Positions 1 to 64,000 of a DNA stretch of 64,000 nucleotides are shown piece after piece. Position 1 is the stretch's first letter. The number at the start of each line of letters is the position of its first letter. Source of the DNA: Clostridia bacterium (GTDB lineage: Bacteria; Bacillota; Clostridia; Oscillospirales; Acutalibacteraceae); contig JAGASD010000040.1 in assembly GCA_017621885.1 (NCBI GenBank), forward strand, positions 86,335 to 150,334, in the 5' to 3' direction. The notes beneath the pieces are model-generated. The model did not search any database, was not told the origin of the DNA, and worked only from the letters and a program-made list of their open reading frames with translations. The translations under genes were made by a program, and so were the position numbers.

Positions 1-1080
1 TACATACTCGCAGAATGTAAACAAATCTTTTATTTCAAGCTTTGTGCCGTCGTCAAGAATCACATTGCCGTGCCAATTGCCGTATACCTGATGGCAATTC
101 ATTCTGCCCACCTTAAAATCAACGTCCAAATGATTGTCAAGGGTGGGCTTCATTGTCATATTGAATCTGCCGTCCTCGGATATAAATTCCCAAGGCTCAA
201 GAAATCTGCCTTTGGGGAATTTTTTAACATCCACAGCACCGATTTTGTGTATCTTTCCGTCATAAAAAATGCAGGTTTCTGTTGCGTTGCTCTCATTCCC
301 GATTGCCCAGGTTATTTCAAAGCCGAAAAGGTGCTTTTTGCCCTTTTCATCGGTTATATACTGACTGCCGCTGCCCCAGTACCACACCATTTCATGTACT
401 GTATTAACCCTGCCCCAATCGAGTGAGCAAAATGCTTTATCCTTTGAAAATTCATACACGTAATCACCAAATTTAAACTTACCGCCGCAGGGCATACAAA
501 GCTGTTTTGTGGTCATAAAATATTTCGTTTTATCTTCATCAAAGGGAAAAACCGTGGTGATGCTTTCCAGCCCCTCGGGTATTTCCATAACCGCTTCAAC
601 CTCAACGGGCTTACCTTTAAAAGCGCCCTTGTAAAAAAGTGTGCGCTCATTTTCCTTTGTATTAAAATCGAACTCCGTTTTGCCTATTTTATCACGAAAA
701 CGGCTTGGCACATCGGGTATTGAATGAGAAACGTGCTTATTCGCACCTAAAAAATATTGCACCGAATCGCAGATAACCTCTCCCGTTTTAAGGTTAACGA
801 GCTTTGCCGCCACATATCCGCCTATATTGATATTTGCAAAGCTCACAAGAATCTGCATTTCATCATCAAAAATAGTATAAAAATCCCATTCCTTTCGGCT
901 TATGATTCCCTTTTTCACATAATCTCTGTTATACTCAAAAATATTTTTTCTTGCCCAGCCCTTTGCAAGCAAAGTCCCGTCGGGAGCGAGCAAGGGTGTA
1001 GGCTCGGTATATTCAATCTGCTTTGACTTTTCCCTCCAATCCTTAAAGGGTTTGTAGGTTCTTTTCATTTCTTCGTTCAT
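1..1080 (-). CDS. DUF2804 family protein (C-terminus cut by window edge)
   Basis: The minus frame is open from an ATG at 1080 to base 1 without a stop, giving 360 codons. The product is rich in aromatic residues and has the beta-rich layout of DUF2804 proteins, for example CSLDWGR, VWYWGSGS and FGFEITW in the middle and DLFTFCEYV at the edge. DUF2804 proteins are about 330-370 residues, so only a few residues should be missing. The family has a lipocalin/AttH-like fold and no established reaction; a lipid-related role is only a guess. The plus-strand ORFs over it are shadows. The family call is from remembered family features, not a search. Confidence 0.75.
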   Translation of the reverse strand, partial: MNEEMKRTYKPFKDWREKSKQIEYTEPTPLLAPDGTLLAKGWARKNIFEYNRDYVKKGIISRKEWDFYTIFDDEMQILVSFANINIGGYVAAKLVNLKTGEVICDSVQYFLGANKHVSHSIPDVPSRFRDKIGKTEFDFNTKENERTLFYKGAFKGKPVEVEAVMEIPEGLESITTVFPFDEDKTKYFMTTKQLCMPCGGKFKFGDYVYEFSKDKAFCSLDWGRVNTVHEMVWYWGSGSQYITDEKGKKHLFGFEITWAIGNESNATETCIFYDGKIHKIGAVDVKKFPKGRFLEPWEFISEDGRFNMTMKPTLDNHLDVDFKVGRMNCHQVYGNWHGNVILDDGTKLEIKDLFTFCEYV

Positions 1081-1175
1081 TTATACACCTCACAAAATCA
1101 AAACGGAAATTGTAAATCAAATAAATTCTACATATTCTTTACCGGAAGCCATTTCCCACCGCATTAAATCGGAAT

Positions 1176-1667
1176 CTATAAAGCTCTATAATAAGGACAA
1201 ATATCTTCAAAATATCCGTCTTTCATACGAAAGCCTTTTGGTATTGTTCCTAATTGAATAAAGCCAAGACGTTCATATAAATGCCTTGCATGTATATTTT
1301 TCGCAACAACTGCATTAAATTGCAACACAGAAAACCCGTGTTCACGCCCTTTTTCAATACAATCCGACACCAGCTTTTCTCCTATATGCAAGCCTCTGCT
1401 ATGAGAACGCACTGCATAGCTTGCGTTACAGATATGACCGCATCTTCCGATATTGTTCGGATGTAAAATATACAGTCCGCATATTTTCTCTGTTTCAGTA
1501 TCAACTGCAACACCCGTATAGGTTTGCTCTGCAAAAAAATCAGCACCGCTTTCAAGAGTCAGGAATTCTTCTTGGGGAAAGGCATTACCCTCCTCAACGA
1601 TTTCATTCCATATTTCTATCATCGCGCACAAATCTTTTTCTTCATATTTGCGTATTACTATTCCCAC
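1176..1667 (-). CDS. GNAT family N-acetyltransferase
   Basis: This 163-residue protein is the length of a single GNAT domain, which moves an acetyl group from acetyl-CoA to an amine. The acetyl-CoA loop is visible near residues 88-96 (RSHSRGLHIGEKL). The C-terminal motif NIHARHLYERLGF, typical of the last helix and strand of the fold, follows near residues 124-136. The start is GTG, with GAGGTAAAAGAA just upstream. The substrate cannot be read from the sequence. It stands alone between the DUF2804 gene and a repeat-rich gap. Confidence 0.88.
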   Translation of the reverse strand: MGIVIRKYEEKDLCAMIEIWNEIVEEGNAFPQEEFLTLESGADFFAEQTYTGVAVDTETEKICGLYILHPNNIGRCGHICNASYAVRSHSRGLHIGEKLVSDCIEKGREHGFSVLQFNAVVAKNIHARHLYERLGFIQLGTIPKGFRMKDGYFEDICPYYRAL

Positions 1668-1715
1668 TTCTTTTACCTCGTCAAATTGGAATTTGTATAA
1701 ATAAAATTAAATAGT

Positions 1716-1742
1716 CGCCAGACGCCAGACGCCAGACGCCAG
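1716..1742. repeat. Heptanucleotide tandem array (CGCCAGA), arm 1
   Basis: Four tandem units read CGCCAGA, CGCCAGA, CGCCAGA and CGCCAG with an exact 7-bp period. Read on the minus strand they are CTGG-start heptads. They face a second four-unit CTGGNNN array at 1826-1853, so transcripts through both could pair CCAG with CTGG. Confidence 0.9.
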
Positions 1743-1825
1743 TTTTCGAAACAGAAATTGAGTCGTTCTAAATACTTTTAGTTTTGTTTAAACAAATTAA
1801 GAAGAATAAAGCTGTTGTTCCAATG

Positions 1826-1853
1826 CTGGTAGCTGGAGACTGGCAACTGGTAG
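1826..1853. repeat. Heptanucleotide array (CTGGNNN x4), arm 2
   Basis: Four heptads are seen, CTGGTAG, CTGGAGA, CTGGCAA and CTGGTAG. Each starts with CTGG, the reverse complement of the CCAG in the array at 1716-1742. The same unit number and period in both arms suggests one interrupted inverted repeat. Confidence 0.85.
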
Positions 1854-1911
1854 CTTCACAAATTTTTATTTATCACATTGATTATATCATTCTCACAACA
1901 GAAAAACAACA

Positions 1912-1947
1912 CCCCGTAATGAGTGGTTTACATCTCTCATTATGGGG
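1912..1947 (-). terminator. Rho-independent terminator of the histidine phosphatase gene
   Basis: A 12-bp stem (CCCCGTAATGAG with CTCATTATGGGG) lies just beyond the stop of the gene at 1998-2609. The minus strand then reads TGTTGTTTTTC and the plus strand ends in TTTTTT, so it may work both ways. Confidence 0.75.
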
Positions 1948-1997
1948 TTATCGGTTTTTTAAATCAGAATTTTACAGATTTGCATTAAAAAGGCTGT

Positions 1998-2609
1998 TTA
2001 TTCATTAACAGAGCGAAGCACTGCGTTACCGTCGCGACAAAATTCTACAACGGAGATTGAAATATTATCAAGCGAAAATCTGAAAACGTGCGGTTTAACT
2101 CCCAAGGCTGTGGGAATAAGGTATTCGAGAAAGCCATGGTGACTGAAAACCGCAACACAATCACCGTATGAAAATCTGTTTTTTATGTAAGAAATCACTT
2201 TTTCTGCGCGGATAACATTATCCTCAAAAGCCTCACAACCGAAATCATAATTTTCTGTGCCGAAAAGCTTTTCGCACATTTTAGTGTTTTTATAATATCT
2301 CTTCAGGTATTCTTCATTGCAACCGTAATAACCGGGTGTACAGCCACATTCCACAAGCTCGGGGCAGATTTCAAGCAAGGGCTTGTCAGGCTTTGCGCTG
2401 CAAACGCCAACAGCCGTTTTAAAGCTGCGCAGCAAAGAGCTGGTAATATATGCATCTATCGGAACATCTTTGAGCTTTTCACCTAACTCAATGCACTGTT
2501 TTTCACCTTTTGCGGTCAACTCCCCATCACTGGGGTCACGGTCACCGATGTCTTTATAATCTGTTTCGGCGTGCCTTATAAAAATTATTTTTAAAGTGTC
2601 GTTTTTCAT
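1998..2609 (-). CDS. Histidine phosphatase family protein (phosphoglycerate-mutase-like)
   Basis: The 203-residue protein has the signature RHAE at residues 12-15, where the His is the phospho-acceptor of this family. A second conserved His lies in FSHHGFLEYL near residue 155. These cytoplasmic enzymes remove phosphate from small metabolites or proteins; the substrate is not predictable here. The gene is monocistronic, with a strong hairpin after the stop and a separate upstream region. Confidence 0.88.
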   Translation of the reverse strand: MKNDTLKIIFIRHAETDYKDIGDRDPSDGELTAKGEKQCIELGEKLKDVPIDAYITSSLLRSFKTAVGVCSAKPDKPLLEICPELVECGCTPGYYGCNEEYLKRYYKNTKMCEKLFGTENYDFGCEAFEDNVIRAEKVISYIKNRFSYGDCVAVFSHHGFLEYLIPTALGVKPHVFRFSLDNISISVVEFCRDGNAVLRSVNE

Positions 2610-2828
2610 ATTTTCACCTTTTGATTTTTATTTACAATGGTCATTATATCATATGATAAAAATAAATTGCAATATATATGGATGTTGTAACATTATTAAA
2701 TTAAACTATTATTTTTTCCACATCGCACAGTTTTTTCGGTATGTATTCAATCAACCAATACAAGAAATGTATAATATGTATTATATGTATAATATGTTAA
2801 TAACTTGATAAAAAGGTATTAATATAAA

Positions 2829-2866
2829 AACAGCATTAATCGGCTTAATTTCCGATTAACGCTGTT
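2829..2866 (-). terminator. Terminator of the XRE regulator gene
   Basis: The stem AACAGC-ATTAATCGG pairs with CCGATTAAC-GCTGTT right after the stop of the 2871-4145 gene. T-rich flanks are present on both sides. Confidence 0.7.
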
Positions 2867-2870
2867 ATTT

Positions 2871-4145
2871 TTAATCTGTAACCCGACACACATAAACGTA
2901 ATGCTCGTCAAAATCGTCATATTCTTTATCCTCGAGTAAAACGCTTGAATCGGTATAGTTTTCCACAAGCCAGAGATATTGATTCCCTGCATCATCCTCA
3001 AACAACTGCACCATATTATCCTGCTTTAATTGTTCACGGTTTGAAAGTCCGTCAGTTCTTGTTGATTCCCACACTGTTGCGCCGAAAATCTCAACGGGGT
3101 AAGCATTTTCGGGTAAAGCAGCTAGCCTTACATAAACATTATCGTTATATGTAATTGTAGAATAATCCATTGCAACTAAATAGGGCTTATCTGAATCTAC
3201 CGTAAATACCGAAAACACAAAACAATCCAGTAACAAATATATTATAAATATAAGTATTACTGCAAGAAACCCACTGAGACATCCCAACTTTTTACCATTA
3301 TGACGCTTTACAGATTTTGCTTTATGTTGGTCTGCATTGATAATATTCTTTTTCAATATATGGGGTTTACATAAATGCTTGAAATAAAGTCCGCGCAACG
3401 GATAGGAAAGAAGCATTGTAATAAAATCCATACCGGCATCAGATTGCAAGCCTAATTTTCGATATTTCTTTATAACCTCTTTGCTGTTTTTTCCTTTCGT
3501 ATTGAGTAGCTCGACTTGAGCTCCCTCTCTACAGACAATTTTAGGATAAATTATCTGAAATTCACGGTATGTCATTGCTTTATCGCCCAAATCAAAACTG
3601 TCAAGCTCTATGCTAAAAAATGATTCAGGAACAACATTTGAAATTTTGTATACACAGTCTGCTTGTAAAATCAAAGTTTTTTCTTCAATAAGCGTTTTTT
3701 GGGCAAACTTCAGCATTATGCGTTCTTTAATACTTGTTGCAGGCTCTTTTGCCGCTTCATCAAATGCAGAAAGAGTGTTATCACTCAACATCTCACCCGT
3801 AATCTTTGCAATTAATGTATCAGATGTAATCTCAACCCACGTACATTCATCCGCTCTTATTAAATACAGCTTACCATTTATATCAAGGTGCATAATATCA
3901 CAAAAATTATTCTGCACACAAACTCTTGTAACACCATCTTTACTTGCGTAAAAAATATTTTCAACACTTGTGTCTAATGCATCTGCAAGTTTTTCAAAAG
4001 TATCAATACGAGGGAACGCCTGACCATTTTCCCATTTTGAAACAGCCTTGTCAGAAACATCAAGAATTTTTGCAAGCTCTGCCTGTGTCATATTATGCTC
4101 TTCACGGAGTTTGCAAATATAATTGCCGAATTTGTAGTTGTTCAC
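2871..4145 (-). CDS. XRE-family HTH regulator with a membrane segment
   Basis: Residues about 5-60 form an XRE/Cro helix-turn-helix (LREEHNMTQAELAKILDVSD followed by AVSKWENG). A 230-residue domain of unknown family follows. One hydrophobic segment lies near residues 290-312 (GFLAVILIFIIYLLLDCFVF), and about 100 residues come after it, probably outside the cell. The layout, DNA-binding head and membrane anchor, suggests a one-component sensor. The ligand and targets are unknown. The gene is monocistronic, with its own terminator. Confidence 0.8.
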   Translation of the reverse strand: MNNYKFGNYICKLREEHNMTQAELAKILDVSDKAVSKWENGQAFPRIDTFEKLADALDTSVENIFYASKDGVTRVCVQNNFCDIMHLDINGKLYLIRADECTWVEITSDTLIAKITGEMLSDNTLSAFDEAAKEPATSIKERIMLKFAQKTLIEEKTLILQADCVYKISNVVPESFFSIELDSFDLGDKAMTYREFQIIYPKIVCREGAQVELLNTKGKNSKEVIKKYRKLGLQSDAGMDFITMLLSYPLRGLYFKHLCKPHILKKNIINADQHKAKSVKRHNGKKLGCLSGFLAVILIFIIYLLLDCFVFSVFTVDSDKPYLVAMDYSTITYNDNVYVRLAALPENAYPVEIFGATVWESTRTDGLSNREQLKQDNMVQLFEDDAGNQYLWLVENYTDSSVLLEDKEYDDFDEHYVYVCRVTD

Positions 4146-4261
4146 GTAACCACCTCAAAAAAATTATAGCAAATCCCCTGAAAACTTCAACAAAATCCGT
4201 GTAGAATTAAAGTAGAAATTAAAAAACCATTAATTTCAGACGTATTAAGTGTGTTTTGCTT

Positions 4262-4345
4262 TATTTCTTACCTGAAATTCAATAATATCCCCAAATTTTA
4301 AATAGTGAATAAATATAAATTCCGCCCACCAAAGTGGACGGAACT
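4262..4345. repeat. Degenerate copy of the 150-bp intergenic repeat, with hairpin
   Basis: It carries TTTCTTACCTGAAATT and AAATAGTGAATAA, then a hairpin TTCCGCCCAC-CAAA-GTGGACGGAA at 4320-4343. These modules recur in the fuller copies at 7957 and 8525. The hairpin lies just after the stop of the next minus-strand gene and probably terminates it. Confidence 0.6.
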
Positions 4346-4350
4346 AAATA

Positions 4351-4686
4351 TTATTGTAATCGGGAATTGAAATTTGTCAAAAACATCACTAAAAAAGTAA
4401 TTACAGGTAAAACTGTCGTTAAAATATTCAAGACATTTGCACCATCTGTATTTTCGTGTTTTTTACTGACAATTGCCATAAATATTATTGATAATAAAAG
4501 TAAAATCGGCACAGCAAAAATACCTGAATACAGAAAAATAACGAAAAAATCAAATATACTAAACCAAAAACGGCTTAAATCGACAGGCAAAAGAATCATT
4601 ACATATTCAATCAGCATTATAGCCGACCAAATAATCGTGATAGTGCAGAAAATGTTTTTAACAACAAGAATGGGCTTTTTCTTCAT
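4351..4686 (-). CDS. Small multi-pass membrane protein, unknown
   Basis: The likely start is the ATG at 4686, preceded by AGAGGTGATTATT, rather than the upstream ATG at 4716 that has no Shine-Dalgarno. The 111-residue product begins MKKKPILVVKNIF. It has three hydrophobic stretches, near residues 8-33, 40-72 and 85-103, with a short charged loop between the last two (SKKHENTDGA). I do not recognise the family. A hairpin follows the stop. Confidence 0.65.
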   Translation of the reverse strand: MKKKPILVVKNIFCTITIIWSAIMLIEYVMILLPVDLSRFWFSIFDFFVIFLYSGIFAVPILLLLSIIFMAIVSKKHENTDGANVLNILTTVLPVITFLVMFLTNFNSRLQ

Positions 4687-4797
4687 AATAATCACCTCTT
4701 GACTACAATATATCAAAGCAACATTATGAATTCATTTAAATGTAATTTTTGTACCGAATTTTGTAATAAATGACGCACCGAGTAAAATCAGAGACAT

Positions 4798-5283
4798 TTA
4801 CACACCAAAAATCACATAGTCCTCTGCTGTACGGTCTTTTGAAATATAACTGCTTTTTGAAAGTCCGTTTTTATTTTCTTTATAAGCCTTGAGAATTTCT
4901 CGGCTCATATTTGTTAAATCTTCTCTCGATAGTGCTTCATCTGCACTCAAAAGCAAAACCTCGCTGTTTTCGTAGCCGTCCGACTCAGGCTCGCCCGATA
5001 CATAATCTGCAGTGAAAACCGCACACCATTGTTCTGACTTGAATTGCATTGAATACAGCTCTTTGGCTCTGCAGTGAACACTCGTTTCTTCAAAAATCTC
5101 TCTTTCGATAGCTGTTGTTGGTAATTCATTTTCTTTAACATATCCACCGGGCAACAAAATTCTATCCTTTGCCGTGCCGTAAGTATGGCGCACAAGCAGA
5201 ATCTTATTATCAATTTCAACAATACCGCAGACAGCGAAGGTTTTGTGGTTATAGGTTGTTTTATCTTTTTTCAAAAAGCTCAT
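4798..5283 (-). CDS. Nudix hydrolase
   Basis: The Nudix box is clear at residues 46-69: GGYVKEN-E, seven residues, then REIFEETS, close to GX5EX7REUXEEXGU. The usual Gly near the end is Ser here. Enzymes of this fold cut nucleoside diphosphates linked to another group and use the glutamates to bind Mg2+. At 161 residues it is a single domain; the substrate is unknown. It lies downstream of the phosphotransferase gene on the same strand. Confidence 0.88.
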   Translation of the reverse strand: MSFLKKDKTTYNHKTFAVCGIVEIDNKILLVRHTYGTAKDRILLPGGYVKENELPTTAIEREIFEETSVHCRAKELYSMQFKSEQWCAVFTADYVSGEPESDGYENSEVLLLSADEALSREDLTNMSREILKAYKENKNGLSKSSYISKDRTAEDYVIFGV

Positions 5284-5338
5284 TTAAAGTTTTATACTCC
5301 TTCGTGAATGAATTATTTCTTCACAGTCCAAAATGCAC

Positions 5339-6280
5339 CTATATTTTATAATCCGGCTTTTTCATTTCTTTTTTCAATCGTGCATTATTTAAATCTTCCC
5401 ACAACGGCATTATAAGACCGCCTTTTAGCCTCATTGCCGCTTCGTGCATGGAAGCGTAATAAGCAACTCTGAAATCAGTGAATTTTGACGTTGTGCTTTT
5501 ACTTTTATATGTTTCATACAGACCGTAGGCATCGCCCCACATATTGCGTAATTGAAACAAATCATATTCTCTGTCTGCCCAAATGCTACCGCAAGGGTCT
5601 ATGAATGCCGTAAGCTCTAAAGTTTTTGGGTCAACCATTATGTTCATTATATTAAGGTCAGCGTGAATAAGCACAGGCTTTTTGTTTTCTTCGGGTAAGT
5701 TATTGAAAAGTTCAGTTGCTTCTGTAAGGAGCTGTAATTTCTTTTTGCTGAACTTTCCGTTGTTTGATAATTCTTTCAATGCAGCAAGCCACGGCTCCTG
5801 CTTTTCTTTTTTATAGTATTCACGCCAGGTATCATACTTTGGGTTTAACAAATCCCCGAATTTGTCATTTGTAACACTGTGCCATTGGAGCATTCCCGAA
5901 ACGACATCATCGGCAAATTTTTGTTTTTGGTGCTTGCCTTTTAATAAAAATGCAGGGCTTAATGCATTCTGACCGGGGCAAAAGCTCATAGCTAAAATTG
6001 CTGCATCTTCATCCTCATAAGTAAAAAGAACCTCAGGCATTTTTACACTTGTATTCTCCGACAGAAGTTTAAGCTGTTCAGCTTCTTCATATTGCGAGCC
6101 CTGTACTCGGTAAGCTTTGACAGCAATAGTTTCTCCATCGGAAAGTACAGCCTTATAAACTCTGCCAAAGCTTCCTCCGCCAATAAATTTAAGCTTATCC
6201 ACATTTTTATTCAGCTTTTTTGAAATAATCTCGGGTAAAAAGGGTAATAAGTGTTTATCGCTATTATCAAGAATTTTCAT
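5339..6280 (-). CDS. Aminoglycoside/choline-kinase-like phosphotransferase
   Basis: This 313-residue protein has a kinase-like fold. It shows a glycine loop GGGSFGRVYKA near residue 34, a Brenner motif HADLNIMNIM near residue 206, and an IDPCG motif standing for the Mg2+-binding DFG-like site. Such enzymes phosphorylate small hydroxylated molecules, including aminoglycosides and macrolides. No particular substrate is supported, so a resistance role should not be assumed. The start overlaps the stop of the upstream hydrolase gene by 4 bases, so the two are translationally coupled. Confidence 0.82.
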   Translation of the reverse strand: MKILDNSDKHLLPFLPEIISKKLNKNVDKLKFIGGGSFGRVYKAVLSDGETIAVKAYRVQGSQYEEAEQLKLLSENTSVKMPEVLFTYEDEDAAILAMSFCPGQNALSPAFLLKGKHQKQKFADDVVSGMLQWHSVTNDKFGDLLNPKYDTWREYYKKEKQEPWLAALKELSNNGKFSKKKLQLLTEATELFNNLPEENKKPVLIHADLNIMNIMVDPKTLELTAFIDPCGSIWADREYDLFQLRNMWGDAYGLYETYKSKSTTSKFTDFRVAYYASMHEAAMRLKGGLIMPLWEDLNNARLKKEMKKPDYKI

Positions 6281-7206
6281 TTTATATCCTCCATTATTCT
6301 CTGCTTTACAAGTTTATACGCTTCTTTACTTTCGGGCAGAAAAGAAAACAACTGAAAACAATGGCACATACCCTCAAATTTGTAAAGCTTAACATCAATA
6401 TTTACCTTTTTCATTTTATCATATACTCTGTCGCTGTCGCTTTCATCCAGCTCTGCAGTTCCGCATATCAACGTTACCTTTGGGAATTTTTCAAAGCTCC
6501 CGAACAATGGTGAAATATAGGGTGAGGTTCTGTCAACATTCAGAACATACTTGGATATTCTTCTGAGCAAATGAAGATTATCTTCTACTTTTTTGTGCTT
6601 TGCGATTCCATAAAACGGATCGGTATATGCATTTGTTATTTTAGAATCTCCGCTTGAGGTTGCATCTGCCCATAATGAAAAGCAAACAATGTGGCCGGGT
6701 AAGGGATAATTGTTATCTCTGAGCCAAAGGCAAGATGTCATAGCCAATGTGGCGCCTGCACTGTCACCAATAACTATAATATCCGAATTGTTTGTTCCCC
6801 CGTCTAATAAATGCAAATATATTTTCACAACATCGTGCATCTGAGACGGGAGCTGATGCTCGGGGAATCTTCCGTAGTCTGCATTGATTACCGTTGCACC
6901 GCAGAACATATTACTGTATTTCTCGGCAAGCCTGCGGTAGAAATCATTCAATTCAATTTTAAATCCGCCGCCGTGAATCATTAATATAACTTTTTCAGTA
7001 CGGCAATTTTTATTAACAACTTTTTCGTACTTTACACCTTCAACACTGTGCTTTGTATATATAAAGTTCTTTGAGGGTTTGTATCTTGTTTTTTTATCTT
7101 TTGTCAGTTTAGATGCATTGTCAGATAATTTTGAACTGTCAGATAACGGCGAATGAAAAATCATTCGCAATATTGCCATAAAAATTTTTGAAGTTACAGA
7201 CTGCAT
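6277..7206 (-). CDS. Alpha/beta hydrolase (HSL-type esterase)
   Basis: The 309-residue protein shows the oxyanion motif HGGG (MIHGGGFKIE) and the nucleophile elbow GDSAGAT. A late Asp lies in AELDESD and a late His in GMCHCFQ, completing a Ser-Asp-His triad of the hormone-sensitive-lipase family. It likely cleaves an ester or amide of a small molecule in the cytoplasm; the N-terminus has a weak hydrophobic stretch but no clear signal peptide. It is the first gene of a two-gene operon with the phosphotransferase, which overlaps it by 4 bases. The pairing may mark modification of one small molecule, which is inference. Confidence 0.85.
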   Translation of the reverse strand: MQSVTSKIFMAILRMIFHSPLSDSSKLSDNASKLTKDKKTRYKPSKNFIYTKHSVEGVKYEKVVNKNCRTEKVILMIHGGGFKIELNDFYRRLAEKYSNMFCGATVINADYGRFPEHQLPSQMHDVVKIYLHLLDGGTNNSDIIVIGDSAGATLAMTSCLWLRDNNYPLPGHIVCFSLWADATSSGDSKITNAYTDPFYGIAKHKKVEDNLHLLRRISKYVLNVDRTSPYISPLFGSFEKFPKVTLICGTAELDESDSDRVYDKMKKVNIDVKLYKFEGMCHCFQLFSFLPESKEAYKLVKQRIMEDIK

Positions 7207-7313
7207 ACAATCACCCGCCTTTCTAATTCAAATTTTATCACATGACTTTTTAAAATTCAATAATTACTGAATTTTCATATCTGAAACCAAAATAATCACG
7301 GAAAAATAAAACA

Positions 7314-7342
7314 ACCGATAATCTAATAAATAGATTATCGGT
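7314..7342 (-). terminator. Terminator of the second Nudix gene
   Basis: The 12-bp stem ACCGATAATCTA pairs with TAGATTATCGGT. On the minus strand it is followed by TGTTTTATTTTT. It lies 80 bases after the stop of the 7423-7884 gene. Confidence 0.7.
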
Positions 7343-7422
7343 CTCAAAAAAGTGTTTATGTTAAATTGTCGTCGGCTATAATGGTGTTTTTTTACTATTG
7401 CAATTAGTGTGCTGAGGTTATA

Positions 7423-7884
7423 TTATAGTCCGATGTTTCTTTTATCCCCAACATATTTACCTGTATCGGGGAAGTTATTTTTTATTAAATCAACAAATTG
7501 TTGAGCAAATCCGTAATCACACAAATCATTTACATTAACAAACCGAACATCATAGATAGGATTATTTTCTAATTCATTCGACGGCAAGCTAATTTCACCA
7601 CTCGTACTCTTCAAAAGAAACGAAATATGTAATAACGTATTACCTGTTGCTGAAACATCGCAAATATAAAGTAATTTTTCAACCGCAACATCAAGGCCGG
7701 TTTCCTCTTTCATCTCTCGGAAAATTTCTTGTTCAAGAGTTTCTCCACGTTCTAATTTTCCGCCGGGCAACGACCGGTTTCTTTTATCATTAACTTTTTG
7801 TTTTACTAACAATATCTTTTCATCTTCAATTAAAACCCCTGTGACGCGGATTGTAAAAATAAATTTATTGCTTGCATTAATCAT
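7423..7884 (-). CDS. Nudix hydrolase
   Basis: This 153-residue single-domain protein has a textbook Nudix box: GGKLERGE, then seven residues, then REMKEETGL, near residues 41-63. That matches GX5EX7REUXEEXGU fully, unlike the other Nudix protein at 4798. A role in cleaning up nucleotides or processing a nucleoside-diphosphate derivative is expected. The gene stands alone, and the substrate is not predictable. Confidence 0.88.
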   Translation of the reverse strand: MINASNKFIFTIRVTGVLIEDEKILLVKQKVNDKRNRSLPGGKLERGETLEQEIFREMKEETGLDVAVEKLLYICDVSATGNTLLHISFLLKSTSGEISLPSNELENNPIYDVRFVNVNDLCDYGFAQQFVDLIKNNFPDTGKYVGDKRNIGL

Positions 7885-7956
7885 TTTAAATCATCCTTGA
7901 GTTATTTTATCATTCACTCTTCGATGTGTCCAATTTTACTATACAACTTTCACCTC

Positions 7957-8103
7957 TTCACTATTCACTATTACTTCTTACCTTAAATTCCGTTCACTAA
8001 AACTTTTAAGTGAAGAGTGAATAGTTAATAGTGAATAAGTGAAAAAATTCCGCCCACTTTCGTGAACGGAATTTTTTGTCTCTATGTAACGAAAATCAAA
8101 CTG
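7957..8103. repeat. 150-bp intergenic repeat, copy A
   Basis: The copy runs TTCACTATTCACTATTACTTC..., AAGTGAAGAGTGAATAGTTAATAGTGAA, a hairpin ATTCCGCCCAC-TTTC-GTGAACGGAAT (8046-8074), then CTCTATGTAACGAAAATCAAACTGCT. Copy B at 8525 is nearly the same. The TTCACTATT and AATAGTGAA parts are inverted repeats, so the unit can fold on itself. It ends just before the stop of the 8116 gene. Confidence 0.85.
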
Positions 8104-8115
8104 CTAAAAGTCAAT

Positions 8116-8481
8116 TCATTTCATATTTTCTTTTGCGGTGGTGATGGATGCAATTAACATCTTTTTAATTTCAATACATTTTTCTTGTATTTCTTTGTTA
8201 TTGTAATATCCACCATCTATTAAAAGCTCAATCCAATACTCTGTTTCGTAACATTCTTTTAAAGCTATTTGTAGCTTTGATACAAAATCAGCTTTACTAT
8301 GTGCATAAAAAGCTTCTCGAATATTTGCACCAATACTTGTGCCTGAACGAATAAATTGATTTATTAATACACCCTCACACTTAGTTGCTCGTAATTCCTT
8401 ACAAACCTTTAAAACCTCAAGTGCAAATGCTTTAGATTTATTAATTAAAGGGCTTTCCTTCGTAAGATTACCACCTTTCAC
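8116..8481 (-). CDS. Four-helix-bundle protein (S23/Avd-like)
   Basis: The 121-residue protein has the hallmarks of the 23S rRNA-intervening-sequence / Avd-like four-helix family: RSGTSIGANIREA near residues 48-60 and a helical tail with YWIELLIDGGY. These proteins are basic bundles that bind nucleic acid or partner proteins, but the in vivo role is mostly unknown. The start is doubtful: the GTG at 8481 overlaps an AAAGGTGG Shine-Dalgarno that could serve a rarer start further in. It lies between two near-identical 150-bp repeats, an arrangement that suggests movement or duplication as a unit. Confidence 0.8.
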   Translation of the reverse strand: MKGGNLTKESPLINKSKAFALEVLKVCKELRATKCEGVLINQFIRSGTSIGANIREAFYAHSKADFVSKLQIALKECYETEYWIELLIDGGYYNNKEIQEKCIEIKKMLIASITTAKENMK

Positions 8482-8524
8482 AAATATATTGTAACAACAT
8501 TAACTACATTTGACAATATAGTTA

Positions 8525-8672
8525 TTCACTATTCACTCTTACTTCTTACCTGAAATTGCGTTCACGAAAACTATTTTAGTGAAGAGTGAATAGTTAATAG
8601 TGAACAAGTAAAAAATTCCGTCCACTTTCGTGAACGGAATTTTTTGGCTCTATGTAACGAAAATCAAACTGC
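8525..8672. repeat. 150-bp intergenic repeat, copy B
   Basis: Nearly identical to copy A (7957-8103), including the ATTCCGTCCAC-TTTC-GTGAACGGAAT hairpin (8614-8643) and the tail AACGAAAATCAAACTGCT. It lies directly after the stop of the GHKL ATPase gene. Both copies have the same orientation and frame the four-helix-bundle gene. Confidence 0.85.
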
Positions 8673-8686
8673 TTTATTTCAAGTTT

Positions 8687-10699
8687 TTAAGCATCCAATC
8701 TTACTTCTTCTGGCATTTTTGCAGTGTTATTTTGTTGCATAGCAATTATCTCATCAGCATTTTTATAATTCTGTTGAAATTTTTCTTTTCTGAAAGAAAG
8801 TTTTTCTAATAAATAATTATAACGAATCTGAAACTCTGCAAAAACTTCGCTCCATGTTTTAACATAAATCTTATAGTTGTTCACTTTAAACACTAATGAT
8901 TTTTCACCATGAGATTTATTGTTGTTTATTTCATTTTCGATATATTTATCAGATGAAAATCCATTTCCAATCAAATAAAATTCCCACCTCATATTTGGAG
9001 CATTAAACTCGTCAGCACTCATAATCACACTCATATATTTTTTTACCTGACTTAATTGTTTCTCTCCAAGATTGATATTAGGATGCTTAAGTTCTACAAC
9101 AATATTATCAATTGTGTCGCTATGAATATTTTGTCTTACTGCAAAAATATCCATTTGTTTCAATTTATCAGGATGTTCAATACCATTATCATCATATTCT
9201 TTATGAAGGTGATACATATATCTTCTCAGCGCTTCTTCAAAATTAGGTTCTGCGGCAGTAACTAAATTATATTGTTCCCCAAATATCCAGTAATGACTTT
9301 CTATCATCTTTTGTATATGGTCCACTTCATTCGCTTTCAACTCACTATTAAAAACTAATTGTTTAAGGTCTTCAATAGCTGCAAACCTATCTTTTAATAA
9401 GTTTATTGTCTTTGTTATATTTGACAGACTGGAATAATTCAGAATTTGAGCAAGCTCATCACGCTCATTTGAGTCCATATCCAAAATCTCTCCCAATATT
9501 TCAAACAATGAGTCGACCTCTCCGCTTTCCATTATTAAATCAATTAGGCGTATAAACGTCTTTCTTTGCTCTTTATTCATACTAGATGAAAAAATTTTGG
9601 GTTCTGCCATATACAGACAAGAAATCACTTCTTCAACTTGACTCTTCCTAAAATTTAATAGCGGATCTTTTTCATCAAAATTGGGAAATGCTGAGCTGAT
9701 TTCTAATCGTTCAATAACGTCTGAAACATGATTTTTCAAAAAAGGCCTTCTTTTATTAAAAAGCATCTGATTGATTTCGTGCATCATTAATAGGAAGTTA
9801 TTACTTCTTTTGGTATATATAACATTCCTGTTGACATCAAGTTGTTCATTCTCGCTATTACTAGTAAAATCAAAATTATCAAACAAAACACTTTTAATAA
9901 ACACACTATGATAAAAAGCATCGCCTTTGTTATTGTACGTAGTATTTTCTTTTTGCTTTTCTTTTCCACTACTATCAATATAGTAATATTTCGAATACTC
10001 AGTCAATTTAGATTTCCAGCATATAAATTTAACAGAATACTGTGGTTTATCTCCATCTTGATTTACATCCACAGAATCTTTTTCTAAAATAAGATGTGCA
10101 TAATCTAACTTTTCACCATTTATAATAATTTGATAACCTTTTTCTTCATTTAATTCCAAATACCAGCAAAACTCTTTGCAAAGTTGTTCTTTAATCATCT
10201 CAATTGTAAAATCTTCGGAATCTACGTTTACAAATTCAACAACTGTTCCAGCAGGCTTTTCAACTTCAATTGGCAAAGTGGCTTTATAATGATTCAACTC
10301 ATTTGAATCTATAGTTATAGAATATTCATAATTTTTATCTTTTTGAGAGTACACTGTTGTCCATTTAGCAAGAGAGGCAAATGTAAAAAACGTCAATCTT
10401 CCAACACCATTTTTACCATGAATATCTGATTGCTTAATGTTTGGATCATAAATTTTTTCAGATTGAAAAAATGGTCTAAACTTATCGTTTAATAATTCAT
10501 TGTCAACACCATATCCATTATCAGAAATTTTGATATATGATATTGATTCCAACTCATTACGCATAATTTCAACATTTATTTGTGTTGCTTTGGCATCAAA
10601 ACCATTCCAAACATATTCACATATTGATTTTAATGCGGTATATTTTTTTAATGAATTTCTAATACCTGTAGAGGTAATTTGCACATTATTGTCATTCAT
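8687..10699 (-). CDS. GHKL ATPase fused to a nuclease-like domain (probable defence protein)
   Basis: The N-terminus (residues ~1-150) is a GHKL/Hsp90-MutL ATPase. The N box holds E28, N32 and D35 (ICEYVWNGFDA), the G1 box is SDNGYGVD near residue 59, and the lid is HGKNGVGRL. The C-terminus (residues ~470-620) contains YWIFGEQYNLV, KQMDIFAVRQ and VVELKHP. This D...ExK order is like a PD-(D/E)XK nuclease of the DUF4263/Shedu kind. The combination points to ATP-dependent, DNA-directed defence, which is inference. AGGAGG precedes the ATG. It begins the defence island on the left. Confidence 0.7.
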   Translation of the reverse strand: MNDNNVQITSTGIRNSLKKYTALKSICEYVWNGFDAKATQINVEIMRNELESISYIKISDNGYGVDNELLNDKFRPFFQSEKIYDPNIKQSDIHGKNGVGRLTFFTFASLAKWTTVYSQKDKNYEYSITIDSNELNHYKATLPIEVEKPAGTVVEFVNVDSEDFTIEMIKEQLCKEFCWYLELNEEKGYQIIINGEKLDYAHLILEKDSVDVNQDGDKPQYSVKFICWKSKLTEYSKYYYIDSSGKEKQKENTTYNNKGDAFYHSVFIKSVLFDNFDFTSNSENEQLDVNRNVIYTKRSNNFLLMMHEINQMLFNKRRPFLKNHVSDVIERLEISSAFPNFDEKDPLLNFRKSQVEEVISCLYMAEPKIFSSSMNKEQRKTFIRLIDLIMESGEVDSLFEILGEILDMDSNERDELAQILNYSSLSNITKTINLLKDRFAAIEDLKQLVFNSELKANEVDHIQKMIESHYWIFGEQYNLVTAAEPNFEEALRRYMYHLHKEYDDNGIEHPDKLKQMDIFAVRQNIHSDTIDNIVVELKHPNINLGEKQLSQVKKYMSVIMSADEFNAPNMRWEFYLIGNGFSSDKYIENEINNNKSHGEKSLVFKVNNYKIYVKTWSEVFAEFQIRYNYLLEKLSFRKEKFQQNYKNADEIIAMQQNNTAKMPEEVRLDA

Positions 10700-10819
10700 A
10701 TTACCAACCTCCTGCTAAAATACATACCAATTATAAACGATACAAAAAAATTATTCAATATACAAATATTAAAGTTACATGGATATAATCTAAAAGATAT
10801 GTTTTTTAACATCATAAAA

Positions 10820-10861
10820 ACAGACTTCTAATCGAACATTAAGTCAGATTTCGAAGTCTGT
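10820..10861 (-). terminator. Terminator-like hairpin, family member 1
   Basis: ACAGACTTC pairs with GAAGTCTGT after the stop of the MBL gene. The loop and right arm (CTAATCGAACATT, CAGATTTCGAAGTC) recur at 15717 and, less closely, at 17360. Confidence 0.65.
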
Positions 10862-10868
10862 TCACTGA

Positions 10869-11975
10869 TCAAAATAAATCCACTTTCAAATCAACCTGAC
10901 TCCCAATATTCTCCGTAACTATATGTACCAAACAATCATTCAGTATCAAATCCTTAATAACAGATGAATGCGGATGCCAATATTTATTCTTATAGCCAGC
11001 AGAAATAACATTGATTACATTTAATTCAGCTATTTTGCTATTGTAGTTATGATGTGACCCATGATGAGGAATCTGAACGCACCCAATATATTCCCAATAT
11101 TCATTATATGCATTTCTTAGATCTTTCCATTTTTGCGTTCCAGATGCATCATAGTCGCCCATATACAAGCAACCATTTTCTGTAAACGATTGACAACGAC
11201 AAGCACAAAAATAACGTTTAGGTATAGCGTAGCGTTGTCCGATACACCTGTTTTTGGTTCCGGAAAACAATGTCATTGAATTAGTATTAAAAGTTCCCTT
11301 GACTTGCTTATATGCTTCTTTTATTTTGGCTTTATCCTTTGGATAATTATTAATAAGCTCCTTTATTTTATCATCAGTTTTATCTATTCCACAATTAAAT
11401 ATTTGGGCAATAGCCTTTTTTAATTCATCAACGCGTTCTTGTTGTCTGAAATTAAAAGGAATCAAATTCCACTCAATATTTTCATCGAGAACAAAATTTT
11501 CTTCTACAACATCTTTTCCCGACGAAATATACCTTGTATCAGAATTATTTAAATTCTCGCTACCTACTGTTCTAACCTGATAAAGCATTGGAACATCATC
11601 AATGCCTAAGCTATTAATAGCATCAAGCGGATTATCAATAAACATATACAAAAAACTGTCTTTGGCTACTGATAATAATGCTTTCAGTTTTAAATATGCT
11701 TTATCTTTCGTAGTAACGAGTGGAAAAAACAAGTTGCATACCTTGCAATACTTTATCAAAAAGGGCAAACCGTTTATGTGATCCTCATCCAAATGCGATA
11801 TAAAAACAGCATCAATAATCTCTCCTCTTGAAAATTCATGTTTAATCTGCCGTTCAACAATTGATTGATCAGTTAAAGAACCACAATCATAAATAATTAT
11901 ATGCCTTCCATCTTTAAGATTAAATGTTTCTCTATAAAAAGCGCCCTGACCAACTGGCAAAAAACTGCGTAACAT
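10869..11975 (-). CDS. Metallo-beta-lactamase-fold hydrolase (ComEC/Rec2-like)
   Basis: The 368-residue protein carries the zinc-binding motif HLDEDH at residues 61-66 (FISHLDEDHINGL) and a late PHHGSHHNY near residue 305. Both are typical of the cytoplasmic ComEC/Rec2-type MBL domain, but there is no membrane channel, so it is a free enzyme. Enzymes of this branch often cut nucleic acids or nucleotides. It follows the kinase gene at 12093 on the same strand, with a hairpin after the stop. A nuclease effector is plausible but unproven. GGTGGAATGAT precedes the ATG. Confidence 0.8.
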   Translation of the reverse strand: MLRSFLPVGQGAFYRETFNLKDGRHIIIYDCGSLTDQSIVERQIKHEFSRGEIIDAVFISHLDEDHINGLPFLIKYCKVCNLFFPLVTTKDKAYLKLKALLSVAKDSFLYMFIDNPLDAINSLGIDDVPMLYQVRTVGSENLNNSDTRYISSGKDVVEENFVLDENIEWNLIPFNFRQQERVDELKKAIAQIFNCGIDKTDDKIKELINNYPKDKAKIKEAYKQVKGTFNTNSMTLFSGTKNRCIGQRYAIPKRYFCACRCQSFTENGCLYMGDYDASGTQKWKDLRNAYNEYWEYIGCVQIPHHGSHHNYNSKIAELNVINVISAGYKNKYWHPHSSVIKDLILNDCLVHIVTENIGSQVDLKVDLF

Positions 11976-12092
11976 ATCATTCCACCTTTATAAATTGTGT
12001 TTTATGTACAAAATTCATATACAAAAAAGCAAAATTAAAAAACATTAATAATTCACTTGCTTATATATCGTTTTATGCTTTACTTTTCCTAA

Positions 12093-14219
12093 TTAATAAA
12101 ATTCTCGTATTCTTTCTAACAATTCTTTCTCCTGCCTTGGTTCGAGATGATCCATACGTTTTGCGTGATTTGTTTCTAAATAAATCAACCATCCTTGCAG
12201 CATAGACATATAGTCATCATCCAAAGTGCTCAATTTAGAATACTTGCCCACATAACCATTGCCCGCATGCCATGTCTCTTGCCTAACAGGATAATAATTC
12301 AAATTTTCACCATTAACGACTTTTGCATATCCATTTTCGTCAATAACCAAAGTATTATGTTTTCTGTCGTCTGCTTTTTCCATTTCAATTTTGATTTCTT
12401 CTTTGGTAAATAAATGTTCAGGATTTCCACACCTTTGAATATCAAATGAAAAGAAAGCCGCACCGCAATCAACAAAATGATTTGCTTTGCAATAGTTAAT
12501 TAGCATTTTTTTACATTCTTCAATACAACTTAAAATCTCTTTTTTATCATATATTAGTTTGATTTCATCCATGTGATTTCTTTTTCTCTTCATATATCCA
12601 TCATTACACAGACAAAATTCACCCTCTATCAAGCTGTCAAAATCAAGTTTTCCATCATTGATTGTCAATGTTATATAATATGCGATATTGGTAGCTTCTT
12701 TAGTGTATTCTGAAACATCAAATTTCCAATTTTTAAATTCATCTCTTATAAAAGCTTCTACACACCTCGCTTTATTAATTTCAGGTTTATTGGAATCTTC
12801 TTTTATTCTTCCTTTAGCCTTATATTTAATATTCTTACTTTTAATAAGTTGATTTGTATATTCTCTAAACTCTTCATGAAAAAACTTACCATGACGTCCA
12901 TCATATGTTTCAGGTATTCTATTGTACGGTCCGCTTTTTAACACAAACAAAAACTTGCCTTTTAAATATCTCGCAACAACCTTATAACCGATAGGTAATT
13001 CTTTACCCGAATCATAATCATATACACCATATTGCTCATATTCCGCTGAGACATAATGTGCAGGATAATCTTCAACTAGTATTTCGTATTCAAAATCGGC
13101 AGAGTAAACAGGATTTAATTCTTTACACTCTAACAACAAATAATTCCACTCTTCGTTTTTATCAAATCTTTCAAAAAATAACGCTTTTGGCCTAACCAAG
13201 TTTATCTCTTTACAATCATCATAAATATAAATACATCCATCTTCATTTGCCAAACTCGCCTTTGAAAAGTCCTGTCCTCCAGCTGACGAAAACAACATAT
13301 GATTATGAGCTTGTGTTTTTGCCAGCACATTAAGAACAGAAACAATTTCAACAGGATTTCTCCAAATTATTGTTTCGCCTGAATTCATCAAAAAATATTT
13401 ATTCAAAAATTGCCATTCACTTCTTTGTGATTTGCTATAATCGTCGGATACTTCAAGCCATTTTAATAATTGTTTTTTAAAATCATCGATAGACGGACGC
13501 TTTTCAGGTGTATTATCAGTCGCGTTTTTTAATAATTCTTCAATTTCGACTAAATGTACCTCTTGAAGATGCTCATAATTTTTCAAACTATGTTTGCTAT
13601 CCGAAAAATCATACACCCCTTCAAACCCTGTTTCATCAAGCGACAATAACATCCACAAGGTTTTTGCCAATGAATATACATCGGCTTTCTTACCATCTGC
13701 TTTCTTAGGATTTCTTTTCATTTCCGGAGCTATTGTAAAAATAGCTCCTAACCCTCTATCTTCGCGAGTATAATTATTATCTCCATCCGGCAAATCTACT
13801 AATCCAAAATCTCCTATATAATATCTGTTATCATAAAAATACAAATTGCTTGGTTTAATATCTCTATGTGAAATATTTTTTGTGTGTAATTTTGATAATG
13901 TATTACAGATATCTATTATTCCTAATACAATTTCTCTAGGACTAGATTCATGTTCTTTTATATACTTAACTATGGGCTCAGCAATTGGCATCGTATATTC
14001 AAACTTATATTTAGAACTCCAAATAATTGGGATTATACCAACAATTTCTTTACAATTTTGTTTGATAACATCAATTTCATCTCTAAAACGAGATTTCTTT
14101 TCTCTATTTGCATTCTTATGAAGTTTTTTTAATGCAATAATCTTGTTATCATTTGTTTGAATTTCATAAACTGTTGCATTTCCCCCACTGCCGAGTTTTT
14201 TTGTTATATTATACTTCAA
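12093..14219 (-). CDS. Serine/threonine protein kinase with a large C-terminal domain
   Basis: The kinase domain spans residues 1 to about 265. It has a glycine loop GSGGNATV (10-17), the ALKK lysine (31/32), HRDIKPSN (118-125) and DFG (137-139), so it should be active. The remaining 440 residues are unrecognised, with no transmembrane or PASTA repeats, unlike housekeeping PknB kinases. The start is TTG with GAGGTGATTTCA upstream. It is encoded between an unknown helical protein and an MBL hydrolase on the same strand. Free kinases of this kind occur in phage-defence loci, where they phosphorylate host proteins after infection; that role is inferred here. Confidence 0.8.
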   Translation of the reverse strand: MKYNITKKLGSGGNATVYEIQTNDNKIIALKKLHKNANREKKSRFRDEIDVIKQNCKEIVGIIPIIWSSKYKFEYTMPIAEPIVKYIKEHESSPREIVLGIIDICNTLSKLHTKNISHRDIKPSNLYFYDNRYYIGDFGLVDLPDGDNNYTREDRGLGAIFTIAPEMKRNPKKADGKKADVYSLAKTLWMLLSLDETGFEGVYDFSDSKHSLKNYEHLQEVHLVEIEELLKNATDNTPEKRPSIDDFKKQLLKWLEVSDDYSKSQRSEWQFLNKYFLMNSGETIIWRNPVEIVSVLNVLAKTQAHNHMLFSSAGGQDFSKASLANEDGCIYIYDDCKEINLVRPKALFFERFDKNEEWNYLLLECKELNPVYSADFEYEILVEDYPAHYVSAEYEQYGVYDYDSGKELPIGYKVVARYLKGKFLFVLKSGPYNRIPETYDGRHGKFFHEEFREYTNQLIKSKNIKYKAKGRIKEDSNKPEINKARCVEAFIRDEFKNWKFDVSEYTKEATNIAYYITLTINDGKLDFDSLIEGEFCLCNDGYMKRKRNHMDEIKLIYDKKEILSCIEECKKMLINYCKANHFVDCGAAFFSFDIQRCGNPEHLFTKEEIKIEMEKADDRKHNTLVIDENGYAKVVNGENLNYYPVRQETWHAGNGYVGKYSKLSTLDDDYMSMLQGWLIYLETNHAKRMDHLEPRQEKELLERIREFY

Positions 14220-14350
14220 ATGAAATCACCTCGAACATTTTATCGTAAACAACTTAATATATATCTTATCAAAAAGTAAAATCTACTAAACTAATTCTAC
14301 AATCTTGTAACAAACATATGTAGCACATCTTCTCAAAAAATTCAGTTATA

Positions 14351-15529
14351 TCAACTCTGCATTAAAAAGCTATAATTTTCCTTTACTATCTCGAATTGTT
14401 CGACTATATCATTTCTAAAACTCTCTTCTGGTGTTTGACCTTTTATGAATTTTTTACAAATCAATATTAAATCCTCAAAAATTTCGATAAATTCTTCATC
14501 ATCAATAATTGTCGCTTTTTCTTCAATTTCTTTTGCAAAAGGCTCAGCCAACAATTTTCCGCTTATATAATCATTAATCAACGTGATAACTTCTTGAATC
14601 TCAAAAAACTCAAAAGCAACACAAGTATCACCAATTAAACTAATTAATTCAATCCTATTCTTTGGATGTTCTATTTCTTCGTATAAAGTTTCAACTTCAT
14701 CAATCAATGTTTGAGGAATGTTACCAATTGAAAGTTCTGATAAGTATTCATTGATTAAATTTACATCAATGTCTAAAGGTTCAATCTCATCAAGAAATCT
14801 TAAAAATGCACAGGTTTCTTCTGTATTACGTATACAAGCAATCAACTCTTTTACCGCAATTGATTCTGTGATTTTCATTTCTTGTAATGATTTGTTTCTA
14901 TAATTACCCAAAAATATCTTTTCGGCTTTTGAATCTGCTAGTAATTCATAGGTATATGTCCCATTTTTATTAGCACCTTCTCTAATCAACGAATAATATT
15001 TATTTGCTATACTACCAAGCGTCCTACCCACCAAATTTTTAACCTTTTCGTTAACCATAACCTTTCCAGTTATGAAATGATATTCTATTTCATCAGGTTT
15101 CAAATGCTTTTTTACAAACTCAACAAAAAGGTTTGCTTCCTTACATTCGCTGGTATTAATATTAAATCTATTATATCGAGCACTCTTATAAAAGTTTGTT
15201 ACAAGCATCAAAAAGTCATTTTCTCTATTGTTAAACTTAATTTGTGCACTTCTTTTTATTCTACTATGCAAATCTTGATGACTATGGGTAATAAGGCTTT
15301 TTTCAAATTCTTCATATTCGTCAAATTTTATGTCCTCAAAAAGTACAATAATTATTTTTTGCAATCTTTCTATTCCTACCGACGTATGATATAAAAATGA
15401 AAATAAGGGAGAACCTTCTTCAATGCATATCATTTCATTAAGTGCTTCTATTCCATCATATATAAACTCGCCCGAAATATCTAATTCGTGCCCCATATTG
15501 AAATTTTTATAAGCCCATAACTGATTCAT
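14351..15529 (-). CDS. Unknown helical protein with a HEPN-like N-terminus
   Basis: The 392-residue product is largely alpha-helical and acidic, with no signal peptide or membrane segment. Its first ~100 residues (SPLFSFLYHTSVGIERLQKI, then THSHQDLHSRIK) follow the pattern G-ERL-K ... H-L seen in HEPN-type helical domains. A clear RX4-6H catalytic pair is not evident. The rest is unrecognised. It is the first gene of the run towards the kinase and MBL genes and may be their sensor or effector partner. The assignment is weak. Confidence 0.5.
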   Translation of the reverse strand: MNQLWAYKNFNMGHELDISGEFIYDGIEALNEMICIEEGSPLFSFLYHTSVGIERLQKIIIVLFEDIKFDEYEEFEKSLITHSHQDLHSRIKRSAQIKFNNRENDFLMLVTNFYKSARYNRFNINTSECKEANLFVEFVKKHLKPDEIEYHFITGKVMVNEKVKNLVGRTLGSIANKYYSLIREGANKNGTYTYELLADSKAEKIFLGNYRNKSLQEMKITESIAVKELIACIRNTEETCAFLRFLDEIEPLDIDVNLINEYLSELSIGNIPQTLIDEVETLYEEIEHPKNRIELISLIGDTCVAFEFFEIQEVITLINDYISGKLLAEPFAKEIEEKATIIDDEEFIEIFEDLILICKKFIKGQTPEESFRNDIVEQFEIVKENYSFLMQS

Positions 15530-15716
15530 TTGATAAACTCCGTCCTTTTATGACAATTACTGTTTTTCAATTATATCATATACTACTGGTTTTTTCTATC
15601 CTTTACAAAGCAATACAAAATCCCAATAACATGCACTAAAATAAATTTGGTAAACAAAAACTGTACAAATAATAACATCAAAATGCACCACTATTACAGA
15701 GTTTTAAATGAAAAAA

Positions 15717-15755
15717 GGACTCCTAATCGAACACTTTAGTTCAGATTTCGAAGTC
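15717..15755 (-). terminator. Terminator-like hairpin, family member 2
   Basis: GGACT and AGTCC form the base of a stem after the stop of the receiver-domain gene. The sequence CTAATCGAACA...TCAGATTTCGAAGTC is shared with the hairpin at 10820, and GTTCAC follows both. Confidence 0.6.
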
Positions 15756-15763
15756 CGTTCACA

Positions 15764-16723
15764 CTAAATTTCACTTAAACAACTCGTTAATGAGCTACTT
15801 TCTCTTTCAAACAGAACATCTATATATGCTTTAACAGTCCTTGCCATTTCAGCAATACTGCTTTTTTGTTTCTGCAAGCACACAGCATCAACACCGTCAA
15901 ACTCTTTTCTGATAGCAGCCATAGGTAATCTTGAAAAAATATAGAATTTAGATTTCACTAAAATATTGGGCTTTTCAGTTATAAGCTGCTCATATAAATC
16001 TCGCCCAAAATAGTCGAGTTCTTTTGTTTGCCATTTTTTCGATGGTTTTCTTGCAACATCAAGAACATAAACATCAACGTCCATATTGTGACTCTTATTG
16101 ATGACCTCTACTGAACTTTGACAAGGGAAAATACGAACAGAATACCGGTGTTCAGCATCAAAGAGCGTGTTCATTTCTTCTTTTAACATATCTAACTGTT
16201 CTTCCATATCATCTAGCAACACAATATTATATTTCCATGTTTGTTGATAGGTTTTTTTCTCATTTAACGAATTTTTCTTGCTATCAAGATAACATATTTC
16301 TTCTTTATAAACATCACTTATCACATTGTTAACTTTATCATTAACAGATGTTATAAACAATACAAACTGTTCCGCTAAAGATCTACATATACACTCTACA
16401 TCTATATAGTCGTTTGTCTGTATATCAAAATAATTAATAATAGTAACTTCATTACTATCATCAATATATTCTAAAAAAAATTGAAACAGCTTATTTTTGT
16501 CAATCGGAGAAGGAAAAGTTGCTTTCATGATTTGTGAAATCGGCTTGGAGCCATTGAATATCTTATATTGATATGCATCTGAACTGTATTTTCTTGTTGG
16601 TTCCTCAACAAAATATTCACTGCCGCCAGCTTTAAATAGTATTGTTATAAAGTGTGCATGATTTACAAAACGCTTTCTTCCTACAGAATCATATATGCCT
16701 TTACAAAAATCTTTAAATTCCAT
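15764..16723 (-). CDS. Protein with a receiver-like domain (predicted conflict-system sensor)
   Basis: The preferred start is the ATG at 16723, preceded by TTGAGGTGATTTTT; the longer reading has no Shine-Dalgarno. The product is 319 residues. The second half (residues ~175-310) looks like a CheY receiver fold: NIVLLDDMEEQLDMLKEE for the acidic pocket, VYVLDVARKP with the candidate phospho-Asp, and a late KSKFYIFSR strand. There is no DNA-binding domain. The N-terminal half is unrecognised. It is divergent from a holin gene 160 bases away, which may be its effector. Confidence 0.6.
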   Translation of the reverse strand: MEFKDFCKGIYDSVGRKRFVNHAHFITILFKAGGSEYFVEEPTRKYSSDAYQYKIFNGSKPISQIMKATFPSPIDKNKLFQFFLEYIDDSNEVTIINYFDIQTNDYIDVECICRSLAEQFVLFITSVNDKVNNVISDVYKEEICYLDSKKNSLNEKKTYQQTWKYNIVLLDDMEEQLDMLKEEMNTLFDAEHRYSVRIFPCQSSVEVINKSHNMDVDVYVLDVARKPSKKWQTKELDYFGRDLYEQLITEKPNILVKSKFYIFSRLPMAAIRKEFDGVDAVCLQKQKSSIAEMARTVKAYIDVLFERESSSLTSCLSEI

Positions 16724-16886
16724 AAAAATCACCTCAACAAGTTTTGCATGTCCAATAAAAGTCCAATAAGTCCAATATTTTCTTTTTAAAAGTTCATTGA
16801 TTACAATTCGGTATAACATTATACTTTATTCATAACCTTCACTAAATTATCACATGAATACTCATATTTTTAACAAAGGGGATGAT

Positions 16887-17285
16887 ATGGTGTTATTAGA
16901 ATTGTATTACAAAGCAACGAGTTTACTATCAAAGTTTTTTGGTGGTGCAGATGGTTTAATTTATGCACTTATAATTTTTATTTTAGTAGATCTGTTTTTC
17001 TCCGTACTATTATCTCTAATTAAAAGCAATACAAAAACATTCATTAACAAAAAAATTATCTGCAAAAAAATTGCAATGTTTTTTATTATCGGACTATCTA
17101 ATATTATTGATATTTATCTTGTGGATTCTATTAGTTACTTACGTACAATAACAATTCTCTTTTACATTGTCCACGAAGCTAGTTCAATATTAAAAAAATC
17201 AGTCAAGTTAGACTTACCCGTTCCTAAACCATTATTAATTTTTATTGAAAAACTTAAATCTGAAAGTAACAACCAAGGCAATTAA
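16887..17285 (+). CDS. Phage-type holin family protein
   Basis: The ATG at 16887 has AAAGGGG at proper spacing, so it is preferred over the ATG at 16854. The 132-residue protein has about three hydrophobic segments. It ends with the Phage_holin_4 pattern: SNIIDIYLV, then LRTITILFYIVHEASSILK, then KLDLPVPKPL. Such proteins make membrane pores during phage lysis. No endolysin, tail or other phage gene is nearby. It is divergent from a receiver-domain gene and next to a STAND ATPase, so it may have been recruited as a membrane-disrupting effector. That use is inference. Confidence 0.78.
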   Translation: MVLLELYYKATSLLSKFFGGADGLIYALIIFILVDLFFSVLLSLIKSNTKTFINKKIICKKIAMFFIIGLSNIIDIYLVDSISYLRTITILFYIVHEASSILKKSVKLDLPVPKPLLIFIEKLKSESNNQGN

Positions 17286-17652
17286 TATTTACTATGCATT
17301 TAATACTAACAAATCTAAAATAGTTATACTTAAAACATCTCTTATCATTTTATAAAAAGGCTTCAAAACCGAGCATCATAGTTCGATTTTGAAGTCTATA
17401 AACTTTTTATTCATCTTCTCCAAAATGTCTTTTTATAACACCAATAGATAAATTATAGTAAACTAATTTTATTATAATCTAATTTTCGATATTTTTCACT
17501 TGAAATGCAAAAATGCTGTTATTTTTTGCAAAAACGTTAATTTATTTATCAAATACTTATCAATAGCTATACAAATTTAAAGAGAATCATACAACAAGTC
17601 CAAACACATTACCCTAAAGTAAAATGTTTGGACTTGTATTGGTTTAAACTAA
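17286..17652. other. Gene-free gap with two hairpins
   Basis: The gap of 367 bases lies between convergent genes. It holds a stem-loop at 17360-17396 (GGCTTCAAAACCGA with TCGATTTTGAAGTC, family member 3) and a strong 13-bp terminator at 17594-17647. No ORF with a ribosome-binding site is seen. Confidence 0.6.
17594..17647 (-). terminator. Terminator of the STAND ATPase gene
   Basis: ACAAGTCCAAACA (17594-17606) pairs exactly with TGTTTGGACTTGT (17635-17647). It lies immediately after the stop of the 17653-21090 gene. Confidence 0.75.
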
Positions 17653-20600
17653 TTACTTATAAATTCTAAATATGTTTTTCAGAGCAGAATATAAACAGTT
17701 TTTTATCACTTTTGAATGATATGTTTTATAATAACTCCTAATTTCTTTTAAAATATCTTTTATCTCAGAATATTTTGAAACGCTCTTAGATAATGCAACC
17801 ATCGCTGTTGAAATACACACCGCTATCTTTTCGCTTTTATATTTTGGATAGATATAATTTCTTAATTCATTCATAAATTTGACTTTTTCTTCTTTTGAAT
17901 CAACATCAAATATGGCAACAGCTAATCCCGCTGAATAATATTCAGCGAATTCCATCTCTTTATACCTTTCAAATAAACATTTCAATTCATTCACAATAGC
18001 AATTAGTTTTTCACCTTCAACCATATTTGCATAAACAACTAAAGAACTTCCATATTGCTTATAAATCTCTATTGATTCAGTATATTTGTCAATTAGTTTA
18101 TCTTGGAATTTGCTAAGCACACCCAGCCCCTCAGATTCATCATCCAGGTTGTCGATATAATTAAATAAAGCTTTTGCATACTGTACAGCTATATCTAAAT
18201 CATTATTACAATCAAAAGCATCCTCAATTTTCTTCAATATTTTTAATTGCTCGCTCTTATCATTTGTATCAATTGTAGAATTAGCAAGTGTTGTGATATA
18301 AGATAACAAAATATTCCTAGAATTATATTTGTTATGTAAATTTAGTATTTTTTCTGCTAATTCATTCTCTTCAGATATGGTGTTCATATACAATATTTTA
18401 TTTTGCAAAACGCAGGAATATTCAGTTGCTACATTCTCTGAGTCATATTCCAAAACAATCTTATCAGCATTATACATAATCTCCGGATAAACATCCATCA
18501 AGTTGATTACGCTCAAACCATTTGCAACTGCTTTTAAATATGATTTCGCTATTTCATCACATTTCCATTCATTTAGTTTATCTTGTAAATCATCCAATAT
18601 GTTTTTAATTAAATGTCTGTCAGCAGTTTTTGAACTTTGATTGACGCGAATCGAACAATATTTTGAAACAAATTCTATCGAGCTATACTTCTCATCTAAA
18701 ACTTTCTTTGCCTTTTCCACCAATGGTTGAATAGAATCATATGAATCAAGTTTTAAAGCTTCATTTACTAACATTGACATATACTCATGAGCAATATCCT
18801 GTGTATCAAACTCGTCAAGAAAGCTATAAACCTCATTTGACATTTCCTCTATAAAATCAGCAGAAAAGTCAAAGACAGTTGCATTTAATAAGAGCTGAGA
18901 ATAACGCAAAACTGTATTAAGGGTTTTATGATTATTCAATATTGATTTAGCATACACTAAATCCTCGGACATTTCTTCGATGGATATATCTTTTTCAGCT
19001 TTATTGATAAGCGTCAAAATCATTTGTTCAATAATTTCATCAGTCTGATTGCTTTCAACTATAGATTTTGCAATTTTCACATACACATCAATTTCGTCAA
19101 TTGGTAAATCTATTATAATATTAGCAATAGCTGAAACGTAAAAACATTTAATTTCAACTGAACTATTACTTTTTGTTATTTCTTCTATCCCTTCTATATA
19201 TCTTTTTTTGGTTTCCACATCTATTTTAATAGCAGTAGCATTATATAATATTTTAGCATAAGCGAGTTCTATTTCCGCATTTTTATGAGATATACAAAGC
19301 AACTTATCTATTATTTCATCAATATCTTCTGAATTTTTAGCAACAGAAGACCAATTCAGTAATGAGTTCACATAAACATCTGCAATATCACTACTATTGT
19401 ATTTTTCTAAAAGTTCATATAATTCTTTCACAATTTGAAAAATACAGTCATCATCTTTTGCCGATATATTAACTAATAATTGTGCATATTGTATTGCAAG
19501 CTCAGGCGATTCTGTTTCTTCAATTTCATCAAAGATTTTCTTTAAATCTTCAGACAAAATATCCATTTCTTCAGATTCATGCACTGCATTAATTAAAAAA
19601 CCTATATATCTCTCATAAAGCCTATTTGTAGCATATTTATGAACTATTGGTTCGATTTTATGTGCTAGACAAAGAATGTCAAATGACTTATTCATAACTG
19701 ACGATGCATTAACAAATGTATTTATCAACGAATATGCATCATCTTCATTTGATATTGTATTTAATAGTTGTTCTATCAAAAACTGCACCTCAGACAGTTC
19801 AAACCAATCACTTATGCAGCGTTCTAAGAAAGAATAAAAATAATTTTGGCTAAGCAAAGCTGTCAACCACTTTTTTCTTTGAGAAGAACTCAGATTGTAA
19901 AAAACCTTTACAAATAAAACTTCACCAATAATATCAGGAACTAATGGACTAACAAATAAATCATCTGTTTCTTTTTCGCACAAATCCTTTAAGAATTCCT
20001 TCATTGGCCTTGTGTCTATATGAAAATCCAATTCGTTTTTCAGCAAATCTATATAATCATTTAAGATTTCAATATTAGAAGTTTCAAAATCAACACCCCC
20101 AAATGCTGTTGAGAATGCTAAAATGATTTTACCATTTGTAGATATTTTTTTTGAATACTTCTGTTCAATTATTTTTTCGCTATGGTCTAAGCAACGTTTA
20201 ATTAAATCAATCGCTTTCCAATGTGACAAATCATGATTATCTAAGTATGCATCTGCTGCAAACAATAGAAATAGGCAACGTAGGTTTTCCTCAACTTTTC
20301 CACTGTCTGCAATACTGGACAAACTTATATCTTTAACATGGGCTATAATTTCTCTTTTTTGAAATTCTTTTAACTTTTTTTCAGAAAAATCGCTCAATAT
20401 ATTTGAGTAGACTGAATATTGCAACGGATGTTCTTTTAAATTCAAAGAAGTTGGATTATACTCTATTTCTTCAACATCATCACTTTTGTATTTCAACCTA
20501 CTATACCAAGAATCTATATTACTTTCATTCTTTTTGTATGCTGCACGTTCAATTAATAAGATTCTGATTTTCCCAGTCTGTTTCGATTTACGAATCAAAT

Positions 20601-21090
20601 TAACAAATTGTGCTATTTCATCGACAAACGAACCTGCATAATCAAATATAAATAAGCAGGGTTTAACCAAAGAATAATCACTGTATTTTCTACATATTTT
20701 TATTGTGTCATTTATATCTAACCATACAGTATCCCAACCATTTTTCTTATAAAGTGTAGCTAAATACAACGCAAATTTACTCTTACCAATTCCACCATCT
20801 CCAGTTATAGACCACAACAATACACTTCTCTCATCATTCATAAATTCATCAAATAAAAACTTTTCATTAGTACGCCCATGAAATGCAATTTTGGGATTTC
20901 TATAACTGAATTTATTTTTATAAATCGGCGTAGGAATTATCGCATTACTTACATAATGTTGAAAACTAATTTCGTTTGCAAACTCTTTTACAATTCCATT
21001 TTCGTCAAAAACTACGGTAGCTATATTTCCATTGCCAGTTTGTTCTATATTAATATCATGTACTATTTTATCTTTCTTTTTATTGAGCAT
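17653..21090 (-). CDS. STAND/NLR-like P-loop ATPase with N-terminal amyloid-type motif
   Basis: This 1,145-residue protein has three parts. Residues 13-30 hold INIEQTGNGNIATVVF, matching Q-x-G-x-x-N-x-A at 17-24. Residues ~70-340 are a STAND-type ATPase with Walker A GDGGIGKS at 97-104, a Walker-B-like CLFIFDYAG, and a sensor strand IRILLIERAAY ending in Arg. The rest (~400-1,145) is a long superhelical array of about 40-residue helical repeats resembling TPR. This is the layout of bacterial NLR-like immune receptors: the array senses, the ATPase oligomerises and the N-terminus recruits an effector. The next gene upstream encodes a membrane protein with the same motif, separated by only 12 bases. 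Confidence 0.8.
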   Translation of the reverse strand: MLNKKKDKIVHDINIEQTGNGNIATVVFDENGIVKEFANEISFQHYVSNAIIPTPIYKNKFSYRNPKIAFHGRTNEKFLFDEFMNDERSVLLWSITGDGGIGKSKFALYLATLYKKNGWDTVWLDINDTIKICRKYSDYSLVKPCLFIFDYAGSFVDEIAQFVNLIRKSKQTGKIRILLIERAAYKKNESNIDSWYSRLKYKSDDVEEIEYNPTSLNLKEHPLQYSVYSNILSDFSEKKLKEFQKREIIAHVKDISLSSIADSGKVEENLRCLFLLFAADAYLDNHDLSHWKAIDLIKRCLDHSEKIIEQKYSKKISTNGKIILAFSTAFGGVDFETSNIEILNDYIDLLKNELDFHIDTRPMKEFLKDLCEKETDDLFVSPLVPDIIGEVLFVKVFYNLSSSQRKKWLTALLSQNYFYSFLERCISDWFELSEVQFLIEQLLNTISNEDDAYSLINTFVNASSVMNKSFDILCLAHKIEPIVHKYATNRLYERYIGFLINAVHESEEMDILSEDLKKIFDEIEETESPELAIQYAQLLVNISAKDDDCIFQIVKELYELLEKYNSSDIADVYVNSLLNWSSVAKNSEDIDEIIDKLLCISHKNAEIELAYAKILYNATAIKIDVETKKRYIEGIEEITKSNSSVEIKCFYVSAIANIIIDLPIDEIDVYVKIAKSIVESNQTDEIIEQMILTLINKAEKDISIEEMSEDLVYAKSILNNHKTLNTVLRYSQLLLNATVFDFSADFIEEMSNEVYSFLDEFDTQDIAHEYMSMLVNEALKLDSYDSIQPLVEKAKKVLDEKYSSIEFVSKYCSIRVNQSSKTADRHLIKNILDDLQDKLNEWKCDEIAKSYLKAVANGLSVINLMDVYPEIMYNADKIVLEYDSENVATEYSCVLQNKILYMNTISEENELAEKILNLHNKYNSRNILLSYITTLANSTIDTNDKSEQLKILKKIEDAFDCNNDLDIAVQYAKALFNYIDNLDDESEGLGVLSKFQDKLIDKYTESIEIYKQYGSSLVVYANMVEGEKLIAIVNELKCLFERYKEMEFAEYYSAGLAVAIFDVDSKEEKVKFMNELRNYIYPKYKSEKIAVCISTAMVALSKSVSKYSEIKDILKEIRSYYKTYHSKVIKNCLYSALKNIFRIYK

Positions 21091-21102
21091 AGTAGTTTCC
21101 TT

Positions 21103-21411
21103 TTATTTCGCGTTTCCTATTGATGCTGTATTAGAATTTCCTTCTTGCTGGATGTTACCTTCACTTCCAGCAAAAATTTTAGCATCATTATTATCTCCCT
21201 GCTGAACAATAGAACTATTACTTTTTTTCTTGTTTATTAATTCAACAATAACCGGAATCATTGAAACAACAATTGTAGCTATCGCTTCAATAACTGCTAT
21301 CGTAACTGTAGTTTCCAACTCAAAATGCAAGCACAAAATAACAGTTAACAATGTTATAACTATTCCTGTTAAGGCAATTATAATAGTAGATATGATTGTT
21401 TTCTTTTGCAT
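21103..21411 (-). CDS. Small membrane protein with two amyloid-type motifs (candidate effector)
   Basis: The start at 21411 has TTTTGGAGGAATAATT upstream; the longer reading from 21450 has none. The 102-residue protein has two membrane segments (residues ~5-30 and 34-57) and a polar tail. The tail carries two Q-x-G-x-x-N-x-A units: Q70-A77 (QQGDNNDA) and Q89-A96 (QEGNSNTA). The STAND ATPase encoded next has one such unit at its N-terminus. The layout resembles receptor/effector pairs joined by amyloid templating, with the membrane part acting as a pore. That mechanism is inference. Confidence 0.7.
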   Translation of the reverse strand: MQKKTIISTIIIALTGIVITLLTVILCLHFELETTVTIAVIEAIATIVVSMIPVIVELINKKKSNSSIVQQGDNNDAKIFAGSEGNIQQEGNSNTASIGNAK

Positions 21412-21428
21412 AATTATTCCTCCAAAAT

Positions 21429-22835
21429 TCAAGATAAATGAACTTTCCAAGTGCCTTTTTTATCTGAACCTTCCCGTTCTATAACGCCAAGTTTTTTTAG
21501 TTCGGATATTATATTTGAAACGGTTGTTCTGCTACAACCCATCAAGTTGGAAATTTCTGTTGTTGTTATAGCCGGATTTTCCATAACTATTGCTATGAGT
21601 TGTTTCTGTTTTTCTGTAAAGTTTTCTGTAAAGTTTTCTGTAAAGACAGATTTATCTGTTTGCTTTTTTTGAACAGTAATTGCGTTTCCGTTCTCATCAT
21701 ACTGTATTTCATTTCCGTCCCAATCTATATTCGCTTTAATTTGGAGCATTATTCCCGTTGCATCAATTTCATAGGTAGGTCTTTGAAGTCCTGCATTTTC
21801 GCAAGCAGTACAAATCTTATCAATTCCCCTACCCCAACTTTCAATATATCCCGCAACAAAGAAAGTATTTGCTATAAGCGGATTGTACGGCTGTGACGGA
21901 TGCTTTGAAAACAGTTTTTCAAGTGTCCACATTTCAGGGAGCTTTCCGTTATTATAAATATAAATCTTATCCTTATAAACACTTATCTGAATCGGTATTC
22001 CGCTTACATATTGCTTGTGAGCAACAGCATTAAATATAGCTTCACGAAGTGCGGCTTCCGGATACGGATAAGACTCCACTCGTTGAAATCCATCATAAGA
22101 AATCCACGCTTTCATATATTTATGCTGCAAAATTTCCATAGTTTTATCAACTTGCTCAATAAGCGAACCGTGAATTTCATCCTGGAAACGAAGTTCAGAA
22201 TCACTTTCAAAGAAACCTATTTTAATATATGCACCTGTAATATACTTTTCAGGATTTTCAGCAAACAGCAAAATCGCCGCTTGAGTTAAATAATCATTTT
22301 GTATCAGCCTTAAATTTTGGAGAATGACTTTGTTTTCATCCTCTAAAATTGATGCATCAATTCTTTCCTTTTTAGCAGCTTTTTTCTTAAAAACCTTAAA
22401 TGCTTTTTCACTCAAATCATCAATAGAAACATTAGGTATAAGAGAAGCATCCCAAGTAACACCGTTTTTTCTGTTAAAAAACTCCTGTAAGGCTATTCCG
22501 TTTAATTTCTGAATGGTACTTCCGCTTCTATAATAATACACACCCTTTAAGCTTACACCTTGCGGATATTCAGGAACAATAATCTCAATATAATCGTCAC
22601 CGTTATTTTCGTAATAATTAACATCTGCAATTATTCCCATAGAATCTTTAATTTTATTAGGCAAATCTTCAAGGAGTTTTTTTGCATTATTTAAGCCAAT
22701 GGGATTTCCGTTATCGTCCTTACCGATATATAGAGTTCCACCCTGTGCATTTGCAAAGCCGCAAATCCATTGAAGATACTCATCTTTCCAAATTGCTTTC
22801 CATTCAACATTCTGTTTTTCAGGCATTTTCTTCAC
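21429..22835 (-). CDS. AlbA_2/Schlafen-type ATP-binding regulator with winged HTH
   Basis: The 468-residue protein starts with an AlbA_2 domain (VEWKAIWKDEYLQWICGFAN, then GGTLYIGKDDNG). An HATPase_c_4-like middle contains LREAIFNAVAHKQY and ESWGRGIDKI, and a C-terminal winged helix (residues ~405-465) contains TTTEISNLMGCSRTTVSNII. Proteins of this type are transcriptional regulators, often in accessory loci. Three exact 12-bp repeats (21610-21645) encode FTENFTENFTE in the linker. The stop overlaps the longer reading of the membrane-protein gene downstream, so they may be cotranscribed. Confidence 0.85.
   Translation of the reverse strand: MKKMPEKQNVEWKAIWKDEYLQWICGFANAQGGTLYIGKDDNGNPIGLNNAKKLLEDLPNKIKDSMGIIADVNYYENNGDDYIEIIVPEYPQGVSLKGVYYYRSGSTIQKLNGIALQEFFNRKNGVTWDASLIPNVSIDDLSEKAFKVFKKKAAKKERIDASILEDENKVILQNLRLIQNDYLTQAAILLFAENPEKYITGAYIKIGFFESDSELRFQDEIHGSLIEQVDKTMEILQHKYMKAWISYDGFQRVESYPYPEAALREAIFNAVAHKQYVSGIPIQISVYKDKIYIYNNGKLPEMWTLEKLFSKHPSQPYNPLIANTFFVAGYIESWGRGIDKICTACENAGLQRPTYEIDATGIMLQIKANIDWDGNEIQYDENGNAITVQKKQTDKSVFTENFTENFTEKQKQLIAIVMENPAITTTEISNLMGCSRTTVSNIISELKKLGVIEREGSDKKGTWKVHLS
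21610..21645. repeat. 12-bp tandem repeat x3 inside the AlbA_2 gene
   Basis: TTTTCTGTAAAG occurs three times in a row, encoding Phe-Thr-Glu-Asn units in the linker before the winged helix. An in-frame slippage site of this kind changes linker length without a frameshift. Confidence 0.9.
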
Positions 22836-22852
22836 CTCTCGTTTCAGTATAA

Positions 22853-23440
22853 TTAACCTTCAAATCCCGTCTGTACGGACTCAATATCTGTTTTTAATGT
22901 ACTGTTCATTTCATCAATATCAAAATCACGGTAATCCCAGAGCTCATATTCACCAGTAGGTGATAAATACATCTGCTCAGATTTATTCTTTTCGTCAATC
23001 TGCTTAATTACTTCACCAAAGTCATCAGAGAACATATTATCAAGAATACCTTTACCTTGTCCAGCAACAATTCTAGGATATTTCAGACTCGTTCCCTTTT
23101 CCATATCTGAGATTTCTTTCAATGTTATGACAAATTCCTGCTCACAACCGTAATCATAAACCATTTTCATAACAGAACCTATTTCAAGTCCCATTTTATT
23201 AAGGCTTATTGTTGTGGGGTCAATGTTATTATCTTTTTCACATTCACCACATAAATCTATTTCATAGTGATTGCCGTTGTATTCAATGAAGAATAAATGA
23301 TTGGCAAGAGTATCAAAGGAAACCAAAACAAGGTAAGCAAGTTTTGATAACAAATAATTACCTGAAACTTCTACTTCACGCCATATTTTTTCTTCATAGC
23401 CTTTATAACCGATTAAAAATTTATATACATTTGCTTTCAT
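22853..23440 (-). CDS. Plasmid pRiA4b ORF-3 family protein
   Basis: The probable start is the ATG at 23440, just after the stop of the XRE gene (23445), giving a 195-residue product beginning MKANVYKFLIG. The block YKFLIGYKGYEEKIWREVEV and the later HLFFIEYNG match the beta-rich pRiA4b ORF-3 fold found on plasmids and in IS1096-type elements. Its function is unknown. The gene is coupled to the double-HTH gene and probably forms an operon with it. Confidence 0.75.
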   Translation of the reverse strand: MKANVYKFLIGYKGYEEKIWREVEVSGNYLLSKLAYLVLVSFDTLANHLFFIEYNGNHYEIDLCGECEKDNNIDPTTISLNKMGLEIGSVMKMVYDYGCEQEFVITLKEISDMEKGTSLKYPRIVAGQGKGILDNMFSDDFGEVIKQIDEKNKSEQMYLSPTGEYELWDYRDFDIDEMNSTLKTDIESVQTGFEG

Positions 23441-23444
23441 AATA

Positions 23445-24173
23445 TTACACCATTTCTCCCTTTGCAGGTATGTATTCATAGTCACCTTTCAGTAAAAACT
23501 CATATTGTTCCCGAGCTTTTGCAAATTCTTTTCCGGTTGTCGGATGTGGACACTCCTGAACAGCAAAAAGCTTTTGGTTTTCATCAAATGACTGTTCAAA
23601 TCCGAATGCGCAATAATGTTCAAACTCTTTCTTTTCGGTATTCCACAGTGATTGAGCCGCCCAACATCCGTTACCACGTTTACCGCAACTATAACAATAT
23701 ATTATTTTCTTAGTCTTAACAGGCATCAAATCACCAAATGCTTTTCCCAAAGACTGATTATATTCTTCTCCAAGCCTTAACAACTTTGCGTGAGATGCTG
23801 CAGATATATTATTGCCATTTACAAATGACTTAACTGTATTTAACGATAAACTTGTTGTCTTTGCTATGTCACTGAGAGATAAATTGTTTTTACTCATATA
23901 CTCATTCAGAACAGCTCTTGCTATCGAATTCAACTCGTCCGTTTTATTGTTAATACTCTTAACATCGGTCTGTTTTGGAATACAGGTAACAATATCACCG
24001 ATGTCACATTTCAACTCTTCACAAATTCGCACTATTACATCAAAAGTTACAGGTTGATTGTTGCGCATCTTTGCGAATGTTGAACTTGATGCTCCAATTT
24101 GCTGCATCAATTCTTTTTGAGTAATATTTAGTTCAGCTAATTTATCAAAAAGCTTATAAAAATATACAGCCAT
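23445..24173 (-). CDS. Regulator with two HTH domains and a Cys cluster
   Basis: The 242-residue protein has an XRE-like HTH at residues ~1-65 (LNITQKELMQQIGASSSTFAKM) and a second HTH at ~85-130 (LSLSDIAKTTSLSLNTVKSFV). It also has a C-terminal CYSCGKRGNGC...HYC cluster that may bind zinc. AGGTCCGAA precedes the ATG. This pairing is unusual for a simple repressor and suggests a regulator that reads a metal or a partner. It is the last gene before the recombinase block, so it may be host DNA or the edge of the element. Confidence 0.7.
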   Translation of the reverse strand: MAVYFYKLFDKLAELNITQKELMQQIGASSSTFAKMRNNQPVTFDVIVRICEELKCDIGDIVTCIPKQTDVKSINNKTDELNSIARAVLNEYMSKNNLSLSDIAKTTSLSLNTVKSFVNGNNISAASHAKLLRLGEEYNQSLGKAFGDLMPVKTKKIIYCYSCGKRGNGCWAAQSLWNTEKKEFEHYCAFGFEQSFDENQKLFAVQECPHPTTGKEFAKAREQYEFLLKGDYEYIPAKGEMV

Positions 24174-24278
24174 TTCGGACCTCCTACAAAATTATACGAT
24201 TATTATATCATTGCAGAAGACTCATTGTCAATATCTTTTCTATGTTCGAAATTATTGATTATCTGAATTCATAAAAAA

Positions 24279-24313
24279 GGACTTTAGATTTTAAATAATA
24301 CAATCTAAAGTCC
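24279..24313 (-). terminator. Terminator of the serine-recombinase operon
   Basis: The 12-bp stem GGACTTTAGATT pairs with AATCTAAAGTCC right after the stop of the third recombinase (24320). On the minus strand a T-rich run (TTTTTTATGAATTC) follows. Confidence 0.75.
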
Positions 24314-24319
24314 CCTTTC

Positions 24320-25942
24320 TCATATTATGTTTTCTTCAGCCTGAAAGCCACCCTTTAATACAACTATTATTTTATTTTCTTTCAAAACCCTTATGCACTC
24401 AATCAATCGCCTGACAATCACATCATCATATTCATTGAACGATACATCCGTATTGGTAAACATTTTTTCAAGTCTCTCAAATTCACTGTCATTTGTCTCG
24501 TTTGATTCCGCACTGATTTTTGCAACTTGAAGTTTTTCTCGTAAGATTTTCACTTGTTCAAAATTATTCTTTATTTCATTAAGAAACCTGTCAGTATCAC
24601 CACTTGTTGAACCCATAAGTTCCATAAGGTGTTCTGATTCTTCCTCTAATTTAAGTATTTGGTTTTCAAGAGAATATGCGTCGCAGGAATCATCACTTCC
24701 GGTAATTGCATATTTCAAATTGCTTCGCAGAAGATTTACGGTTTCCTCTTTATTTTCAAACATCTTATTAAGTGCTCTGCAAATTGCTGAATGTAATTTT
24801 GTTTCTTCAATGCCAATGGAAGAACAACTTTTGCTACCATTTTCAGAACGATTTATACATCTCCAATAATATTGATGTTCACCGTTTTTCTTTGTCTTAC
24901 CGTTTCTTTTGTAATTACTACCGCATTCACCGCACACAAGAAGCTCAGATAACGCAAATTTACCGCTATATTTGCCCTGTTCCGTTTTCGCAAGAGAAGA
25001 TTTCTTATGCTTACTTCCCCGTCTTGCAATCTCCATTTGAACTCTGTTAAATTTATCTCTGTCAATTATAGCCGGATGATTGTTACTTACAAGATACTTT
25101 GGCAACTCTCCCCTGTTAACTTTGGTCTTTTTGCTTATAGGGTCAGAACAATATGTTTTTTGCAACAATAAGTCCCCTGCATACTTTTCATTTTTAAGTA
25201 TTGTATCAATTACCTTTTTATTCCAAGCCTTTCCGCCTTTATATGTCACGAAACCGTTATCCTGCAGATACCTTTGAATCTGCTCCAAACTGTTTCCGTC
25301 AAGAAATCTATCAAATATAATTCGTACAACCTCTGCCTGTTCGGGTATTATCTCCGGGACACCGTTAGCACCTCTCATATATCCAAAACAACTGAAATTG
25401 GAACAAAACTTACCGTTTTTCATACTCTGATGAATACCCCATTTTACATTGGCACTTATGTTTTCACTTTCAGCCTGTGCAATAACGCTGAATAAACCGA
25501 TAAGCATTTCGTTTTCAGCTTTAAGAGAATCAATAGCCTGTTCCTCAAAATACACACCTATGTTCATTGCTCGGAGCTTTCTTACCCAACTGAGGCTATC
25601 AACAGTATTTCTTGCAAAACGAGAAATTGATTTGGTTAAAATCATATCAATTTTGCCTTTTTCACAATCTCTCATCAAACGCAAGAAATCTTTTCGCTTT
25701 GAAGTAACAGTACCTGTAATGCCTTCATCCGCATAAACACCTGCAAATGTCCAACTCGGATTTTTTGCAATCGCTTCTGTATAATAAGCTATCTGTGATT
25801 CATAACTGTTTAACTGTTCCTCTTCATCGGTGGATACACGACAATATGCCGCAACACGAAGTTTGGTAGCTGCAGAGTTATTTTTAATTAACAATGGATT
25901 CGCTTCAATTTTCGTTACTCTTTTTTCTAAATTGACTTGCAT
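24320..25942 (-). CDS. Large serine recombinase (third of three)
   Basis: The ATG at 25942 follows GGAGAAGCAGAAA and gives 540 residues. The resolvase domain has the catalytic Ser at residue 37 (AAYCRVSTDE) and the usual later motifs (YADEGITGT, SISRFARNT). A recombinase domain follows, then a zinc ribbon (CGECGSNYKR, CINR) and a C-terminal coiled coil. Such enzymes cut and join att sites, excising and integrating elements. It overlaps the preceding recombinase gene by 38 bases, and a terminator follows. Confidence 0.9.
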   Translation of the reverse strand: MQVNLEKRVTKIEANPLLIKNNSAATKLRVAAYCRVSTDEEEQLNSYESQIAYYTEAIAKNPSWTFAGVYADEGITGTVTSKRKDFLRLMRDCEKGKIDMILTKSISRFARNTVDSLSWVRKLRAMNIGVYFEEQAIDSLKAENEMLIGLFSVIAQAESENISANVKWGIHQSMKNGKFCSNFSCFGYMRGANGVPEIIPEQAEVVRIIFDRFLDGNSLEQIQRYLQDNGFVTYKGGKAWNKKVIDTILKNEKYAGDLLLQKTYCSDPISKKTKVNRGELPKYLVSNNHPAIIDRDKFNRVQMEIARRGSKHKKSSLAKTEQGKYSGKFALSELLVCGECGSNYKRNGKTKKNGEHQYYWRCINRSENGSKSCSSIGIEETKLHSAICRALNKMFENKEETVNLLRSNLKYAITGSDDSCDAYSLENQILKLEEESEHLMELMGSTSGDTDRFLNEIKNNFEQVKILREKLQVAKISAESNETNDSEFERLEKMFTNTDVSFNEYDDVIVRRLIECIRVLKENKIIVVLKGGFQAEENII

Positions 25943-26786
25943 TTTCTGCTTCTCCATTCGTAATTTTTGCATTATTTATAAAAACAGTAATAATTCTACC
26001 GGCAGGCTGAATTATAATCTGCTTTATGTACTCTTTCATTATCTTATAATCAATTTTATCAACCGAAGAAATTTCATCCTTTAATTCTTCTGTTAATTCC
26101 CCATTATCATAATCACAACAATCAAACCGTACTTTTGCTCCTTGCAAAATACACTTTGCAACAACAGAAAAATCGAGCTTAGGTTGCTCTAACAACCTTA
26201 TCAATTCATTTTCTTCTTTTGTGACATCTATTGTCGGCATATATTGAGAATCAGCAACAACATTGAGCAAATCAGGATTTTCTATTACCCGATTAAGATT
26301 GCTTCTAACTGCATCTTCAAGAATTGCATCATCAATATAAACCGAACATTTACATCCTTTTGAGCACATCCACTTTTCTCGTGCACCCCAAGTATTTACC
26401 CTTTTAAATCTGCTACCGCATTTGCCGCATACTGCTATTTCTCTGACCAATTCAACTTCCGGTGTATGCGTTTCTTGTTTACACGATTTTTTCTCTTTCA
26501 TAGCTTTGGCTTGATTAAACATAGATGATGAAATAATCATAGGATAAATTTCATTACCCATATATTTTTCGTTCTCAATCATTCGGTTAATGGTATTCTT
26601 ATTCCATTTCACTTCATCTTGAAAATAAGCAACTTTTTCCTCGGTAAGCATAGTAGCAATACTATTTAGTGTTTTACCTTCAACATATAAAGAAAAAACT
26701 TTTTTTACTACTTCTGATTCTTCAATGTGAATAACTGTTTTTCCGTTTTTCACTTGATAACCGTAAAGTGTTGTTCGTATTGCCAT
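25905..26786 (-). CDS. Recombinase subunit lacking the catalytic resolvase domain
   Basis: The 293-residue protein begins directly in the recombinase domain (MAIRTTLYGYQVKNGK) and has the zinc ribbon (CGKCGSRF, CSKGC) and C-terminal region. It entirely lacks the 140-residue catalytic domain with the active-site Ser. The start is clean (AGAGGTGATATAG then ATG), immediately after the stop of the first recombinase. It is therefore an intact gene for a shortened protein, not a broken copy. It probably binds att DNA as a partner of the two full enzymes, though that is inference. Confidence 0.85.
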   Translation of the reverse strand: MAIRTTLYGYQVKNGKTVIHIEESEVVKKVFSLYVEGKTLNSIATMLTEEKVAYFQDEVKWNKNTINRMIENEKYMGNEIYPMIISSSMFNQAKAMKEKKSCKQETHTPEVELVREIAVCGKCGSRFKRVNTWGAREKWMCSKGCKCSVYIDDAILEDAVRSNLNRVIENPDLLNVVADSQYMPTIDVTKEENELIRLLEQPKLDFSVVAKCILQGAKVRFDCCDYDNGELTEELKDEISSVDKIDYKIMKEYIKQIIIQPAGRIITVFINNAKITNGEAENASQFRKKSNEN

Positions 26787-28343
26787 CTATATCACCTCTG
26801 CCATTTTAACTTCAAGATGCAAACCACCTTTTAGTATAAACATTACTGTTTTCTCACTGCCAACAATGACTTTATCAACTATTGCTGAAAACAGCGGATT
26901 ATCAAAACGCAATATCACTTTCGGATATTCGTCTAATATTTCTTTCAAAACCTTTAAACCTTCAATAAGTCTTTCTTCCTCATCGGCATTTAAAAGTTTC
27001 ACTCTTTTTCCTCTTAATTCAGTTATTTTATATTTTAACTCTGATGTTCGTTCAAGATAAGAAACATCATCAATAATACCCTTAGTGTGAAGTTCCGTAT
27101 AAGTATTATTTTTCTTACAAAGACTTGCAATTTCAGCATCTATCTGTGAAATCTCATTATTTTGTCCCGAAGCTTTTTCACGAAGATTTAATAACTGACT
27201 TAATGTTTTATCAAGCACCTCTTTCTCAAATCTTCGCAACTTGTTATACATTACTACAAATGCTTTTTTCAAATCTTCTTCACTGATGTTTTTACCGCCA
27301 CAGGAATGTCCTGCCATCTTTTTGCGTGAACAAACCCAATATACAACATCATTCTGATTTTTCTTTTTATACGACCAACCGCACTCTTTACATTCAATCA
27401 ACCCTGTAAAGAAATGCTTCTGCGGAGTTTTTCTTTCCGTTGTAACCTGTTTCATTCTTATTTGAACAAGTTCAAAATCTTCCCTAGTCACAATCCCTTC
27501 ATGAGAATTTGCAACATAGTACCTATCAAGTTCACCTTTGTTCGGTACATTTCTTAATGGTAACATTTGTGGAGTATATGTCTTTTGTAAAAGGCTATCG
27601 CCGATATATTTTTCATTAGTTAAAATATATCTTATTCCCGGTATTGACCACTTGCCCGATGCATTTGGAATCCTTTCATCGTTTAATATTGCAACAATTT
27701 TGCCAATACCATTACCCGAAAGATAAAGTTTGAAAATCCGCTTTATTATTTCTGCTTCTTCAGGAATAACCGAAAGATGGCACTCTTTATCAAGTTTATA
27801 CCCATAAGGAGCATTGCAAGTAATGAACTCACCATTCTCCATTTTCATACGGATAGCCGTTGCTACCCTTTTGGAGCCAGCCAATGCTTCACTCTGAGCA
27901 AAAGCGCTTTTCACATAAAGAATAAGTTCTGAATTCATTGTCTTGGTATCAATATTGTCATTTTCAAATAACACCGTAACACCAAAAGAATTAAGTGTTC
28001 TTATAGACTCAAGACATTCAAGTGAATTTCTTGCGAATCTTGAAACACTCTTTACAAATATGCGGTCTAATTTTCCGTTAGATGCATCTTTCATCATTCT
28101 TTTGAACTCGTCACGCTTATTTACGCAAGTTCCGGTTATTCCCTCATCAGCATATATATCAACAAACTCCATTTCAGCGTTGGACATAATATATTCGGTA
28201 TAATATCTCAACTGTGCCGAAAAAGAATTTGATTGGTCATCAGAATCGGTACTGACACGGCAATAAGCAGCCACCTTTTGTTTTTTCTCTTGATTTATTT
28301 GTGCTATTGTTGGTTTAATAACCTTTACTACTCTCTCTGCCAT
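26787..28343 (-). CDS. Large serine recombinase (first of three)
   Basis: The ATG at 28343 follows CGAGGAGGTGATGAT, giving 518 residues. The catalytic Ser is residue 31 (AAYCRVSTDS). YADEGITGT and SVSRFARNS follow, then the recombinase domain, zinc ribbon (CKECGWSYKK, CSRK) and coiled coil. It leads the tandem of three. The neighbours are two short ORFs, an orphan mazF and a candidate structured RNA upstream on the same strand. Confidence 0.9.
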   Translation of the reverse strand: MAERVVKVIKPTIAQINQEKKQKVAAYCRVSTDSDDQSNSFSAQLRYYTEYIMSNAEMEFVDIYADEGITGTCVNKRDEFKRMMKDASNGKLDRIFVKSVSRFARNSLECLESIRTLNSFGVTVLFENDNIDTKTMNSELILYVKSAFAQSEALAGSKRVATAIRMKMENGEFITCNAPYGYKLDKECHLSVIPEEAEIIKRIFKLYLSGNGIGKIVAILNDERIPNASGKWSIPGIRYILTNEKYIGDSLLQKTYTPQMLPLRNVPNKGELDRYYVANSHEGIVTREDFELVQIRMKQVTTERKTPQKHFFTGLIECKECGWSYKKKNQNDVVYWVCSRKKMAGHSCGGKNISEEDLKKAFVVMYNKLRRFEKEVLDKTLSQLLNLREKASGQNNEISQIDAEIASLCKKNNTYTELHTKGIIDDVSYLERTSELKYKITELRGKRVKLLNADEEERLIEGLKVLKEILDEYPKVILRFDNPLFSAIVDKVIVGSEKTVMFILKGGLHLEVKMAEVI

Positions 28344-28408
28344 ATCATCACCTCCTCGATTTACATCCACATTATATCTGTATATTTCTAAAAAATCCCA
28401 TGTGCGAT

Positions 28409-28564
28409 TTAGCTTATGGGAAGATAATCACACACTAAAGTTTCAGCATTTCTCTTGTTTATTTTCTCAACGATTGAAATATCAATTTTCCCTTCGTTAA
28501 AGATTTTCTTGAGCACTCCCCAAGCAGCGAGATATATCATTTGTTTTTTTATTGCATCTTCCAT
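28409..28564 (-). CDS. 51-residue small protein of the recombinase operon
   Basis: An ATG at 28564 follows AAAGGAAAGAG and the frame ends at 28409. The product begins MEDAIKKQMIYLAAWGVLKK, is one long amphipathic helix followed by IDISIVEKINKRN, and ends CDYLPIS. Short helical ORFs in this position, just before serine recombinases, are common in clostridial elements and may help the recombinase, but no role is established for this one. Confidence 0.6.
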   Translation of the reverse strand: MEDAIKKQMIYLAAWGVLKKIFNEGKIDISIVEKINKRNAETLVCDYLPIS

Positions 28565-28582
28565 ACACAAACTCTTTCCTTT

Positions 28583-28687
28583 TTAATTTCCGGTCAGTTG
28601 AATTATCAAATACCAAATTGGTAAAACCACATTAAATGCGAAACCCTGACCCAATGTGTAAATAATTGCGTTCAATATCATTTCCAT
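28583..28687 (-). CDS. 34-residue hydrophobic peptide
   Basis: The ATG at 28687 follows CAGGAGGTAACAACAT, one of the best ribosome-binding sites in the region. The product starts MEMILNAIIYTLGQGFAFNV and is nearly all hydrophobic, with no charged core, so it should insert in the membrane. It lies between mazF and the 51-residue gene. A toxin-like or leader role is possible; nothing in the sequence decides. Confidence 0.5.
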   Translation of the reverse strand: MEMILNAIIYTLGQGFAFNVVLPIWYLIIQLTGN

Positions 28688-28703
28688 ATGTTGTTACCTC
28701 CTG

Positions 28704-29051
28704 TTAATCCAAAGCCAAACTTATTTTTATGGCTTTATCAACTTGTTCCATAATCTCTATAGGTATTTCTCCTACGAATTCTAATATCTGCTGTTTATCT
28801 ACTGTTGTAATTTGTTCGAGCTGGATGATAGATTCTTTTGCTAACCCGTCAACATTAACAACAATATGTGTCGGCATTTCTCTTTTCTTTTTTGATTTAC
28901 TTGTAATTGTAGCAACGATAAGTGTAGTGCTATGCTTATTTCCGATATTGTTTTGAATAACCACAACAGGTCTTAATCCTGATTGAACCGAACCTATAGT
29001 TTCATCAAAATCGACAAAATAAATATCGCCTCTTTTTATGTTATGTTTCAT
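28704..29051 (-). CDS. PemK/MazF-family endoribonuclease toxin (orphan)
   Basis: The 115-residue protein is a MazF-like fold. It has IKRGDIYFVDFDETIGSVQSG at the start, RPVVVIQNN, ATITSKSKK and a late ESIIQLEQITTVDK. These toxins cut mRNA at short motifs. No mazE-like antitoxin is found next to it; the only small ORFs nearby encode a hydrophobic peptide and a 51-residue helix. It is upstream of the recombinases on the same strand, with AGGAGG before the ATG. An orphan toxin on an element could stabilise it or slow the host during transfer. Confidence 0.85.
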   Translation of the reverse strand: MKHNIKRGDIYFVDFDETIGSVQSGLRPVVVIQNNIGNKHSTTLIVATITSKSKKKREMPTHIVVNVDGLAKESIIQLEQITTVDKQQILEFVGEIPIEIMEQVDKAIKISLALD

Positions 29052-29076
29052 TGCTTTTTACCTCCTGTATGTATAG

Positions 29077-29102
29077 AAAACTTGTAATTGCTTACAAGTT
29101 TT
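29077..29102. terminator. Perfect 11-bp hairpin between the RNA candidate and mazF
   Basis: AAAACTTGTAA pairs exactly with TTACAAGTTTT around a 4-base loop TTGC. On the minus strand it precedes the mazF ribosome-binding site by 11 bases. It can end the upstream RNA or regulate read-through into mazF. Confidence 0.6.
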
Positions 29103-29420
29103 CAGAAGGTCTGCAGTATTATTCCTGTCCCCTGCAATAGGGAAATCTTCAGGCGAGTATATGCTTTATACTCTCATTGGAGTCTCACCACCGCCTATTA
29201 CGTTGCCGGCCACGAACAGAAGTATCATTATCCCTTGTGCTTGTCATCGCCACCATTGGGAGCAACCCAACTTTCGCCATATAAGTATTTCTCGCTCGCT
29301 TATTTTCGGAAGGTCTTGGCGTACCTATGAACACAGCTTGAGGCATCGCCTCAGCACAGGTAAAGTACCTGAAGATTTGGTATTCAATTTTCAAAGTTCA
29401 TTCGAGGGAAATTTACCCCC
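29103..29420 (-). ncRNA. Candidate structured RNA upstream of mazF-recombinase operon
   Basis: The stretch is visibly richer in G and C than its surroundings. It contains several short perfect stems: GAGGC-GAT-GCCTC at 29340-29352, TTGGG/CCCAA at 29256-29270, GAGTATA/TATACTC at 29155-29173, and CCCT/AGGG at 29130-29142. A hairpin follows at 29077-29102. There is no convincing protein: the three overlapping ORFs have no ribosome-binding site. I cannot match it to a known RNA family by eye. The minus orientation is assumed from the genes on each side. Confidence 0.4.
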
Positions 29421-29444
29421 TCACCATTACATTGCACGCTTTTT

Positions 29445-30005
29445 TCAATTTTGGGGAAAACTTTTTTGAATTTTTTTAAATATTTTTTCTCTTTTATACC
29501 TAAACTCTTCTCGATCAATACCCATTTCCCTGCATATTTGTCTTTCACTTATCTTTTTTTCTATTGCTTGTTTTACTATCTTAAGAACCTGTTTTTCCTC
29601 ATCATTCAAACTTGCTATTATTTCCCGAAGCATTGCATTCTCAATATTAGTGAGCGCCTCATCTTCCACATTCACGCTTGCATCAGGAACAACATCGTTA
29701 TATGTAAATTCAGAGTCTGATATTAAATCATCTAAAGATATAAATTGAGGCTTGTACTGTTCTTGACGTTTTTTCTTTCTTCGTTTGCTTTCTTGTTTTT
29801 TATGCCAATCCTTATATTCCTCATAAGTTGTTTCTAATATAAGAACATCAGCCCCGTCCTCTACACCATCATCAATTCTTTTAAAATAACGCTTTTGTGT
29901 TTTATCATTTCCCAAAGCATAAAACTGAGTTCCTGATATTTCTATCCAATCAGAGCTTGTTCCTTTGCAATTCGGGTCTTTCCATATATAATATTTGTTA
30001 GCCAT
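29445..30005 (-). CDS. Sigma-70-like regulator of a conjugative element
   Basis: The 186-residue protein has a C-terminal sigma-region-4-like HTH (residues ~120-185: REIIASLNDEEKQVLKIVKQ, then ISERQICREMGIDREEFRYK). A lysine-rich middle and an N-terminal extension with no clear region 2 come before it. ORFs of this kind occur near regulators of Tn916- and Tn1549-type elements, where they activate transfer genes. The start follows AAAGGAGACTACAAA. It is on the opposite strand from the XRE gene at 30532, with a 527-base control region between them. Confidence 0.7.
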   Translation of the reverse strand: MANKYYIWKDPNCKGTSSDWIEISGTQFYALGNDKTQKRYFKRIDDGVEDGADVLILETTYEEYKDWHKKQESKRRKKKRQEQYKPQFISLDDLISDSEFTYNDVVPDASVNVEDEALTNIENAMLREIIASLNDEEKQVLKIVKQAIEKKISERQICREMGIDREEFRYKREKIFKKIQKSFPQN

Positions 30006-30531
30006 TTTGTAGTCTCCTTTGAATTTTTGATTTATAATTGCAAAAATTCAGAGACTACGGATATTTAGCTATGTAACAAAGCCATATATAAAACATAAAA
30101 GACCTTTCCATGCAAAAAGGAAAGGACTTTTTACTATTTATTGCAATAAAAACATAACAAAAGCACTGAGTGAAAAAACAGATTAATACTTTCTGTTCTT
30201 ATTTCACACAGTGCTTATAATTACTGCTGTTTCATCCACAAGATTTATTTTTCTTTGATAATTTACGGTCCCACCTTGATGTTTTGTAAATTTTATTGTG
30301 TATCACTATGGATAGGTTAATAAAGCATACACACACTATAATAATTTATTTATCTTAACTAATCGATATTTTATATCAAAATATAGATACTATGGATAAT
30401 ATTATCGAATTCACACATAATATTAGAAAATTCTAATATTACTAAGGCAAATTCTTATTTTATTAGAAAATTCTCGATATATGCGTTTTGAATTAGCTAG
30501 ATAATTGATAAAGTATACTAGAGGTGATATT
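30006..30531. other. Divergent control region with hairpins and a palindromic operator
   Basis: No gene. The region carries the hairpin CCTTTCC/GGAAAGG at 30103-30125 and a longer one at 30161-30216 (AAGCACTG/CAGTGCTT, inner AACAGA/TTCTGTT). A palindrome and half-site that look like an XRE operator sit at 30419-30474. The XRE gene starts with GAGGTGATATT. Confidence 0.6.
30419..30474. promoter_or_regulatory. Probable XRE operator: palindrome plus exact 14-bp repeat
   Basis: AATATTAGAA-AA-TTCTAATATT (30419-30440) is a perfect palindrome with a 2-base centre. The 14 bases TATTAGAAAATTCT at 30421-30434 recur exactly at 30461-30474, 40 bases away. It lies 58-113 bases upstream of the XRE start codon, fitting autoregulation. 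Confidence 0.65.
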
Positions 30532-30906
30532 ATGAGTTATCAGCTATTCATTAAAGAGGTTGGCGAAAGATTAAAACGCAGGCGGAAAGCACTTGGATAT
30601 ACACAATCAGAATTAGTTGAAATCTTAAACAAAAATTGTAATCAAGCTGATGATGATTTTTTGTCTGATAAACAAATGTCTCGTTTTGAGAGTTGTCATA
30701 ACTGCACTCGTTTAGACAAATTTGTTAAGTGGTCTTTGGCTCTTGGGAAAACTCCCGATTTCTTTTTACTGGGCATTGATAACTCAAGTGACAGAAACGA
30801 CAGCAAGATAGACCAAATATGTGAATATCTAAAATTATGTGATGAAAATGATATCAACAATGTTTTGTTATTTGTTAAAGCTATGTACGAAAAAAGTAAA
30901 CACTAA
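30532..30906 (+). CDS. XRE-family transcriptional regulator
   Basis: The ATG at 30532 follows AGAGGTGATATT; the reading from 30505 has no such site. The 124-residue product is a single XRE domain (residues ~5-72: VGERLKRRRKALGYTQSELV, then DKQMSRFE) plus a helical tail. It is the only short repressor in the element's regulatory block. It is probably the switch that keeps excision and transfer genes off, read through the operator at 30419-30474. A hairpin terminator follows (30938-30979). Confidence 0.85.
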   Translation: MSYQLFIKEVGERLKRRRKALGYTQSELVEILNKNCNQADDDFLSDKQMSRFESCHNCTRLDKFVKWSLALGKTPDFFLLGIDNSSDRNDSKIDQICEYLKLCDENDINNVLLFVKAMYEKSKH

Positions 30907-30937
30907 ATCATACAATTATGATTATCACAGTAAAAAA

Positions 30938-30979
30938 TATAAAGGGGACTTTTTTCAATTAAAAACAGTCCCCTTTATA
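30938..30979. terminator. Terminator of the XRE gene
   Basis: TATAAAGGGGAC...GTCCCCTTTATA forms a perfect stem around a T-rich loop. It follows the XRE stop by 32 bases and ends in TATTTT. Confidence 0.8.
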
Positions 30980-31021
30980 TTTTGAACAAGTACAATAAAA
31001 ACGGACAACAGAAACAAACAG

Positions 31022-31058
31022 CCTCCTATGGTAGAGTTAAAGGAACTACCTTAGGAGG
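31022..31058 (-). terminator. Terminator of the 221-residue exported protein gene
   Basis: CCTCCTATGGTAG pairs with CTACCTTAGGAGG, with one internal mismatch, 46 bases after the stop of the 31105 gene. Confidence 0.65.
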
Positions 31059-31104
31059 TTTTGTTATAGCAAGAAAGTATAGTGTTGCGACGCAAAGTCT
31101 GATT

Positions 31105-31770
31105 TTAATATTGTACTTCGTAATATACTAATCCTAATTCTTCTGCATCCCATGCTATAGAATTAGCAAAAGATCTCTTCTCTTCATCTGGAGTAGATGT
31201 TGCATTTCGTTCGTATCCCGATACAGCAGTATTATCATTGTAGTACTGGTCGGCAGAAGAGTCAATTAAAAGAGTATTTTTGTCATTTTGAATATCACTT
31301 ACTGATGATGAACTAGTGAGTGCATACATACCAATAGCTCCAGCCAAAACGACTTCATCACTATTTGCAAGCTCATTCAATAAACAAAATGTTTCTTTCA
31401 ACCCTTTATCCGTTCTTGAAAAAAAAGTTATGCGATTACCATCCTTATCATAACCGCGAACTTGTAACTGAACAATTTCAATATTATAAGCATCAACATA
31501 TCTTTCAAGTTCTTCAGCATTCATCGATTTAGAAAAAGTAATTGTAGTCATCACATCATCTAAAACAACTTCTGACAATTGTGTGTTCATTGAATTGACT
31601 GATTCAATATATTTATTGATCGTATTTTTAGTTTTAACTTTTGTTTCTGTAATATCATTAGAACTAAAATTAAATGAATAATTAATCGCGGCAACAGCTG
31701 TTACAGAAAGTGTTAAACAGAGTATTATGCAACTGACAATAAAACTTAGTTTACTTAAATATTTTTTCAT
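31105..31770 (-). CDS. Exported or anchored protein, unknown (221 aa)
   Basis: The N-terminus (KKYLSKLSFIVSCIILCLTL) is a signal sequence or anchor, followed by about 190 residues outside. The later part has a conserved-looking acidic tail with STPDEEKRSFANSIAWDAEE. The family is unknown. Its ATG overlaps the stop of the 223-residue gene by one base (TAATG), so the two are translationally coupled and probably made in fixed ratio. It follows the ABC transporter genes. Its place after the agr-ABC block suggests a surface role in the same system. Confidence 0.6.
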   Translation of the reverse strand: MKKYLSKLSFIVSCIILCLTLSVTAVAAINYSFNFSSNDITETKVKTKNTINKYIESVNSMNTQLSEVVLDDVMTTITFSKSMNAEELERYVDAYNIEIVQLQVRGYDKDGNRITFFSRTDKGLKETFCLLNELANSDEVVLAGAIGMYALTSSSSVSDIQNDKNTLLIDSSADQYYNDNTAVSGYERNATSTPDEEKRSFANSIAWDAEELGLVYYEVQY

Positions 31771-32441
31771 TATTGCGAACCCCCGTTTTTACCATATACC
31801 ATAGTTGCTTGAACAACATCTGAGGTCCAAACATTATTGTAATCTCCATTAGTTTTAATCCACAGATTGCCTTTTCCAATATATTGACCACTCATATTAA
31901 ACTGAACTTGCCATTGACCATTATCATTAGTTTCTCCTTCTCTATAATCATACCACATAACCGACATATTGTATGTTGTTGCCTCTACTGTTCCTAACGC
32001 AACAACTTCAGATTCTTCATTTCTGTTGCCTAATAAATCATCGTTTTCTAAATCAGATTTCGGGTTAGGCAACGATGTTGAAATTGCATATGCATCCATT
32101 TTATCAGTTGAACCCTTGCGAACACTGGATATATCAAGCGTTAAAAAAAGATTTTTAGAATCAGCAGAATGTGTACCTGCATTATATTGTAAAATATTTG
32201 ACACATTGTTATTGTCAAGAGTAAATTCACAATAGGTTTTGGCATAATTTTGAGCATCACTATCTGTATTATAGAAAGTTGGTTGAGCCCAACCAATTTT
32301 GGGGACATAAGAACCATGTTCATATGTAGAATAGTTCCATGTTTCCGTTGTGCCAACGGTATATGTAACAGCAAAAACTGTGACAACACTAGTGATTAAC
32401 ATTCCAATAGCAATCGCTATAGAAATTATACCTTTTTTCAT
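31770..32441 (-). CDS. Secreted protein, unknown (223 aa)
   Basis: Residues 1-25 are a signal peptide (GIISIAIAIGMLITSVVTVFA then VTYTVG). The mature part is rich in Tyr, Trp, Asn and Asp and predicted to be beta-stranded. Examples are GTTETWNYSTYE, NLFLTLDIS, YNMSVMWYD and QWQVQFNMSGQY. It has one Cys and no zinc, catalytic or anchoring motif. No family is recognised. It is coupled by TAATG to the 221-residue gene. With that protein and the ABC transporter it probably acts at the cell surface. Confidence 0.6.
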   Translation of the reverse strand: MKKGIISIAIAIGMLITSVVTVFAVTYTVGTTETWNYSTYEHGSYVPKIGWAQPTFYNTDSDAQNYAKTYCEFTLDNNNVSNILQYNAGTHSADSKNLFLTLDISSVRKGSTDKMDAYAISTSLPNPKSDLENDDLLGNRNEESEVVALGTVEATTYNMSVMWYDYREGETNDNGQWQVQFNMSGQYIGKGNLWIKTNGDYNNVWTSDVVQATMVYGKNGGSQ

Positions 32442-32526
32442 TTTTATTTTCCTCTATTTGAAGTTGCATCATTATTTATATGACAAAACTTTATAATGAA
32501 ATATCTTTATATTGAGTAATGTGTTT

Positions 32527-33168
32527 TCAATAATTTTTGATAATCTGTTGGTTTTTTATTTTATATATGATGTCACATAAATATTTTATATCATCATCAT
32601 TATGACTTGTGATTAGAATTGTTTTTCCTTCTTTTTGAAGAGCTTTTACCAAATCTAACATTTTTTTATGAGATTCATCATCCAAAGCATTAAATGGCTC
32701 ATCCAAAAGTAATATATCTTGTTCTTCCATTATTGCTTGTGCAATGGCAAGTTTCTGCTTCATTCCTAAAGAATAATTTTTTATTTTTGTTTTATTTTCA
32801 GGATCAAGACCGACAAGTGAAAGAGTTTGTTTTATTTTCTCATCGTTAATTATATTTCTTATTGATGCTAAATATTTTAAATTTTGAAACCCCGTATATA
32901 TATCAATAAATCCGGGAGTATCAATTAAAATACCTATATTTTCAGGGAAGTCACAATCTTTACCAAGCTCTTTGTTTCTAACGGTTATTTGTCCTTCATC
33001 CGGTCTGTAGATACCCGAAATTAATTTAAAAAGAACAGATTTTCCCGAACCGTTTTGTCCTACAAAACCAACAATAGTTCCTTTTTCAATTGTAAGATTC
33101 ACATTTGAAAAAAGTAAATGTGATTTAAATGATTTTGAGACTTTTGATAATTCAATTATAGATTTCAT
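32527..33168 (-). CDS. ABC transporter ATP-binding protein
   Basis: The 213-residue ATPase has Walker A GQNGSGKS near residue 38, signature YSLGMKQKL, Walker B DILLLDEPF and a switch His in ITSHND. The signature is the LSGGQ variant found in ABC-2 exporters and bacteriocin-immunity transporters. It lies 2 bases after the third permease gene, so all four form one transporter. It powers export or peptide expulsion. Closest functional type by context is a LanFEG-like or bacteriocin-export pump. The substrate is not shown. Confidence 0.9.
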   Translation of the reverse strand: MKSIIELSKVSKSFKSHLLFSNVNLTIEKGTIVGFVGQNGSGKSVLFKLISGIYRPDEGQITVRNKELGKDCDFPENIGILIDTPGFIDIYTGFQNLKYLASIRNIINDEKIKQTLSLVGLDPENKTKIKNYSLGMKQKLAIAQAIMEEQDILLLDEPFNALDDESHKKMLDLVKALQKEGKTILITSHNDDDIKYLCDIIYKIKNQQIIKNY

Positions 33169-33170
33169 AT

Positions 33171-33953
33171 TTATCTCTCCAACAAGCTATATATTCTTTT
33201 TTTGCTTATATATATATCAATTATCACGCTACAGGTAGCATATATAAATGCAATTGCGATAATGTATTTTACAGTACTATCTTCATACAAAAGAATTCTT
33301 GATATTGATGATAATCCAAATGGATACAAACTCCACTCAACAAAGGGGATGAGAAAATATCCAACCAAAATAGCAACAAATTCAATAGATAAATTACCAA
33401 ATACAGAGTGAATAAGAACAAGAACTTTTTGTGTGAAAAACAATTCCATGAACCGCAAAATCAATGCTGATACAAGAATAAAAAATTTTGTGTTTCCATC
33501 AGTAATACCATATAATATTTGTGAAGTTTCATTAAACCATAAATTCGGCTCAACAAACAACACATTATATATAATTACGGCTAAAATGTGAACAACAAAG
33601 TTTACTACAAGAAAAAAACAAAAAGATATTTGTAAATTTAAATAGTATTCAGATTTCTTTCTAAAGCGGATCATTACTGTGTTTCCAGCGTTTATATTCT
33701 TTGAATCAAGTGTAATTGCTGAAAAATATAATGGTATAAAGTTAAAAATCAGAAAAAAAAGTAAATCTATAAGCACAAAATGTCCACTTGAACAACCGTA
33801 AAACAGCACCGTTAGCGTATCCATCCCGGACAATTTTGATTTGGATGCAATATATAATATGTCAAAAATAAATATTAGAAATAAAACGAAAACAACACGT
33901 TTGGTTGAATAATTTTTTGCAACAAACCATCTGAGTGATGTACCATTAATCAT
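33171..33953 (-). CDS. ABC transporter permease (third)
   Basis: The reading frame extends upstream, but the true start is the ATG at 33953. It overlaps the previous permease's TGA by 4 bases, with GGGGGTG upstream. This gives 260 residues with about six hydrophobic helices. Charged loops lie between them (RFRKKSEYYLNLQ). It lies in a row of three similar permeases followed by one ATPase, so it forms part of the transport channel. Confidence 0.75.
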   Translation of the reverse strand: MINGTSLRWFVAKNYSTKRVVFVLFLIFIFDILYIASKSKLSGMDTLTVLFYGCSSGHFVLIDLLFFLIFNFIPLYFSAITLDSKNINAGNTVMIRFRKKSEYYLNLQISFCFFLVVNFVVHILAVIIYNVLFVEPNLWFNETSQILYGITDGNTKFFILVSALILRFMELFFTQKVLVLIHSVFGNLSIEFVAILVGYFLIPFVEWSLYPFGLSSISRILLYEDSTVKYIIAIAFIYATCSVIIDIYISKKRIYSLLER

Positions 33954-34711
33954 AAATCGGAACACCCCCATCTTTTTTTTGTTGCGATAACAACAAATGC
34001 AACAGTTATAAAAATAATCGTAGTTTGAATAAAAGAACAATTATTATTTATTGCATTATGAAGAATTGTGTAATTGTTTAGGAAAATATAAGGAAATATT
34101 TCATCATAGTTCCACTGTACTGCAAGAACACTTAATATATATTCGAGGGCAACTATTAGAAGCAATGCTTTTTTAGGAATAAGATAGAATAAAAATTTTA
34201 CAGTTATTGCAATAAATATTAATCCTATAAAAAGGTATAGGGATGTGCACAACAGTGCATTCAGAATAGCATTGGGAGAATTTGAGAGAATAGCTCCAAT
34301 ACTGGTGTTATCAAAATAACCCGTTGGTTGCATTATTGCTGAAAAATTTAACGCCAGCGAAAAAATTAAAGAAAAACCTAATATAATCACAACAAATAAA
34401 AACGCAAAAATGATCGATGGAACAAGTTCAATGAAAAAATATTCCTGAAAACATCTGTACCGTATTATTTCCATTGTTTTATGTGATGATAGCGTTGAGA
34501 AAACGCAAAAGCCAAATATCGGCAATAAAACAAAAATAATCAAATGAAAATCTGATAGCATTTCCAGCATAAACTCAAAGACATTGGCTGCAGAGAGTTT
34601 CGCCCCCATAATTCTGTATCCTGTATATATTGAAGTAATAAACATAAACAGAATTATAATTTTGCTATTCTGTGCAAAATATATATTGCATAAGTGTTTT
34701 AGTTTAGCCAT
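33950..34711 (-). CDS. ABC transporter permease (second)
   Basis: The 253-residue protein has six hydrophobic segments, starting with NSKIIILFMFITSIYTG. It matches the topology of ABC-2 and LanE/LanG permeases. It overlaps the stop of the first permease by 8 bases and the start of the third by 4 bases, which indicates tight translational coupling. No sequence identity with its neighbours is obvious, so it is not a recent duplicate. Confidence 0.75.
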   Translation of the reverse strand: MAKLKHLCNIYFAQNSKIIILFMFITSIYTGYRIMGAKLSAANVFEFMLEMLSDFHLIIFVLLPIFGFCVFSTLSSHKTMEIIRYRCFQEYFFIELVPSIIFAFLFVVIILGFSLIFSLALNFSAIMQPTGYFDNTSIGAILSNSPNAILNALLCTSLYLFIGLIFIAITVKFLFYLIPKKALLLIVALEYILSVLAVQWNYDEIFPYIFLNNYTILHNAINNNCSFIQTTIIFITVAFVVIATKKRWGCSDL

Positions 34712-35456
34712 CGTTTTTCTTTCCTGTGATATAAAATCTTAAATACATTACAAAGCATATTACTATTAATAAAAGAGGGCCTATAAGCATTGAAACATAT
34801 GGGGACATAGAGAAGTAATTCCAATTTACACTCTCCGGATAAAACGATGAAACCAAACTCATATTTGAAACACCTAAAATTGAAGTGCAAAAATTCTCAA
34901 TTATCGAATAAACCAACGGTGCGGTAAGAATAACAAAAATATGTTTAGAATAATGCGAAAAAATATATCCTAATGTAAACATAATTATGCCGATAATTCC
35001 TCTCCAAATTGAAATGGCAACAGCATACGTCAAGGGCTTGTTTACCAACAATGTTCCAAATAAGTATTCAGCAGCAATATCCCTTTCACTTTGGTACATT
35101 GGTGTAATGCACAAACTTAATAGTGCACCTGAAATAGAGATAATAAATAAACTCATAAATGCAAATATAGAGCCACTGCACCAATGGAAAAAGAAATATT
35201 TTTTCAGTTTAATTCTACTGTGTGTAAAAAAGTGGTAGTTATTTCTTTTTTCGTAATACATCAACCAACAGTATGGGATAGAGCAAAATACGGGGTAAAA
35301 GAAAGCAAATATATCCAAAGAATATATCCACGACATTATTGGATATTCAATTACTGAACTTGCCCATGTAGTCAGTACACATATTGTACTCATAATTACA
35401 CCAACTACCGTTGACATTAAGAAGGGTTTTGCATATTTGGGGATAATAGTTTTCAA
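34704..35456 (-). CDS. ABC transporter permease (first)
   Basis: The likely start is a TTG at 35456, after AGAGGTGAAG; the reading from 35492 lacks a good site. The 250-residue protein begins LKTIIPKYAKPFLM and has six hydrophobic segments. It is the first permease of the transporter, downstream of the small exported protein gene. Together with two more permeases and one ATPase this is a 3+1 transporter, an arrangement known from bacteriocin-immunity systems. Confidence 0.7.
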   Translation of the reverse strand: MKTIIPKYAKPFLMSTVVGVIMSTICVLTTWASSVIEYPIMSWIYSLDIFAFFYPVFCSIPYCWLMYYEKRNNYHFFTHSRIKLKKYFFFHWCSGSIFAFMSLFIISISGALLSLCITPMYQSERDIAAEYLFGTLLVNKPLTYAVAISIWRGIIGIIMFTLGYIFSHYSKHIFVILTAPLVYSIIENFCTSILGVSNMSLVSSFYPESVNWNYFSMSPYVSMLIGPLLLIVICFVMYLRFYITGKKNDG

Positions 35457-35525
35457 AATCTTCACCTCTATAATCAGAAATCCGTAAGGCATTGTTTAGT
35501 TTAATTTGTTATAATACTTGTAATG

Positions 35526-35924
35526 TTAAGAGTCACATCGCCAATAGCCGGATGTTGTAACCGCTACTACAGTCGTAAGTTTATTAGAAAAATAAACATG
35601 CATCTTATCACCTTTTTCGTGTGAAGCTCTAGATAACAGAGTTTCCTCAGAACCTGTAGTAATATTGTTTACCCAAGCACCGGCGGATTTGTCTTCGTCT
35701 CTCATTCGACAGTCAAGTTTCTTTCCGCCACCGACTGCATCAACTCTGATGTTTCCAGAATAGCCTGTTTTGCTTTTTGTTTGCGTTGTGGTTTGGACAG
35801 AACCATTAACTGCGGGAACATCAACTATATAATGTTGATATGAAGTAAGTGCAAATGCACTCATCGAAAATAAAGAAAGACATACAAGACATATTGCAAT
35901 AACTTTTGAAATCTTATTTTTCAT
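35526..35924 (-). CDS. Small exported protein, DUF2712-like
   Basis: Residues 1-26 are a signal peptide (KVIAICLVCLSLFSMSAFA). The mature 106 residues are beta-stranded and end GYWRCDS. They carry Asn-Ser-Gly-Thr-rich strands and two Cys that may pair. The pattern RAS...G...YFSNK...GYWRCDS resembles the DUF2712 family, encoded beside bacteriocin-type ABC transporters. This is a visual family match only. It could be the transported peptide, its target or a helper. AGGAGG precedes the ATG. Confidence 0.6.
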   Translation of the reverse strand: MKNKISKVIAICLVCLSLFSMSAFALTSYQHYIVDVPAVNGSVQTTTQTKSKTGYSGNIRVDAVGGGKKLDCRMRDEDKSAGAWVNNITTGSEETLLSRASHEKGDKMHVYFSNKLTTVVAVTTSGYWRCDS

Positions 35925-36204
35925 ATGTAATTCCTCCTGTTGTATATTATCGTAGCCTTACGGATTTCATCCATCAAAATATGTATAACCCACATTTTGA
36001 TTTAAATTGTTTGTGTAGAGCTTGCAATCATTCAAATCAAACCATACACAAAAACAATGTTACAAAATGTTCTTGATTTCTGTAACTTTGTTTTAAACTA
36101 AATTGTATGCGGTATAAATTAACTAATAAAATATGTTTTTAATTTTATTGCTGATAACAAAACAGTCAATACTAATATCAAAACTATCGAAAATCAGGGC
36201 GAAA

Positions 36205-36777
36205 TTATCGATGTTTTTTTATTTTTCCTGCCATAAGTAAAGCACTTTCTAAAATAAGACTCATACAACAAGGTGCAAAAAGAAAATACAAATTCAAAAA
36301 ATATGAGGTTACAACAACAAAAAATATTAGTATCAAAATCACTCTTGTTTTTTTGCGAAAATACTGTAACTCCTTTTCTGTAAGTGGTTTTTCCGGAGTA
36401 TCAAGAGGTGCAATAATAAATATTGCGATAGCAGCAATCAAACTACAATAAAATAAAACCTGTAAATTATAGTAATGTGACAATTTTATTGCAATTATCG
36501 ATAAGAACATAAGCGTTAAGGAACAAACCTCACATCTTAATTCTGTTTTTGCATGATATCCACCCGCAAATCTTCTTATTTGATAAAAGGTAAAATAAAA
36601 AATAATACTCTCTACAACACATTTCAATAGGCATCCAACTATACAAACGAGAACTAAATATATAAAATGTGACAAAAACATAAACAACCCATATACATAT
36701 AGTTCTCGTTCGTCTTCATTTGCATCCTTGCTTAAGAAGAATTTATCAGCCAATTGTGATGATAAATTACTTATCAT
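36205..36777 (-). CDS. agrB: AgrB-family peptide-processing membrane protease
   Basis: The ATG at 36777 overlaps the agrD stop; an in-frame TTG at 36783 is an alternative. The protein has about six hydrophobic segments and the AgrB active site RRFAGGYHAKTELRC. Counted from the TTG start, His and Cys are residues 77 and 84, the same numbers as the catalytic pair of S. aureus AgrB. AgrB cuts the AgrD C-terminus and forms the thiolactone ring. The gene is 3' of agrD on the minus strand and faces away from the response regulator and kinase, so the full agr circuit is present. Confidence 0.92.
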   Translation of the reverse strand: MISNLSSQLADKFFLSKDANEDERELYVYGLFMFLSHFIYLVLVCIVGCLLKCVVESIIFYFTFYQIRRFAGGYHAKTELRCEVCSLTLMFLSIIAIKLSHYYNLQVLFYCSLIAAIAIFIIAPLDTPEKPLTEKELQYFRKKTRVILILIFFVVVTSYFLNLYFLFAPCCMSLILESALLMAGKIKKHR

Positions 36778-36922
36778 TATCAACTTTGCTGAATTTTTTT
36801 AAGCTTGCAGGTGCTTTAGGCTGCCATAATATAATGCAAGATGTGCTGTTGGCATCGATTTTAACTGCACTTTTTGCTACAGCCTTTAAAATTTTTGCCT
36901 TAACATTATTTTTAGCATTCAT
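36767..36922 (-). CDS. agrD: AgrD-like autoinducing peptide precursor
   Basis: This 51-codon ORF was found by eye: ATG at 36922, TAA at 36767, with GAAAGGAGCAG upstream. It has an amphipathic leader (NAKNNVKAKILKAVAKSAV), a core with Cys29 (NSTSCIILW) and the AgrB recognition tail QPKAPASLKKF at residues 34-44, then acidic residues to the end. The Q-P-K-x-P-x-x-L-x-x-F pattern is typical of clostridial AgrD. The ring is likely closed between Cys29 and Trp33, giving a five-residue thiolactone. It overlaps agrB. Confidence 0.92.
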   Translation of the reverse strand: MNAKNNVKAKILKAVAKSAVKIDANSTSCIILWQPKAPASLKKFSKVDNDK

Positions 36923-36953
36923 TTCAACTGCTCCTTTCTAGTAAGATACCATA

Positions 36954-36982
36954 ATAATAATTTAGTTTTTCCTACCTATCAA
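36954..36982 (-). promoter_or_regulatory. SigA promoter of agrDB
   Basis: On the minus strand, TTGATA (36977-36982) and TATTAT (36954-36959) are separated by exactly 17 bases, about 30 bases upstream of agrD. They are one and two mismatches from consensus. Confidence 0.7.
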
Positions 36983-37020
36983 TATAGTTTACCAATAAAT
37001 AAATATTCTGGTTAATATTG

Positions 37021-37062
37021 TCGTTTTTGCACAGATAATTAGATTTTTCGTTTTTTTTGCAC
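37021..37062. promoter_or_regulatory. Direct repeats upstream of the agr promoter (candidate LytTR sites)
   Basis: TCGTTTTTGCAC (37021-37032) recurs as TCGTTTTTTTTGCAC (37048-37062), with the GCAC ends exactly 30 bases apart, about three helical turns. It is 39 bases or more upstream of the agrDB -35 site. LytTR-type regulators bind paired repeats on one face of DNA. The match to the AgrA consensus is not close, so this is a position-based guess. Confidence 0.45.
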
Positions 37063-37236
37063 TCTTAATTCAACTTTTCAAGTCCACAACTAACAAATAA
37101 ACAAATTGTATTTTTTGTGCAATACTCCTATAATCATATAACACATATTATTATATTCGGCCACTATGCACAAGGCAAAGAAAAAAAGCACACAAAATAA
37201 CTTTGTTTTTACTAAATCAAGAGAAAACCACAACTA

Positions 37237-37265
37237 TTTACAAATCATATCCCTCGCTGTATAAT
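37237..37265 (+). promoter_or_regulatory. SigA promoter of the response regulator-kinase operon
   Basis: TTTACA (37237-37242), a 17-base spacer and TATAAT (37260-37265) lie 35 bases before the start codon at 37300. GGGGGG serves as the ribosome-binding site. Confidence 0.75.
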
Positions 37266-37299
37266 AAATTGACTTTAAAGTTTTATTGGGGGGTTCTAT

Positions 37300-38025
37300 A
37301 TGAACATTGCAATATGCGATGATGATAAGGGATTTAGAGACCATTTAGAAAAACATTTAAAGAATTATTTTGATGAGAGAAGCATACCTCTTAACTTTTT
37401 ACAATTTTCTTCTGGTGAAGACTTGTTAAAAAATGAACTTTTGTTTGATTTGGTTTTTTTAGATGTTGAAATGGGAAAAATTAATGGAATTGATACCGGT
37501 AAGGCGTTGAAAAGAAAAAATCCACATAATATTATATTTGTTATTACCTCATACGATGGCTATCTTGATGATGCTTTTAAAATTAATGCCTTTCGTTTTT
37601 TGTCAAAGCCATTGGATATTGTCAGACTTTACAAAGCACTTGATGACGCTATTGAACTTATAAAAAATGATATAATTGTTTTTTATGATATGAAATCTGC
37701 AACCAACCTCAGAATATACACAAAGGATATTATTTATATTGAAATAGAAAAGAAAAAAACAAAAGTTGTAACTGTAAACGGAATATATCATTCAAATGAT
37801 AAAATATCTGTTTGGAAAAACAAACTGAATGGTATTTCTTTTGTCAGTCCACATTCAAGTTACATCGTTAATTTGGATTATTCCATAAATCACACTAGAA
37901 CTATGCTTGTTTTAGCTAAAAAGAATTTAGACGGAAAAATTTTAGAAAAATATGAAATATCTATTGCACCAAAGAAACAAGTTGAAATCAAAAGAAAATT
38001 TTTTTATGTTTTAGAAAGGCGGTAA
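37300..38025 (+). CDS. agrA: LytTR response regulator (AgrA-like)
   Basis: The 241-residue protein has a CheY-like receiver (residues 1-125: AICDDDK acidic pocket, VFLDVEMGKINGID phospho-Asp near 56, VFVITSYDGY, FRFLSKP switch). A LytTR DNA-binding domain (residues ~140-235: RIYTKDIIYIEIEKKKTK, FVSPHSSYIVNL) follows. It is encoded 3 bases before the histidine kinase and divergent from agrDB. By homology to AgrA it should activate agr and target genes after phosphorylation. It is first in the pair, unlike S. aureus where agrC precedes agrA. Confidence 0.92.
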   Translation: MNIAICDDDKGFRDHLEKHLKNYFDERSIPLNFLQFSSGEDLLKNELLFDLVFLDVEMGKINGIDTGKALKRKNPHNIIFVITSYDGYLDDAFKINAFRFLSKPLDIVRLYKALDDAIELIKNDIIVFYDMKSATNLRIYTKDIIYIEIEKKKTKVVTVNGIYHSNDKISVWKNKLNGISFVSPHSSYIVNLDYSINHTRTMLVLAKKNLDGKILEKYEISIAPKKQVEIKRKFFYVLERR

Positions 38026-38028
38026 TTT

Positions 38029-39327
38029 ATGCAAAGTATTCCCTTGCTTATTTTTATGTATTTTACCGAATGGTTGATTGTTTATACATATATAAAAGAG
38101 ATATATGAAAAAAGAAACAAACTTTCCATGGGATTTTCCATACTGTTTTATTTGATACTTATGGTGATTTATAGATATATTACTAACACTGAAATATTGA
38201 ACATAGTTTTCACTTTGATTTGTAATATTCTTTGTATATTCTGTTGTTTTAAAAGCACTTTTAAATCATCAATTTTTCATGGAATAGCGTTGTGCGTAGC
38301 TAAGTATTTATCTGAATACATTGCAATACTCATTATGTCACAAGTGACATCAACTCCTCATAATCTGTATGAAGAAAATCAGTTGGTTTATACAGTTGAT
38401 CTTATTATCTGTAGGTTGATATATTTTTCTGTTTGCAGATTATTTCTAAAATTTTCCAACAAAGAAAAGCCTACAGCAAAGTGGGGAAAATGGGCATTGC
38501 TTGCAATCCTCCCAATAAGTAGCTTGTTTATAATCTATGTTATACGTATGCTAGCTAAAGAACAAAACTTTACTCAAGCAGAAAATATAGTGTGCATCGC
38601 TTCTCTTATTATGCTTTTATTTGCTAATATAGTGGTTTATATAATTTATGAACGCTCTGAAAAAGGCAGTCAAAAACTAACAGAATTAGAACTTGCTAAT
38701 CAAAAGAATGAAATCAATATGCAATATCTACAACTGCTTGAAGCAAAAAATGAGAAAATGAATATAATGGCTCACGATTATAAAAATCATCTAGTCGCAA
38801 TAAACGATATGTGCGACTCAGCAGATGTCAAAAACTACATAAACAGTATGTTCGATGATATTAGTAAATATAATCGCATAGCCAAAACAAAAAACAAATT
38901 TCTTGATGTTATTTTAAATAAATATATTGATATGTGTGAGACTACAGAAATACTATTTGATGTAAATGTATCAACTGATAATCTTGATTTCATGAGTAAC
39001 TATGATATCTCTTCACTCTTCAACAATATTCTTGATAACGCATATGAAGCCGCTTTAAATTCAAATGAAAAAAGTATTTATCTTGAAATATCAAGAGTTT
39101 TAGGTTCGTATCACAAAATTATAGCGATAAACAGCTCAGACATTACACCTAAAACTCATAACGACAATTTGCTTAGCACTAAAACAAATAAAGATTCTCA
39201 TGGGTTCGGAACAAAAAGCATTCAAAAAGTTGTAAACAAATATCAAGGTGAGTTACAATGGGATTACGATAGTAAAAAGAAAGAATTTAAGTTGGTTATT
39301 CTCTTTCCTGATAGCAATATAATTTAA
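38029..39327 (+). CDS. agrC: Peptide-sensing histidine kinase (AgrC-like GHKL)
   Basis: The 432-residue protein has six hydrophobic segments in residues 1-205. The dimerisation part follows with the phospho-His in MAHDYKNHLVAI, then the GHKL ATPase with N box LFNNILDNAYEAAL and G box HGFGTKSIQ. The layout matches AgrC/FsrC-type kinases that sense thiolactone peptides. It starts 3 bases after the regulator and ends at a strong terminator (39345-39366). The peptide it detects is most probably the adjacent AgrD. Confidence 0.92.
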   Translation: MQSIPLLIFMYFTEWLIVYTYIKEIYEKRNKLSMGFSILFYLILMVIYRYITNTEILNIVFTLICNILCIFCCFKSTFKSSIFHGIALCVAKYLSEYIAILIMSQVTSTPHNLYEENQLVYTVDLIICRLIYFSVCRLFLKFSNKEKPTAKWGKWALLAILPISSLFIIYVIRMLAKEQNFTQAENIVCIASLIMLLFANIVVYIIYERSEKGSQKLTELELANQKNEINMQYLQLLEAKNEKMNIMAHDYKNHLVAINDMCDSADVKNYINSMFDDISKYNRIAKTKNKFLDVILNKYIDMCETTEILFDVNVSTDNLDFMSNYDISSLFNNILDNAYEAALNSNEKSIYLEISRVLGSYHKIIAINSSDITPKTHNDNLLSTKTNKDSHGFGTKSIQKVVNKYQGELQWDYDSKKKEFKLVILFPDSNII

Positions 39328-39344
39328 CACTTAAGAAAATATTC

Positions 39345-39366
39345 CCGCCCTGATTACTCAAGGCGG
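39345..39366 (+). terminator. Terminator of the response regulator-kinase operon
   Basis: CCGCC pairs with GGCGG, followed by TTTGTTTTT. It lies 18 bases after the kinase stop and may also serve the converging M23 gene. Confidence 0.8.
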
Positions 39367-39375
39367 TTTGTTTTT

Positions 39376-41304
39376 CTATTTATAAAATAACAACGCATTA
39401 ACTCTTACATCATTCTGAATTATCTCGTAATGAAGGTGTGGTCCTGTTGAATATCCTGTTGAACCACAATCCGCTATCACTTGTCCTTGCTTTACCGTCT
39501 GTCCGGCAGACACATGAAGAGCCGAACAATGAGCATAAAGAGTAGAGTAAGTGTCATCGTGTTTAATTTTAACATAATATCCGTAAGAGTTATGCCAAGT
39601 AGCAGTTACTACAACGCCATCAGCTGCCGCAAGAATAGGCGTACCAAGAGGAGCTGCAATATCTGTACCACCATGAGTTTTAATTTCACCTGAAATCGGG
39701 TCAACACGAGTTCCAAACGGAGAAGATATATATTGGTCGTTTTCAAATGGCCAAGTAAACATACCTGTGCCAACAAAAGAACTGTTACTCTGAATAATCT
39801 GCCCACTTGCTCCGAGAAGTTCTGCCCAGAAATCGTTGTATTCTTCACTCATCAGTTCTTCCAATAATGCTTTCTGTTCATCATTGAAATTGTAAAGTGC
39901 AGAAATTTCATTTACACTTAACTGAAGAATTGATACTGTAAGAACCTTCTTAGTTACATAAGTTGTTGTTTTAATAGAATTTCCGTTCTCATCTGTCGTA
40001 ACGACAGTTTCAGCAACAACTTTAGGTGTAACAACGCCTGTCATTGTATTCATATCTTTCATAATGTTACGAAGCAAATCAATTTTAGTATCATCAAGAG
40101 TTACAACCTCTAGCGGATTATCGCCTGAGGTTGTTTTAACTGCATATACTGCAAGAACGTCTTTCCAATTTATAGAAGTGTTACCCTTAACTTCAAGCAA
40201 ATCATAAGTGTAGGACGCTTTCATTGCAGTAAGATTAGCATAGTGTTCAGATGTGAGTTCAGATATAGCCTGTGACATTGTTTTATTCGTACCTGTTGTT
40301 TCATCGTTCGCAAGGAAGATACCAAAACAAGTACCACCAATAGCTCCTATTAAACAGATAATGATTATTACAACCACAGCAGGTACGCCGCCACCGGCAA
40401 TAATAGCACCTATGCTTTTTACACCTGCAACAACGGCTTTGCCCGCTGCAACAACTGCTTTAGTTGCTACTTTAACGGTTTTAACCGTTACTCTAACTGT
40501 TGCCTGAGCTGTTTGCTTTGTTCTTTTTGCTACTTCAGCAGTTTTCTTTGTTGTTGATGCAGTAGTTTTCACGGTTTTCTTTGCTGCTTTTGCCGTCTTA
40601 TCAGCTTTCTTAATAGATTTTGCAGTATTATCAAGACTTCTCTTTGATTGCTTTATTTTATGAGCATCTTTATTAACAGTTTTAACCGTTTGCTTTTCAG
40701 CACCAAACTTTTTTATATCGGCTTTACCTTTTGTTTTAGGTGATGATTGCTTTCTTTGACGAGGTTTCTTTATCTCGTCAATATTTGTTTCTTTCTGTTC
40801 CTTTACTTTAGGCGGTGCCTGAGTTTTTTCTTTTACTGCAGATTTATGTTGTTTCTTTTCAACAACTTTAGCATCACCTTTATCTGCTTTCACCTGAGTA
40901 GTTTTATCATTGTTCTTTTTAGGTTCACTTTTTGTCTGGTCAGGTTTGTTTTCAGTAGCAGAGTTTTCATCAGAAAAAATTTCCTGCTCTTTCTGACTTT
41001 CAGCGTTTTTCTTTGCTTTTGTCTCTTCTACTTTTTCTTTTACCTTATCTTTGGCTTTGTCTGCTCCTTTACGAACAGCTTTTTCTGTACCGACAGCAAC
41101 AGTTTCACTACCTGTACGCATTGATTCCGTTACTTTATCAGTAGCATACTGTTCAGGCGAAACATTATCAGTTTGATTTATATTTTCATTAACTGTGTCT
41201 TTGGTTTTAACACAGATATTCTTCATTCTGTCCCCGATATTTACGGCAGAATCGTGAACCTTAATATCTTTTACTATTTCACGAGTTTTAATTTTATCTT
41301 TCAT
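39376..41304 (-). CDS. Conjugation M23 peptidoglycan hydrolase with Lys/Ala-rich region
   Basis: The ATG at 41304 follows TTGGAGGTGCAA. The 642-residue product has a charged N-terminus and a Lys-Ala-Thr-rich stretch (residues ~90-290). A membrane helix (GGVPAVVVIIIICLIGAIGG) lies near 310, and a C-terminal M23 endopeptidase near 530-642 has GGTDIAAP and HLHYEI zinc motifs. It opens the cell wall for the mating channel. It is the last gene of the transfer operon towards the left and converges on the kinase gene. Confidence 0.85.
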   Translation of the reverse strand: MKDKIKTREIVKDIKVHDSAVNIGDRMKNICVKTKDTVNENINQTDNVSPEQYATDKVTESMRTGSETVAVGTEKAVRKGADKAKDKVKEKVEETKAKKNAESQKEQEIFSDENSATENKPDQTKSEPKKNNDKTTQVKADKGDAKVVEKKQHKSAVKEKTQAPPKVKEQKETNIDEIKKPRQRKQSSPKTKGKADIKKFGAEKQTVKTVNKDAHKIKQSKRSLDNTAKSIKKADKTAKAAKKTVKTTASTTKKTAEVAKRTKQTAQATVRVTVKTVKVATKAVVAAGKAVVAGVKSIGAIIAGGGVPAVVVIIIICLIGAIGGTCFGIFLANDETTGTNKTMSQAISELTSEHYANLTAMKASYTYDLLEVKGNTSINWKDVLAVYAVKTTSGDNPLEVVTLDDTKIDLLRNIMKDMNTMTGVVTPKVVAETVVTTDENGNSIKTTTYVTKKVLTVSILQLSVNEISALYNFNDEQKALLEELMSEEYNDFWAELLGASGQIIQSNSSFVGTGMFTWPFENDQYISSPFGTRVDPISGEIKTHGGTDIAAPLGTPILAAADGVVVTATWHNSYGYYVKIKHDDTYSTLYAHCSALHVSAGQTVKQGQVIADCGSTGYSTGPHLHYEIIQNDVRVNALLFYK

Positions 41305-41319
41305 TTGCACCTCCAATTA

Positions 41320-41348
41320 TTGAGTAATAGTTTAATAAGTGTTATAAT
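41320..41348 (+). promoter_or_regulatory. SigA promoter of the AbiH cassette
   Basis: TTGAGT (41320-41325), a 17-base spacer and TATAAT (41343-41348) lie 28 bases before the AbiH start codon. The cassette is thus transcribed against the transfer operon. Confidence 0.75.
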
Positions 41349-41376
41349 ACAATAAAACACTTCAGGGGCTGATTAC

Positions 41377-42237
41377 ATGGTTTTATTTGTAATAGGAAAC
41401 GGTTTTGATATAGGTAATGGTATGAGAACCGGATATAAGCAGTTTTATCATTTTCTAAAAAACAATCACAATGACTTCTTCAATTCCGTCACATCTCTTT
41501 TTTTAGCAGAGTTTGAAACAGATCGTCTTTGGTGTGAATTTGAAGAGTGTTTATCTGCTTTTACCCCTGAATATTTTATCGATAACAAATTAACTCCTCA
41601 AAAAACATCCGAAATTGTTTTAGACTTTCAAGAGCTTTTATCCCTATATTTTAAGGAATGGATAGCAAATATTGCTTTACCTAACAATAAAGATTGTAAA
41701 TCTTTTTCTCCAGATTCGTTTTTCATAAACTTCAATTACACAGATATTCTTGAAGAGTTATATAACGTCCCTTGTAACAAGATACTACATATACACGGAC
41801 AAGCAACCGAACCCAAAAGTCAGTTAATCATAGGGCATAGTAGCAAAACTACGATAGATGAGATGTGTGAATCATACGAAATAGTAAAGAATGGGAATCT
41901 TGAATGCACTGTCGAAGAATTTAATTACTTGATAGCAACAGAAATGATGCTGTTTACTTTAAGAAAACCAACCGAAGAAATAATTAAGGAAAAACTAACT
42001 GATTTAGATTTTCATACCGTATCTAAAATTGTAGTTTTAGGGCATTCATTGGGTGTTGTTGATTGGCCGTACTTCAAATATATTAAAGAACATTTAACAC
42101 AACCTATCCGTTGGAATTTTAGTGCCTATAGCGAAAGAGATAAAGAACAGATATATACATTTGTCAGAGAGTTTCAAATACTCGACTATTCTATTGATTC
42201 TCTTCAAAACTTGATTTCCAAACATTCATATAATTGA
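41377..42237 (+). CDS. AbiH-type phage-abortive-infection protein
   Basis: The 286-residue protein shows the AbiH family marks: GNGFDIGNGM near residue 7, FINFNYTDILEELY near residue 118, HIHG near residue 140 and VVLGHSLGVVDWPYF near residue 225. AbiH of lactococci blocks phage growth by causing host death or dormancy, with a mechanism not fully known. It has its own promoter and a 12-bp terminator and faces the surrounding transfer genes, so it looks like a cassette inserted into the element. Confidence 0.85.
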   Translation: MVLFVIGNGFDIGNGMRTGYKQFYHFLKNNHNDFFNSVTSLFLAEFETDRLWCEFEECLSAFTPEYFIDNKLTPQKTSEIVLDFQELLSLYFKEWIANIALPNNKDCKSFSPDSFFINFNYTDILEELYNVPCNKILHIHGQATEPKSQLIIGHSSKTTIDEMCESYEIVKNGNLECTVEEFNYLIATEMMLFTLRKPTEEIIKEKLTDLDFHTVSKIVVLGHSLGVVDWPYFKYIKEHLTQPIRWNFSAYSERDKEQIYTFVREFQILDYSIDSLQNLISKHSYN

Positions 42238-42243
42238 CAACAA

Positions 42244-42274
42244 AGGCTTCATAGAGGGTTTATCTATGAAGCCT
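42244..42274. terminator. Bidirectional terminator between AbiH and VirB4
   Basis: AGGCTTCATAGA pairs exactly with TCTATGAAGCCT around a 7-base loop. It lies between converging stops. Confidence 0.8.
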
Positions 42275-42278
42275 ACAT

Positions 42279-44624
42279 TTATTCAATCATTTTGGTGGAC
42301 ATCAATTTATACAAATCTGTATTCTTTGGAAACTTTCTTTCAAACGGTACAAATGATGAACCAACCTTAACAAGACCGTGACCGACTTCAACATTTGTAA
42401 TGTGTGTCATCTGTGTTTCACTAATCTGTAAAAGGTTTGCAAGTTCTTCTCTGTCTGTTGAACCCTGATTGAGCATTATAATAAACTCGGAGTTTGCGAG
42501 CATTGTTCGTGCTGTGTGGCTCTGTAACAGGTCATCAACATTCTGTGTGATACCAGTACAGTAGGCTCCGTATTTTCGCACTCTTTTCCACAAGGTAAAA
42601 AGAAAATTTGCTGAGTATTCGTGTTGGAAAAGAAGATATATCTCGTCAATAAAGATATATGTTTCTCTGCCTTCGGCTCTGTTCTTTGTGATTCGGTTGA
42701 GAATACTGTCAAGAACTACAAGCATACCAATAGGCATAAGCTGACTACCAAGTTCAAGAATGTCATAACAAATAAGTCTGTTTTCAATGTTTACATTGGT
42801 TTTCTGTGCAAAGGTGCTCTGTGAACCTGAAGCAAAAAGTTCCATAGCTATTGCAAGTTCCGTAGCTTCGGGTTCAGGCTGCTTTCTTAAGTCGTTACAA
42901 AGGTCAACGAGTGTAGGAACCTTGCCTGTATAACCTCGTTTGATATAGTTCTTGTAAACATTGGTAAGGCAACGGTCAACAATAGATTTCTGAATAGCAT
43001 CAATACCGTCTTTGCCCATAACCTGCTCAAAGAGAGAAAGTACAAATTCAGCCTTAAATGCAATAGGACTTGCACCGTCTGCATACTCCTTGTTTATATC
43101 AAGACAGTTGATATGATTTTTGCTCTTCGCAGAAAGCTCAATAACCTGTCCGCCCATTGCTTCAACAAGAGCCGAATACTCTCGTTCAGGGTCAATAATC
43201 ATAATGTCTGCATCTGTTGAAAGTAACAACTGTACCAACTCTTCTTTTGCAGTAAAGGACTTACCGGAGCCTGAAACACCAAGAATGAAGCAGTTACCGT
43301 TAAGCAGGAACTTTCTGTTGACGATAATCATATTCTTTGAGATAACATTTACACCCTGAAATACACCGCCATCGTGCTGAATTTCCTGAACCTTAAAGGG
43401 CATAAAAACAGCAAGGCTTTCTGTTGTAAGAGTACGCCTTGCTTCAATCTTATTTATTCCTATCGGTAATGTAGCATTAAAGCCATCCAACTGCTGATAT
43501 TTAAGAACACCGAGCTGACACATGTGCTTTCTGCCTGTTGCCTGAATTGCTTCTGTATCGCTGTTGAGTTCTTCAAGTGTATCGGCTGTGTGCATAACTG
43601 TAATTACAACCTTAAACATCTTTTGGTCACGAGTTGTAAGGTCATCAAGAAATTCTCTGATTTCCTTTCTCTGCTGTTCCATATCATAAGGAATTACAGA
43701 GGTATAGTTATTGTTAGCATTCTGCTTTCTCTGATAGTTTGCAATATTGGTTTCAATACCGAGTGCCTGTTTCTCACCAAACTTCTGTGCTTCTTCTGTT
43801 GATACTGGGATAATGTCAAAGTTAAAGACCATATTTCTGTTTGTGTCTGTGAGTTCCCATACAACACTGTCTTTAATATATGAGGGATAATCACGAATAA
43901 ACAGAACTCTACCAAATCTATCACCGATTTTGAAGTAATCTGACTTAAACTCAAAACCGTCAGGTGTAATATAATCTTTGAAACTCTGTCCCTTCTGCAT
44001 TGTATCTCTCAAATCGAAGTGATAGTCCGCTGATTCTTTGGGTCTGCAGAAATCGTGAATAATGCGAAGTCTTTCAGTTAAATCAAGTTCGGAGCACTTT
44101 GAACCGAGCCTTGCAAAGTGAGCAATCAAATCTGCACCCACACGATTAAAATGGCTTCGTGCTTCTTCCACCGTCTTTTTCTGAATTGTAAGTGTTACAT
44201 ATTTATCCTGAACAATAGCATTTGCTCCGTTTGCTATCATTGTGAGCATATCATTGATTTCTTTACGGTATTTGTCCTTATCATCATTTGCCTTTTCAAG
44301 AAGTGCGATTTCTTTAAGCTCGCTGTTCTTAAGTTTCCTGTTTATGATTGTAATCTGACTTGAAATACCGTTTTCAAGTGAGTTCAAAATCTCACTGTAA
44401 CGAAGGAAGTTTGCTTCTTTATCTTCCTTACTTGATACCGCATAATTTATATCAGTAAACTTAAATGTTTTTGAGTATCTGTCTTTACCTGTTAGAAAGA
44501 TACCGTCTGAATAGACGGCATCAATTTTAATTACATCCTGAACAGACTTAGGGACTGACATTCCATCCCCAAATAAGTCATCGAGTCCTGTTTTCTTTTT
44601 TATTGTTCCTATGAGGTCGAACAT
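42279..44624 (-). CDS. VirB4/TraE-family conjugation ATPase
   Basis: The ATG at 44624 follows AAAGGAATGGTGACG, giving 781 residues. Walker A is GVSGSGKS near residue 456, Walker B is IMIIDPERE, and the later DEIYLLF and ITQNVDDLL motifs match VirB4. VirB4 drives assembly of the mating channel and pilus-like structures. It overlaps the PrgI gene by 47 bases. Neighbours are PrgI and a VirB6-like protein upstream and the AbiH cassette downstream. Confidence 0.92.
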   Translation of the reverse strand: MFDLIGTIKKKTGLDDLFGDGMSVPKSVQDVIKIDAVYSDGIFLTGKDRYSKTFKFTDINYAVSSKEDKEANFLRYSEILNSLENGISSQITIINRKLKNSELKEIALLEKANDDKDKYRKEINDMLTMIANGANAIVQDKYVTLTIQKKTVEEARSHFNRVGADLIAHFARLGSKCSELDLTERLRIIHDFCRPKESADYHFDLRDTMQKGQSFKDYITPDGFEFKSDYFKIGDRFGRVLFIRDYPSYIKDSVVWELTDTNRNMVFNFDIIPVSTEEAQKFGEKQALGIETNIANYQRKQNANNNYTSVIPYDMEQQRKEIREFLDDLTTRDQKMFKVVITVMHTADTLEELNSDTEAIQATGRKHMCQLGVLKYQQLDGFNATLPIGINKIEARRTLTTESLAVFMPFKVQEIQHDGGVFQGVNVISKNMIIVNRKFLLNGNCFILGVSGSGKSFTAKEELVQLLLSTDADIMIIDPEREYSALVEAMGGQVIELSAKSKNHINCLDINKEYADGASPIAFKAEFVLSLFEQVMGKDGIDAIQKSIVDRCLTNVYKNYIKRGYTGKVPTLVDLCNDLRKQPEPEATELAIAMELFASGSQSTFAQKTNVNIENRLICYDILELGSQLMPIGMLVVLDSILNRITKNRAEGRETYIFIDEIYLLFQHEYSANFLFTLWKRVRKYGAYCTGITQNVDDLLQSHTARTMLANSEFIIMLNQGSTDREELANLLQISETQMTHITNVEVGHGLVKVGSSFVPFERKFPKNTDLYKLMSTKMIE

Positions 44625-44952
44625 CGTCACCATTCCTTTCAATTTCGTCATAATAGTTTTTTGAAATAAATTTCAATTCCTTCGGCATAAGGATTTCACT
44701 CTTAAGATAAGTGATTAAAACCTTTTCTGCCGTCATTCCGTGGTACTTAAAAAAGCCGAGGGTTGCAAAAGGAGCTGCACCAACAATACACACCCAACTG
44801 AGTGTTTCAATACCGAAGAACGGTTTAAAAAGAAAGTACAATCCTACTGCTATACCGCAGGCTAAAACCGAGAATACGAACTGACGGAGATTAAGACCGA
44901 AATATACCGCTTCACTGTAATCTCGTATTTCACGGTTAATCTTTACTTCCAT
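44578..44952 (-). CDS. PrgI family conjugation membrane protein
   Basis: The 124-residue protein has the PrgI layout: a short N-terminal strand (VKINREIRDYSEAVYFGL), two transmembrane helices around residues 25-70 and a charged tail with YLKSEILMPKELKFISKNYY. Together with VirB4 and VirB6 homologues, PrgI forms the inner-membrane part of the Gram-positive type IV channel. It starts 17 bases after the VirB6-like gene's stop. Confidence 0.88.
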   Translation of the reverse strand: MEVKINREIRDYSEAVYFGLNLRQFVFSVLACGIAVGLYFLFKPFFGIETLSWVCIVGAAPFATLGFFKYHGMTAEKVLITYLKSEILMPKELKFISKNYYDEIERNGDDVRPHRNNKKENRTR

Positions 44953-44969
44953 TTATATAATCAACTCCT

Positions 44970-45806
44970 TTACAATCCCATCATTTCTTTAACTACTCTG
45001 TCACTCATTTTTACAGTTCCGACAAGCACAATCATATTGAATATAAGCTCACCGACATAAGTCCATACTTGGTTTACTGCTGCCGCTGTTTCATCTACAA
45101 CAGGTGGTGAAGCAGCAAATAATGAGAAGATTATACAGCCAAGCACTATAATCGCACCTTCCAAACAAACTGCGGCGTAAGATTTAATGAAGCTCTTGCC
45201 GACAGTCGATGAAGTTTCACCTGCAAAAGCCGATAAAGGTACAGGGGCAATTGCTGTATATAAGTAAATCTTAAAGAAGCGCCCATATACTGTCATTATC
45301 ATAATGAATGAAAGTACAGTTATAAACAAACTACCAATAAGAGTTACTGCCCATAGTGGCACACTTTCCCAAAATCCGCTATCTTCTATTGCTTGAATAA
45401 TTGAATCCGGTAAAACAGTTTGTTCAATGGATGCAAGTCCCGAAGTTGCCATTATTTTAGCAACAATACCTTGCACTATATCAAACAGAGCCATCATCAA
45501 TTCAAGACCATAGTCAATAGCAGCTTTTGAAAGCACAAAACGAATAAACATTTTAAGAGCAATTTCAGGTCGTTTCATTTCTGCGAAATTACCACAGGTT
45601 TTCATAATACCTACAACAAAAAAGAGTACCAAAAGCGAATAGCCTATCGCCTGCAGTGCTCCGTGAATGTTAGTGATTACATTCCATATAGTGCCGTCTT
45701 TGAATTCTTCGGGGGATTGAGTGATGAGAAGCCATATCTCACTTAATTTATCATTCCAAGTGGCAAGTGCATTTTGTAGATTTTGCACTACCCAATTGTC
45801 TTTCAA
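44970..45806 (-). CDS. VirB6/TrbL-like conjugation membrane protein
   Basis: The likely start is a TTG at 45806, after GAGGTGATGTAT, giving 278 residues; the longer frame from 45872 has no site. The product has six or seven membrane helices, typical of TrbL/VirB6 inner-membrane channel subunits. The TM core has KIYLYTAIAPVPLSAF followed by GKSFIKSYAAV. It lies upstream of PrgI and VirB4 and is separated from Maff2 and VirD4 by the Mrr cassette. Confidence 0.85.
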   Translation of the reverse strand: MKDNWVVQNLQNALATWNDKLSEIWLLITQSPEEFKDGTIWNVITNIHGALQAIGYSLLVLFFVVGIMKTCGNFAEMKRPEIALKMFIRFVLSKAAIDYGLELMMALFDIVQGIVAKIMATSGLASIEQTVLPDSIIQAIEDSGFWESVPLWAVTLIGSLFITVLSFIMIMTVYGRFFKIYLYTAIAPVPLSAFAGETSSTVGKSFIKSYAAVCLEGAIIVLGCIIFSLFAASPPVVDETAAAVNQVWTYVGELIFNMIVLVGTVKMSDRVVKEMMGL

Positions 45807-45873
45807 ATACATCACCTCTAACATTTTTAGTTTAAACTGGTTGGGTATAAACAAAATATTACTTGCAAACAAA

Positions 45874-45902
45874 TTGCTTATTATTGTTTTTCGTAGTATA
45901 AT
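45874..45902 (+). promoter_or_regulatory. SigA promoter of the ATPase-Mrr cassette
   Basis: TTGCTT (45874-45879), a 17-base spacer and TATAAT (45897-45902) lie 30 bases before the start at 45933. Like the AbiH cassette, it faces against the transfer operon. Confidence 0.75.
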
Positions 45903-45932
45903 GATTATAATACGAACCGAAGGATGTGCGTT

Positions 45933-47051
45933 ATGAATTATATTGAAACTCTTTTACTTGATGTTCCTTTTCAAAGCGGATATTTCCAAAACAACTTGTT
46001 CGAATATTTTAATTTTTTTGAAGAACGATTCTTTTTAGATAAAGAACTGAACGAAATTAATTCAATAATTCAAGAAAAAACAATTGATTTAAAATTATGG
46101 ATTCAAGGATATGCTGGTTGTGGAAAAACAACTCTCGCAAAAAAAATAGCAGCACAGTTACAAGAAGCCAATAAAACAGTTTTATATTTAGATGAAGCCT
46201 ATTTTTACACGATATCTTATAACTCTCATATGTCTCTTGATTCAATAGAGAAGTTAAAAAATAAAATTGTTGATTATGATTATCTTATAATCGATGGTTT
46301 ATATGAATTAAAACAACTCGACAAGATTTTCGAATTTGGTAAAAATTTTTACAATATAATAGTTTTTTCCAGAAAACCACCAATAGACGCATCTTTCCTT
46401 TTGTACAAGATAGACCCTTCTTCTTTCGATATACATAGTATTCTTAATTCAAGATTTGAGAAATTATCATCAATTTGTAACCTTGAAAATATAGTAAAAA
46501 AAATATGTGATGATGCTCTTTTAAGTTATGACATTTATAAACAGGAACACACAACATCAGATGAATTAAATAAAATAATTTTACCTGCCAAGGAGTTAGT
46601 TCTTCCACCTCAAAAAATCATTACTGATTTATCAATAATTAATAATTCATTTCTCGATGAAGTAAAAGACAATCCTACTAAAATATACGAATTAACACCT
46701 AGGGAATTCGAAGAATTGGTGTGTGAAATTTTTCAAAAGCGAGGCTATGATGTCACATTAACTAAAAAAACGAAAGATGGGGGCAAAGACTTAATTGTAC
46801 TTAACAATTGTTTTTTAGGGGGCTTTCTTGTATATGTGGAGTGCAAAAAGTATTCTCCTCAAAGACCGGTTAGTGTTAAACTTGTACGAGAATTATATGG
46901 AACTGTTTCAGCTGATAAAGCTACTGCCGGAATTTTAATCTCCACATCATATTTCTCAAGAGAAGCTGTCTCATTTCAACAAAGAGTTCCAAATCAAATG
47001 AAATTAATCGATTATAAAGAATTAATACAAAAAATCAAAGAAACCGTATAA
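45933..47051 (+). CDS. P-loop ATPase fused to an Mrr-type restriction nuclease domain
   Basis: The ATG at 45933 is preferred over 45924 because the AAGGA site lies at proper spacing. The 372-residue protein has an N-terminal ATPase (Walker A GYAGCGKT at 59-66; Walker-B-like DYLIIDG). The C-terminal Mrr_cat nuclease covers residues ~250-365: LTPREFEELVCEIFQKRGYD, GGKDLIV and VYVECKKY as the D...ExK core, then ILISTSYFSREA. It should cut DNA in an ATP-dependent way and is probably a phage- or plasmid-restriction factor. It has its own promoter and terminator inside the transfer operon. Confidence 0.82.
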   Translation: MNYIETLLLDVPFQSGYFQNNLFEYFNFFEERFFLDKELNEINSIIQEKTIDLKLWIQGYAGCGKTTLAKKIAAQLQEANKTVLYLDEAYFYTISYNSHMSLDSIEKLKNKIVDYDYLIIDGLYELKQLDKIFEFGKNFYNIIVFSRKPPIDASFLLYKIDPSSFDIHSILNSRFEKLSSICNLENIVKKICDDALLSYDIYKQEHTTSDELNKIILPAKELVLPPQKIITDLSIINNSFLDEVKDNPTKIYELTPREFEELVCEIFQKRGYDVTLTKKTKDGGKDLIVLNNCFLGGFLVYVECKKYSPQRPVSVKLVRELYGTVSADKATAGILISTSYFSREAVSFQQRVPNQMKLIDYKELIQKIKETV

Positions 47052-47067
47052 TTCATATCACAAAAAA

Positions 47068-47100
47068 AGCCGCTTGAAATCACTCTGTTCTCAAGCGGTT
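47068..47100. terminator. Bidirectional terminator after the ATPase-Mrr gene
   Basis: AAGCCGCTTGA pairs with TCAAGCGGTTTT around a 13-base loop, between converging stops. Confidence 0.8.
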
Positions 47101-47109
47101 TTGATTTGT

Positions 47110-47457
47110 TTATCCCACAATAAGGTTAAGAATTTCTTTTGCAAATGTGATGATAATACCACCGGCAACAGTAAGAAATCCGTTGGCTCTCTGTGACGGG
47201 TCATGTGATTTAAGAGAAAGACCGACCTGGACTATACCAAATCCGAGAAGGATAAGACCAACTGCTCTGATAAGTCCGAAGATGAATGTTGAAAGATTGT
47301 TTACTACTGCAACGGGGTCATCTGCAGCAAATGCAGTTACACCGCAAACAAAAAGCATTGTAAGGCAAAGGATAATACCCACATATGCCTTAAAGCCTTT
47401 TTTTACTTTACCCTCCATAGGAGCTTTCTTTGTTTTTGTGATTACATTTTTACTCAT
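47110..47457 (-). CDS. Maff2 family pilin-like mobile-element protein
   Basis: The 115-residue protein has a signal-like helix (VGIILCLTMLFVCGVTAFA) and then DDPVAVVNNLSTFIFGLIRA, VQVGLSLKSHDPSQRANGF and a last hydrophobic helix. This is the signature of the Maff2 family found only in Tn1549-type elements. It is probably the VirB2-like small subunit of the channel or pilus; the role is inferred from size, topology and place. It sits just after VirD4. Confidence 0.88.
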   Translation of the reverse strand: MSKNVITKTKKAPMEGKVKKGFKAYVGIILCLTMLFVCGVTAFAADDPVAVVNNLSTFIFGLIRAVGLILLGFGIVQVGLSLKSHDPSQRANGFLTVAGGIIITFAKEILNLIVG

Positions 47458-47461
47458 ATTT

Positions 47462-49273
47462 TTATTCCTCCAAATTTAATAAATATTCTTCAATTTCTTG
47501 ACTTGAATAGATAACAACATCTGATTTAGGTAAATCATCAATGTTAATATCGTCAAGTTCATCAAAAAGCATTTCAAGACTTGAATAATCTTCAAAGCCG
47601 TGAACGTAATTTTCACCCTTACCGTCTGTTGTATCTTTGACATTTGGGTGTTTTAAGATGTCATACTTTAAATCTTGTACAGGTCTTTCACCACGAATAA
47701 AAAGAAGTGCGTACTTGTTATCAAGCATACGCACTTCATCGGGTGTCATCAGTTCTCGTCCTGATACCTGATAATTTGTTGAATAGCTACCGTTTCTACC
47801 TCTTGATTGTCCGTAGGTGTTTGTGTCAATAGTTTCCTTACCCAAGAGTTTAGAAACATATTCGTGTGTTGATTGCTCATTACCTCCGAGATATAAGAAC
47901 TCATCACAGTTACCGACTATGCTTTCCCATTGTTTTTCAAACAAAGCTTTTAACTGTGCCATATTCTGAATAATGATTGAAACAGATATTTCACGGGAAC
48001 GCATAGTTGAGAGTAATTTATCAAAATCATCGGGCAATGCAATGTTCGCAAATTCATCCATTACGAAATGCACATGAACGGGAAGCCTGCCCGCATGAAC
48101 AAAGTCCGCTTGATAATACAACTGCTGAAACAACTGTGTGTAGAGCATTCCAACAATAAAGTTAAAGCTTGTATCATTTTCAGGGATAAGGGCAAACAAT
48201 GCAGTTTTCTTTTCCCCGATTTGGTCAAGCTCAAGTTCATCAAAGCAGGTCATACTTGCAAGAGAATCAAGATTAAACTTTTCAAGTCTTGCAAGAAGTG
48301 TAATCTGAATAGATTTCAAGGTCTTTGTTGAACCACTATGATATGAACGATAATACTTAAGTGCAATATGGTCAGGACACCTTTTTTCAAGTTTCTCAAA
48401 TATCTCGTCAAGAGGACTTACAGTTACCATATCCTGACCTCCACCCTCATCATCAGGAAGTTCACCTGCTCTTATCATTTCAAGAACCATTGAGAAATTC
48501 TGTTCTTCAGGGGGAGCTTCATAGTGGAGATACGAAACAAGTGCTTTTAGGAGCATACTTGCAGCTTGGTCCCAAAACGGGTCATTACTCTGGCTACCTT
48601 TTGGAGTAGTGTTTTTAAAAAGGTTTGTAACAAGTCGCTGTATATCATTGTCGTTATGAATATACACAAACGGGTTATAACAATCGCTCTTTTCCATATT
48701 GATAAGGTCAAGAACTTTTATATCATAACCTTGTTTCTCTAACATACCTCCTGTATCTCGAAGCAGCTCACCTTTTGGGTCAAGAACTATAAAAGAAGTG
48801 TTAGCCTGCATAATGTTTGGTTTTGCATAGAAACGGGTCTTACCAGCACCTGAACCACCACAAACCAAAACATTAAGATTTCTTCTGTGTTGTCTGCCAT
48901 CAAGTCCGATTGCTGTGTTTTGAGTTAAAATCTTGTTTTTTGTAACTTCTTTATCCACATATTTCTTCTTTATGGTTTCAGGCTTTCCCCATTTAGCCGA
49001 GCCGTGTTCTTCTCGTCTTCGATAATTTTTATCATTTGAAAGATAAATACCGATACCAAGAGCATAGGCTAAAATGAGAATGAGGACAGTTTTTAGGCTG
49101 TCCTCACAAAAAGAAATATTAAAGGGATTATTAAAGGCTACAGTAAGATTTTTTATTATCTCAACAAGTCCACCGTCAATATACGGAGCAACTAACAACC
49201 CTAACCATACCACAGGTATAAGACCACAAGCATAAAGTATGAGATTGGTTTTCGAGAATTTATCTGTCCTCAC
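47462..49273 (-). CDS. VirD4/TraG-family coupling protein
   Basis: The GTG at 49273 is chosen because AGGAGG lies 7 bases before it; the TTG at 49279 is only 1 base away. The 603-residue ATPase has two N-terminal transmembrane helices, Walker A GGSGAGKT near residue 137, FIVLDPKGELLRDT and the downstream HFVMDEFANIALPDDF. It links the relaxase-DNA complex to the channel. It starts before the stop of the 62-residue gene, an overlap of 14 bases. Confidence 0.93.
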   Translation of the reverse strand: MRTDKFSKTNLILYACGLIPVVWLGLLVAPYIDGGLVEIIKNLTVAFNNPFNISFCEDSLKTVLILILAYALGIGIYLSNDKNYRRREEHGSAKWGKPETIKKKYVDKEVTKNKILTQNTAIGLDGRQHRRNLNVLVCGGSGAGKTRFYAKPNIMQANTSFIVLDPKGELLRDTGGMLEKQGYDIKVLDLINMEKSDCYNPFVYIHNDNDIQRLVTNLFKNTTPKGSQSNDPFWDQAASMLLKALVSYLHYEAPPEEQNFSMVLEMIRAGELPDDEGGGQDMVTVSPLDEIFEKLEKRCPDHIALKYYRSYHSGSTKTLKSIQITLLARLEKFNLDSLASMTCFDELELDQIGEKKTALFALIPENDTSFNFIVGMLYTQLFQQLYYQADFVHAGRLPVHVHFVMDEFANIALPDDFDKLLSTMRSREISVSIIIQNMAQLKALFEKQWESIVGNCDEFLYLGGNEQSTHEYVSKLLGKETIDTNTYGQSRGRNGSYSTNYQVSGRELMTPDEVRMLDNKYALLFIRGERPVQDLKYDILKHPNVKDTTDGKGENYVHGFEDYSSLEMLFDELDDINIDDLPKSDVVIYSSQEIEEYLLNLEE

Positions 49274-49448
49274 GGTCAAACCTCCTCTTCCTCAGAAGCG
49301 GAGCATCAATGAGTTTCCTGAGCAGGTTATCAACATCTTCAATAGGCAGATCTTTTTCGATAAGCATATTACGAAATTCGTTGATACCGTTTATCATCAG
49401 ATTGTGTTCAAAATCATCAACAGTAATTACTCTTTTTTCTTTTCTCAT
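49260..49448 (-). CDS. 62-residue conserved protein upstream of VirD4
   Basis: The product, which begins MRKEKRVITVDDFEHNLMIN, is a short helical, charged protein with the C-terminus LIDAPLLRKRRFDREDR. It overlaps the VirD4 start and follows the LtrC-like gene by 14 bases, as small ORFs do in this place in Tn1549-like operons. No domain is recognised. The overlap supports translation. Confidence 0.6.
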   Translation of the reverse strand: MRKEKRVITVDDFEHNLMINGINEFRNMLIEKDLPIEDVDNLLRKLIDAPLLRKRRFDREDR

Positions 49449-49462
49449 ACAAGAACACCGCC

Positions 49463-50326
49463 TTATCTGTCATCGTGTTCTTTGTTTTTAGGCTCAAGTG
49501 CTTTTCTTACAGTATTAGCAATAGTATTTGCGTGGTCACGAGCCTGTGAAAGCTCTGCTCGCTTTTCTTTTGCATCAAGATTAGAAAATTTATCACTTAA
49601 CTCAGTAATGGGTTCCGGTTTAAAGCCTACTCTTGAAGTAGAAATATATGAAATTGCCTGTGCTTTAAATTCAAGATTTTCTCTGTTGAAATCACCGTTA
49701 TCAAGTCTTGCAAAAGCAATCTCTTTAGAGAGAGCACGGACAATATCATCTCCCTCCAAACCCTGACGAACAAAAATCATTTTTGTTTCAGGCTGATAAT
49801 GAGCATTTATACCTTCGGGAAGCTCATTGCTGATTTTTACAGGAACGGGTGAAGTTGTAATCATTGCCTTAACAACCACACGGGCATCAGGTGTTCGTGT
49901 TCTCTGCTGTCTCGGTCTTGCATTTGTCTGAGAAATATCAAAGACCTTTTTTGCATTATACGGAGTTACGGTCTTACCGTCATCTCTCGTATATTCCTTA
50001 CCGGGTTCAAGGATAATGATACCTGTTTCACCCTTGTTGATAAACACATGATTTTTCTGCCAAGTTTTTGAATCACAAAGTCTTGTTGCTTCGGGATTCT
50101 GATATGCTACCAAAAGAGCGTTGCTTACTGAATATCTGTCAAACTTACTCTGAATATCAAGATAAGCCATAACAGTATCGGGATTATTAAGCTCCTCCGT
50201 TGCTGTTTCAAGCATTTCATAAGCCAATGCTCTGTTTTCGTTTTTCTGTCTTATCCAATCATCTTTTGAATAAGGCTCCATTGTTGTCGGCTTTTCATTA
50301 CCGAAAAGCTCATCGAGTTCTGTCAT
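49463..50326 (-). CDS. LtrC/ArdC-N-like conjugation protein
   Basis: The ATG at 50326 has GAAAGGAGTCAAATC upstream, and the 114 extra codons of the longer frame are rejected. The 287-residue product begins MTELDELFGNEKPTT. The block AYEMLETATEELNNP, then QSKFDRYSVSNALLVAYQNP, then WQKNHVFINKGETGIIIL matches the ArdC N-terminal / LtrC ssDNA-binding domain. It probably coats or protects transferred DNA. The start overlaps the end of the PcfB gene by 17 bases. Confidence 0.78.
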   Translation of the reverse strand: MTELDELFGNEKPTTMEPYSKDDWIRQKNENRALAYEMLETATEELNNPDTVMAYLDIQSKFDRYSVSNALLVAYQNPEATRLCDSKTWQKNHVFINKGETGIIILEPGKEYTRDDGKTVTPYNAKKVFDISQTNARPRQQRTRTPDARVVVKAMITTSPVPVKISNELPEGINAHYQPETKMIFVRQGLEGDDIVRALSKEIAFARLDNGDFNRENLEFKAQAISYISTSRVGFKPEPITELSDKFSNLDAKEKRAELSQARDHANTIANTVRKALEPKNKEHDDR

Positions 50327-51056
50327 TTGATTTGACTCCTTTCGTTTTCGATTTTGTTTTCTGCGGTGTAGATTTTGCTGTTGCCGCATTTTTTCTTTCT
50401 TCCTTAATTCGATTAAGCTCTGCTCTGACCGAAGGTCTTGCAGATTTATTATCCCGTGTAGAACGTCGGAGCTCTGACACTCCTGAGGAAGGCTCGGACG
50501 CTCGGGATTTTTCCGTCCTCGCCATAGAGGGGTTTTCAATATAACTCTTTTCTGTCTGTTGAGGTTTTGCAAAGAGTTCATCAATGAATTTATCTTCAGC
50601 ACTTTTTTCGGGTTTCTGTTTTTCTTTAGGCTGTTTAATTTCACCTTTTGATTTATCAAGTCCTGCACGAATTACAGCTTTGTTATTAATGCCGAGATTA
50701 AATCTTTGGAAAATACGGTTTACCTTTGCTGAATCTTCAGAACGAACCATAATGTCACACTTACCGTCATTCTTATCTCTGTCTTTAAGCACGTGATACA
50801 TTACGCCGTATTTTTTTGCTTCCTGACAGAATTTTTTAAGGTCTCTGTCTTTAATCTCAAAAACTTTAATCGGCTTATTTGATTTCAGCATTGTATTCAG
50901 TGAAGCTCTGCCTTTTGTTCTCTTTGTATCTTTAAGAGAAGCAAAAATAAGTTTCACCAGTCTCTCTGCTCCGTCCATTGACATCTTACCTGCAACCTCA
51001 ACGCCCTGTAATGTCATCCTCACGATTTGTTCTGCTGCGTCTCCTGAAGCGTTCAT
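50310..51056 (-). CDS. PcfB family protein (DUF3801)
   Basis: Residues ~1-125 match PcfB/DUF3801: EQIVRMTLQGVEVAGK, GAERLVKLIFASLKD and VFEIKDRDLKKFCQEAKKYG. The rest is charged and disordered. In Gram-positive plasmids PcfB works with the coupling protein and relaxase at oriT. AAAGGAGATGAGTACAG precedes the ATG, and it overlaps the end of the relaxase by 59 bases. Confidence 0.85.
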   Translation of the reverse strand: MNASGDAAEQIVRMTLQGVEVAGKMSMDGAERLVKLIFASLKDTKRTKGRASLNTMLKSNKPIKVFEIKDRDLKKFCQEAKKYGVMYHVLKDRDKNDGKCDIMVRSEDSAKVNRIFQRFNLGINNKAVIRAGLDKSKGEIKQPKEKQKPEKSAEDKFIDELFAKPQQTEKSYIENPSMARTEKSRASEPSSGVSELRRSTRDNKSARPSVRAELNRIKEERKNAATAKSTPQKTKSKTKGVKSNDRTR

Positions 51057-52383
51057 CTGTACTCATCTCCTTTCGTTCTTTATCATTAATAATTTCGTTT
51101 ATCTTGTTTTCGATTTTAGGTTCCTGTTCCTGTATCCTGTCACAGATGCGAATATCTTTTCTTAATGCCCTCATTTTCATTGTAAGATTTGAAATATGCT
51201 CTTTCAATTCTGCAACTTCTTTTTCATCACCGGTTCTTTCGGCTGCTTTTAACATTTTGCGAAGTCGGTTCCTTGCTTCATCACATTCCTGAATTTGACT
51301 TTTGCAAGAAGTTTTAAATTCTTCAAGTTGTTCCGGTGTTTCAATATCGTTATCACACAAAAGATTTTGTTGCTCAATCAGCTTATCGAGCTTTCGCATC
51401 TCATCAATCAGGTATTTATCAATCTCTCTGTTTGTGTTTGGATTTTTCTTTACATATTGAACAACCGTTACAAAAGAAACATACACTTCTCTGTAATTAG
51501 GCTCATCAAGAGGTTCAAAAAATTCCTGAACAAGATTGTCTTGCTCAGGAATATCTATTTTATATCTTTGCCATTTTGACATTAACCGTCTTTCAATATC
51601 TTGCGGTGTGTAACCCTCACCAAGAGTTTTCAACCTTCTCGGTCTTTCAAATTTAGGATGTGATATGGTCGGATACTTTCGTTCAAAGTTGAAAGAGTAT
51701 CCGAGTTTTCTCATTTCGGTATAAAAGCCTTTTTCACTTGTTGTTTTTAAAATGCACTCATCAATATCTCTTTTAATAATGGCATTCTTTGTCCATTCAC
51801 CGTTTTTCTCTGCCATATATAAGTCGTAAGGTTTGCGACTTCGCTTTTTAGGATTTTCAATAACAGACAATTCATATTCTCTGCATAGCTCATCAGAGAT
51901 TTCTCTCAATCTTGCATAGCTTTGATTGTTATCATAATATTTTTTACCGTCCATAAATGAAACAGAATTTAAAACATAATGGTTATGAAGACAACCTGTG
52001 TTAAGATGAGTTGCAACCACTACTTCAAATCTGTCACCAAATGCACGGCGGGCAAACTCTTTTCCGAGTTCGTGTATTGATTCGGGGTTTCCTTCACCAG
52101 GAGCAAAAGATTGAATGATGTGATAGCCAAGAATTTTATCTGTCTTATGCCATTCTTTTTTTGTTTCCGTCATTTTATTTAGTGCATTTTCGTATCTGCA
52201 ATTTATTCCGTCAACAAAAAACTTCTGTTCTGTTTTTAAATCATCAACCGTATAATCGAGAGCATTATGCAAATCTAAAAATATCTCTTCATAGTTTTCA
52301 TTAAGAGTTTTCTTTTTATTACCGATATATGAAATGGTTTTATCAAGACGCGATTGAATATCTTTGATGAAAATTATTCCCAT
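50998..52383 (-). CDS. Relaxase/mobilisation nuclease (MobA/VirD2-type, MOBP-like)
   Basis: The 461-residue protein has the three-histidine metal site ATHLNTGCLHNHYVLN in its first third. A Tyr near the N-terminus (SYIGNKKKT) is the likely nicking Tyr. It has a long charged coiled-coil tail. It nicks oriT and stays bound to the 5' end during transfer. AGAGGAACAGAAGACG precedes the ATG, and the MobC stop overlaps by 10 bases. The oriT candidate lies 450 bases upstream. Confidence 0.9.
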   Translation of the reverse strand: MGIIFIKDIQSRLDKTISYIGNKKKTLNENYEEIFLDLHNALDYTVDDLKTEQKFFVDGINCRYENALNKMTETKKEWHKTDKILGYHIIQSFAPGEGNPESIHELGKEFARRAFGDRFEVVVATHLNTGCLHNHYVLNSVSFMDGKKYYDNNQSYARLREISDELCREYELSVIENPKKRSRKPYDLYMAEKNGEWTKNAIIKRDIDECILKTTSEKGFYTEMRKLGYSFNFERKYPTISHPKFERPRRLKTLGEGYTPQDIERRLMSKWQRYKIDIPEQDNLVQEFFEPLDEPNYREVYVSFVTVVQYVKKNPNTNREIDKYLIDEMRKLDKLIEQQNLLCDNDIETPEQLEEFKTSCKSQIQECDEARNRLRKMLKAAERTGDEKEVAELKEHISNLTMKMRALRKDIRICDRIQEQEPKIENKINEIINDKERKEMSTDERFRRRSRTNREDDITGR

Positions 52384-52715
52384 CGTCTTCTGTTCCTCTT
52401 AAGACAATTAATTTCCTCTTTCATACCATCTTCAATTAAATCAAGTTCGCAAAGATGTTTTTGAAGTTCCAATGAGTTAAACACTCCGTTTGACTTTGCA
52501 ATTACTAATACTTGATTGATATTATTCCCAATCATTCGTAACTCTCTAATCCATTTTCGGTAATCAATAGAGGGAGCTTCGACAAGGATTGCTGTATTTA
52601 ATAAGAACCTTAAAACCTCAGATTTAGACTTTTTTGTTTTGATTGAGAATTCATTAAGCAAAGAAACTTCATCATCACTCAGAAATAAATGAATATCATT
52701 TGTTCTTTTCCTCAT
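52374..52715 (-). CDS. MobC-like mobilisation accessory protein
   Basis: The 113-residue protein looks like the MobC/NikA family: an N-terminal ribbon-helix-helix (DIHLFLSDDEVSLLNEFSIK), then IRELRMIGNNINQVLVIAKS, and a helical tail. These bind oriT and open it for the relaxase. It ends inside the relaxase start, and its ATG overlaps the TGA of the 34-residue ORF (ATGA). Confidence 0.85.
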   Translation of the reverse strand: MRKRTNDIHLFLSDDEVSLLNEFSIKTKKSKSEVLRFLLNTAILVEAPSIDYRKWIRELRMIGNNINQVLVIAKSNGVFNSLELQKHLCELDLIEDGMKEEINCLKRNRRRWE

Positions 52716-52816
52716 TCAATCAATCCTTTATTTCTCATTTTAATTGTTATAACGGCTTTTGCAATTTCAGAAGTTACACATAAAGTAACTGCTGAAATTA
52801 TGAGTAAACTGTCCAT
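52712..52816 (-). CDS. 34-residue hydrophobic ORF upstream of MobC
   Basis: It starts at 52816 with GGAAGGAGATGATAACA upstream and ends in an ATGA overlap with mobC. The product begins MDSLLIISAVTLCVTSEIAK, one hydrophobic helix with a short basic tail (MRNKGLIE). It lies immediately after the oriT candidate. No function is known; coupling suggests it is translated. Confidence 0.55.
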   Translation of the reverse strand: MDSLLIISAVTLCVTSEIAKAVITIKMRNKGLIE

Positions 52817-52843
52817 TGTTATCATCTCCTTCCACGGGGTATT

Positions 52844-52899
52844 AGGGGTGTGAAACCCTAACAAGCGAATTTATGTGGATATAAATTCAGTGCTTGTTA
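52844..52899. other. Candidate oriT: cruciform beside the mobilisation genes
   Basis: A nested inverted repeat is present. TAACAAGC (52859-52866) pairs with GCTTGTTA (52892-52899), and inside it GAATTTAT (52867-52874) pairs with ATAAATTC (52881-52888) around the loop GTGGAT. A smaller AGGG/CCCT pair sits at 52844-52859. It lies in the non-coding gap directly upstream of mobC and the relaxase, as oriT does in such elements. The nick position is not known. Confidence 0.65.
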
Positions 52900-52924
52900 A
52901 GACTTAGCCGCAGGCTTTTACCCT

Positions 52925-53185
52925 TTAATACAGTTCGTCGTAAAGATACTCTCGCTCTTCAGAGCAGCAGTCATCATCACAATCTTCATCGCAATTATCA
53001 CAAGGGTTTTCCGCCGAACTCTCTGCTTCGCAGACGATTGAATCAATATTATTTTCGGTAAATTCAATTACATCAGTATTAAATAAAATGTCTTTTGCTT
53101 TAGCGATTGCTTCATCACCGCAACAAGCATTAATCTTCATCGGCTTCTTAAATGTTACCGAAACTGCTACATTATAGGATTTCAT
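52925..53185 (-). CDS. Small acidic Cys-rich protein
   Basis: The 86-residue product has a beta-stranded N-terminus (KSYNVAVSVTFKKPMKINA) and an acidic tail with a cluster of Cys (CDNCDEDCDDDCC). The cluster may bind a metal. Its N-terminus resembles the DpnD/PcfM-like start of the next gene upstream, suggesting a common origin. It is part of the accessory operon, with no assigned function. Confidence 0.55.
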   Translation of the reverse strand: MKSYNVAVSVTFKKPMKINACCGDEAIAKAKDILFNTDVIEFTENNIDSIVCEAESSAENPCDNCDEDCDDDCCSEEREYLYDELY

Positions 53186-53199
53186 TTTCAGTTCCTCCG

Positions 53200-53763
53200 T
53201 TATCTTTCGTAATCTTTATTTTTGTTTGGATTATATGGAACCTTTGTTATTCCATCTCCGGTTCTGTAAAACCTTTCGGGATACTTAAATTTTTTGAGAT
53301 ATTCTTCAGTTTGTTTATCAGATAAGCTGCCGAGATTATCTTCAATTACTCCGCAAACAAAACAAGTACCCGAAATTACATCTTGAACTTTGCCAGCTTC
53401 ATCACACAACCCTCTGTTGAATGGCAAGTTCCTTTCTTTACCTTCTCGGTTATGAATAATTAACACATCATCCAAAGAAACAACATCAATATTACCGCCG
53501 ACAATATTCTGCATACCTTTAAGTGATGCATCTATTTCTGCTGCTCTTGCAACCTTGCCGGGTTCAAGTAAAACAACTTTTATTTTTTCAGGTTCATATT
53601 CTTTGGCATCAAAAACAACTTCCGAAAAATTATCAGCATCAAGAATGTGTTCACCTTTGTACCAATCATCGGTTACAATCTGTTCTGCTTCTTCCTGAGT
53701 TTCTGCTTCAACTTCAACTTTCTTTTTTAAAGTTTCAGTTATTGTTACTTCAAATTTTTTCAT
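53200..53763 (-). CDS. DpnD/PcfM-like and DUF3846 fusion protein
   Basis: The 187-residue protein has two parts. Residues 1-50 (KFEVTITETLKKKVEVEAET, later GEHILDADNF) match the DpnD/PcfM fold. Residues ~58-150 (IKVVLLEPGKVARAAEIDAS, then GGNIDVVSL) match DUF3846. Such proteins are common on Tn1549-type elements, with no known biochemical role. The ATG overlaps the stop of the Toprim gene by one base (TAATG). Confidence 0.75.
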   Translation of the reverse strand: MKKFEVTITETLKKKVEVEAETQEEAEQIVTDDWYKGEHILDADNFSEVVFDAKEYEPEKIKVVLLEPGKVARAAEIDASLKGMQNIVGGNIDVVSLDDVLIIHNREGKERNLPFNRGLCDEAGKVQDVISGTCFVCGVIEDNLGSLSDKQTEEYLKKFKYPERFYRTGDGITKVPYNPNKNKDYER

Positions 53764-54722
53764 TATCTACAAGCGACCTCCTTTTCAAAAGTTCTGTATG
53801 GTAGATTTTTTGAATAGCACAAATAATCATTAACATCTTTACCTACGGGTACAAAATGTTTTTTTACTGTGTATTTATCTTTCAATAGATTGCTTATTAC
53901 CTCTGCAGCTTTACGGCCTGCAGAGTCATTATCCAAATGAAGATAAACTGTTTTCAGTTGAGGATTATCTTTGAGTACAGTTCGCAATGAGAGTGGTATC
54001 TGTGCATTATTCATATTTTTTGTCGGCTTATATACTCCGGATAAAGAAACAAGGTTCTGACTTTTAAAATCAGAACCCTGTTCATAAAGAAGAGTTGCAT
54101 AGGATAATAAATCTATTGCACCTTCAAAAATATGAATATTTGTATTATCTTTATTTACTAACCGAAAAGGAAAAGTTTTATCACTACCGTAAGCATCACC
54201 GATATATCTGTACTTTTCTGTGCCACGCATACCTGCATATTTAGGAATATTGTTTTCGTCATAGCCGACAAAAACAATATTGTTCATCGGCACACTTTGA
54301 TAGAGCATACCGTGTTCAATGAAGTAGGAAATAACATTTTCGTTAATTCCTCTTTGTTTCAAATACTCAATAGCAATATCATTGTTTTCAGCTTTAGTAG
54401 GAAGTATTAAATTTCTTTCTTCCTTCGGTTTGGGTTTTTCATACTGTTTTCTTAAAGCAATTTCATCATTTGCAATTTGCGAAACTGCTTCTATGAAAGT
54501 CATATCTCTTACTCTCATAAGATAATCAACAGCACTTCTTCCGCCTATACCTCTTGACCACCACATCCACATTCCGTTTGATATTTTCAAACTGTCGTGA
54601 GTTTTGGTAGTATAGGTGTTGCCAGAAATTCTGACAAGCTCGTTAGGTTCATAAGTTTGCAGATAAGTGAGAAGATCCATTTCCCTTGCTCTGTTGATAG
54701 CACTTTGAGAATAATATGCCAT
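53763..54722 (-). CDS. Toprim-domain protein (DUF3991), primase-like
   Basis: The 319-residue protein starts with a DUF3991-like domain (INRAREMDLLTYLQTYEPNE, GRSAVDYLMRVRDM). A Toprim domain follows (IHIFEGAIDLLSYATL, then TVYLHLDNDSAGRKAA) with the E and DxD acidic residues. Toprim proteins of this type may prime or process incoming single-stranded DNA. It overlaps the DpnD/PcfM gene by one base and follows the DUF3848 gene closely. Confidence 0.88.
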   Translation of the reverse strand: MAYYSQSAINRAREMDLLTYLQTYEPNELVRISGNTYTTKTHDSLKISNGMWMWWSRGIGGRSAVDYLMRVRDMTFIEAVSQIANDEIALRKQYEKPKPKEERNLILPTKAENNDIAIEYLKQRGINENVISYFIEHGMLYQSVPMNNIVFVGYDENNIPKYAGMRGTEKYRYIGDAYGSDKTFPFRLVNKDNTNIHIFEGAIDLLSYATLLYEQGSDFKSQNLVSLSGVYKPTKNMNNAQIPLSLRTVLKDNPQLKTVYLHLDNDSAGRKAAEVISNLLKDKYTVKKHFVPVGKDVNDYLCYSKNLPYRTFEKEVACR

Positions 54723-54723
54723 A

Positions 54724-55062
54724 TTATCGACTGTCCCTGTCTACTCTTACTCTTGCAAGTTTAATAAGCTCATTCGCCTTATTCTCAATACAATCACGAA
54801 TTTCATTCATATGGTCACCCTCGTGTTTCTCCCAAGCAAGGAATAATTTATCAAGAGGTTTCTTTTCTCTCAAAAGAGCTTTACACTGTTTTTCATCAAG
54901 GTCATTTTCTTCAAGGGACAATAAAATATCTTCTCGGATAACAAGTTCGTATGCGTATTGAATTACATTTTCAGGAGTCATAGTTTTTAATGAACTTATG
55001 AACTCCTGTTGCTCTGCATATATCTTTTCGTATAATGCAGTGTTTAACTGTTCAAGTGTCAT
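54724..55062 (-). CDS. DUF3848 family protein
   Basis: The 112-residue helical protein shows the DUF3848 pattern: LNTALYEKIYAEQQEFI, then IQYAYELVIREDILLSLEEN, then KALLREKKPLDKLFLAWEKH. This family is known only from conjugative elements. It lies in the accessory gene row between the Cys-rich small protein and the Toprim protein. No activity is known. Confidence 0.8.
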   Translation of the reverse strand: MTLEQLNTALYEKIYAEQQEFISSLKTMTPENVIQYAYELVIREDILLSLEENDLDEKQCKALLREKKPLDKLFLAWEKHEGDHMNEIRDCIENKANELIKLARVRVDRDSR

Positions 55063-55219
55063 TTTTGCTTTCCTCCTTTTCTGTTTCAGGACATTTAATG
55101 ATTATAGCTCTGAAACTTTGTTTGCAAGTTCTTTTACAATGCTCACAGATTTTGTTTAACTCAATATCACCATTTATATTTTTATAAAAAGACATCTCAT
55201 CTGCTTTTGTTTTGCTCAC
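55052..55219 (-). CDS. 55-residue Cys-motif small protein
   Basis: A GTG at 55219 overlaps the stop of the 96-residue gene (GTGA), and the frame ends at 55052 inside the DUF3848 start. The product begins SKTKADEMSFYKNINGDIEL and has a CEHCKRTC metal-binding pattern near residue 25 followed by KQSFRAIIIKC. This small Cys ORF recurs in Tn1549-like operons. The function is unknown. Confidence 0.6.
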   Translation of the reverse strand: MSKTKADEMSFYKNINGDIELNKICEHCKRTCKQSFRAIIIKCPETEKEESKNDT

Positions 55220-55506
55220 ATAATATCACCCACTTTATTTATTTTTTCCATAAGTTTTCTTGCTGTACTTTTTCTTGTTTCCGTGCAAGGCGGTAATAAC
55301 CTTATTGAAAGTCTGTCCTTTTGAATTTCATATTCAACAGTGCCTTCATCCTCGGAAATACATTTACAAAGTGACGGATATTTTTCAGCATACGATAAAA
55401 GTCTGTTTTTCAAATTTGTGTTTGCAGTTATAGCGGTAGTTGTTTTATCATACTCGTTAAAGTATATCTCAGTTCTCTTATCTTTCTTCACATAATAATA
55501 AGCCAT
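55216..55506 (-). CDS. Conserved 96-residue protein of the element
   Basis: The product begins MAYYYVKKDKRTEIYFNEYD, is mixed alpha/beta and has a tail with ARKLMEKINKVGDIM. It has two Cys (CKC) and a Glu-rich strand. I do not recognise the family, but position and overlap with the next ORF (GTGA) support it as a translated gene of the accessory operon. Confidence 0.55.
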   Translation of the reverse strand: MAYYYVKKDKRTEIYFNEYDKTTTAITANTNLKNRLLSYAEKYPSLCKCISEDEGTVEYEIQKDRLSIRLLPPCTETRKSTARKLMEKINKVGDIM

Positions 55507-55861
55507 ATACGATTACCTCTTTTTTTCAAAACTTTTCTAACACCTGTTTTTTACAAAAAAATTAACGGTTCAAATCGTTAAGAATTAGAAAAAATCCAAT
55601 AGATTTTCTTCAATCGAGGCTTTGGTCATTTAAAAATTTCTATTTGACGATTTGCTATTTCTGCCCGTAGTATAAAAAATGGTAAAATAAATTCTTTTTT
55701 AATTTGAATTTGTAAACAAATTGTAAATTCACGGTTTTTTTGTGTAACTTTTTCCTTTTAGCGACATATATATATGGAATAAAAAATTTTATAAAAAGTG
55801 TTACATTTTCGCAGTTTCGACACTTTATAATATGAAGAGAATAATTTTAGGACTGTTTAAA
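55507..55861. other. Divergent promoter region with an inverted repeat
   Basis: No gene. TTAACG-GTTCAAAT-CGTTAA (55562-55581) is a perfect inverted repeat, possibly an operator of the accessory operon. A TATAAT lies at 55828-55833, overlapping the first ATG of the plus-strand gene, which supports its internal start at 55862. Confidence 0.5.
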
Positions 55862-56458
55862 ATGAAAAATGAAATACAAATTACAGATGAAGTTGCTCTT
55901 TCAATACGAAGCTTATGGCATATTGATTCGATGATTGAAAAGAAAAGAATTATAAATTATTATGACAACTTAAACCGTCTGTTTTTACTTATCGACAATC
56001 ATCCTGATTTGTTTAGTAAAGAAGAATTGCTAAGATATAGAAACTTGAAAGAAAAGCTATCAGACGAAGAAAAGAAGTTAATATCAGAAATTTTCACTTC
56101 TTTACATATGGGTATCATTTCTTTGCCACCTGAATATACAGTAGATGAAGTTAAAGACCTTTATAGCAAAGGCTTATATTTTACCAAAGATGAGCTTGAA
56201 GAATTCATTGAATGGCAGTTTGTTATTGATGATGAAAAACATAACCCCGAACTTGTAATATTGTTTGGAGAATATTTGGAAAAGCATTTATATTTTGACA
56301 CTGTTGAAGAAGCTGAAAAAGTGTGGGATGAGTATGATGCTTCTCACAAACAGGAAAAACACCATACTCCCACAATTTATCTTTCTACTGATTTATCTCT
56401 AACAGATTTATCTCTTTCTTCCTGCTCAACCTCACCATCAACAATTTCATTATCGTGA
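55862..56458 (+). CDS. Unknown acidic helical protein on the opposite strand
   Basis: The start at 55862 is preferred because a TATAAT overlaps the earlier ATG at 55832. The 198-residue product begins MKNEIQITDEVALSIRSLWH and is mostly helical and acidic. It ends with a Ser/Thr-rich tail (STDLSLTDLSLSSC) that overlaps the last 82 bases of the helicase gene on the other strand. The tail is unlike the rest and may be an artefact of convergent overlap. No family is recognised. Confidence 0.5.
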   Translation: MKNEIQITDEVALSIRSLWHIDSMIEKKRIINYYDNLNRLFLLIDNHPDLFSKEELLRYRNLKEKLSDEEKKLISEIFTSLHMGIISLPPEYTVDEVKDLYSKGLYFTKDELEEFIEWQFVIDDEKHNPELVILFGEYLEKHLYFDTVEEAEKVWDEYDASHKQEKHHTPTIYLSTDLSLTDLSLSSCSTSPSTISLS

Positions 56459-59400
56459 TGGTCCATATCAAGAAGTGCATTAAGCTCTGCTAACCTCTCC
56501 ATTTTCTGTGAGAGTTCTTCTTCCTGCGGGAACGGTCTTTCAACCTCGGCTTTAGCATTTTCAAGCTGAACCTTTGTATCAGCAAGTCTTTCTTCACAAA
56601 CCTTTAATTTGTCAGGCATTGAAGATATAAGGTTATCAAGACGGGTAATATTACCGTAAATATCAGCACCGAGAGATACAGAATGTCTGAGAGAACCTAC
56701 AAGAGTTAATACATATTCTTTTTCAAAAGAATTGAATGACAGCTCCATATTAAAGCCACGATATGAACCGATTTGTTTCGGGTCGGGTGATGTCATCGCC
56801 TTACAAGCTACCAATATCGCTGAACCTGCACCTTTCTTTTCGTCATAGGTAACATCTTCAACTACCATAGGAGAGAAGTTATCTGCATTAAGGAAGGTGT
56901 TTTCTTTTGCTCTTTCAATATCGGTTTGATAGCCTACAATTCGTTCTTCACCTTGCTTTATCTGTTGCGGATAAAACTTAATTATTCTGTCCTCAAGGCT
57001 GTATCTCTGACTTAAATGGTTCTGTTTTAAGAGTTTGAGTTTTGATACGGCAACATCCAAATCCATTTTTTCTTTGATATACGGATTACCTGTTGCGAGA
57101 GCTTTGATTTCGGCATAAGATAACGCCTGCTCGTCAACATCTTCTGCTGAACGCACAGGCGATTTTGAAGTCATAATCTGACCTATAAACTTTTGCTTAT
57201 TCTCAACGAGCTGATAAAGATATGCATCAAAAGTCTGCTCTGTAACATAACTGTAAATCTCAACTTCGGGGTTCTCATTACCTTGTCGAACAATTCTTCC
57301 TTCACGCTGCTGAAGGTCAGCGGGCCTCCACGGACAATCCGTATGATGAATTGCTATGAGCTTCTGCTGAACATTAGTACCGGCACCCATTTTTGCAGTT
57401 GAACCTATAAGAACACGAACCTGACCTGAACGGACTTTTCCGAAAAGGTCTTTTTTCTTTGCTTCACTATCTGCATTATGAATAAAGGCAATTTCACTTT
57501 CCGGGACACCTTTTGCAATAAGTTTCTTCTTGATGTCATCATAAACATTAAACTTACCATCATTATGCGGAGTAGATAAATCACAGAAAATAAGCTGTGT
57601 AGATTTCTGCGGAGTTGTTCGCTCCCAAATGCCATAAACATTATCAACACAAGCTGCAACCTTACTGTCAGGGTCATCCGGTAACATTTCATTGAATAGT
57701 CTTTGGTCAAGTGCTAACTTTCTGCCGTCATTGGTAATGAGAAGCATATTATCAACACTTGAATCAACCATTTTGTTTCTTACCTTTTCGGCTCGTTCTG
57801 AAAGAGATTCAACAATCTTTTTTTGGTGGTCTGTCGGCTTAACTGCAATATTATGAAAGTTTGCTTTAGGAACGGGAAGATTAAGCATATCTGCCGTCTG
57901 TATATCTGCGACCTGCCTGAACATCATCATAAGTTCAGGGAGGTTATAGAACTTAGCAAATCGTGTTTTAGCTCGGTATCCCGTACCTTCAGGAGCAAGC
58001 TCAATAGCAGTAACAGTTTCACCAAAGGTTGAAGCCCAAGAGTCGAAATGCTGTAAGTGCTTATCTTCCAAAGCATCATACTGAAGGTATCTTTGCATTG
58101 TGTAAAGCTCTACCATTGAGTTTGAAACGGGAGTGCCCGTTGCAAATATAACACCCTTGTTTCCGGTCACTTCATCAAGGTATCTGCACTTCATATAAAG
58201 GTCAGAAGATTTCTGTGCTTCTGTCTGTGCGATACCGCCCACGTTCCTCATTTTTGTATATAAAAAGAGGTTCTTAAAGTTATGAGCCTCATCAACAAAG
58301 AGTCTATCAACACCGAGTTCTTCAAAGGTAACAACATCGTCTTTTCGGCTTTGGTCATTGAGCTTATCAAGTTTAGTCTGTAATGACTTCTTCGTTTTTT
58401 CAAGCTGTTTAACGGTGATTTTCTCACCTCTGTCATACTTGATTTGTGCTACACCGAGAGTGATTTCATCAATCTGTCGCTGAAGCATTTCTCTCTGCCT
58501 TTCAATGCTTATAGGGATTTTCTCAAACTGTGAGTGACCTATGATAATAGCATCATAATCACCCGTAGCAATTCGAGCACAGAACTTTTTACGATTCTTC
58601 GTTTCAAAATCCTTTTTAGTAGCAACAAGAATGTTTGCTGACGGATAAAGCTGAAGGTATTCAGATGCCCACTGCTCTGTAAGGTGGTTAGGAACTACAA
58701 TAAGGGATTTATTGCACAGACCCAGCCTTTTGCTTTCCTGTGCTGCTGCAACAATTTCAAAAGTCTTGCCTGCACCAACAACATGAGCAAGTAAAGAATT
58801 ACCACCGTACATAATACGGGCAACTGCATTTATCTGATGAGGTCGTAAAGATATTTCAGGGTTCATACCCGAAAATGTGATATGACTACCGTCATATTCA
58901 CGAGCTCGCATAGAATTGAATAAATCATTATATATTCTTACAAGTCTTTCTCTTCGGTTCGGGTCTTTCCAAATCCAATCTTGAAAGGCTTGTTTTATCA
59001 TTTCCTGCTTACCCTGAGCAATAGCAGTTTCTTTTTTATTAAGAACAGGTTTCTTGTTTCCATGTTCATCTTCCACATAGTCAAAGATACGGACATCCTT
59101 AAGATTAAGAGTATCTTCAATAATCTTGTAACCGTTGATTCTGCTTGTACCGTAAGTGTTATTAGCAACAACATTAGTACGGTCATAAGATTTGTTCGCA
59201 ATAGTCCATTCACCTGTAAGCTCGGTATATTTTACTTTAATATTCCATTGAGCATAACGAGGTGTCTGCAAAATTTCATACACAAATCTTTCTACATCTT
59301 CAGGCGGGAGCCAAGTTGCACCCAAACGAACAGAGATTTCACTTGCTGTCAAATCTTTAGGCTGAACCTTTTCAAGCATTTCCACATTGATATTATAATC

Positions 59401-62400
59401 ATCAGGATAAAGCTCTGCTGTTCTTCTTGCAAGTTCAAGTTTCTTTCTAACATTTCCTGAAAGATATTCATCCGCAGGCAGATACCTTGCATCATTACTG
59501 TGTTCAGATGTGTATTCCGGGTTTAAGAAGATAACACCTTTGAGTTCTTCAAAGAGTTCCTGTTCTGTCTTTCCCGTAAGCTCACACATAAATTCCATAT
59601 CAACCTTTGCTTTTTCACCGATTGATACAGCGAGTGCCTCACTTGCAGTTGAAACAGATGTTACCTTAATATGAGGTTTGATTGTTCTCTTTGTAAACAT
59701 ATCCGCTTTGCGTTTAAGTTCGCCATTTTCACCGATAATTTCAAGTGAACAAAGCAAACAATATGAACTGTCATCGGCAAAGGCTAATCTGTTAGCTCTT
59801 GCATTGAGAAGTCCGTATTTCTTTGTAAAATCATCATATAAGGTGTTTAATCTGTCCTGTGCAGAAAGAATAGCAGAATCGGGATAATCGTCCGTTTGAA
59901 GTCGTATAAGCTCTCTTACACAATCACGGATTTTAATCATACCCTTAATTCTGTTTTCGGCTGTTGCAGAAACATCAACAGGGTTCATTCTGCTGTTTTG
60001 ACGATAATATATCTTATCTTCAACAACAGTAAAACTGAAGTTTTTTACATTCGGGTCTGCGGGAACTGAATTATCTTCAACCTCACCAATTTCCGAAATA
60101 TCAAACTCCGTAATTTCTGCGTGAATATTCTGTATTGCTTCACTTAAAAGGTCAGAGAGATTTCTGTCCTCATACGGCTTACAAGTCAAGGAATGACCGA
60201 ACTGCGAGGACTCCATAACCATTTCACCGAGTACCATATCGGGATGGTCTATAAAATACTTGTTGTATTCATTACCGTTCTCATCACGGTCAAGGTGTAC
60301 CCAATCAGGTTCATCATTTACAAGCGTATCTCTTTTCTGCAAGAAGAGAATATCGGATGTTACCTCTGTACCTGCATTAGCTTTGAAAGTATTATTCGGC
60401 AAACGAATAGCGCCGAGAAGCTCGGCTCTCTGTGCAATATACTTTCTTACATTTGAGTTTCTCTTGTCCATTGTACCCGATGATGTGATAAATGCAATTA
60501 CACCACCGGGGCGAACCTTATCAAGTGTCTTACCGAAAAAGTAATCGTGTATGAGCCAATTATTCTTGTCATACTTTTTATCAATTACTTTGAATTGTCC
60601 GAAAGGCACATTACCTATTGCAACATCAAAGAAACTATCAGGAAGTGATGCGTTTTCATAACCTTGAACTGTAATACCCGATTTCTGATACAACTGCTGA
60701 GCTATACGACCTGTTAAACTGTCAAGTTCAACACCGAAGAATTTACTCTGTTGCATACCATCCGGAAGCATACCTATAAAGTTACCCGTACCGCAAGACG
60801 GTTCAAGAATATTACCTTCACTGAATCCCATATTACCGAGTGCTTCATACATAGCACGGATAACTACGGGAGGTGTATAGAAAGCAGTAAGTGTGCTTTC
60901 TCGTGCTGCAGCATATTCTTCGGGGGAGAGGGTTACAATAAGCTCTTTGTATTCATCTGCCCAATTTGCTTTGCTTTCATCAAAAGCATCAGCAAGACCG
61001 CCGAAGCCAACATACTTTGAAAGTATTTCCTGTTCTTCGGGAGTTGCAAGACGGTTTTCAAATTCAAGCTCGTGCAAAAGGTTGATTGCAGCCATATTAT
61101 TACGGAATTTCTCTTTCGGACCGCCAACACCTAAATTATCATCCGTTATTCTGAAATTGTGTTTTTCACTATCAGGAATAGTAGGATGAAGTGTTATTAC
61201 TTTCTCTTTCTTTTCTTCCCAAGCGGGTGGAGTGAGCGTAGGTTCTTCCGTCTTAATTGTTTCCACAACAATATCATAAGGAAGTCCGTTTTCTACTGCG
61301 GGATATTCAGCAACCTTTTCAGTTGTATATTCCTGCTTTTCAGGTGCCAAATGCTCACGAACAAAACCGATTTTTTCAACTCTGTTTATAGGATAAATTG
61401 ATGTTGTATCACGCATTGACACATCACCAAACACGGGGTCAATCTTTTCAATGACATATTTATCACCGTCAATTATGACCTCTTTGCCGATAAGTTCTGC
61501 ATCAGTAATTTCTTCCGCTTTTTCTTCTTCGGCTCGTTCCAAGTAAGGACTTGGAATTACCTCAAAGCCTTGTGGCGGTGGGTCAAGCTCGTTAATAAAG
61601 TCTCTTGAAATTGTATTGCCGTCTTTATCGGCATAAACAACAACCGACATCGGAGTTCCGTAGTAGTTTTCATCCTTAATATCTTTTACAAACTGATATT
61701 CGCTCGTGTATTCAATACTTTCACGAACTTTACCGTCTGTATGAAGATAATCAATTCTTCCTACAGGTTTGCTTTCTACGGGGTCTTCCTTGTTCTGAGA
61801 AACAATCGTATAGGTTTTTCTCTCACCGTTTTCAAGAGAACATACTGCAACATCAAAACCTCTGTCTGTAAGCATATTAAGATAAGTTTCAAGACGATGC
61901 TTTGGAATGCCACACATATCAACAGTAACATTATCACCGATTGTTCTGTGAGTAAGCTGTAAATCAAGTGCTTCTGCCATATCCTTTGCATCTTCGCCAA
62001 GAGCTTCAAAGAAATCTCCAACCTGATACAAAAACAGCTTATCAGCATTTTCAGCCTTAAGCTCGTTATACTGTTGCCAATACGGATTTAATATACTGTC
62101 CTTAACAGGTACACCGTAGCTTTCTGATAATTCTTTAAAATCTTTGAGCAGTTCATCACGAATACCAAGAACAGAACCGTCTTTTTCAAAAACAAAGGCT
62201 TCTTTTACAAGGAATTCATAAAACTCTTTTCCACTCCAGAGATTATCATTATCTCTTGCAACAAGAATACCACCTTCATAAGTCAGGTCAATATCTTCAA
62301 TCTTTAATGCAGAAAGAACCTTGTATAATACTTCTGTTTCTTTAGTTTCCGGCTGAATAAAAGTTAATATAGGAGCCTCTGCACTCTTTGCTTCATCAAC

Positions 62401-64000
62401 AAGAGCCTGCATAGTTTCCTTTGTGCAATCGGTCAAATCAATAGCAGAATGGAAAAACTCATAATCTTCCTTATATTCTTTTGTGCCGTAATCCGAAAGT
62501 GTCTGATGAGCAACAGTACCGAGATAATCAAAGAATTCTTTTTCATCGGTGTGAAGTTCTGCAGCCCTTAAAATATCTTCATAAGTGATAAGGTTATTAA
62601 CAAACTGTCCCTTACCGTCATTACCGTCAGGATTGTAATATACCCATTCAACATTGTTACTTCCGTCATTAACGAAGAAAGCATCGGTATATTCAGCATC
62701 AAAGGTTTCAGTTACTTCAACCGAAGGGGTCGGGTATCTGTCGATAACACCCTTATCCACTTCCATTATGACAATACTAATGTTATTATTAGCGTAAAGC
62801 TCTTGCTGACAGTAGCTGAGATTGAAATCAAGAACTTCGCAACAAGGAGTAAAAACATTTCCGTAGAAGTTCTTTCCCGGTGCTAAATAATGCGTATGCT
62901 TTGAAACAATTTCTGCATCTTTACCGAAGGCAATATAGAACCCGCCTGTGTGCATAAGAAGAACACCATCGGGATTTTCCTTTTTTACTTGCTCATACTG
63001 AACCAAGAAGTCAGGCTTATTGCTTTCATCAACCTCTGTTTCGGTTTCGTAATCTTCAACAGGTCGCTCAACTTCTACTTCAACTCTTAAATGGTTGTTT
63101 GCAGGGTTTTCTCTTACTTTCTTCTCAAAGTCAGCCTTTGAAAATTCCTTGTTGAATAACGGATATTGGCTGTCATTAAGAATTACAGGGTCTTCAAGTG
63201 AAAGAATTGTGTATTCATCTGCACCGATATATACAGTATCACCGAGGTTGTACTCGTATCTGTATTCTTTTGGTGCTTGTTTTTCTTCGGGAGCTTCACG
63301 GATAAATTGACGAATTTCACTTGTCTTTTTCCACGCAGCTTCTTTTGCCAATCTTTCATCAAGCCACTGTGGAAACATTTCCTTCTCTTTCGGACTCAAA
63401 TATCTGTCAAGCTTTATAAGCTCGGAAATACGCTTTTCAACATAATTCCATTTTAATAGAGTTCTTCTTTCAGGCACACTGTAATGGTCTGAAATCTCAA
63501 TACCTTTTGAATCGTGATTTTCCCAATAACCTGTACCGGGAATAACACTTGTACCTCCACCCGTACCATACTCATTTTTCAAAAATTTGATATTATCATC
63601 TTTTGAAAGACTTTCGGTGAACTGTCGGTACAATCGCATTTTACCCTCACTGAAACCACTACCACTGCCGAGCACATAATCAATAGCTCCCTGCGGTAAC
63701 GGAAGAACTGCATCTTTTACCTTTGTGCCGATAAATTCAATCTGATTATCTACACCGGGCAATAACAAAGCCTGTGGCTCTGTCCATTCTTCAATCAGTA
63801 TCAGACCGAAAACAGAACGCTCAACCTGAAACCATTTTTCCCAAGATTCACGAAGTTCAGTTCCGTCATCACGCCACAATCTGATAGCATCAGAATAGGC
63901 TTCAAAGCCTGCTTTAACACCGTTTGAAAGTGTCATTTCGTAAGGTGTTGAATTAAAGAAAGATTTAATAAAATCGCTACGTTCATTTCGGTCATTGTGA
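56377..64000 (-). CDS. Giant methyltransferase-helicase of the conjugative element (N-terminus cut)
   Basis: The frame is open from the right edge (64000) to the stop at 56377, at least 2,540 residues, so the start is outside. Counted from the ATG at 63936, two MutS-domain-I-like modules lie near residues 330 (LLMHTGGFYIAFG) and 640 (LFLYQVGDFFEALG). A DNA N6-methyltransferase lies near 1045 (NILEPSCGTGNFIGML; catalytic-like NVPF), and a helicase near 1720-2210 has VVGAGKT, FVDEAHNF and QQREGRIVRQG. This Tn1549-type protein probably modifies and unwinds the incoming DNA to evade host restriction. Confidence 0.85.
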   Translation of the reverse strand, partial: HNDRNERSDFIKSFFNSTPYEMTLSNGVKAGFEAYSDAIRLWRDDGTELRESWEKWFQVERSVFGLILIEEWTEPQALLLPGVDNQIEFIGTKVKDAVLPLPQGAIDYVLGSGSGFSEGKMRLYRQFTESLSKDDNIKFLKNEYGTGGGTSVIPGTGYWENHDSKGIEISDHYSVPERRTLLKWNYVEKRISELIKLDRYLSPKEKEMFPQWLDERLAKEAAWKKTSEIRQFIREAPEEKQAPKEYRYEYNLGDTVYIGADEYTILSLEDPVILNDSQYPLFNKEFSKADFEKKVRENPANNHLRVEVEVERPVEDYETETEVDESNKPDFLVQYEQVKKENPDGVLLMHTGGFYIAFGKDAEIVSKHTHYLAPGKNFYGNVFTPCCEVLDFNLSYCQQELYANNNISIVIMEVDKGVIDRYPTPSVEVTETFDAEYTDAFFVNDGSNNVEWVYYNPDGNDGKGQFVNNLITYEDILRAAELHTDEKEFFDYLGTVAHQTLSDYGTKEYKEDYEFFHSAIDLTDCTKETMQALVDEAKSAEAPILTFIQPETKETEVLYKVLSALKIEDIDLTYEGGILVARDNDNLWSGKEFYEFLVKEAFVFEKDGSVLGIRDELLKDFKELSESYGVPVKDSILNPYWQQYNELKAENADKLFLYQVGDFFEALGEDAKDMAEALDLQLTHRTIGDNVTVDMCGIPKHRLETYLNMLTDRGFDVAVCSLENGERKTYTIVSQNKEDPVESKPVGRIDYLHTDGKVRESIEYTSEYQFVKDIKDENYYGTPMSVVVYADKDGNTISRDFINELDPPPQGFEVIPSPYLERAEEEKAEEITDAELIGKEVIIDGDKYVIEKIDPVFGDVSMRDTTSIYPINRVEKIGFVREHLAPEKQEYTTEKVAEYPAVENGLPYDIVVETIKTEEPTLTPPAWEEKKEKVITLHPTIPDSEKHNFRITDDNLGVGGPKEKFRNNMAAINLLHELEFENRLATPEEQEILSKYVGFGGLADAFDESKANWADEYKELIVTLSPEEYAAARESTLTAFYTPPVVIRAMYEALGNMGFSEGNILEPSCGTGNFIGMLPDGMQQSKFFGVELDSLTGRIAQQLYQKSGITVQGYENASLPDSFFDVAIGNVPFGQFKVIDKKYDKNNWLIHDYFFGKTLDKVRPGGVIAFITSSGTMDKRNSNVRKYIAQRAELLGAIRLPNNTFKANAGTEVTSDILFLQKRDTLVNDEPDWVHLDRDENGNEYNKYFIDHPDMVLGEMVMESSQFGHSLTCKPYEDRNLSDLLSEAIQNIHAEITEFDISEIGEVEDNSVPADPNVKNFSFTVVEDKIYYRQNSRMNPVDVSATAENRIKGMIKIRDCVRELIRLQTDDYPDSAILSAQDRLNTLYDDFTKKYGLLNARANRLAFADDSSYCLLCSLEIIGENGELKRKADMFTKRTIKPHIKVTSVSTASEALAVSIGEKAKVDMEFMCELTGKTEQELFEELKGVIFLNPEYTSEHSNDARYLPADEYLSGNVRKKLELARRTAELYPDDYNINVEMLEKVQPKDLTASEISVRLGATWLPPEDVERFVYEILQTPRYAQWNIKVKYTELTGEWTIANKSYDRTNVVANNTYGTSRINGYKIIEDTLNLKDVRIFDYVEDEHGNKKPVLNKKETAIAQGKQEMIKQAFQDWIWKDPNRRERLVRIYNDLFNSMRAREYDGSHITFSGMNPEISLRPHQINAVARIMYGGNSLLAHVVGAGKTFEIVAAAQESKRLGLCNKSLIVVPNHLTEQWASEYLQLYPSANILVATKKDFETKNRKKFCARIATGDYDAIIIGHSQFEKIPISIERQREMLQRQIDEITLGVAQIKYDRGEKITVKQLEKTKKSLQTKLDKLNDQSRKDDVVTFEELGVDRLFVDEAHNFKNLFLYTKMRNVGGIAQTEAQKSSDLYMKCRYLDEVTGNKGVIFATGTPVSNSMVELYTMQRYLQYDALEDKHLQHFDSWASTFGETVTAIELAPEGTGYRAKTRFAKFYNLPELMMMFRQVADIQTADMLNLPVPKANFHNIAVKPTDHQKKIVESLSERAEKVRNKMVDSSVDNMLLITNDGRKLALDQRLFNEMLPDDPDSKVAACVDNVYGIWERTTPQKSTQLIFCDLSTPHNDGKFNVYDDIKKKLIAKGVPESEIAFIHNADSEAKKKDLFGKVRSGQVRVLIGSTAKMGAGTNVQQKLIAIHHTDCPWRPADLQQREGRIVRQGNENPEVEIYSYVTEQTFDAYLYQLVENKQKFIGQIMTSKSPVRSAEDVDEQALSYAEIKALATGNPYIKEKMDLDVAVSKLKLLKQNHLSQRYSLEDRIIKFYPQQIKQGEERIVGYQTDIERAKENTFLNADNFSPMVVEDVTYDEKKGAGSAILVACKAMTSPDPKQIGSYRGFNMELSFNSFEKEYVLTLVGSLRHSVSLGADIYGNITRLDNLISSMPDKLKVCEERLADTKVQLENAKAEVERPFPQEEELSQKMERLAELNALLDMDHHDNEIVDGEVEQEERDKSVRDKSVER

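What the first reader, a model, noticed from the sequence alone, without database searches (positions are those of the whole stretch)
17653..21411. STAND/NLR-like ATPase and membrane partner joined by an amyloid-type motif
Three copies of Q-x-G-x-x-N-x-A occur in two adjacent genes: residues 17-24 of the 1,145-residue ATPase (QTGNGNIA) and residues 70-77 and 89-96 of the 102-residue membrane protein (QQGDNNDA, QEGNSNTA). The motif is the core of the curlin amyloid repeat. Adjacent receptor and effector genes with a matching amyloid motif are the hallmark of bacterial amyloid-signalling immune systems. Here the effector would be a two-helix membrane protein. A previously undescribed subtype is possible.
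Basis: partly seen in the sequence, partly recalled or inferred. Interest (0 to 1): 0.88.

Follow-up and report, generated by a model that had tools for sequence, protein, structure and literature searches.

The report
STAND receptor paired with membrane effector
A bacterial immune-type sensor protein and a tiny membrane protein encoded next to it carry the same short curli-like sequence, probably the plug by which the sensor switches on the membrane protein, as in known amyloid-signalling immune systems but with an unusual motif and partner.

Summary
The 1,145-aa ATPase carries one QxGxxNxA motif at its N-terminus, and the adjacent 102-aa two-helix membrane protein carries two in its tail. 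The DNA pattern for it occurs 19 times in six frames of the 2.63-Mb genome; three lie here within 185 bp. The tail alone scores above Pfam's cut-off for the curlin repeat; the ATPase N-terminus hits only that family, sub-threshold. The ATPase resembles nSTAND5-type STAND NTPases.
The main new evidence is from relatives. Some carry SIR2, TIR or trypsin-like domains at the same N-terminal place. Two with a short N-terminus (L022, L008) instead follow a 60–72-aa protein with a hydrophobic segment, whose tail matches that STAND's own N-terminus through a different motif; a third (L033) is weaker. The L008 and L022 STANDs are 38% identical, yet their motifs differ and each matches its own partner, as expected for cognate motif signalling. 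Amyloid formation, toxicity and phage defence are untested. I judge it a new variant of a known kind (BASS/NLR amyloid signalling): curlin-like motif, no Bell domain seen, probably outside the multicellular bacteria where BASS motifs were described.

The parts
17653..21090 (-). STAND NTPase (nSTAND5-like), 1145 aa: short motif-bearing N-terminus (about 72 aa), NTPase, C-terminal region aligning with the repeats of relatives
   Evidence: Pfam nSTAND_NTPase5 2e-6, 28.2 bits, below its 34-bit cut-off; Walker A GDGGIGKS at 97-104 and DY, ER and PD..GE columns invariant in 13 aligned proteins, window included. No Pfam repeat family hits the window protein itself
21019..21042 (-). receptor-side motif QTGNGNIA, residues 17-24
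   Evidence: Curlin_rpt is the only Pfam hit of the N-terminus, E=0.024, below cut-off
21103..21411 (-). 102-aa two-helix membrane protein, proposed effector
   Evidence: hydrophobic segments 10-28 and 38-56, positive flanks on both ends; Shine-Dalgarno GGAGG
21181..21204 (-). effector-side motif copy 1, QQGDNNDA (residues 70-77)
21124..21147 (-). effector-side motif copy 2, QEGNSNTA (residues 89-96); best match to the receptor motif, ungapped score 41
21429..22835 (-). AlbA_2 / HATPase_c_4 / winged-HTH protein, 17 bp upstream in the same direction; probably a regulator, not shown to be part of the core
   Evidence: nothing like it was seen by eye beside the L008 pair
22853..23485 (-). pRiA4b ORF-3-like protein in the same run of genes
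   Evidence: PF07929 2.9e-23
23445..24173 (-). XRE/Cro-type HTH regulator, first gene of the putative operon
   Evidence: HTH_26 2.1e-19
24202..24231 (-). 12-of-12 sigma-70 consensus promoter-like site upstream of the HTH gene
   Evidence: 45 promoter-like sites found in the region against a mean of 38.9 in shuffles; this is the only perfect one
17594..17637 (-). strong hairpin just after the STAND stop, perhaps the transcription end
   Evidence: -24.3 kcal/mol, z -5.4, 0 of 200 shuffles as stable; no strong T run, and the terminator scan did not list it

Best explanation
A two-gene immune-type switch. The STAND protein is the sensor: its C-terminal region is taken to bind an infection signal, and ATP-driven oligomerisation then brings its N-termini together. 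Each N-terminus carries one curlin-type strand motif (IEQTGNGNIATVVF). Clustered motifs would template the two matching repeats in the cytoplasmic tail of the two-helix membrane protein, stacking them into a cross-beta or beta-arch fibre. This clusters the transmembrane hairpins, which then disrupt the membrane and arrest or kill the cell. Shown: gene arrangement, STAND-type NTPase, two hydrophobic helices, matched motifs, the same layout with other matched motifs in relatives, known effector domains at the same place in other relatives. Inferred: ligand sensing, oligomerisation, amyloid nature, membrane damage, phage defence.
For: Motif clustering: 3 of 19 genome sites within 185 bp; 3 of 200,000 simulations. 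Curlin_rpt profile in the tail (over the cut-off when the tail is given alone) and, sub-threshold, in the STAND N-terminus. Cognate matching: tail against own N-terminus scores 41 (window), 37 (L008), 67 (L022); shuffles reaching these: 12, 11 and 0 of 5,000, and p 0.0066, 0.0034, 0.0002 with 45-residue ends. For these three the true partner is the highest score in its row and column. Among 344 adjacent same-strand ORF pairs, 4 reach 41: the window pair, two split repeat proteins and one GC-rich ORF pair. L008 and L022 STANDs are 38% identical, but their N-terminal 28 residues score only 20 against each other and their tails 17. Effector domains in relatives: SIR2_2 in L025 and L031, TIR_2 in L057, a sub-threshold trypsin match in L019. 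Hydrophobic segment fused to the STAND: L029 and the more remote L059. Both flanks of the window hairpin are positive, so the tail is predicted cytoplasmic. Other defence-type genes lie nearby.
Against: Few pairs: three clear; a fourth (L033) is beaten or equalled by 237 of 5,000 shuffles at default gaps and 22 of 5,000 at looser gaps; a fifth (L042) shows no match (p 0.61). L008's segment is only borderline hydrophobic (1.44 against a threshold of 1.6). Of seven short-N-terminus STANDs (five of 34 relatives with E<=1e-9 and an intact 5' end, plus window and L008), two (L038, L045) show no convincing small partner. Whole-ORF curlin score is under the cut-off, and the six-frame genome scan does not find it at E 0.01. 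No homologue of the 102-aa protein in the plasmid or phage collections; genomes were not searched with it. No PADLOC or NCBIfam family covers the pair. No structure could be predicted. Nothing here shows fibre formation or toxicity.
Confidence: 0.6

Rival explanations
1. The matched motif is real but works as an ordinary docking strand: the STAND oligomer binds the membrane protein tails by beta-strand addition or a small beta-solenoid, without a self-propagating amyloid.
For: Same sequence evidence as the main reading; only one copy on the receptor and two on the effector; the small proteins of the L008 and L022 pairs hit no amyloid family in Pfam at E 1.
Against: The curlin repeat is the unit of a true amyloid (established knowledge, not tested here), and the N-terminus/C-terminus layout is that of known amyloid-signalling pairs (PMC7889193, passages).
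Confidence: 0.25
2. Chance: a STAND gene and a small membrane gene in one operon whose low-complexity Q/G/N/S ends look alike.
For: Whole-ORF curlin score is just below the cut-off; the STAND side is weak (E 0.024); shuffle p for the window pair alone is about 0.001-0.007 depending on gaps and ends.
Against: Clustering of three motifs and cognate matches in related loci with other motifs.
Confidence: 0.1
3. A secreted curli-type surface amyloid.
For: Curlin_rpt is a family of secreted fibre proteins (established knowledge).
Against: No CsgG in the genome at E 0.01 while 4 of 14 control genomes ring; tail predicted cytoplasmic; the partner gene encodes a STAND-type NTPase.
Confidence: 0.02

Closest known systems
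Bacterial amyloid signalling sequences (BASS1-10), Bell + NLR pairs (Dyrka et al. 2020, not seen; known here through passages of PMC7889193, PMC8086366, PMC9815663 and PMC12261475)
   Same: Adjacent genes; motif at the receptor N-terminus and effector C-terminus; several unrelated motif types used by otherwise similar pairs; membrane-directed effector.
Fungal HET-S/NWD2-type NLR amyloid signalosomes (PMC4344463, start of abstract in the search listing; details recalled)
   Same: NLR with an N-terminal prion motif templates the C-terminal motif of a membrane-active effector encoded next door.
   Different: Unrelated motif, no HeLo domain, bacterial.
Curlin repeat proteins (PF07012)
   Same: QxGxxNxA-type repeat; tail scores over the Pfam cut-off when given alone.
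   Different: One or two copies at protein ends, intracellular by prediction, no CsgG found.
nSTAND5-type STAND proteins with fused SIR2, TIR or trypsin-like domains
   Same: Related NTPase core; in the SIR2 form L007 the C-terminal region also aligns.
   Different: The window protein has a short motif plus a separate membrane gene where those have a fused domain.

Membership tests
STAND NTPases (nSTAND5) | P-loop STAND NTPase domain | tested here: met
   nSTAND_NTPase5 2e-6, 28.2 bits, under the 34-bit cut-off; Walker A and other columns invariant in 13 aligned proteins. Met by homology, not by the curated cut-off.
STAND NTPases (nSTAND5) | C-terminal repeat sensor | tested here: inconclusive
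   C-terminal region aligns with relatives, of which L014 and L025 carry TPRs; the window protein itself has no Pfam repeat hit
BASS/NLR amyloid-signalling pair | Adjacent NLR and effector genes, same direction | tested here: met
   12 bp between the genes
BASS/NLR amyloid-signalling pair | Matching motif at receptor N-terminus and effector C-terminus | tested here: met
BASS/NLR amyloid-signalling pair | Motif belongs to BASS1-10 | not testable with these tools
   No BASS profiles or supplementary files available
BASS/NLR amyloid-signalling pair | Effector carries a Bell (or CHAT/TIR) domain | tested here: inconclusive
   Two hydrophobic helices take up most of the 59 residues before the tail; no effector domain in Pfam (SLATT_4 at E 0.34 only); no Bell profile to test
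BASS/NLR amyloid-signalling pair | Motif forms amyloid and cross-seeds | not testable with these tools
   Needs peptides
Curlin repeat (PF07012) | Score over the curated cut-off | tested here: inconclusive
   19.4 bits for the whole ORF, 23.4 for the tail alone, cut-off 20.7; STAND N-terminus 15; genome scan negative at E 0.01
Curli system | CsgG export channel in the genome | tested here: not met
   0 of 1 genome at E 0.01; assembly about 94% complete
Known antiphage systems (PADLOC-DB 2.0) | Model hit for the pair | tested here: not met
   Only Csm2 at E 0.38 for the STAND, none for the 2TM protein

The most novel reading that the evidence does not exclude
A distinct class of amyloid-signalling immunity in Clostridia and their kin: STAND sensors coupled to mini-transmembrane effectors through interchangeable cognate cross-beta motifs, one of them a curlin repeat used inside the cell as a signal plug, with receptor and effector motifs switching together between orthologues.
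Probability: 0.4. Interest if true: 0.82.

Novelty: new variant of a known kind. Interest (0 to 1): 0.64.

Why it matters
If true, NLR amyloid signalling is not confined to multicellular bacteria, does not need a Bell-type effector, and uses cognate motif pairs that change together, giving a built-in code of signalling specificity. The curlin repeat, known from surface fibres, would double as an intracellular immune signal. Three small pairs (window, L008, L022) make the specificity question directly testable with peptides and swapped tails in laboratory strains.

Tried and rejected
Scans of viral contigs, plasmids and phages gave no further pair. The curlin family search over 394 genomes of the order gave one weak hit (L005, E 0.01), which lies antisense to a larger ORF and was rejected. 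Of the 16 other genome sites of the QxGxxNxA pattern, four lie in the stretches I fetched (L077, L078, L079): three are not in an ORF of 60 aa or more that shows the motif, one is in the linker of a lipoprotein-like protein. The other 12 were not inspected. Of the 10 new hits of the phylum scan I looked at 8: one STAND with a SIR2-like N-terminus by eye, the rest more distant NTPases. L042's 138-aa partner looks Bell-like by eye (no test) and shows no tail match. A surface-curli reading was rejected. Literature: two searches, for curlin repeat with NLR and for amyloid signaling with Clostridia and NLR, returned 0 papers; the top listings showed none on this combination. The library lacks most subscription journals, and Dyrka et al. 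2020 was not seen. PHROGs was not searched.
Full report
Observation. The two genes and three motif copies are exactly as reported. The 102-aa start at 21411 has a GGAGG in front, and the STAND gene follows 12 bp after its stop with its own AAGGA. The DNA pattern for QxGxxNxA occurs 19 times in six frames of the 2.63-Mb assembly, 7 times for the reversed control; three are here. In 3 of 200,000 simulations did any three of 19 random sites fall within 185 bp. Window ORFs of 40 aa or more hold no other copy.

Profile evidence. Against all of Pfam, the small protein's best hit is Curlin_rpt (E 0.001, 19.4 bits, cut-off 20.7). The 43-residue tail alone scores 23.4 bits (E 5.9e-5), over the cut-off; the 36-residue STAND N-terminus hits only the same family (15 bits, E 0.024). 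Giving the ends alone favours them, and a six-frame scan of the genome did not find the family at E 0.01, so I treat this as good but not conclusive. Tail repeat 2 and the receptor motif are the closest (NIQQEGNSNTASI / NIEQTGNGNIATV, ungapped score 41).

The receptor. The NTPase matches nSTAND_NTPase5 below its cut-off. Relatives are sparse; counting its own genome, matches came in 3 of 394 genomes of the order with the single protein, 5 of 394 with a nine-row profile, 4 of 391 of the class with a four-row profile, 12 of 388 of the phylum (many of them short remote matches), and 1 of 22 of the genus (11 of the 22 are at least 90% complete). So the gene looks accessory.

What sits at the N-terminus in relatives. 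Pfam finds SIR2_2 in L031 and L025, TIR_2 in L057 (a more remote relative, E 6e-6) and a sub-threshold trypsin match in L019. L007, L068 and L081 look SIR2-like by eye but their N-termini were not scanned. The closest relative, L014, has some 220 residues ahead of its NTPase. In one search, of 35 loci with E<=1e-9, L015 is cut at its 5' end; of the other 34, five have 75 residues or fewer before the NTPase. Two of these five (L022, L033) have an adjacent small ORF with a segment of hydropathy 1.6 or more, against one (L029) of the 29 with longer N-termini; L029 has its own hydrophobic N-terminus. L042 has a 138-aa neighbour without such a segment, and L038 and L045 have no convincing neighbour. 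The window and L008 add two more short-N-terminus cases, both with a small partner, though L008's segment is borderline (1.44). The window and L008 suggested the comparison, so they are not an independent test.

Cognate matching. L022 (title: uncultured Eubacterium): a 72-aa protein ending ...QHHIQTDGGNFIGGDNNGTTL, overlapping a STAND with QRHINTGGGNFIGGD at its N-terminus. Own-partner scores are 41, 37 and 67; at default gaps the highest score with a wrong partner in the same row or column is 27; with looser gaps it is 38 (L022's tail against the window N-terminus), against 47, 43 and 67 for the true partners. Shuffles as good: 12, 11 and 0 of 5,000 at default gaps; p 0.0066, 0.0034, 0.0002 with 45-residue ends. 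L033 is weaker (237 of 5,000; 22 of 5,000 with looser gaps, tried after seeing the pair; p 0.14), and L042 shows nothing (p 0.61). The L008 and L022 STANDs are 38% identical, while their N-terminal 28 residues score 20 and their tails 17. So the motif differs between related receptors on both partners at once. Among 344 adjacent same-strand ORF pairs from the window and loci over 7 kb, the window pair ranks fourth; the first two are split repeat proteins and the third a GC-rich ORF pair. L008 is tied at 37 with one other pair. The L022 pair did not enter this list, probably through the overlap filter.

Topology. The window protein has two strongly hydrophobic segments (10-28, 38-56) with positive residues on both flanks, which by the positive-inside rule places the tail in the cytoplasm. 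L022 and L033 have one segment with positive residues after it. No CsgG was found.

Setting. Five genes run in one direction from a perfect promoter-like site at 24231-24202: HTH regulator, pRiA4b ORF-3-like, AlbA/HATPase/HTH protein, membrane protein, STAND; a strong hairpin follows, not listed by the terminator scan. Nearby are a kinase with similarity to MAD6 (padloc 6.9e-29; NCBIfam MADS6 4.8e-19, 68 bits against a cut-off of 460) and an LmuA-like protein (padloc 3.9e-6). On the upstream side lie a large serine recombinase (24320-25972), two more recombinase-like ORFs by eye, and conjugation genes, with AbiH and an NTPase/Mrr-type nuclease among them. None of this shows that the pair acts against phages.

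Mechanism and standing. I take the pair to work like NLR amyloid-signalling systems: receptor oligomerisation, motif templating, clustering of a membrane effector. [quoted passage not shown]). The ASMscan paper uses CsgA only as a control, unrelated to NLRs (PMC12261475, passages). Passages of PMC8195603 and PMC8086366 showed nothing on this combination. I did not see Dyrka et al. 2020, and BASS profiles were not available, so membership in BASS1-10 is untested. L022's GGNFIGGD may be close to a known motif; one search gives only that the pattern ARD is found at the C-terminal end of BASS2.

Verdict. Matched-motif coupling of a STAND to a mini membrane effector is likely; amyloid nature is plausible; immune function is inferred. 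New variant of a known kind.

Noticed in passing
window 12093-14219 (-): Ser/Thr kinase with a long C-terminal region, best PADLOC match mad6 (6.9e-29) and NCBIfam MADS6 at 68 bits, cut-off 460.
   Followed up: partly
window 15764-16819 (-): Protein whose residues 33-186 match Lamassu LmuA (3.9e-6); its C-terminal half looks receiver-like by eye (no Pfam match).
   Followed up: partly
window 16854-17285 (+): Phage_holin_4_1 protein (2.8e-23) convergent with the STAND gene, some 370 bp from its end.
   Followed up: no
window 41377-42237 (+) and 45924-47051 (+): AbiH (1.9e-44) and an NTPase with a C-terminal Mrr_cat nuclease (3.3e-28), both against the direction of the conjugation genes: perhaps defence cargo of an integrative element.
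   Followed up: partly
window 24320-28370 (-): Three successive recombinase-like ORFs at the edge of the conjugative element; only the first (24320-25972) was scanned, the middle one seems to lack the N-terminal catalytic part.
   Followed up: no
L059:5425-8811: Caulobacterales STAND protein (remote relative) with a hydrophobic segment, a linker and NVVSNVEAGGDVTISQI ahead of the NTPase: perhaps membrane effector, motif and receptor in one chain.
   Followed up: no
L042:5398-5814: 138-aa protein 3 bp before a related STAND; Bell-like by eye, no Pfam match over cut-off and no tail match to the STAND.
   Followed up: partly
L019:5044-5379: 111-aa ORF directly before a STAND protein with a weak trypsin-like N-terminus, perhaps a protease-associated partner.
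   Followed up: no
window 8687-11975 (-): Metallo-beta-lactamase-fold protein (10869-11975) followed in the same direction by an HATPase_c_3 protein (8687-10699) near the defence-type genes; possible further system.
   Followed up: no
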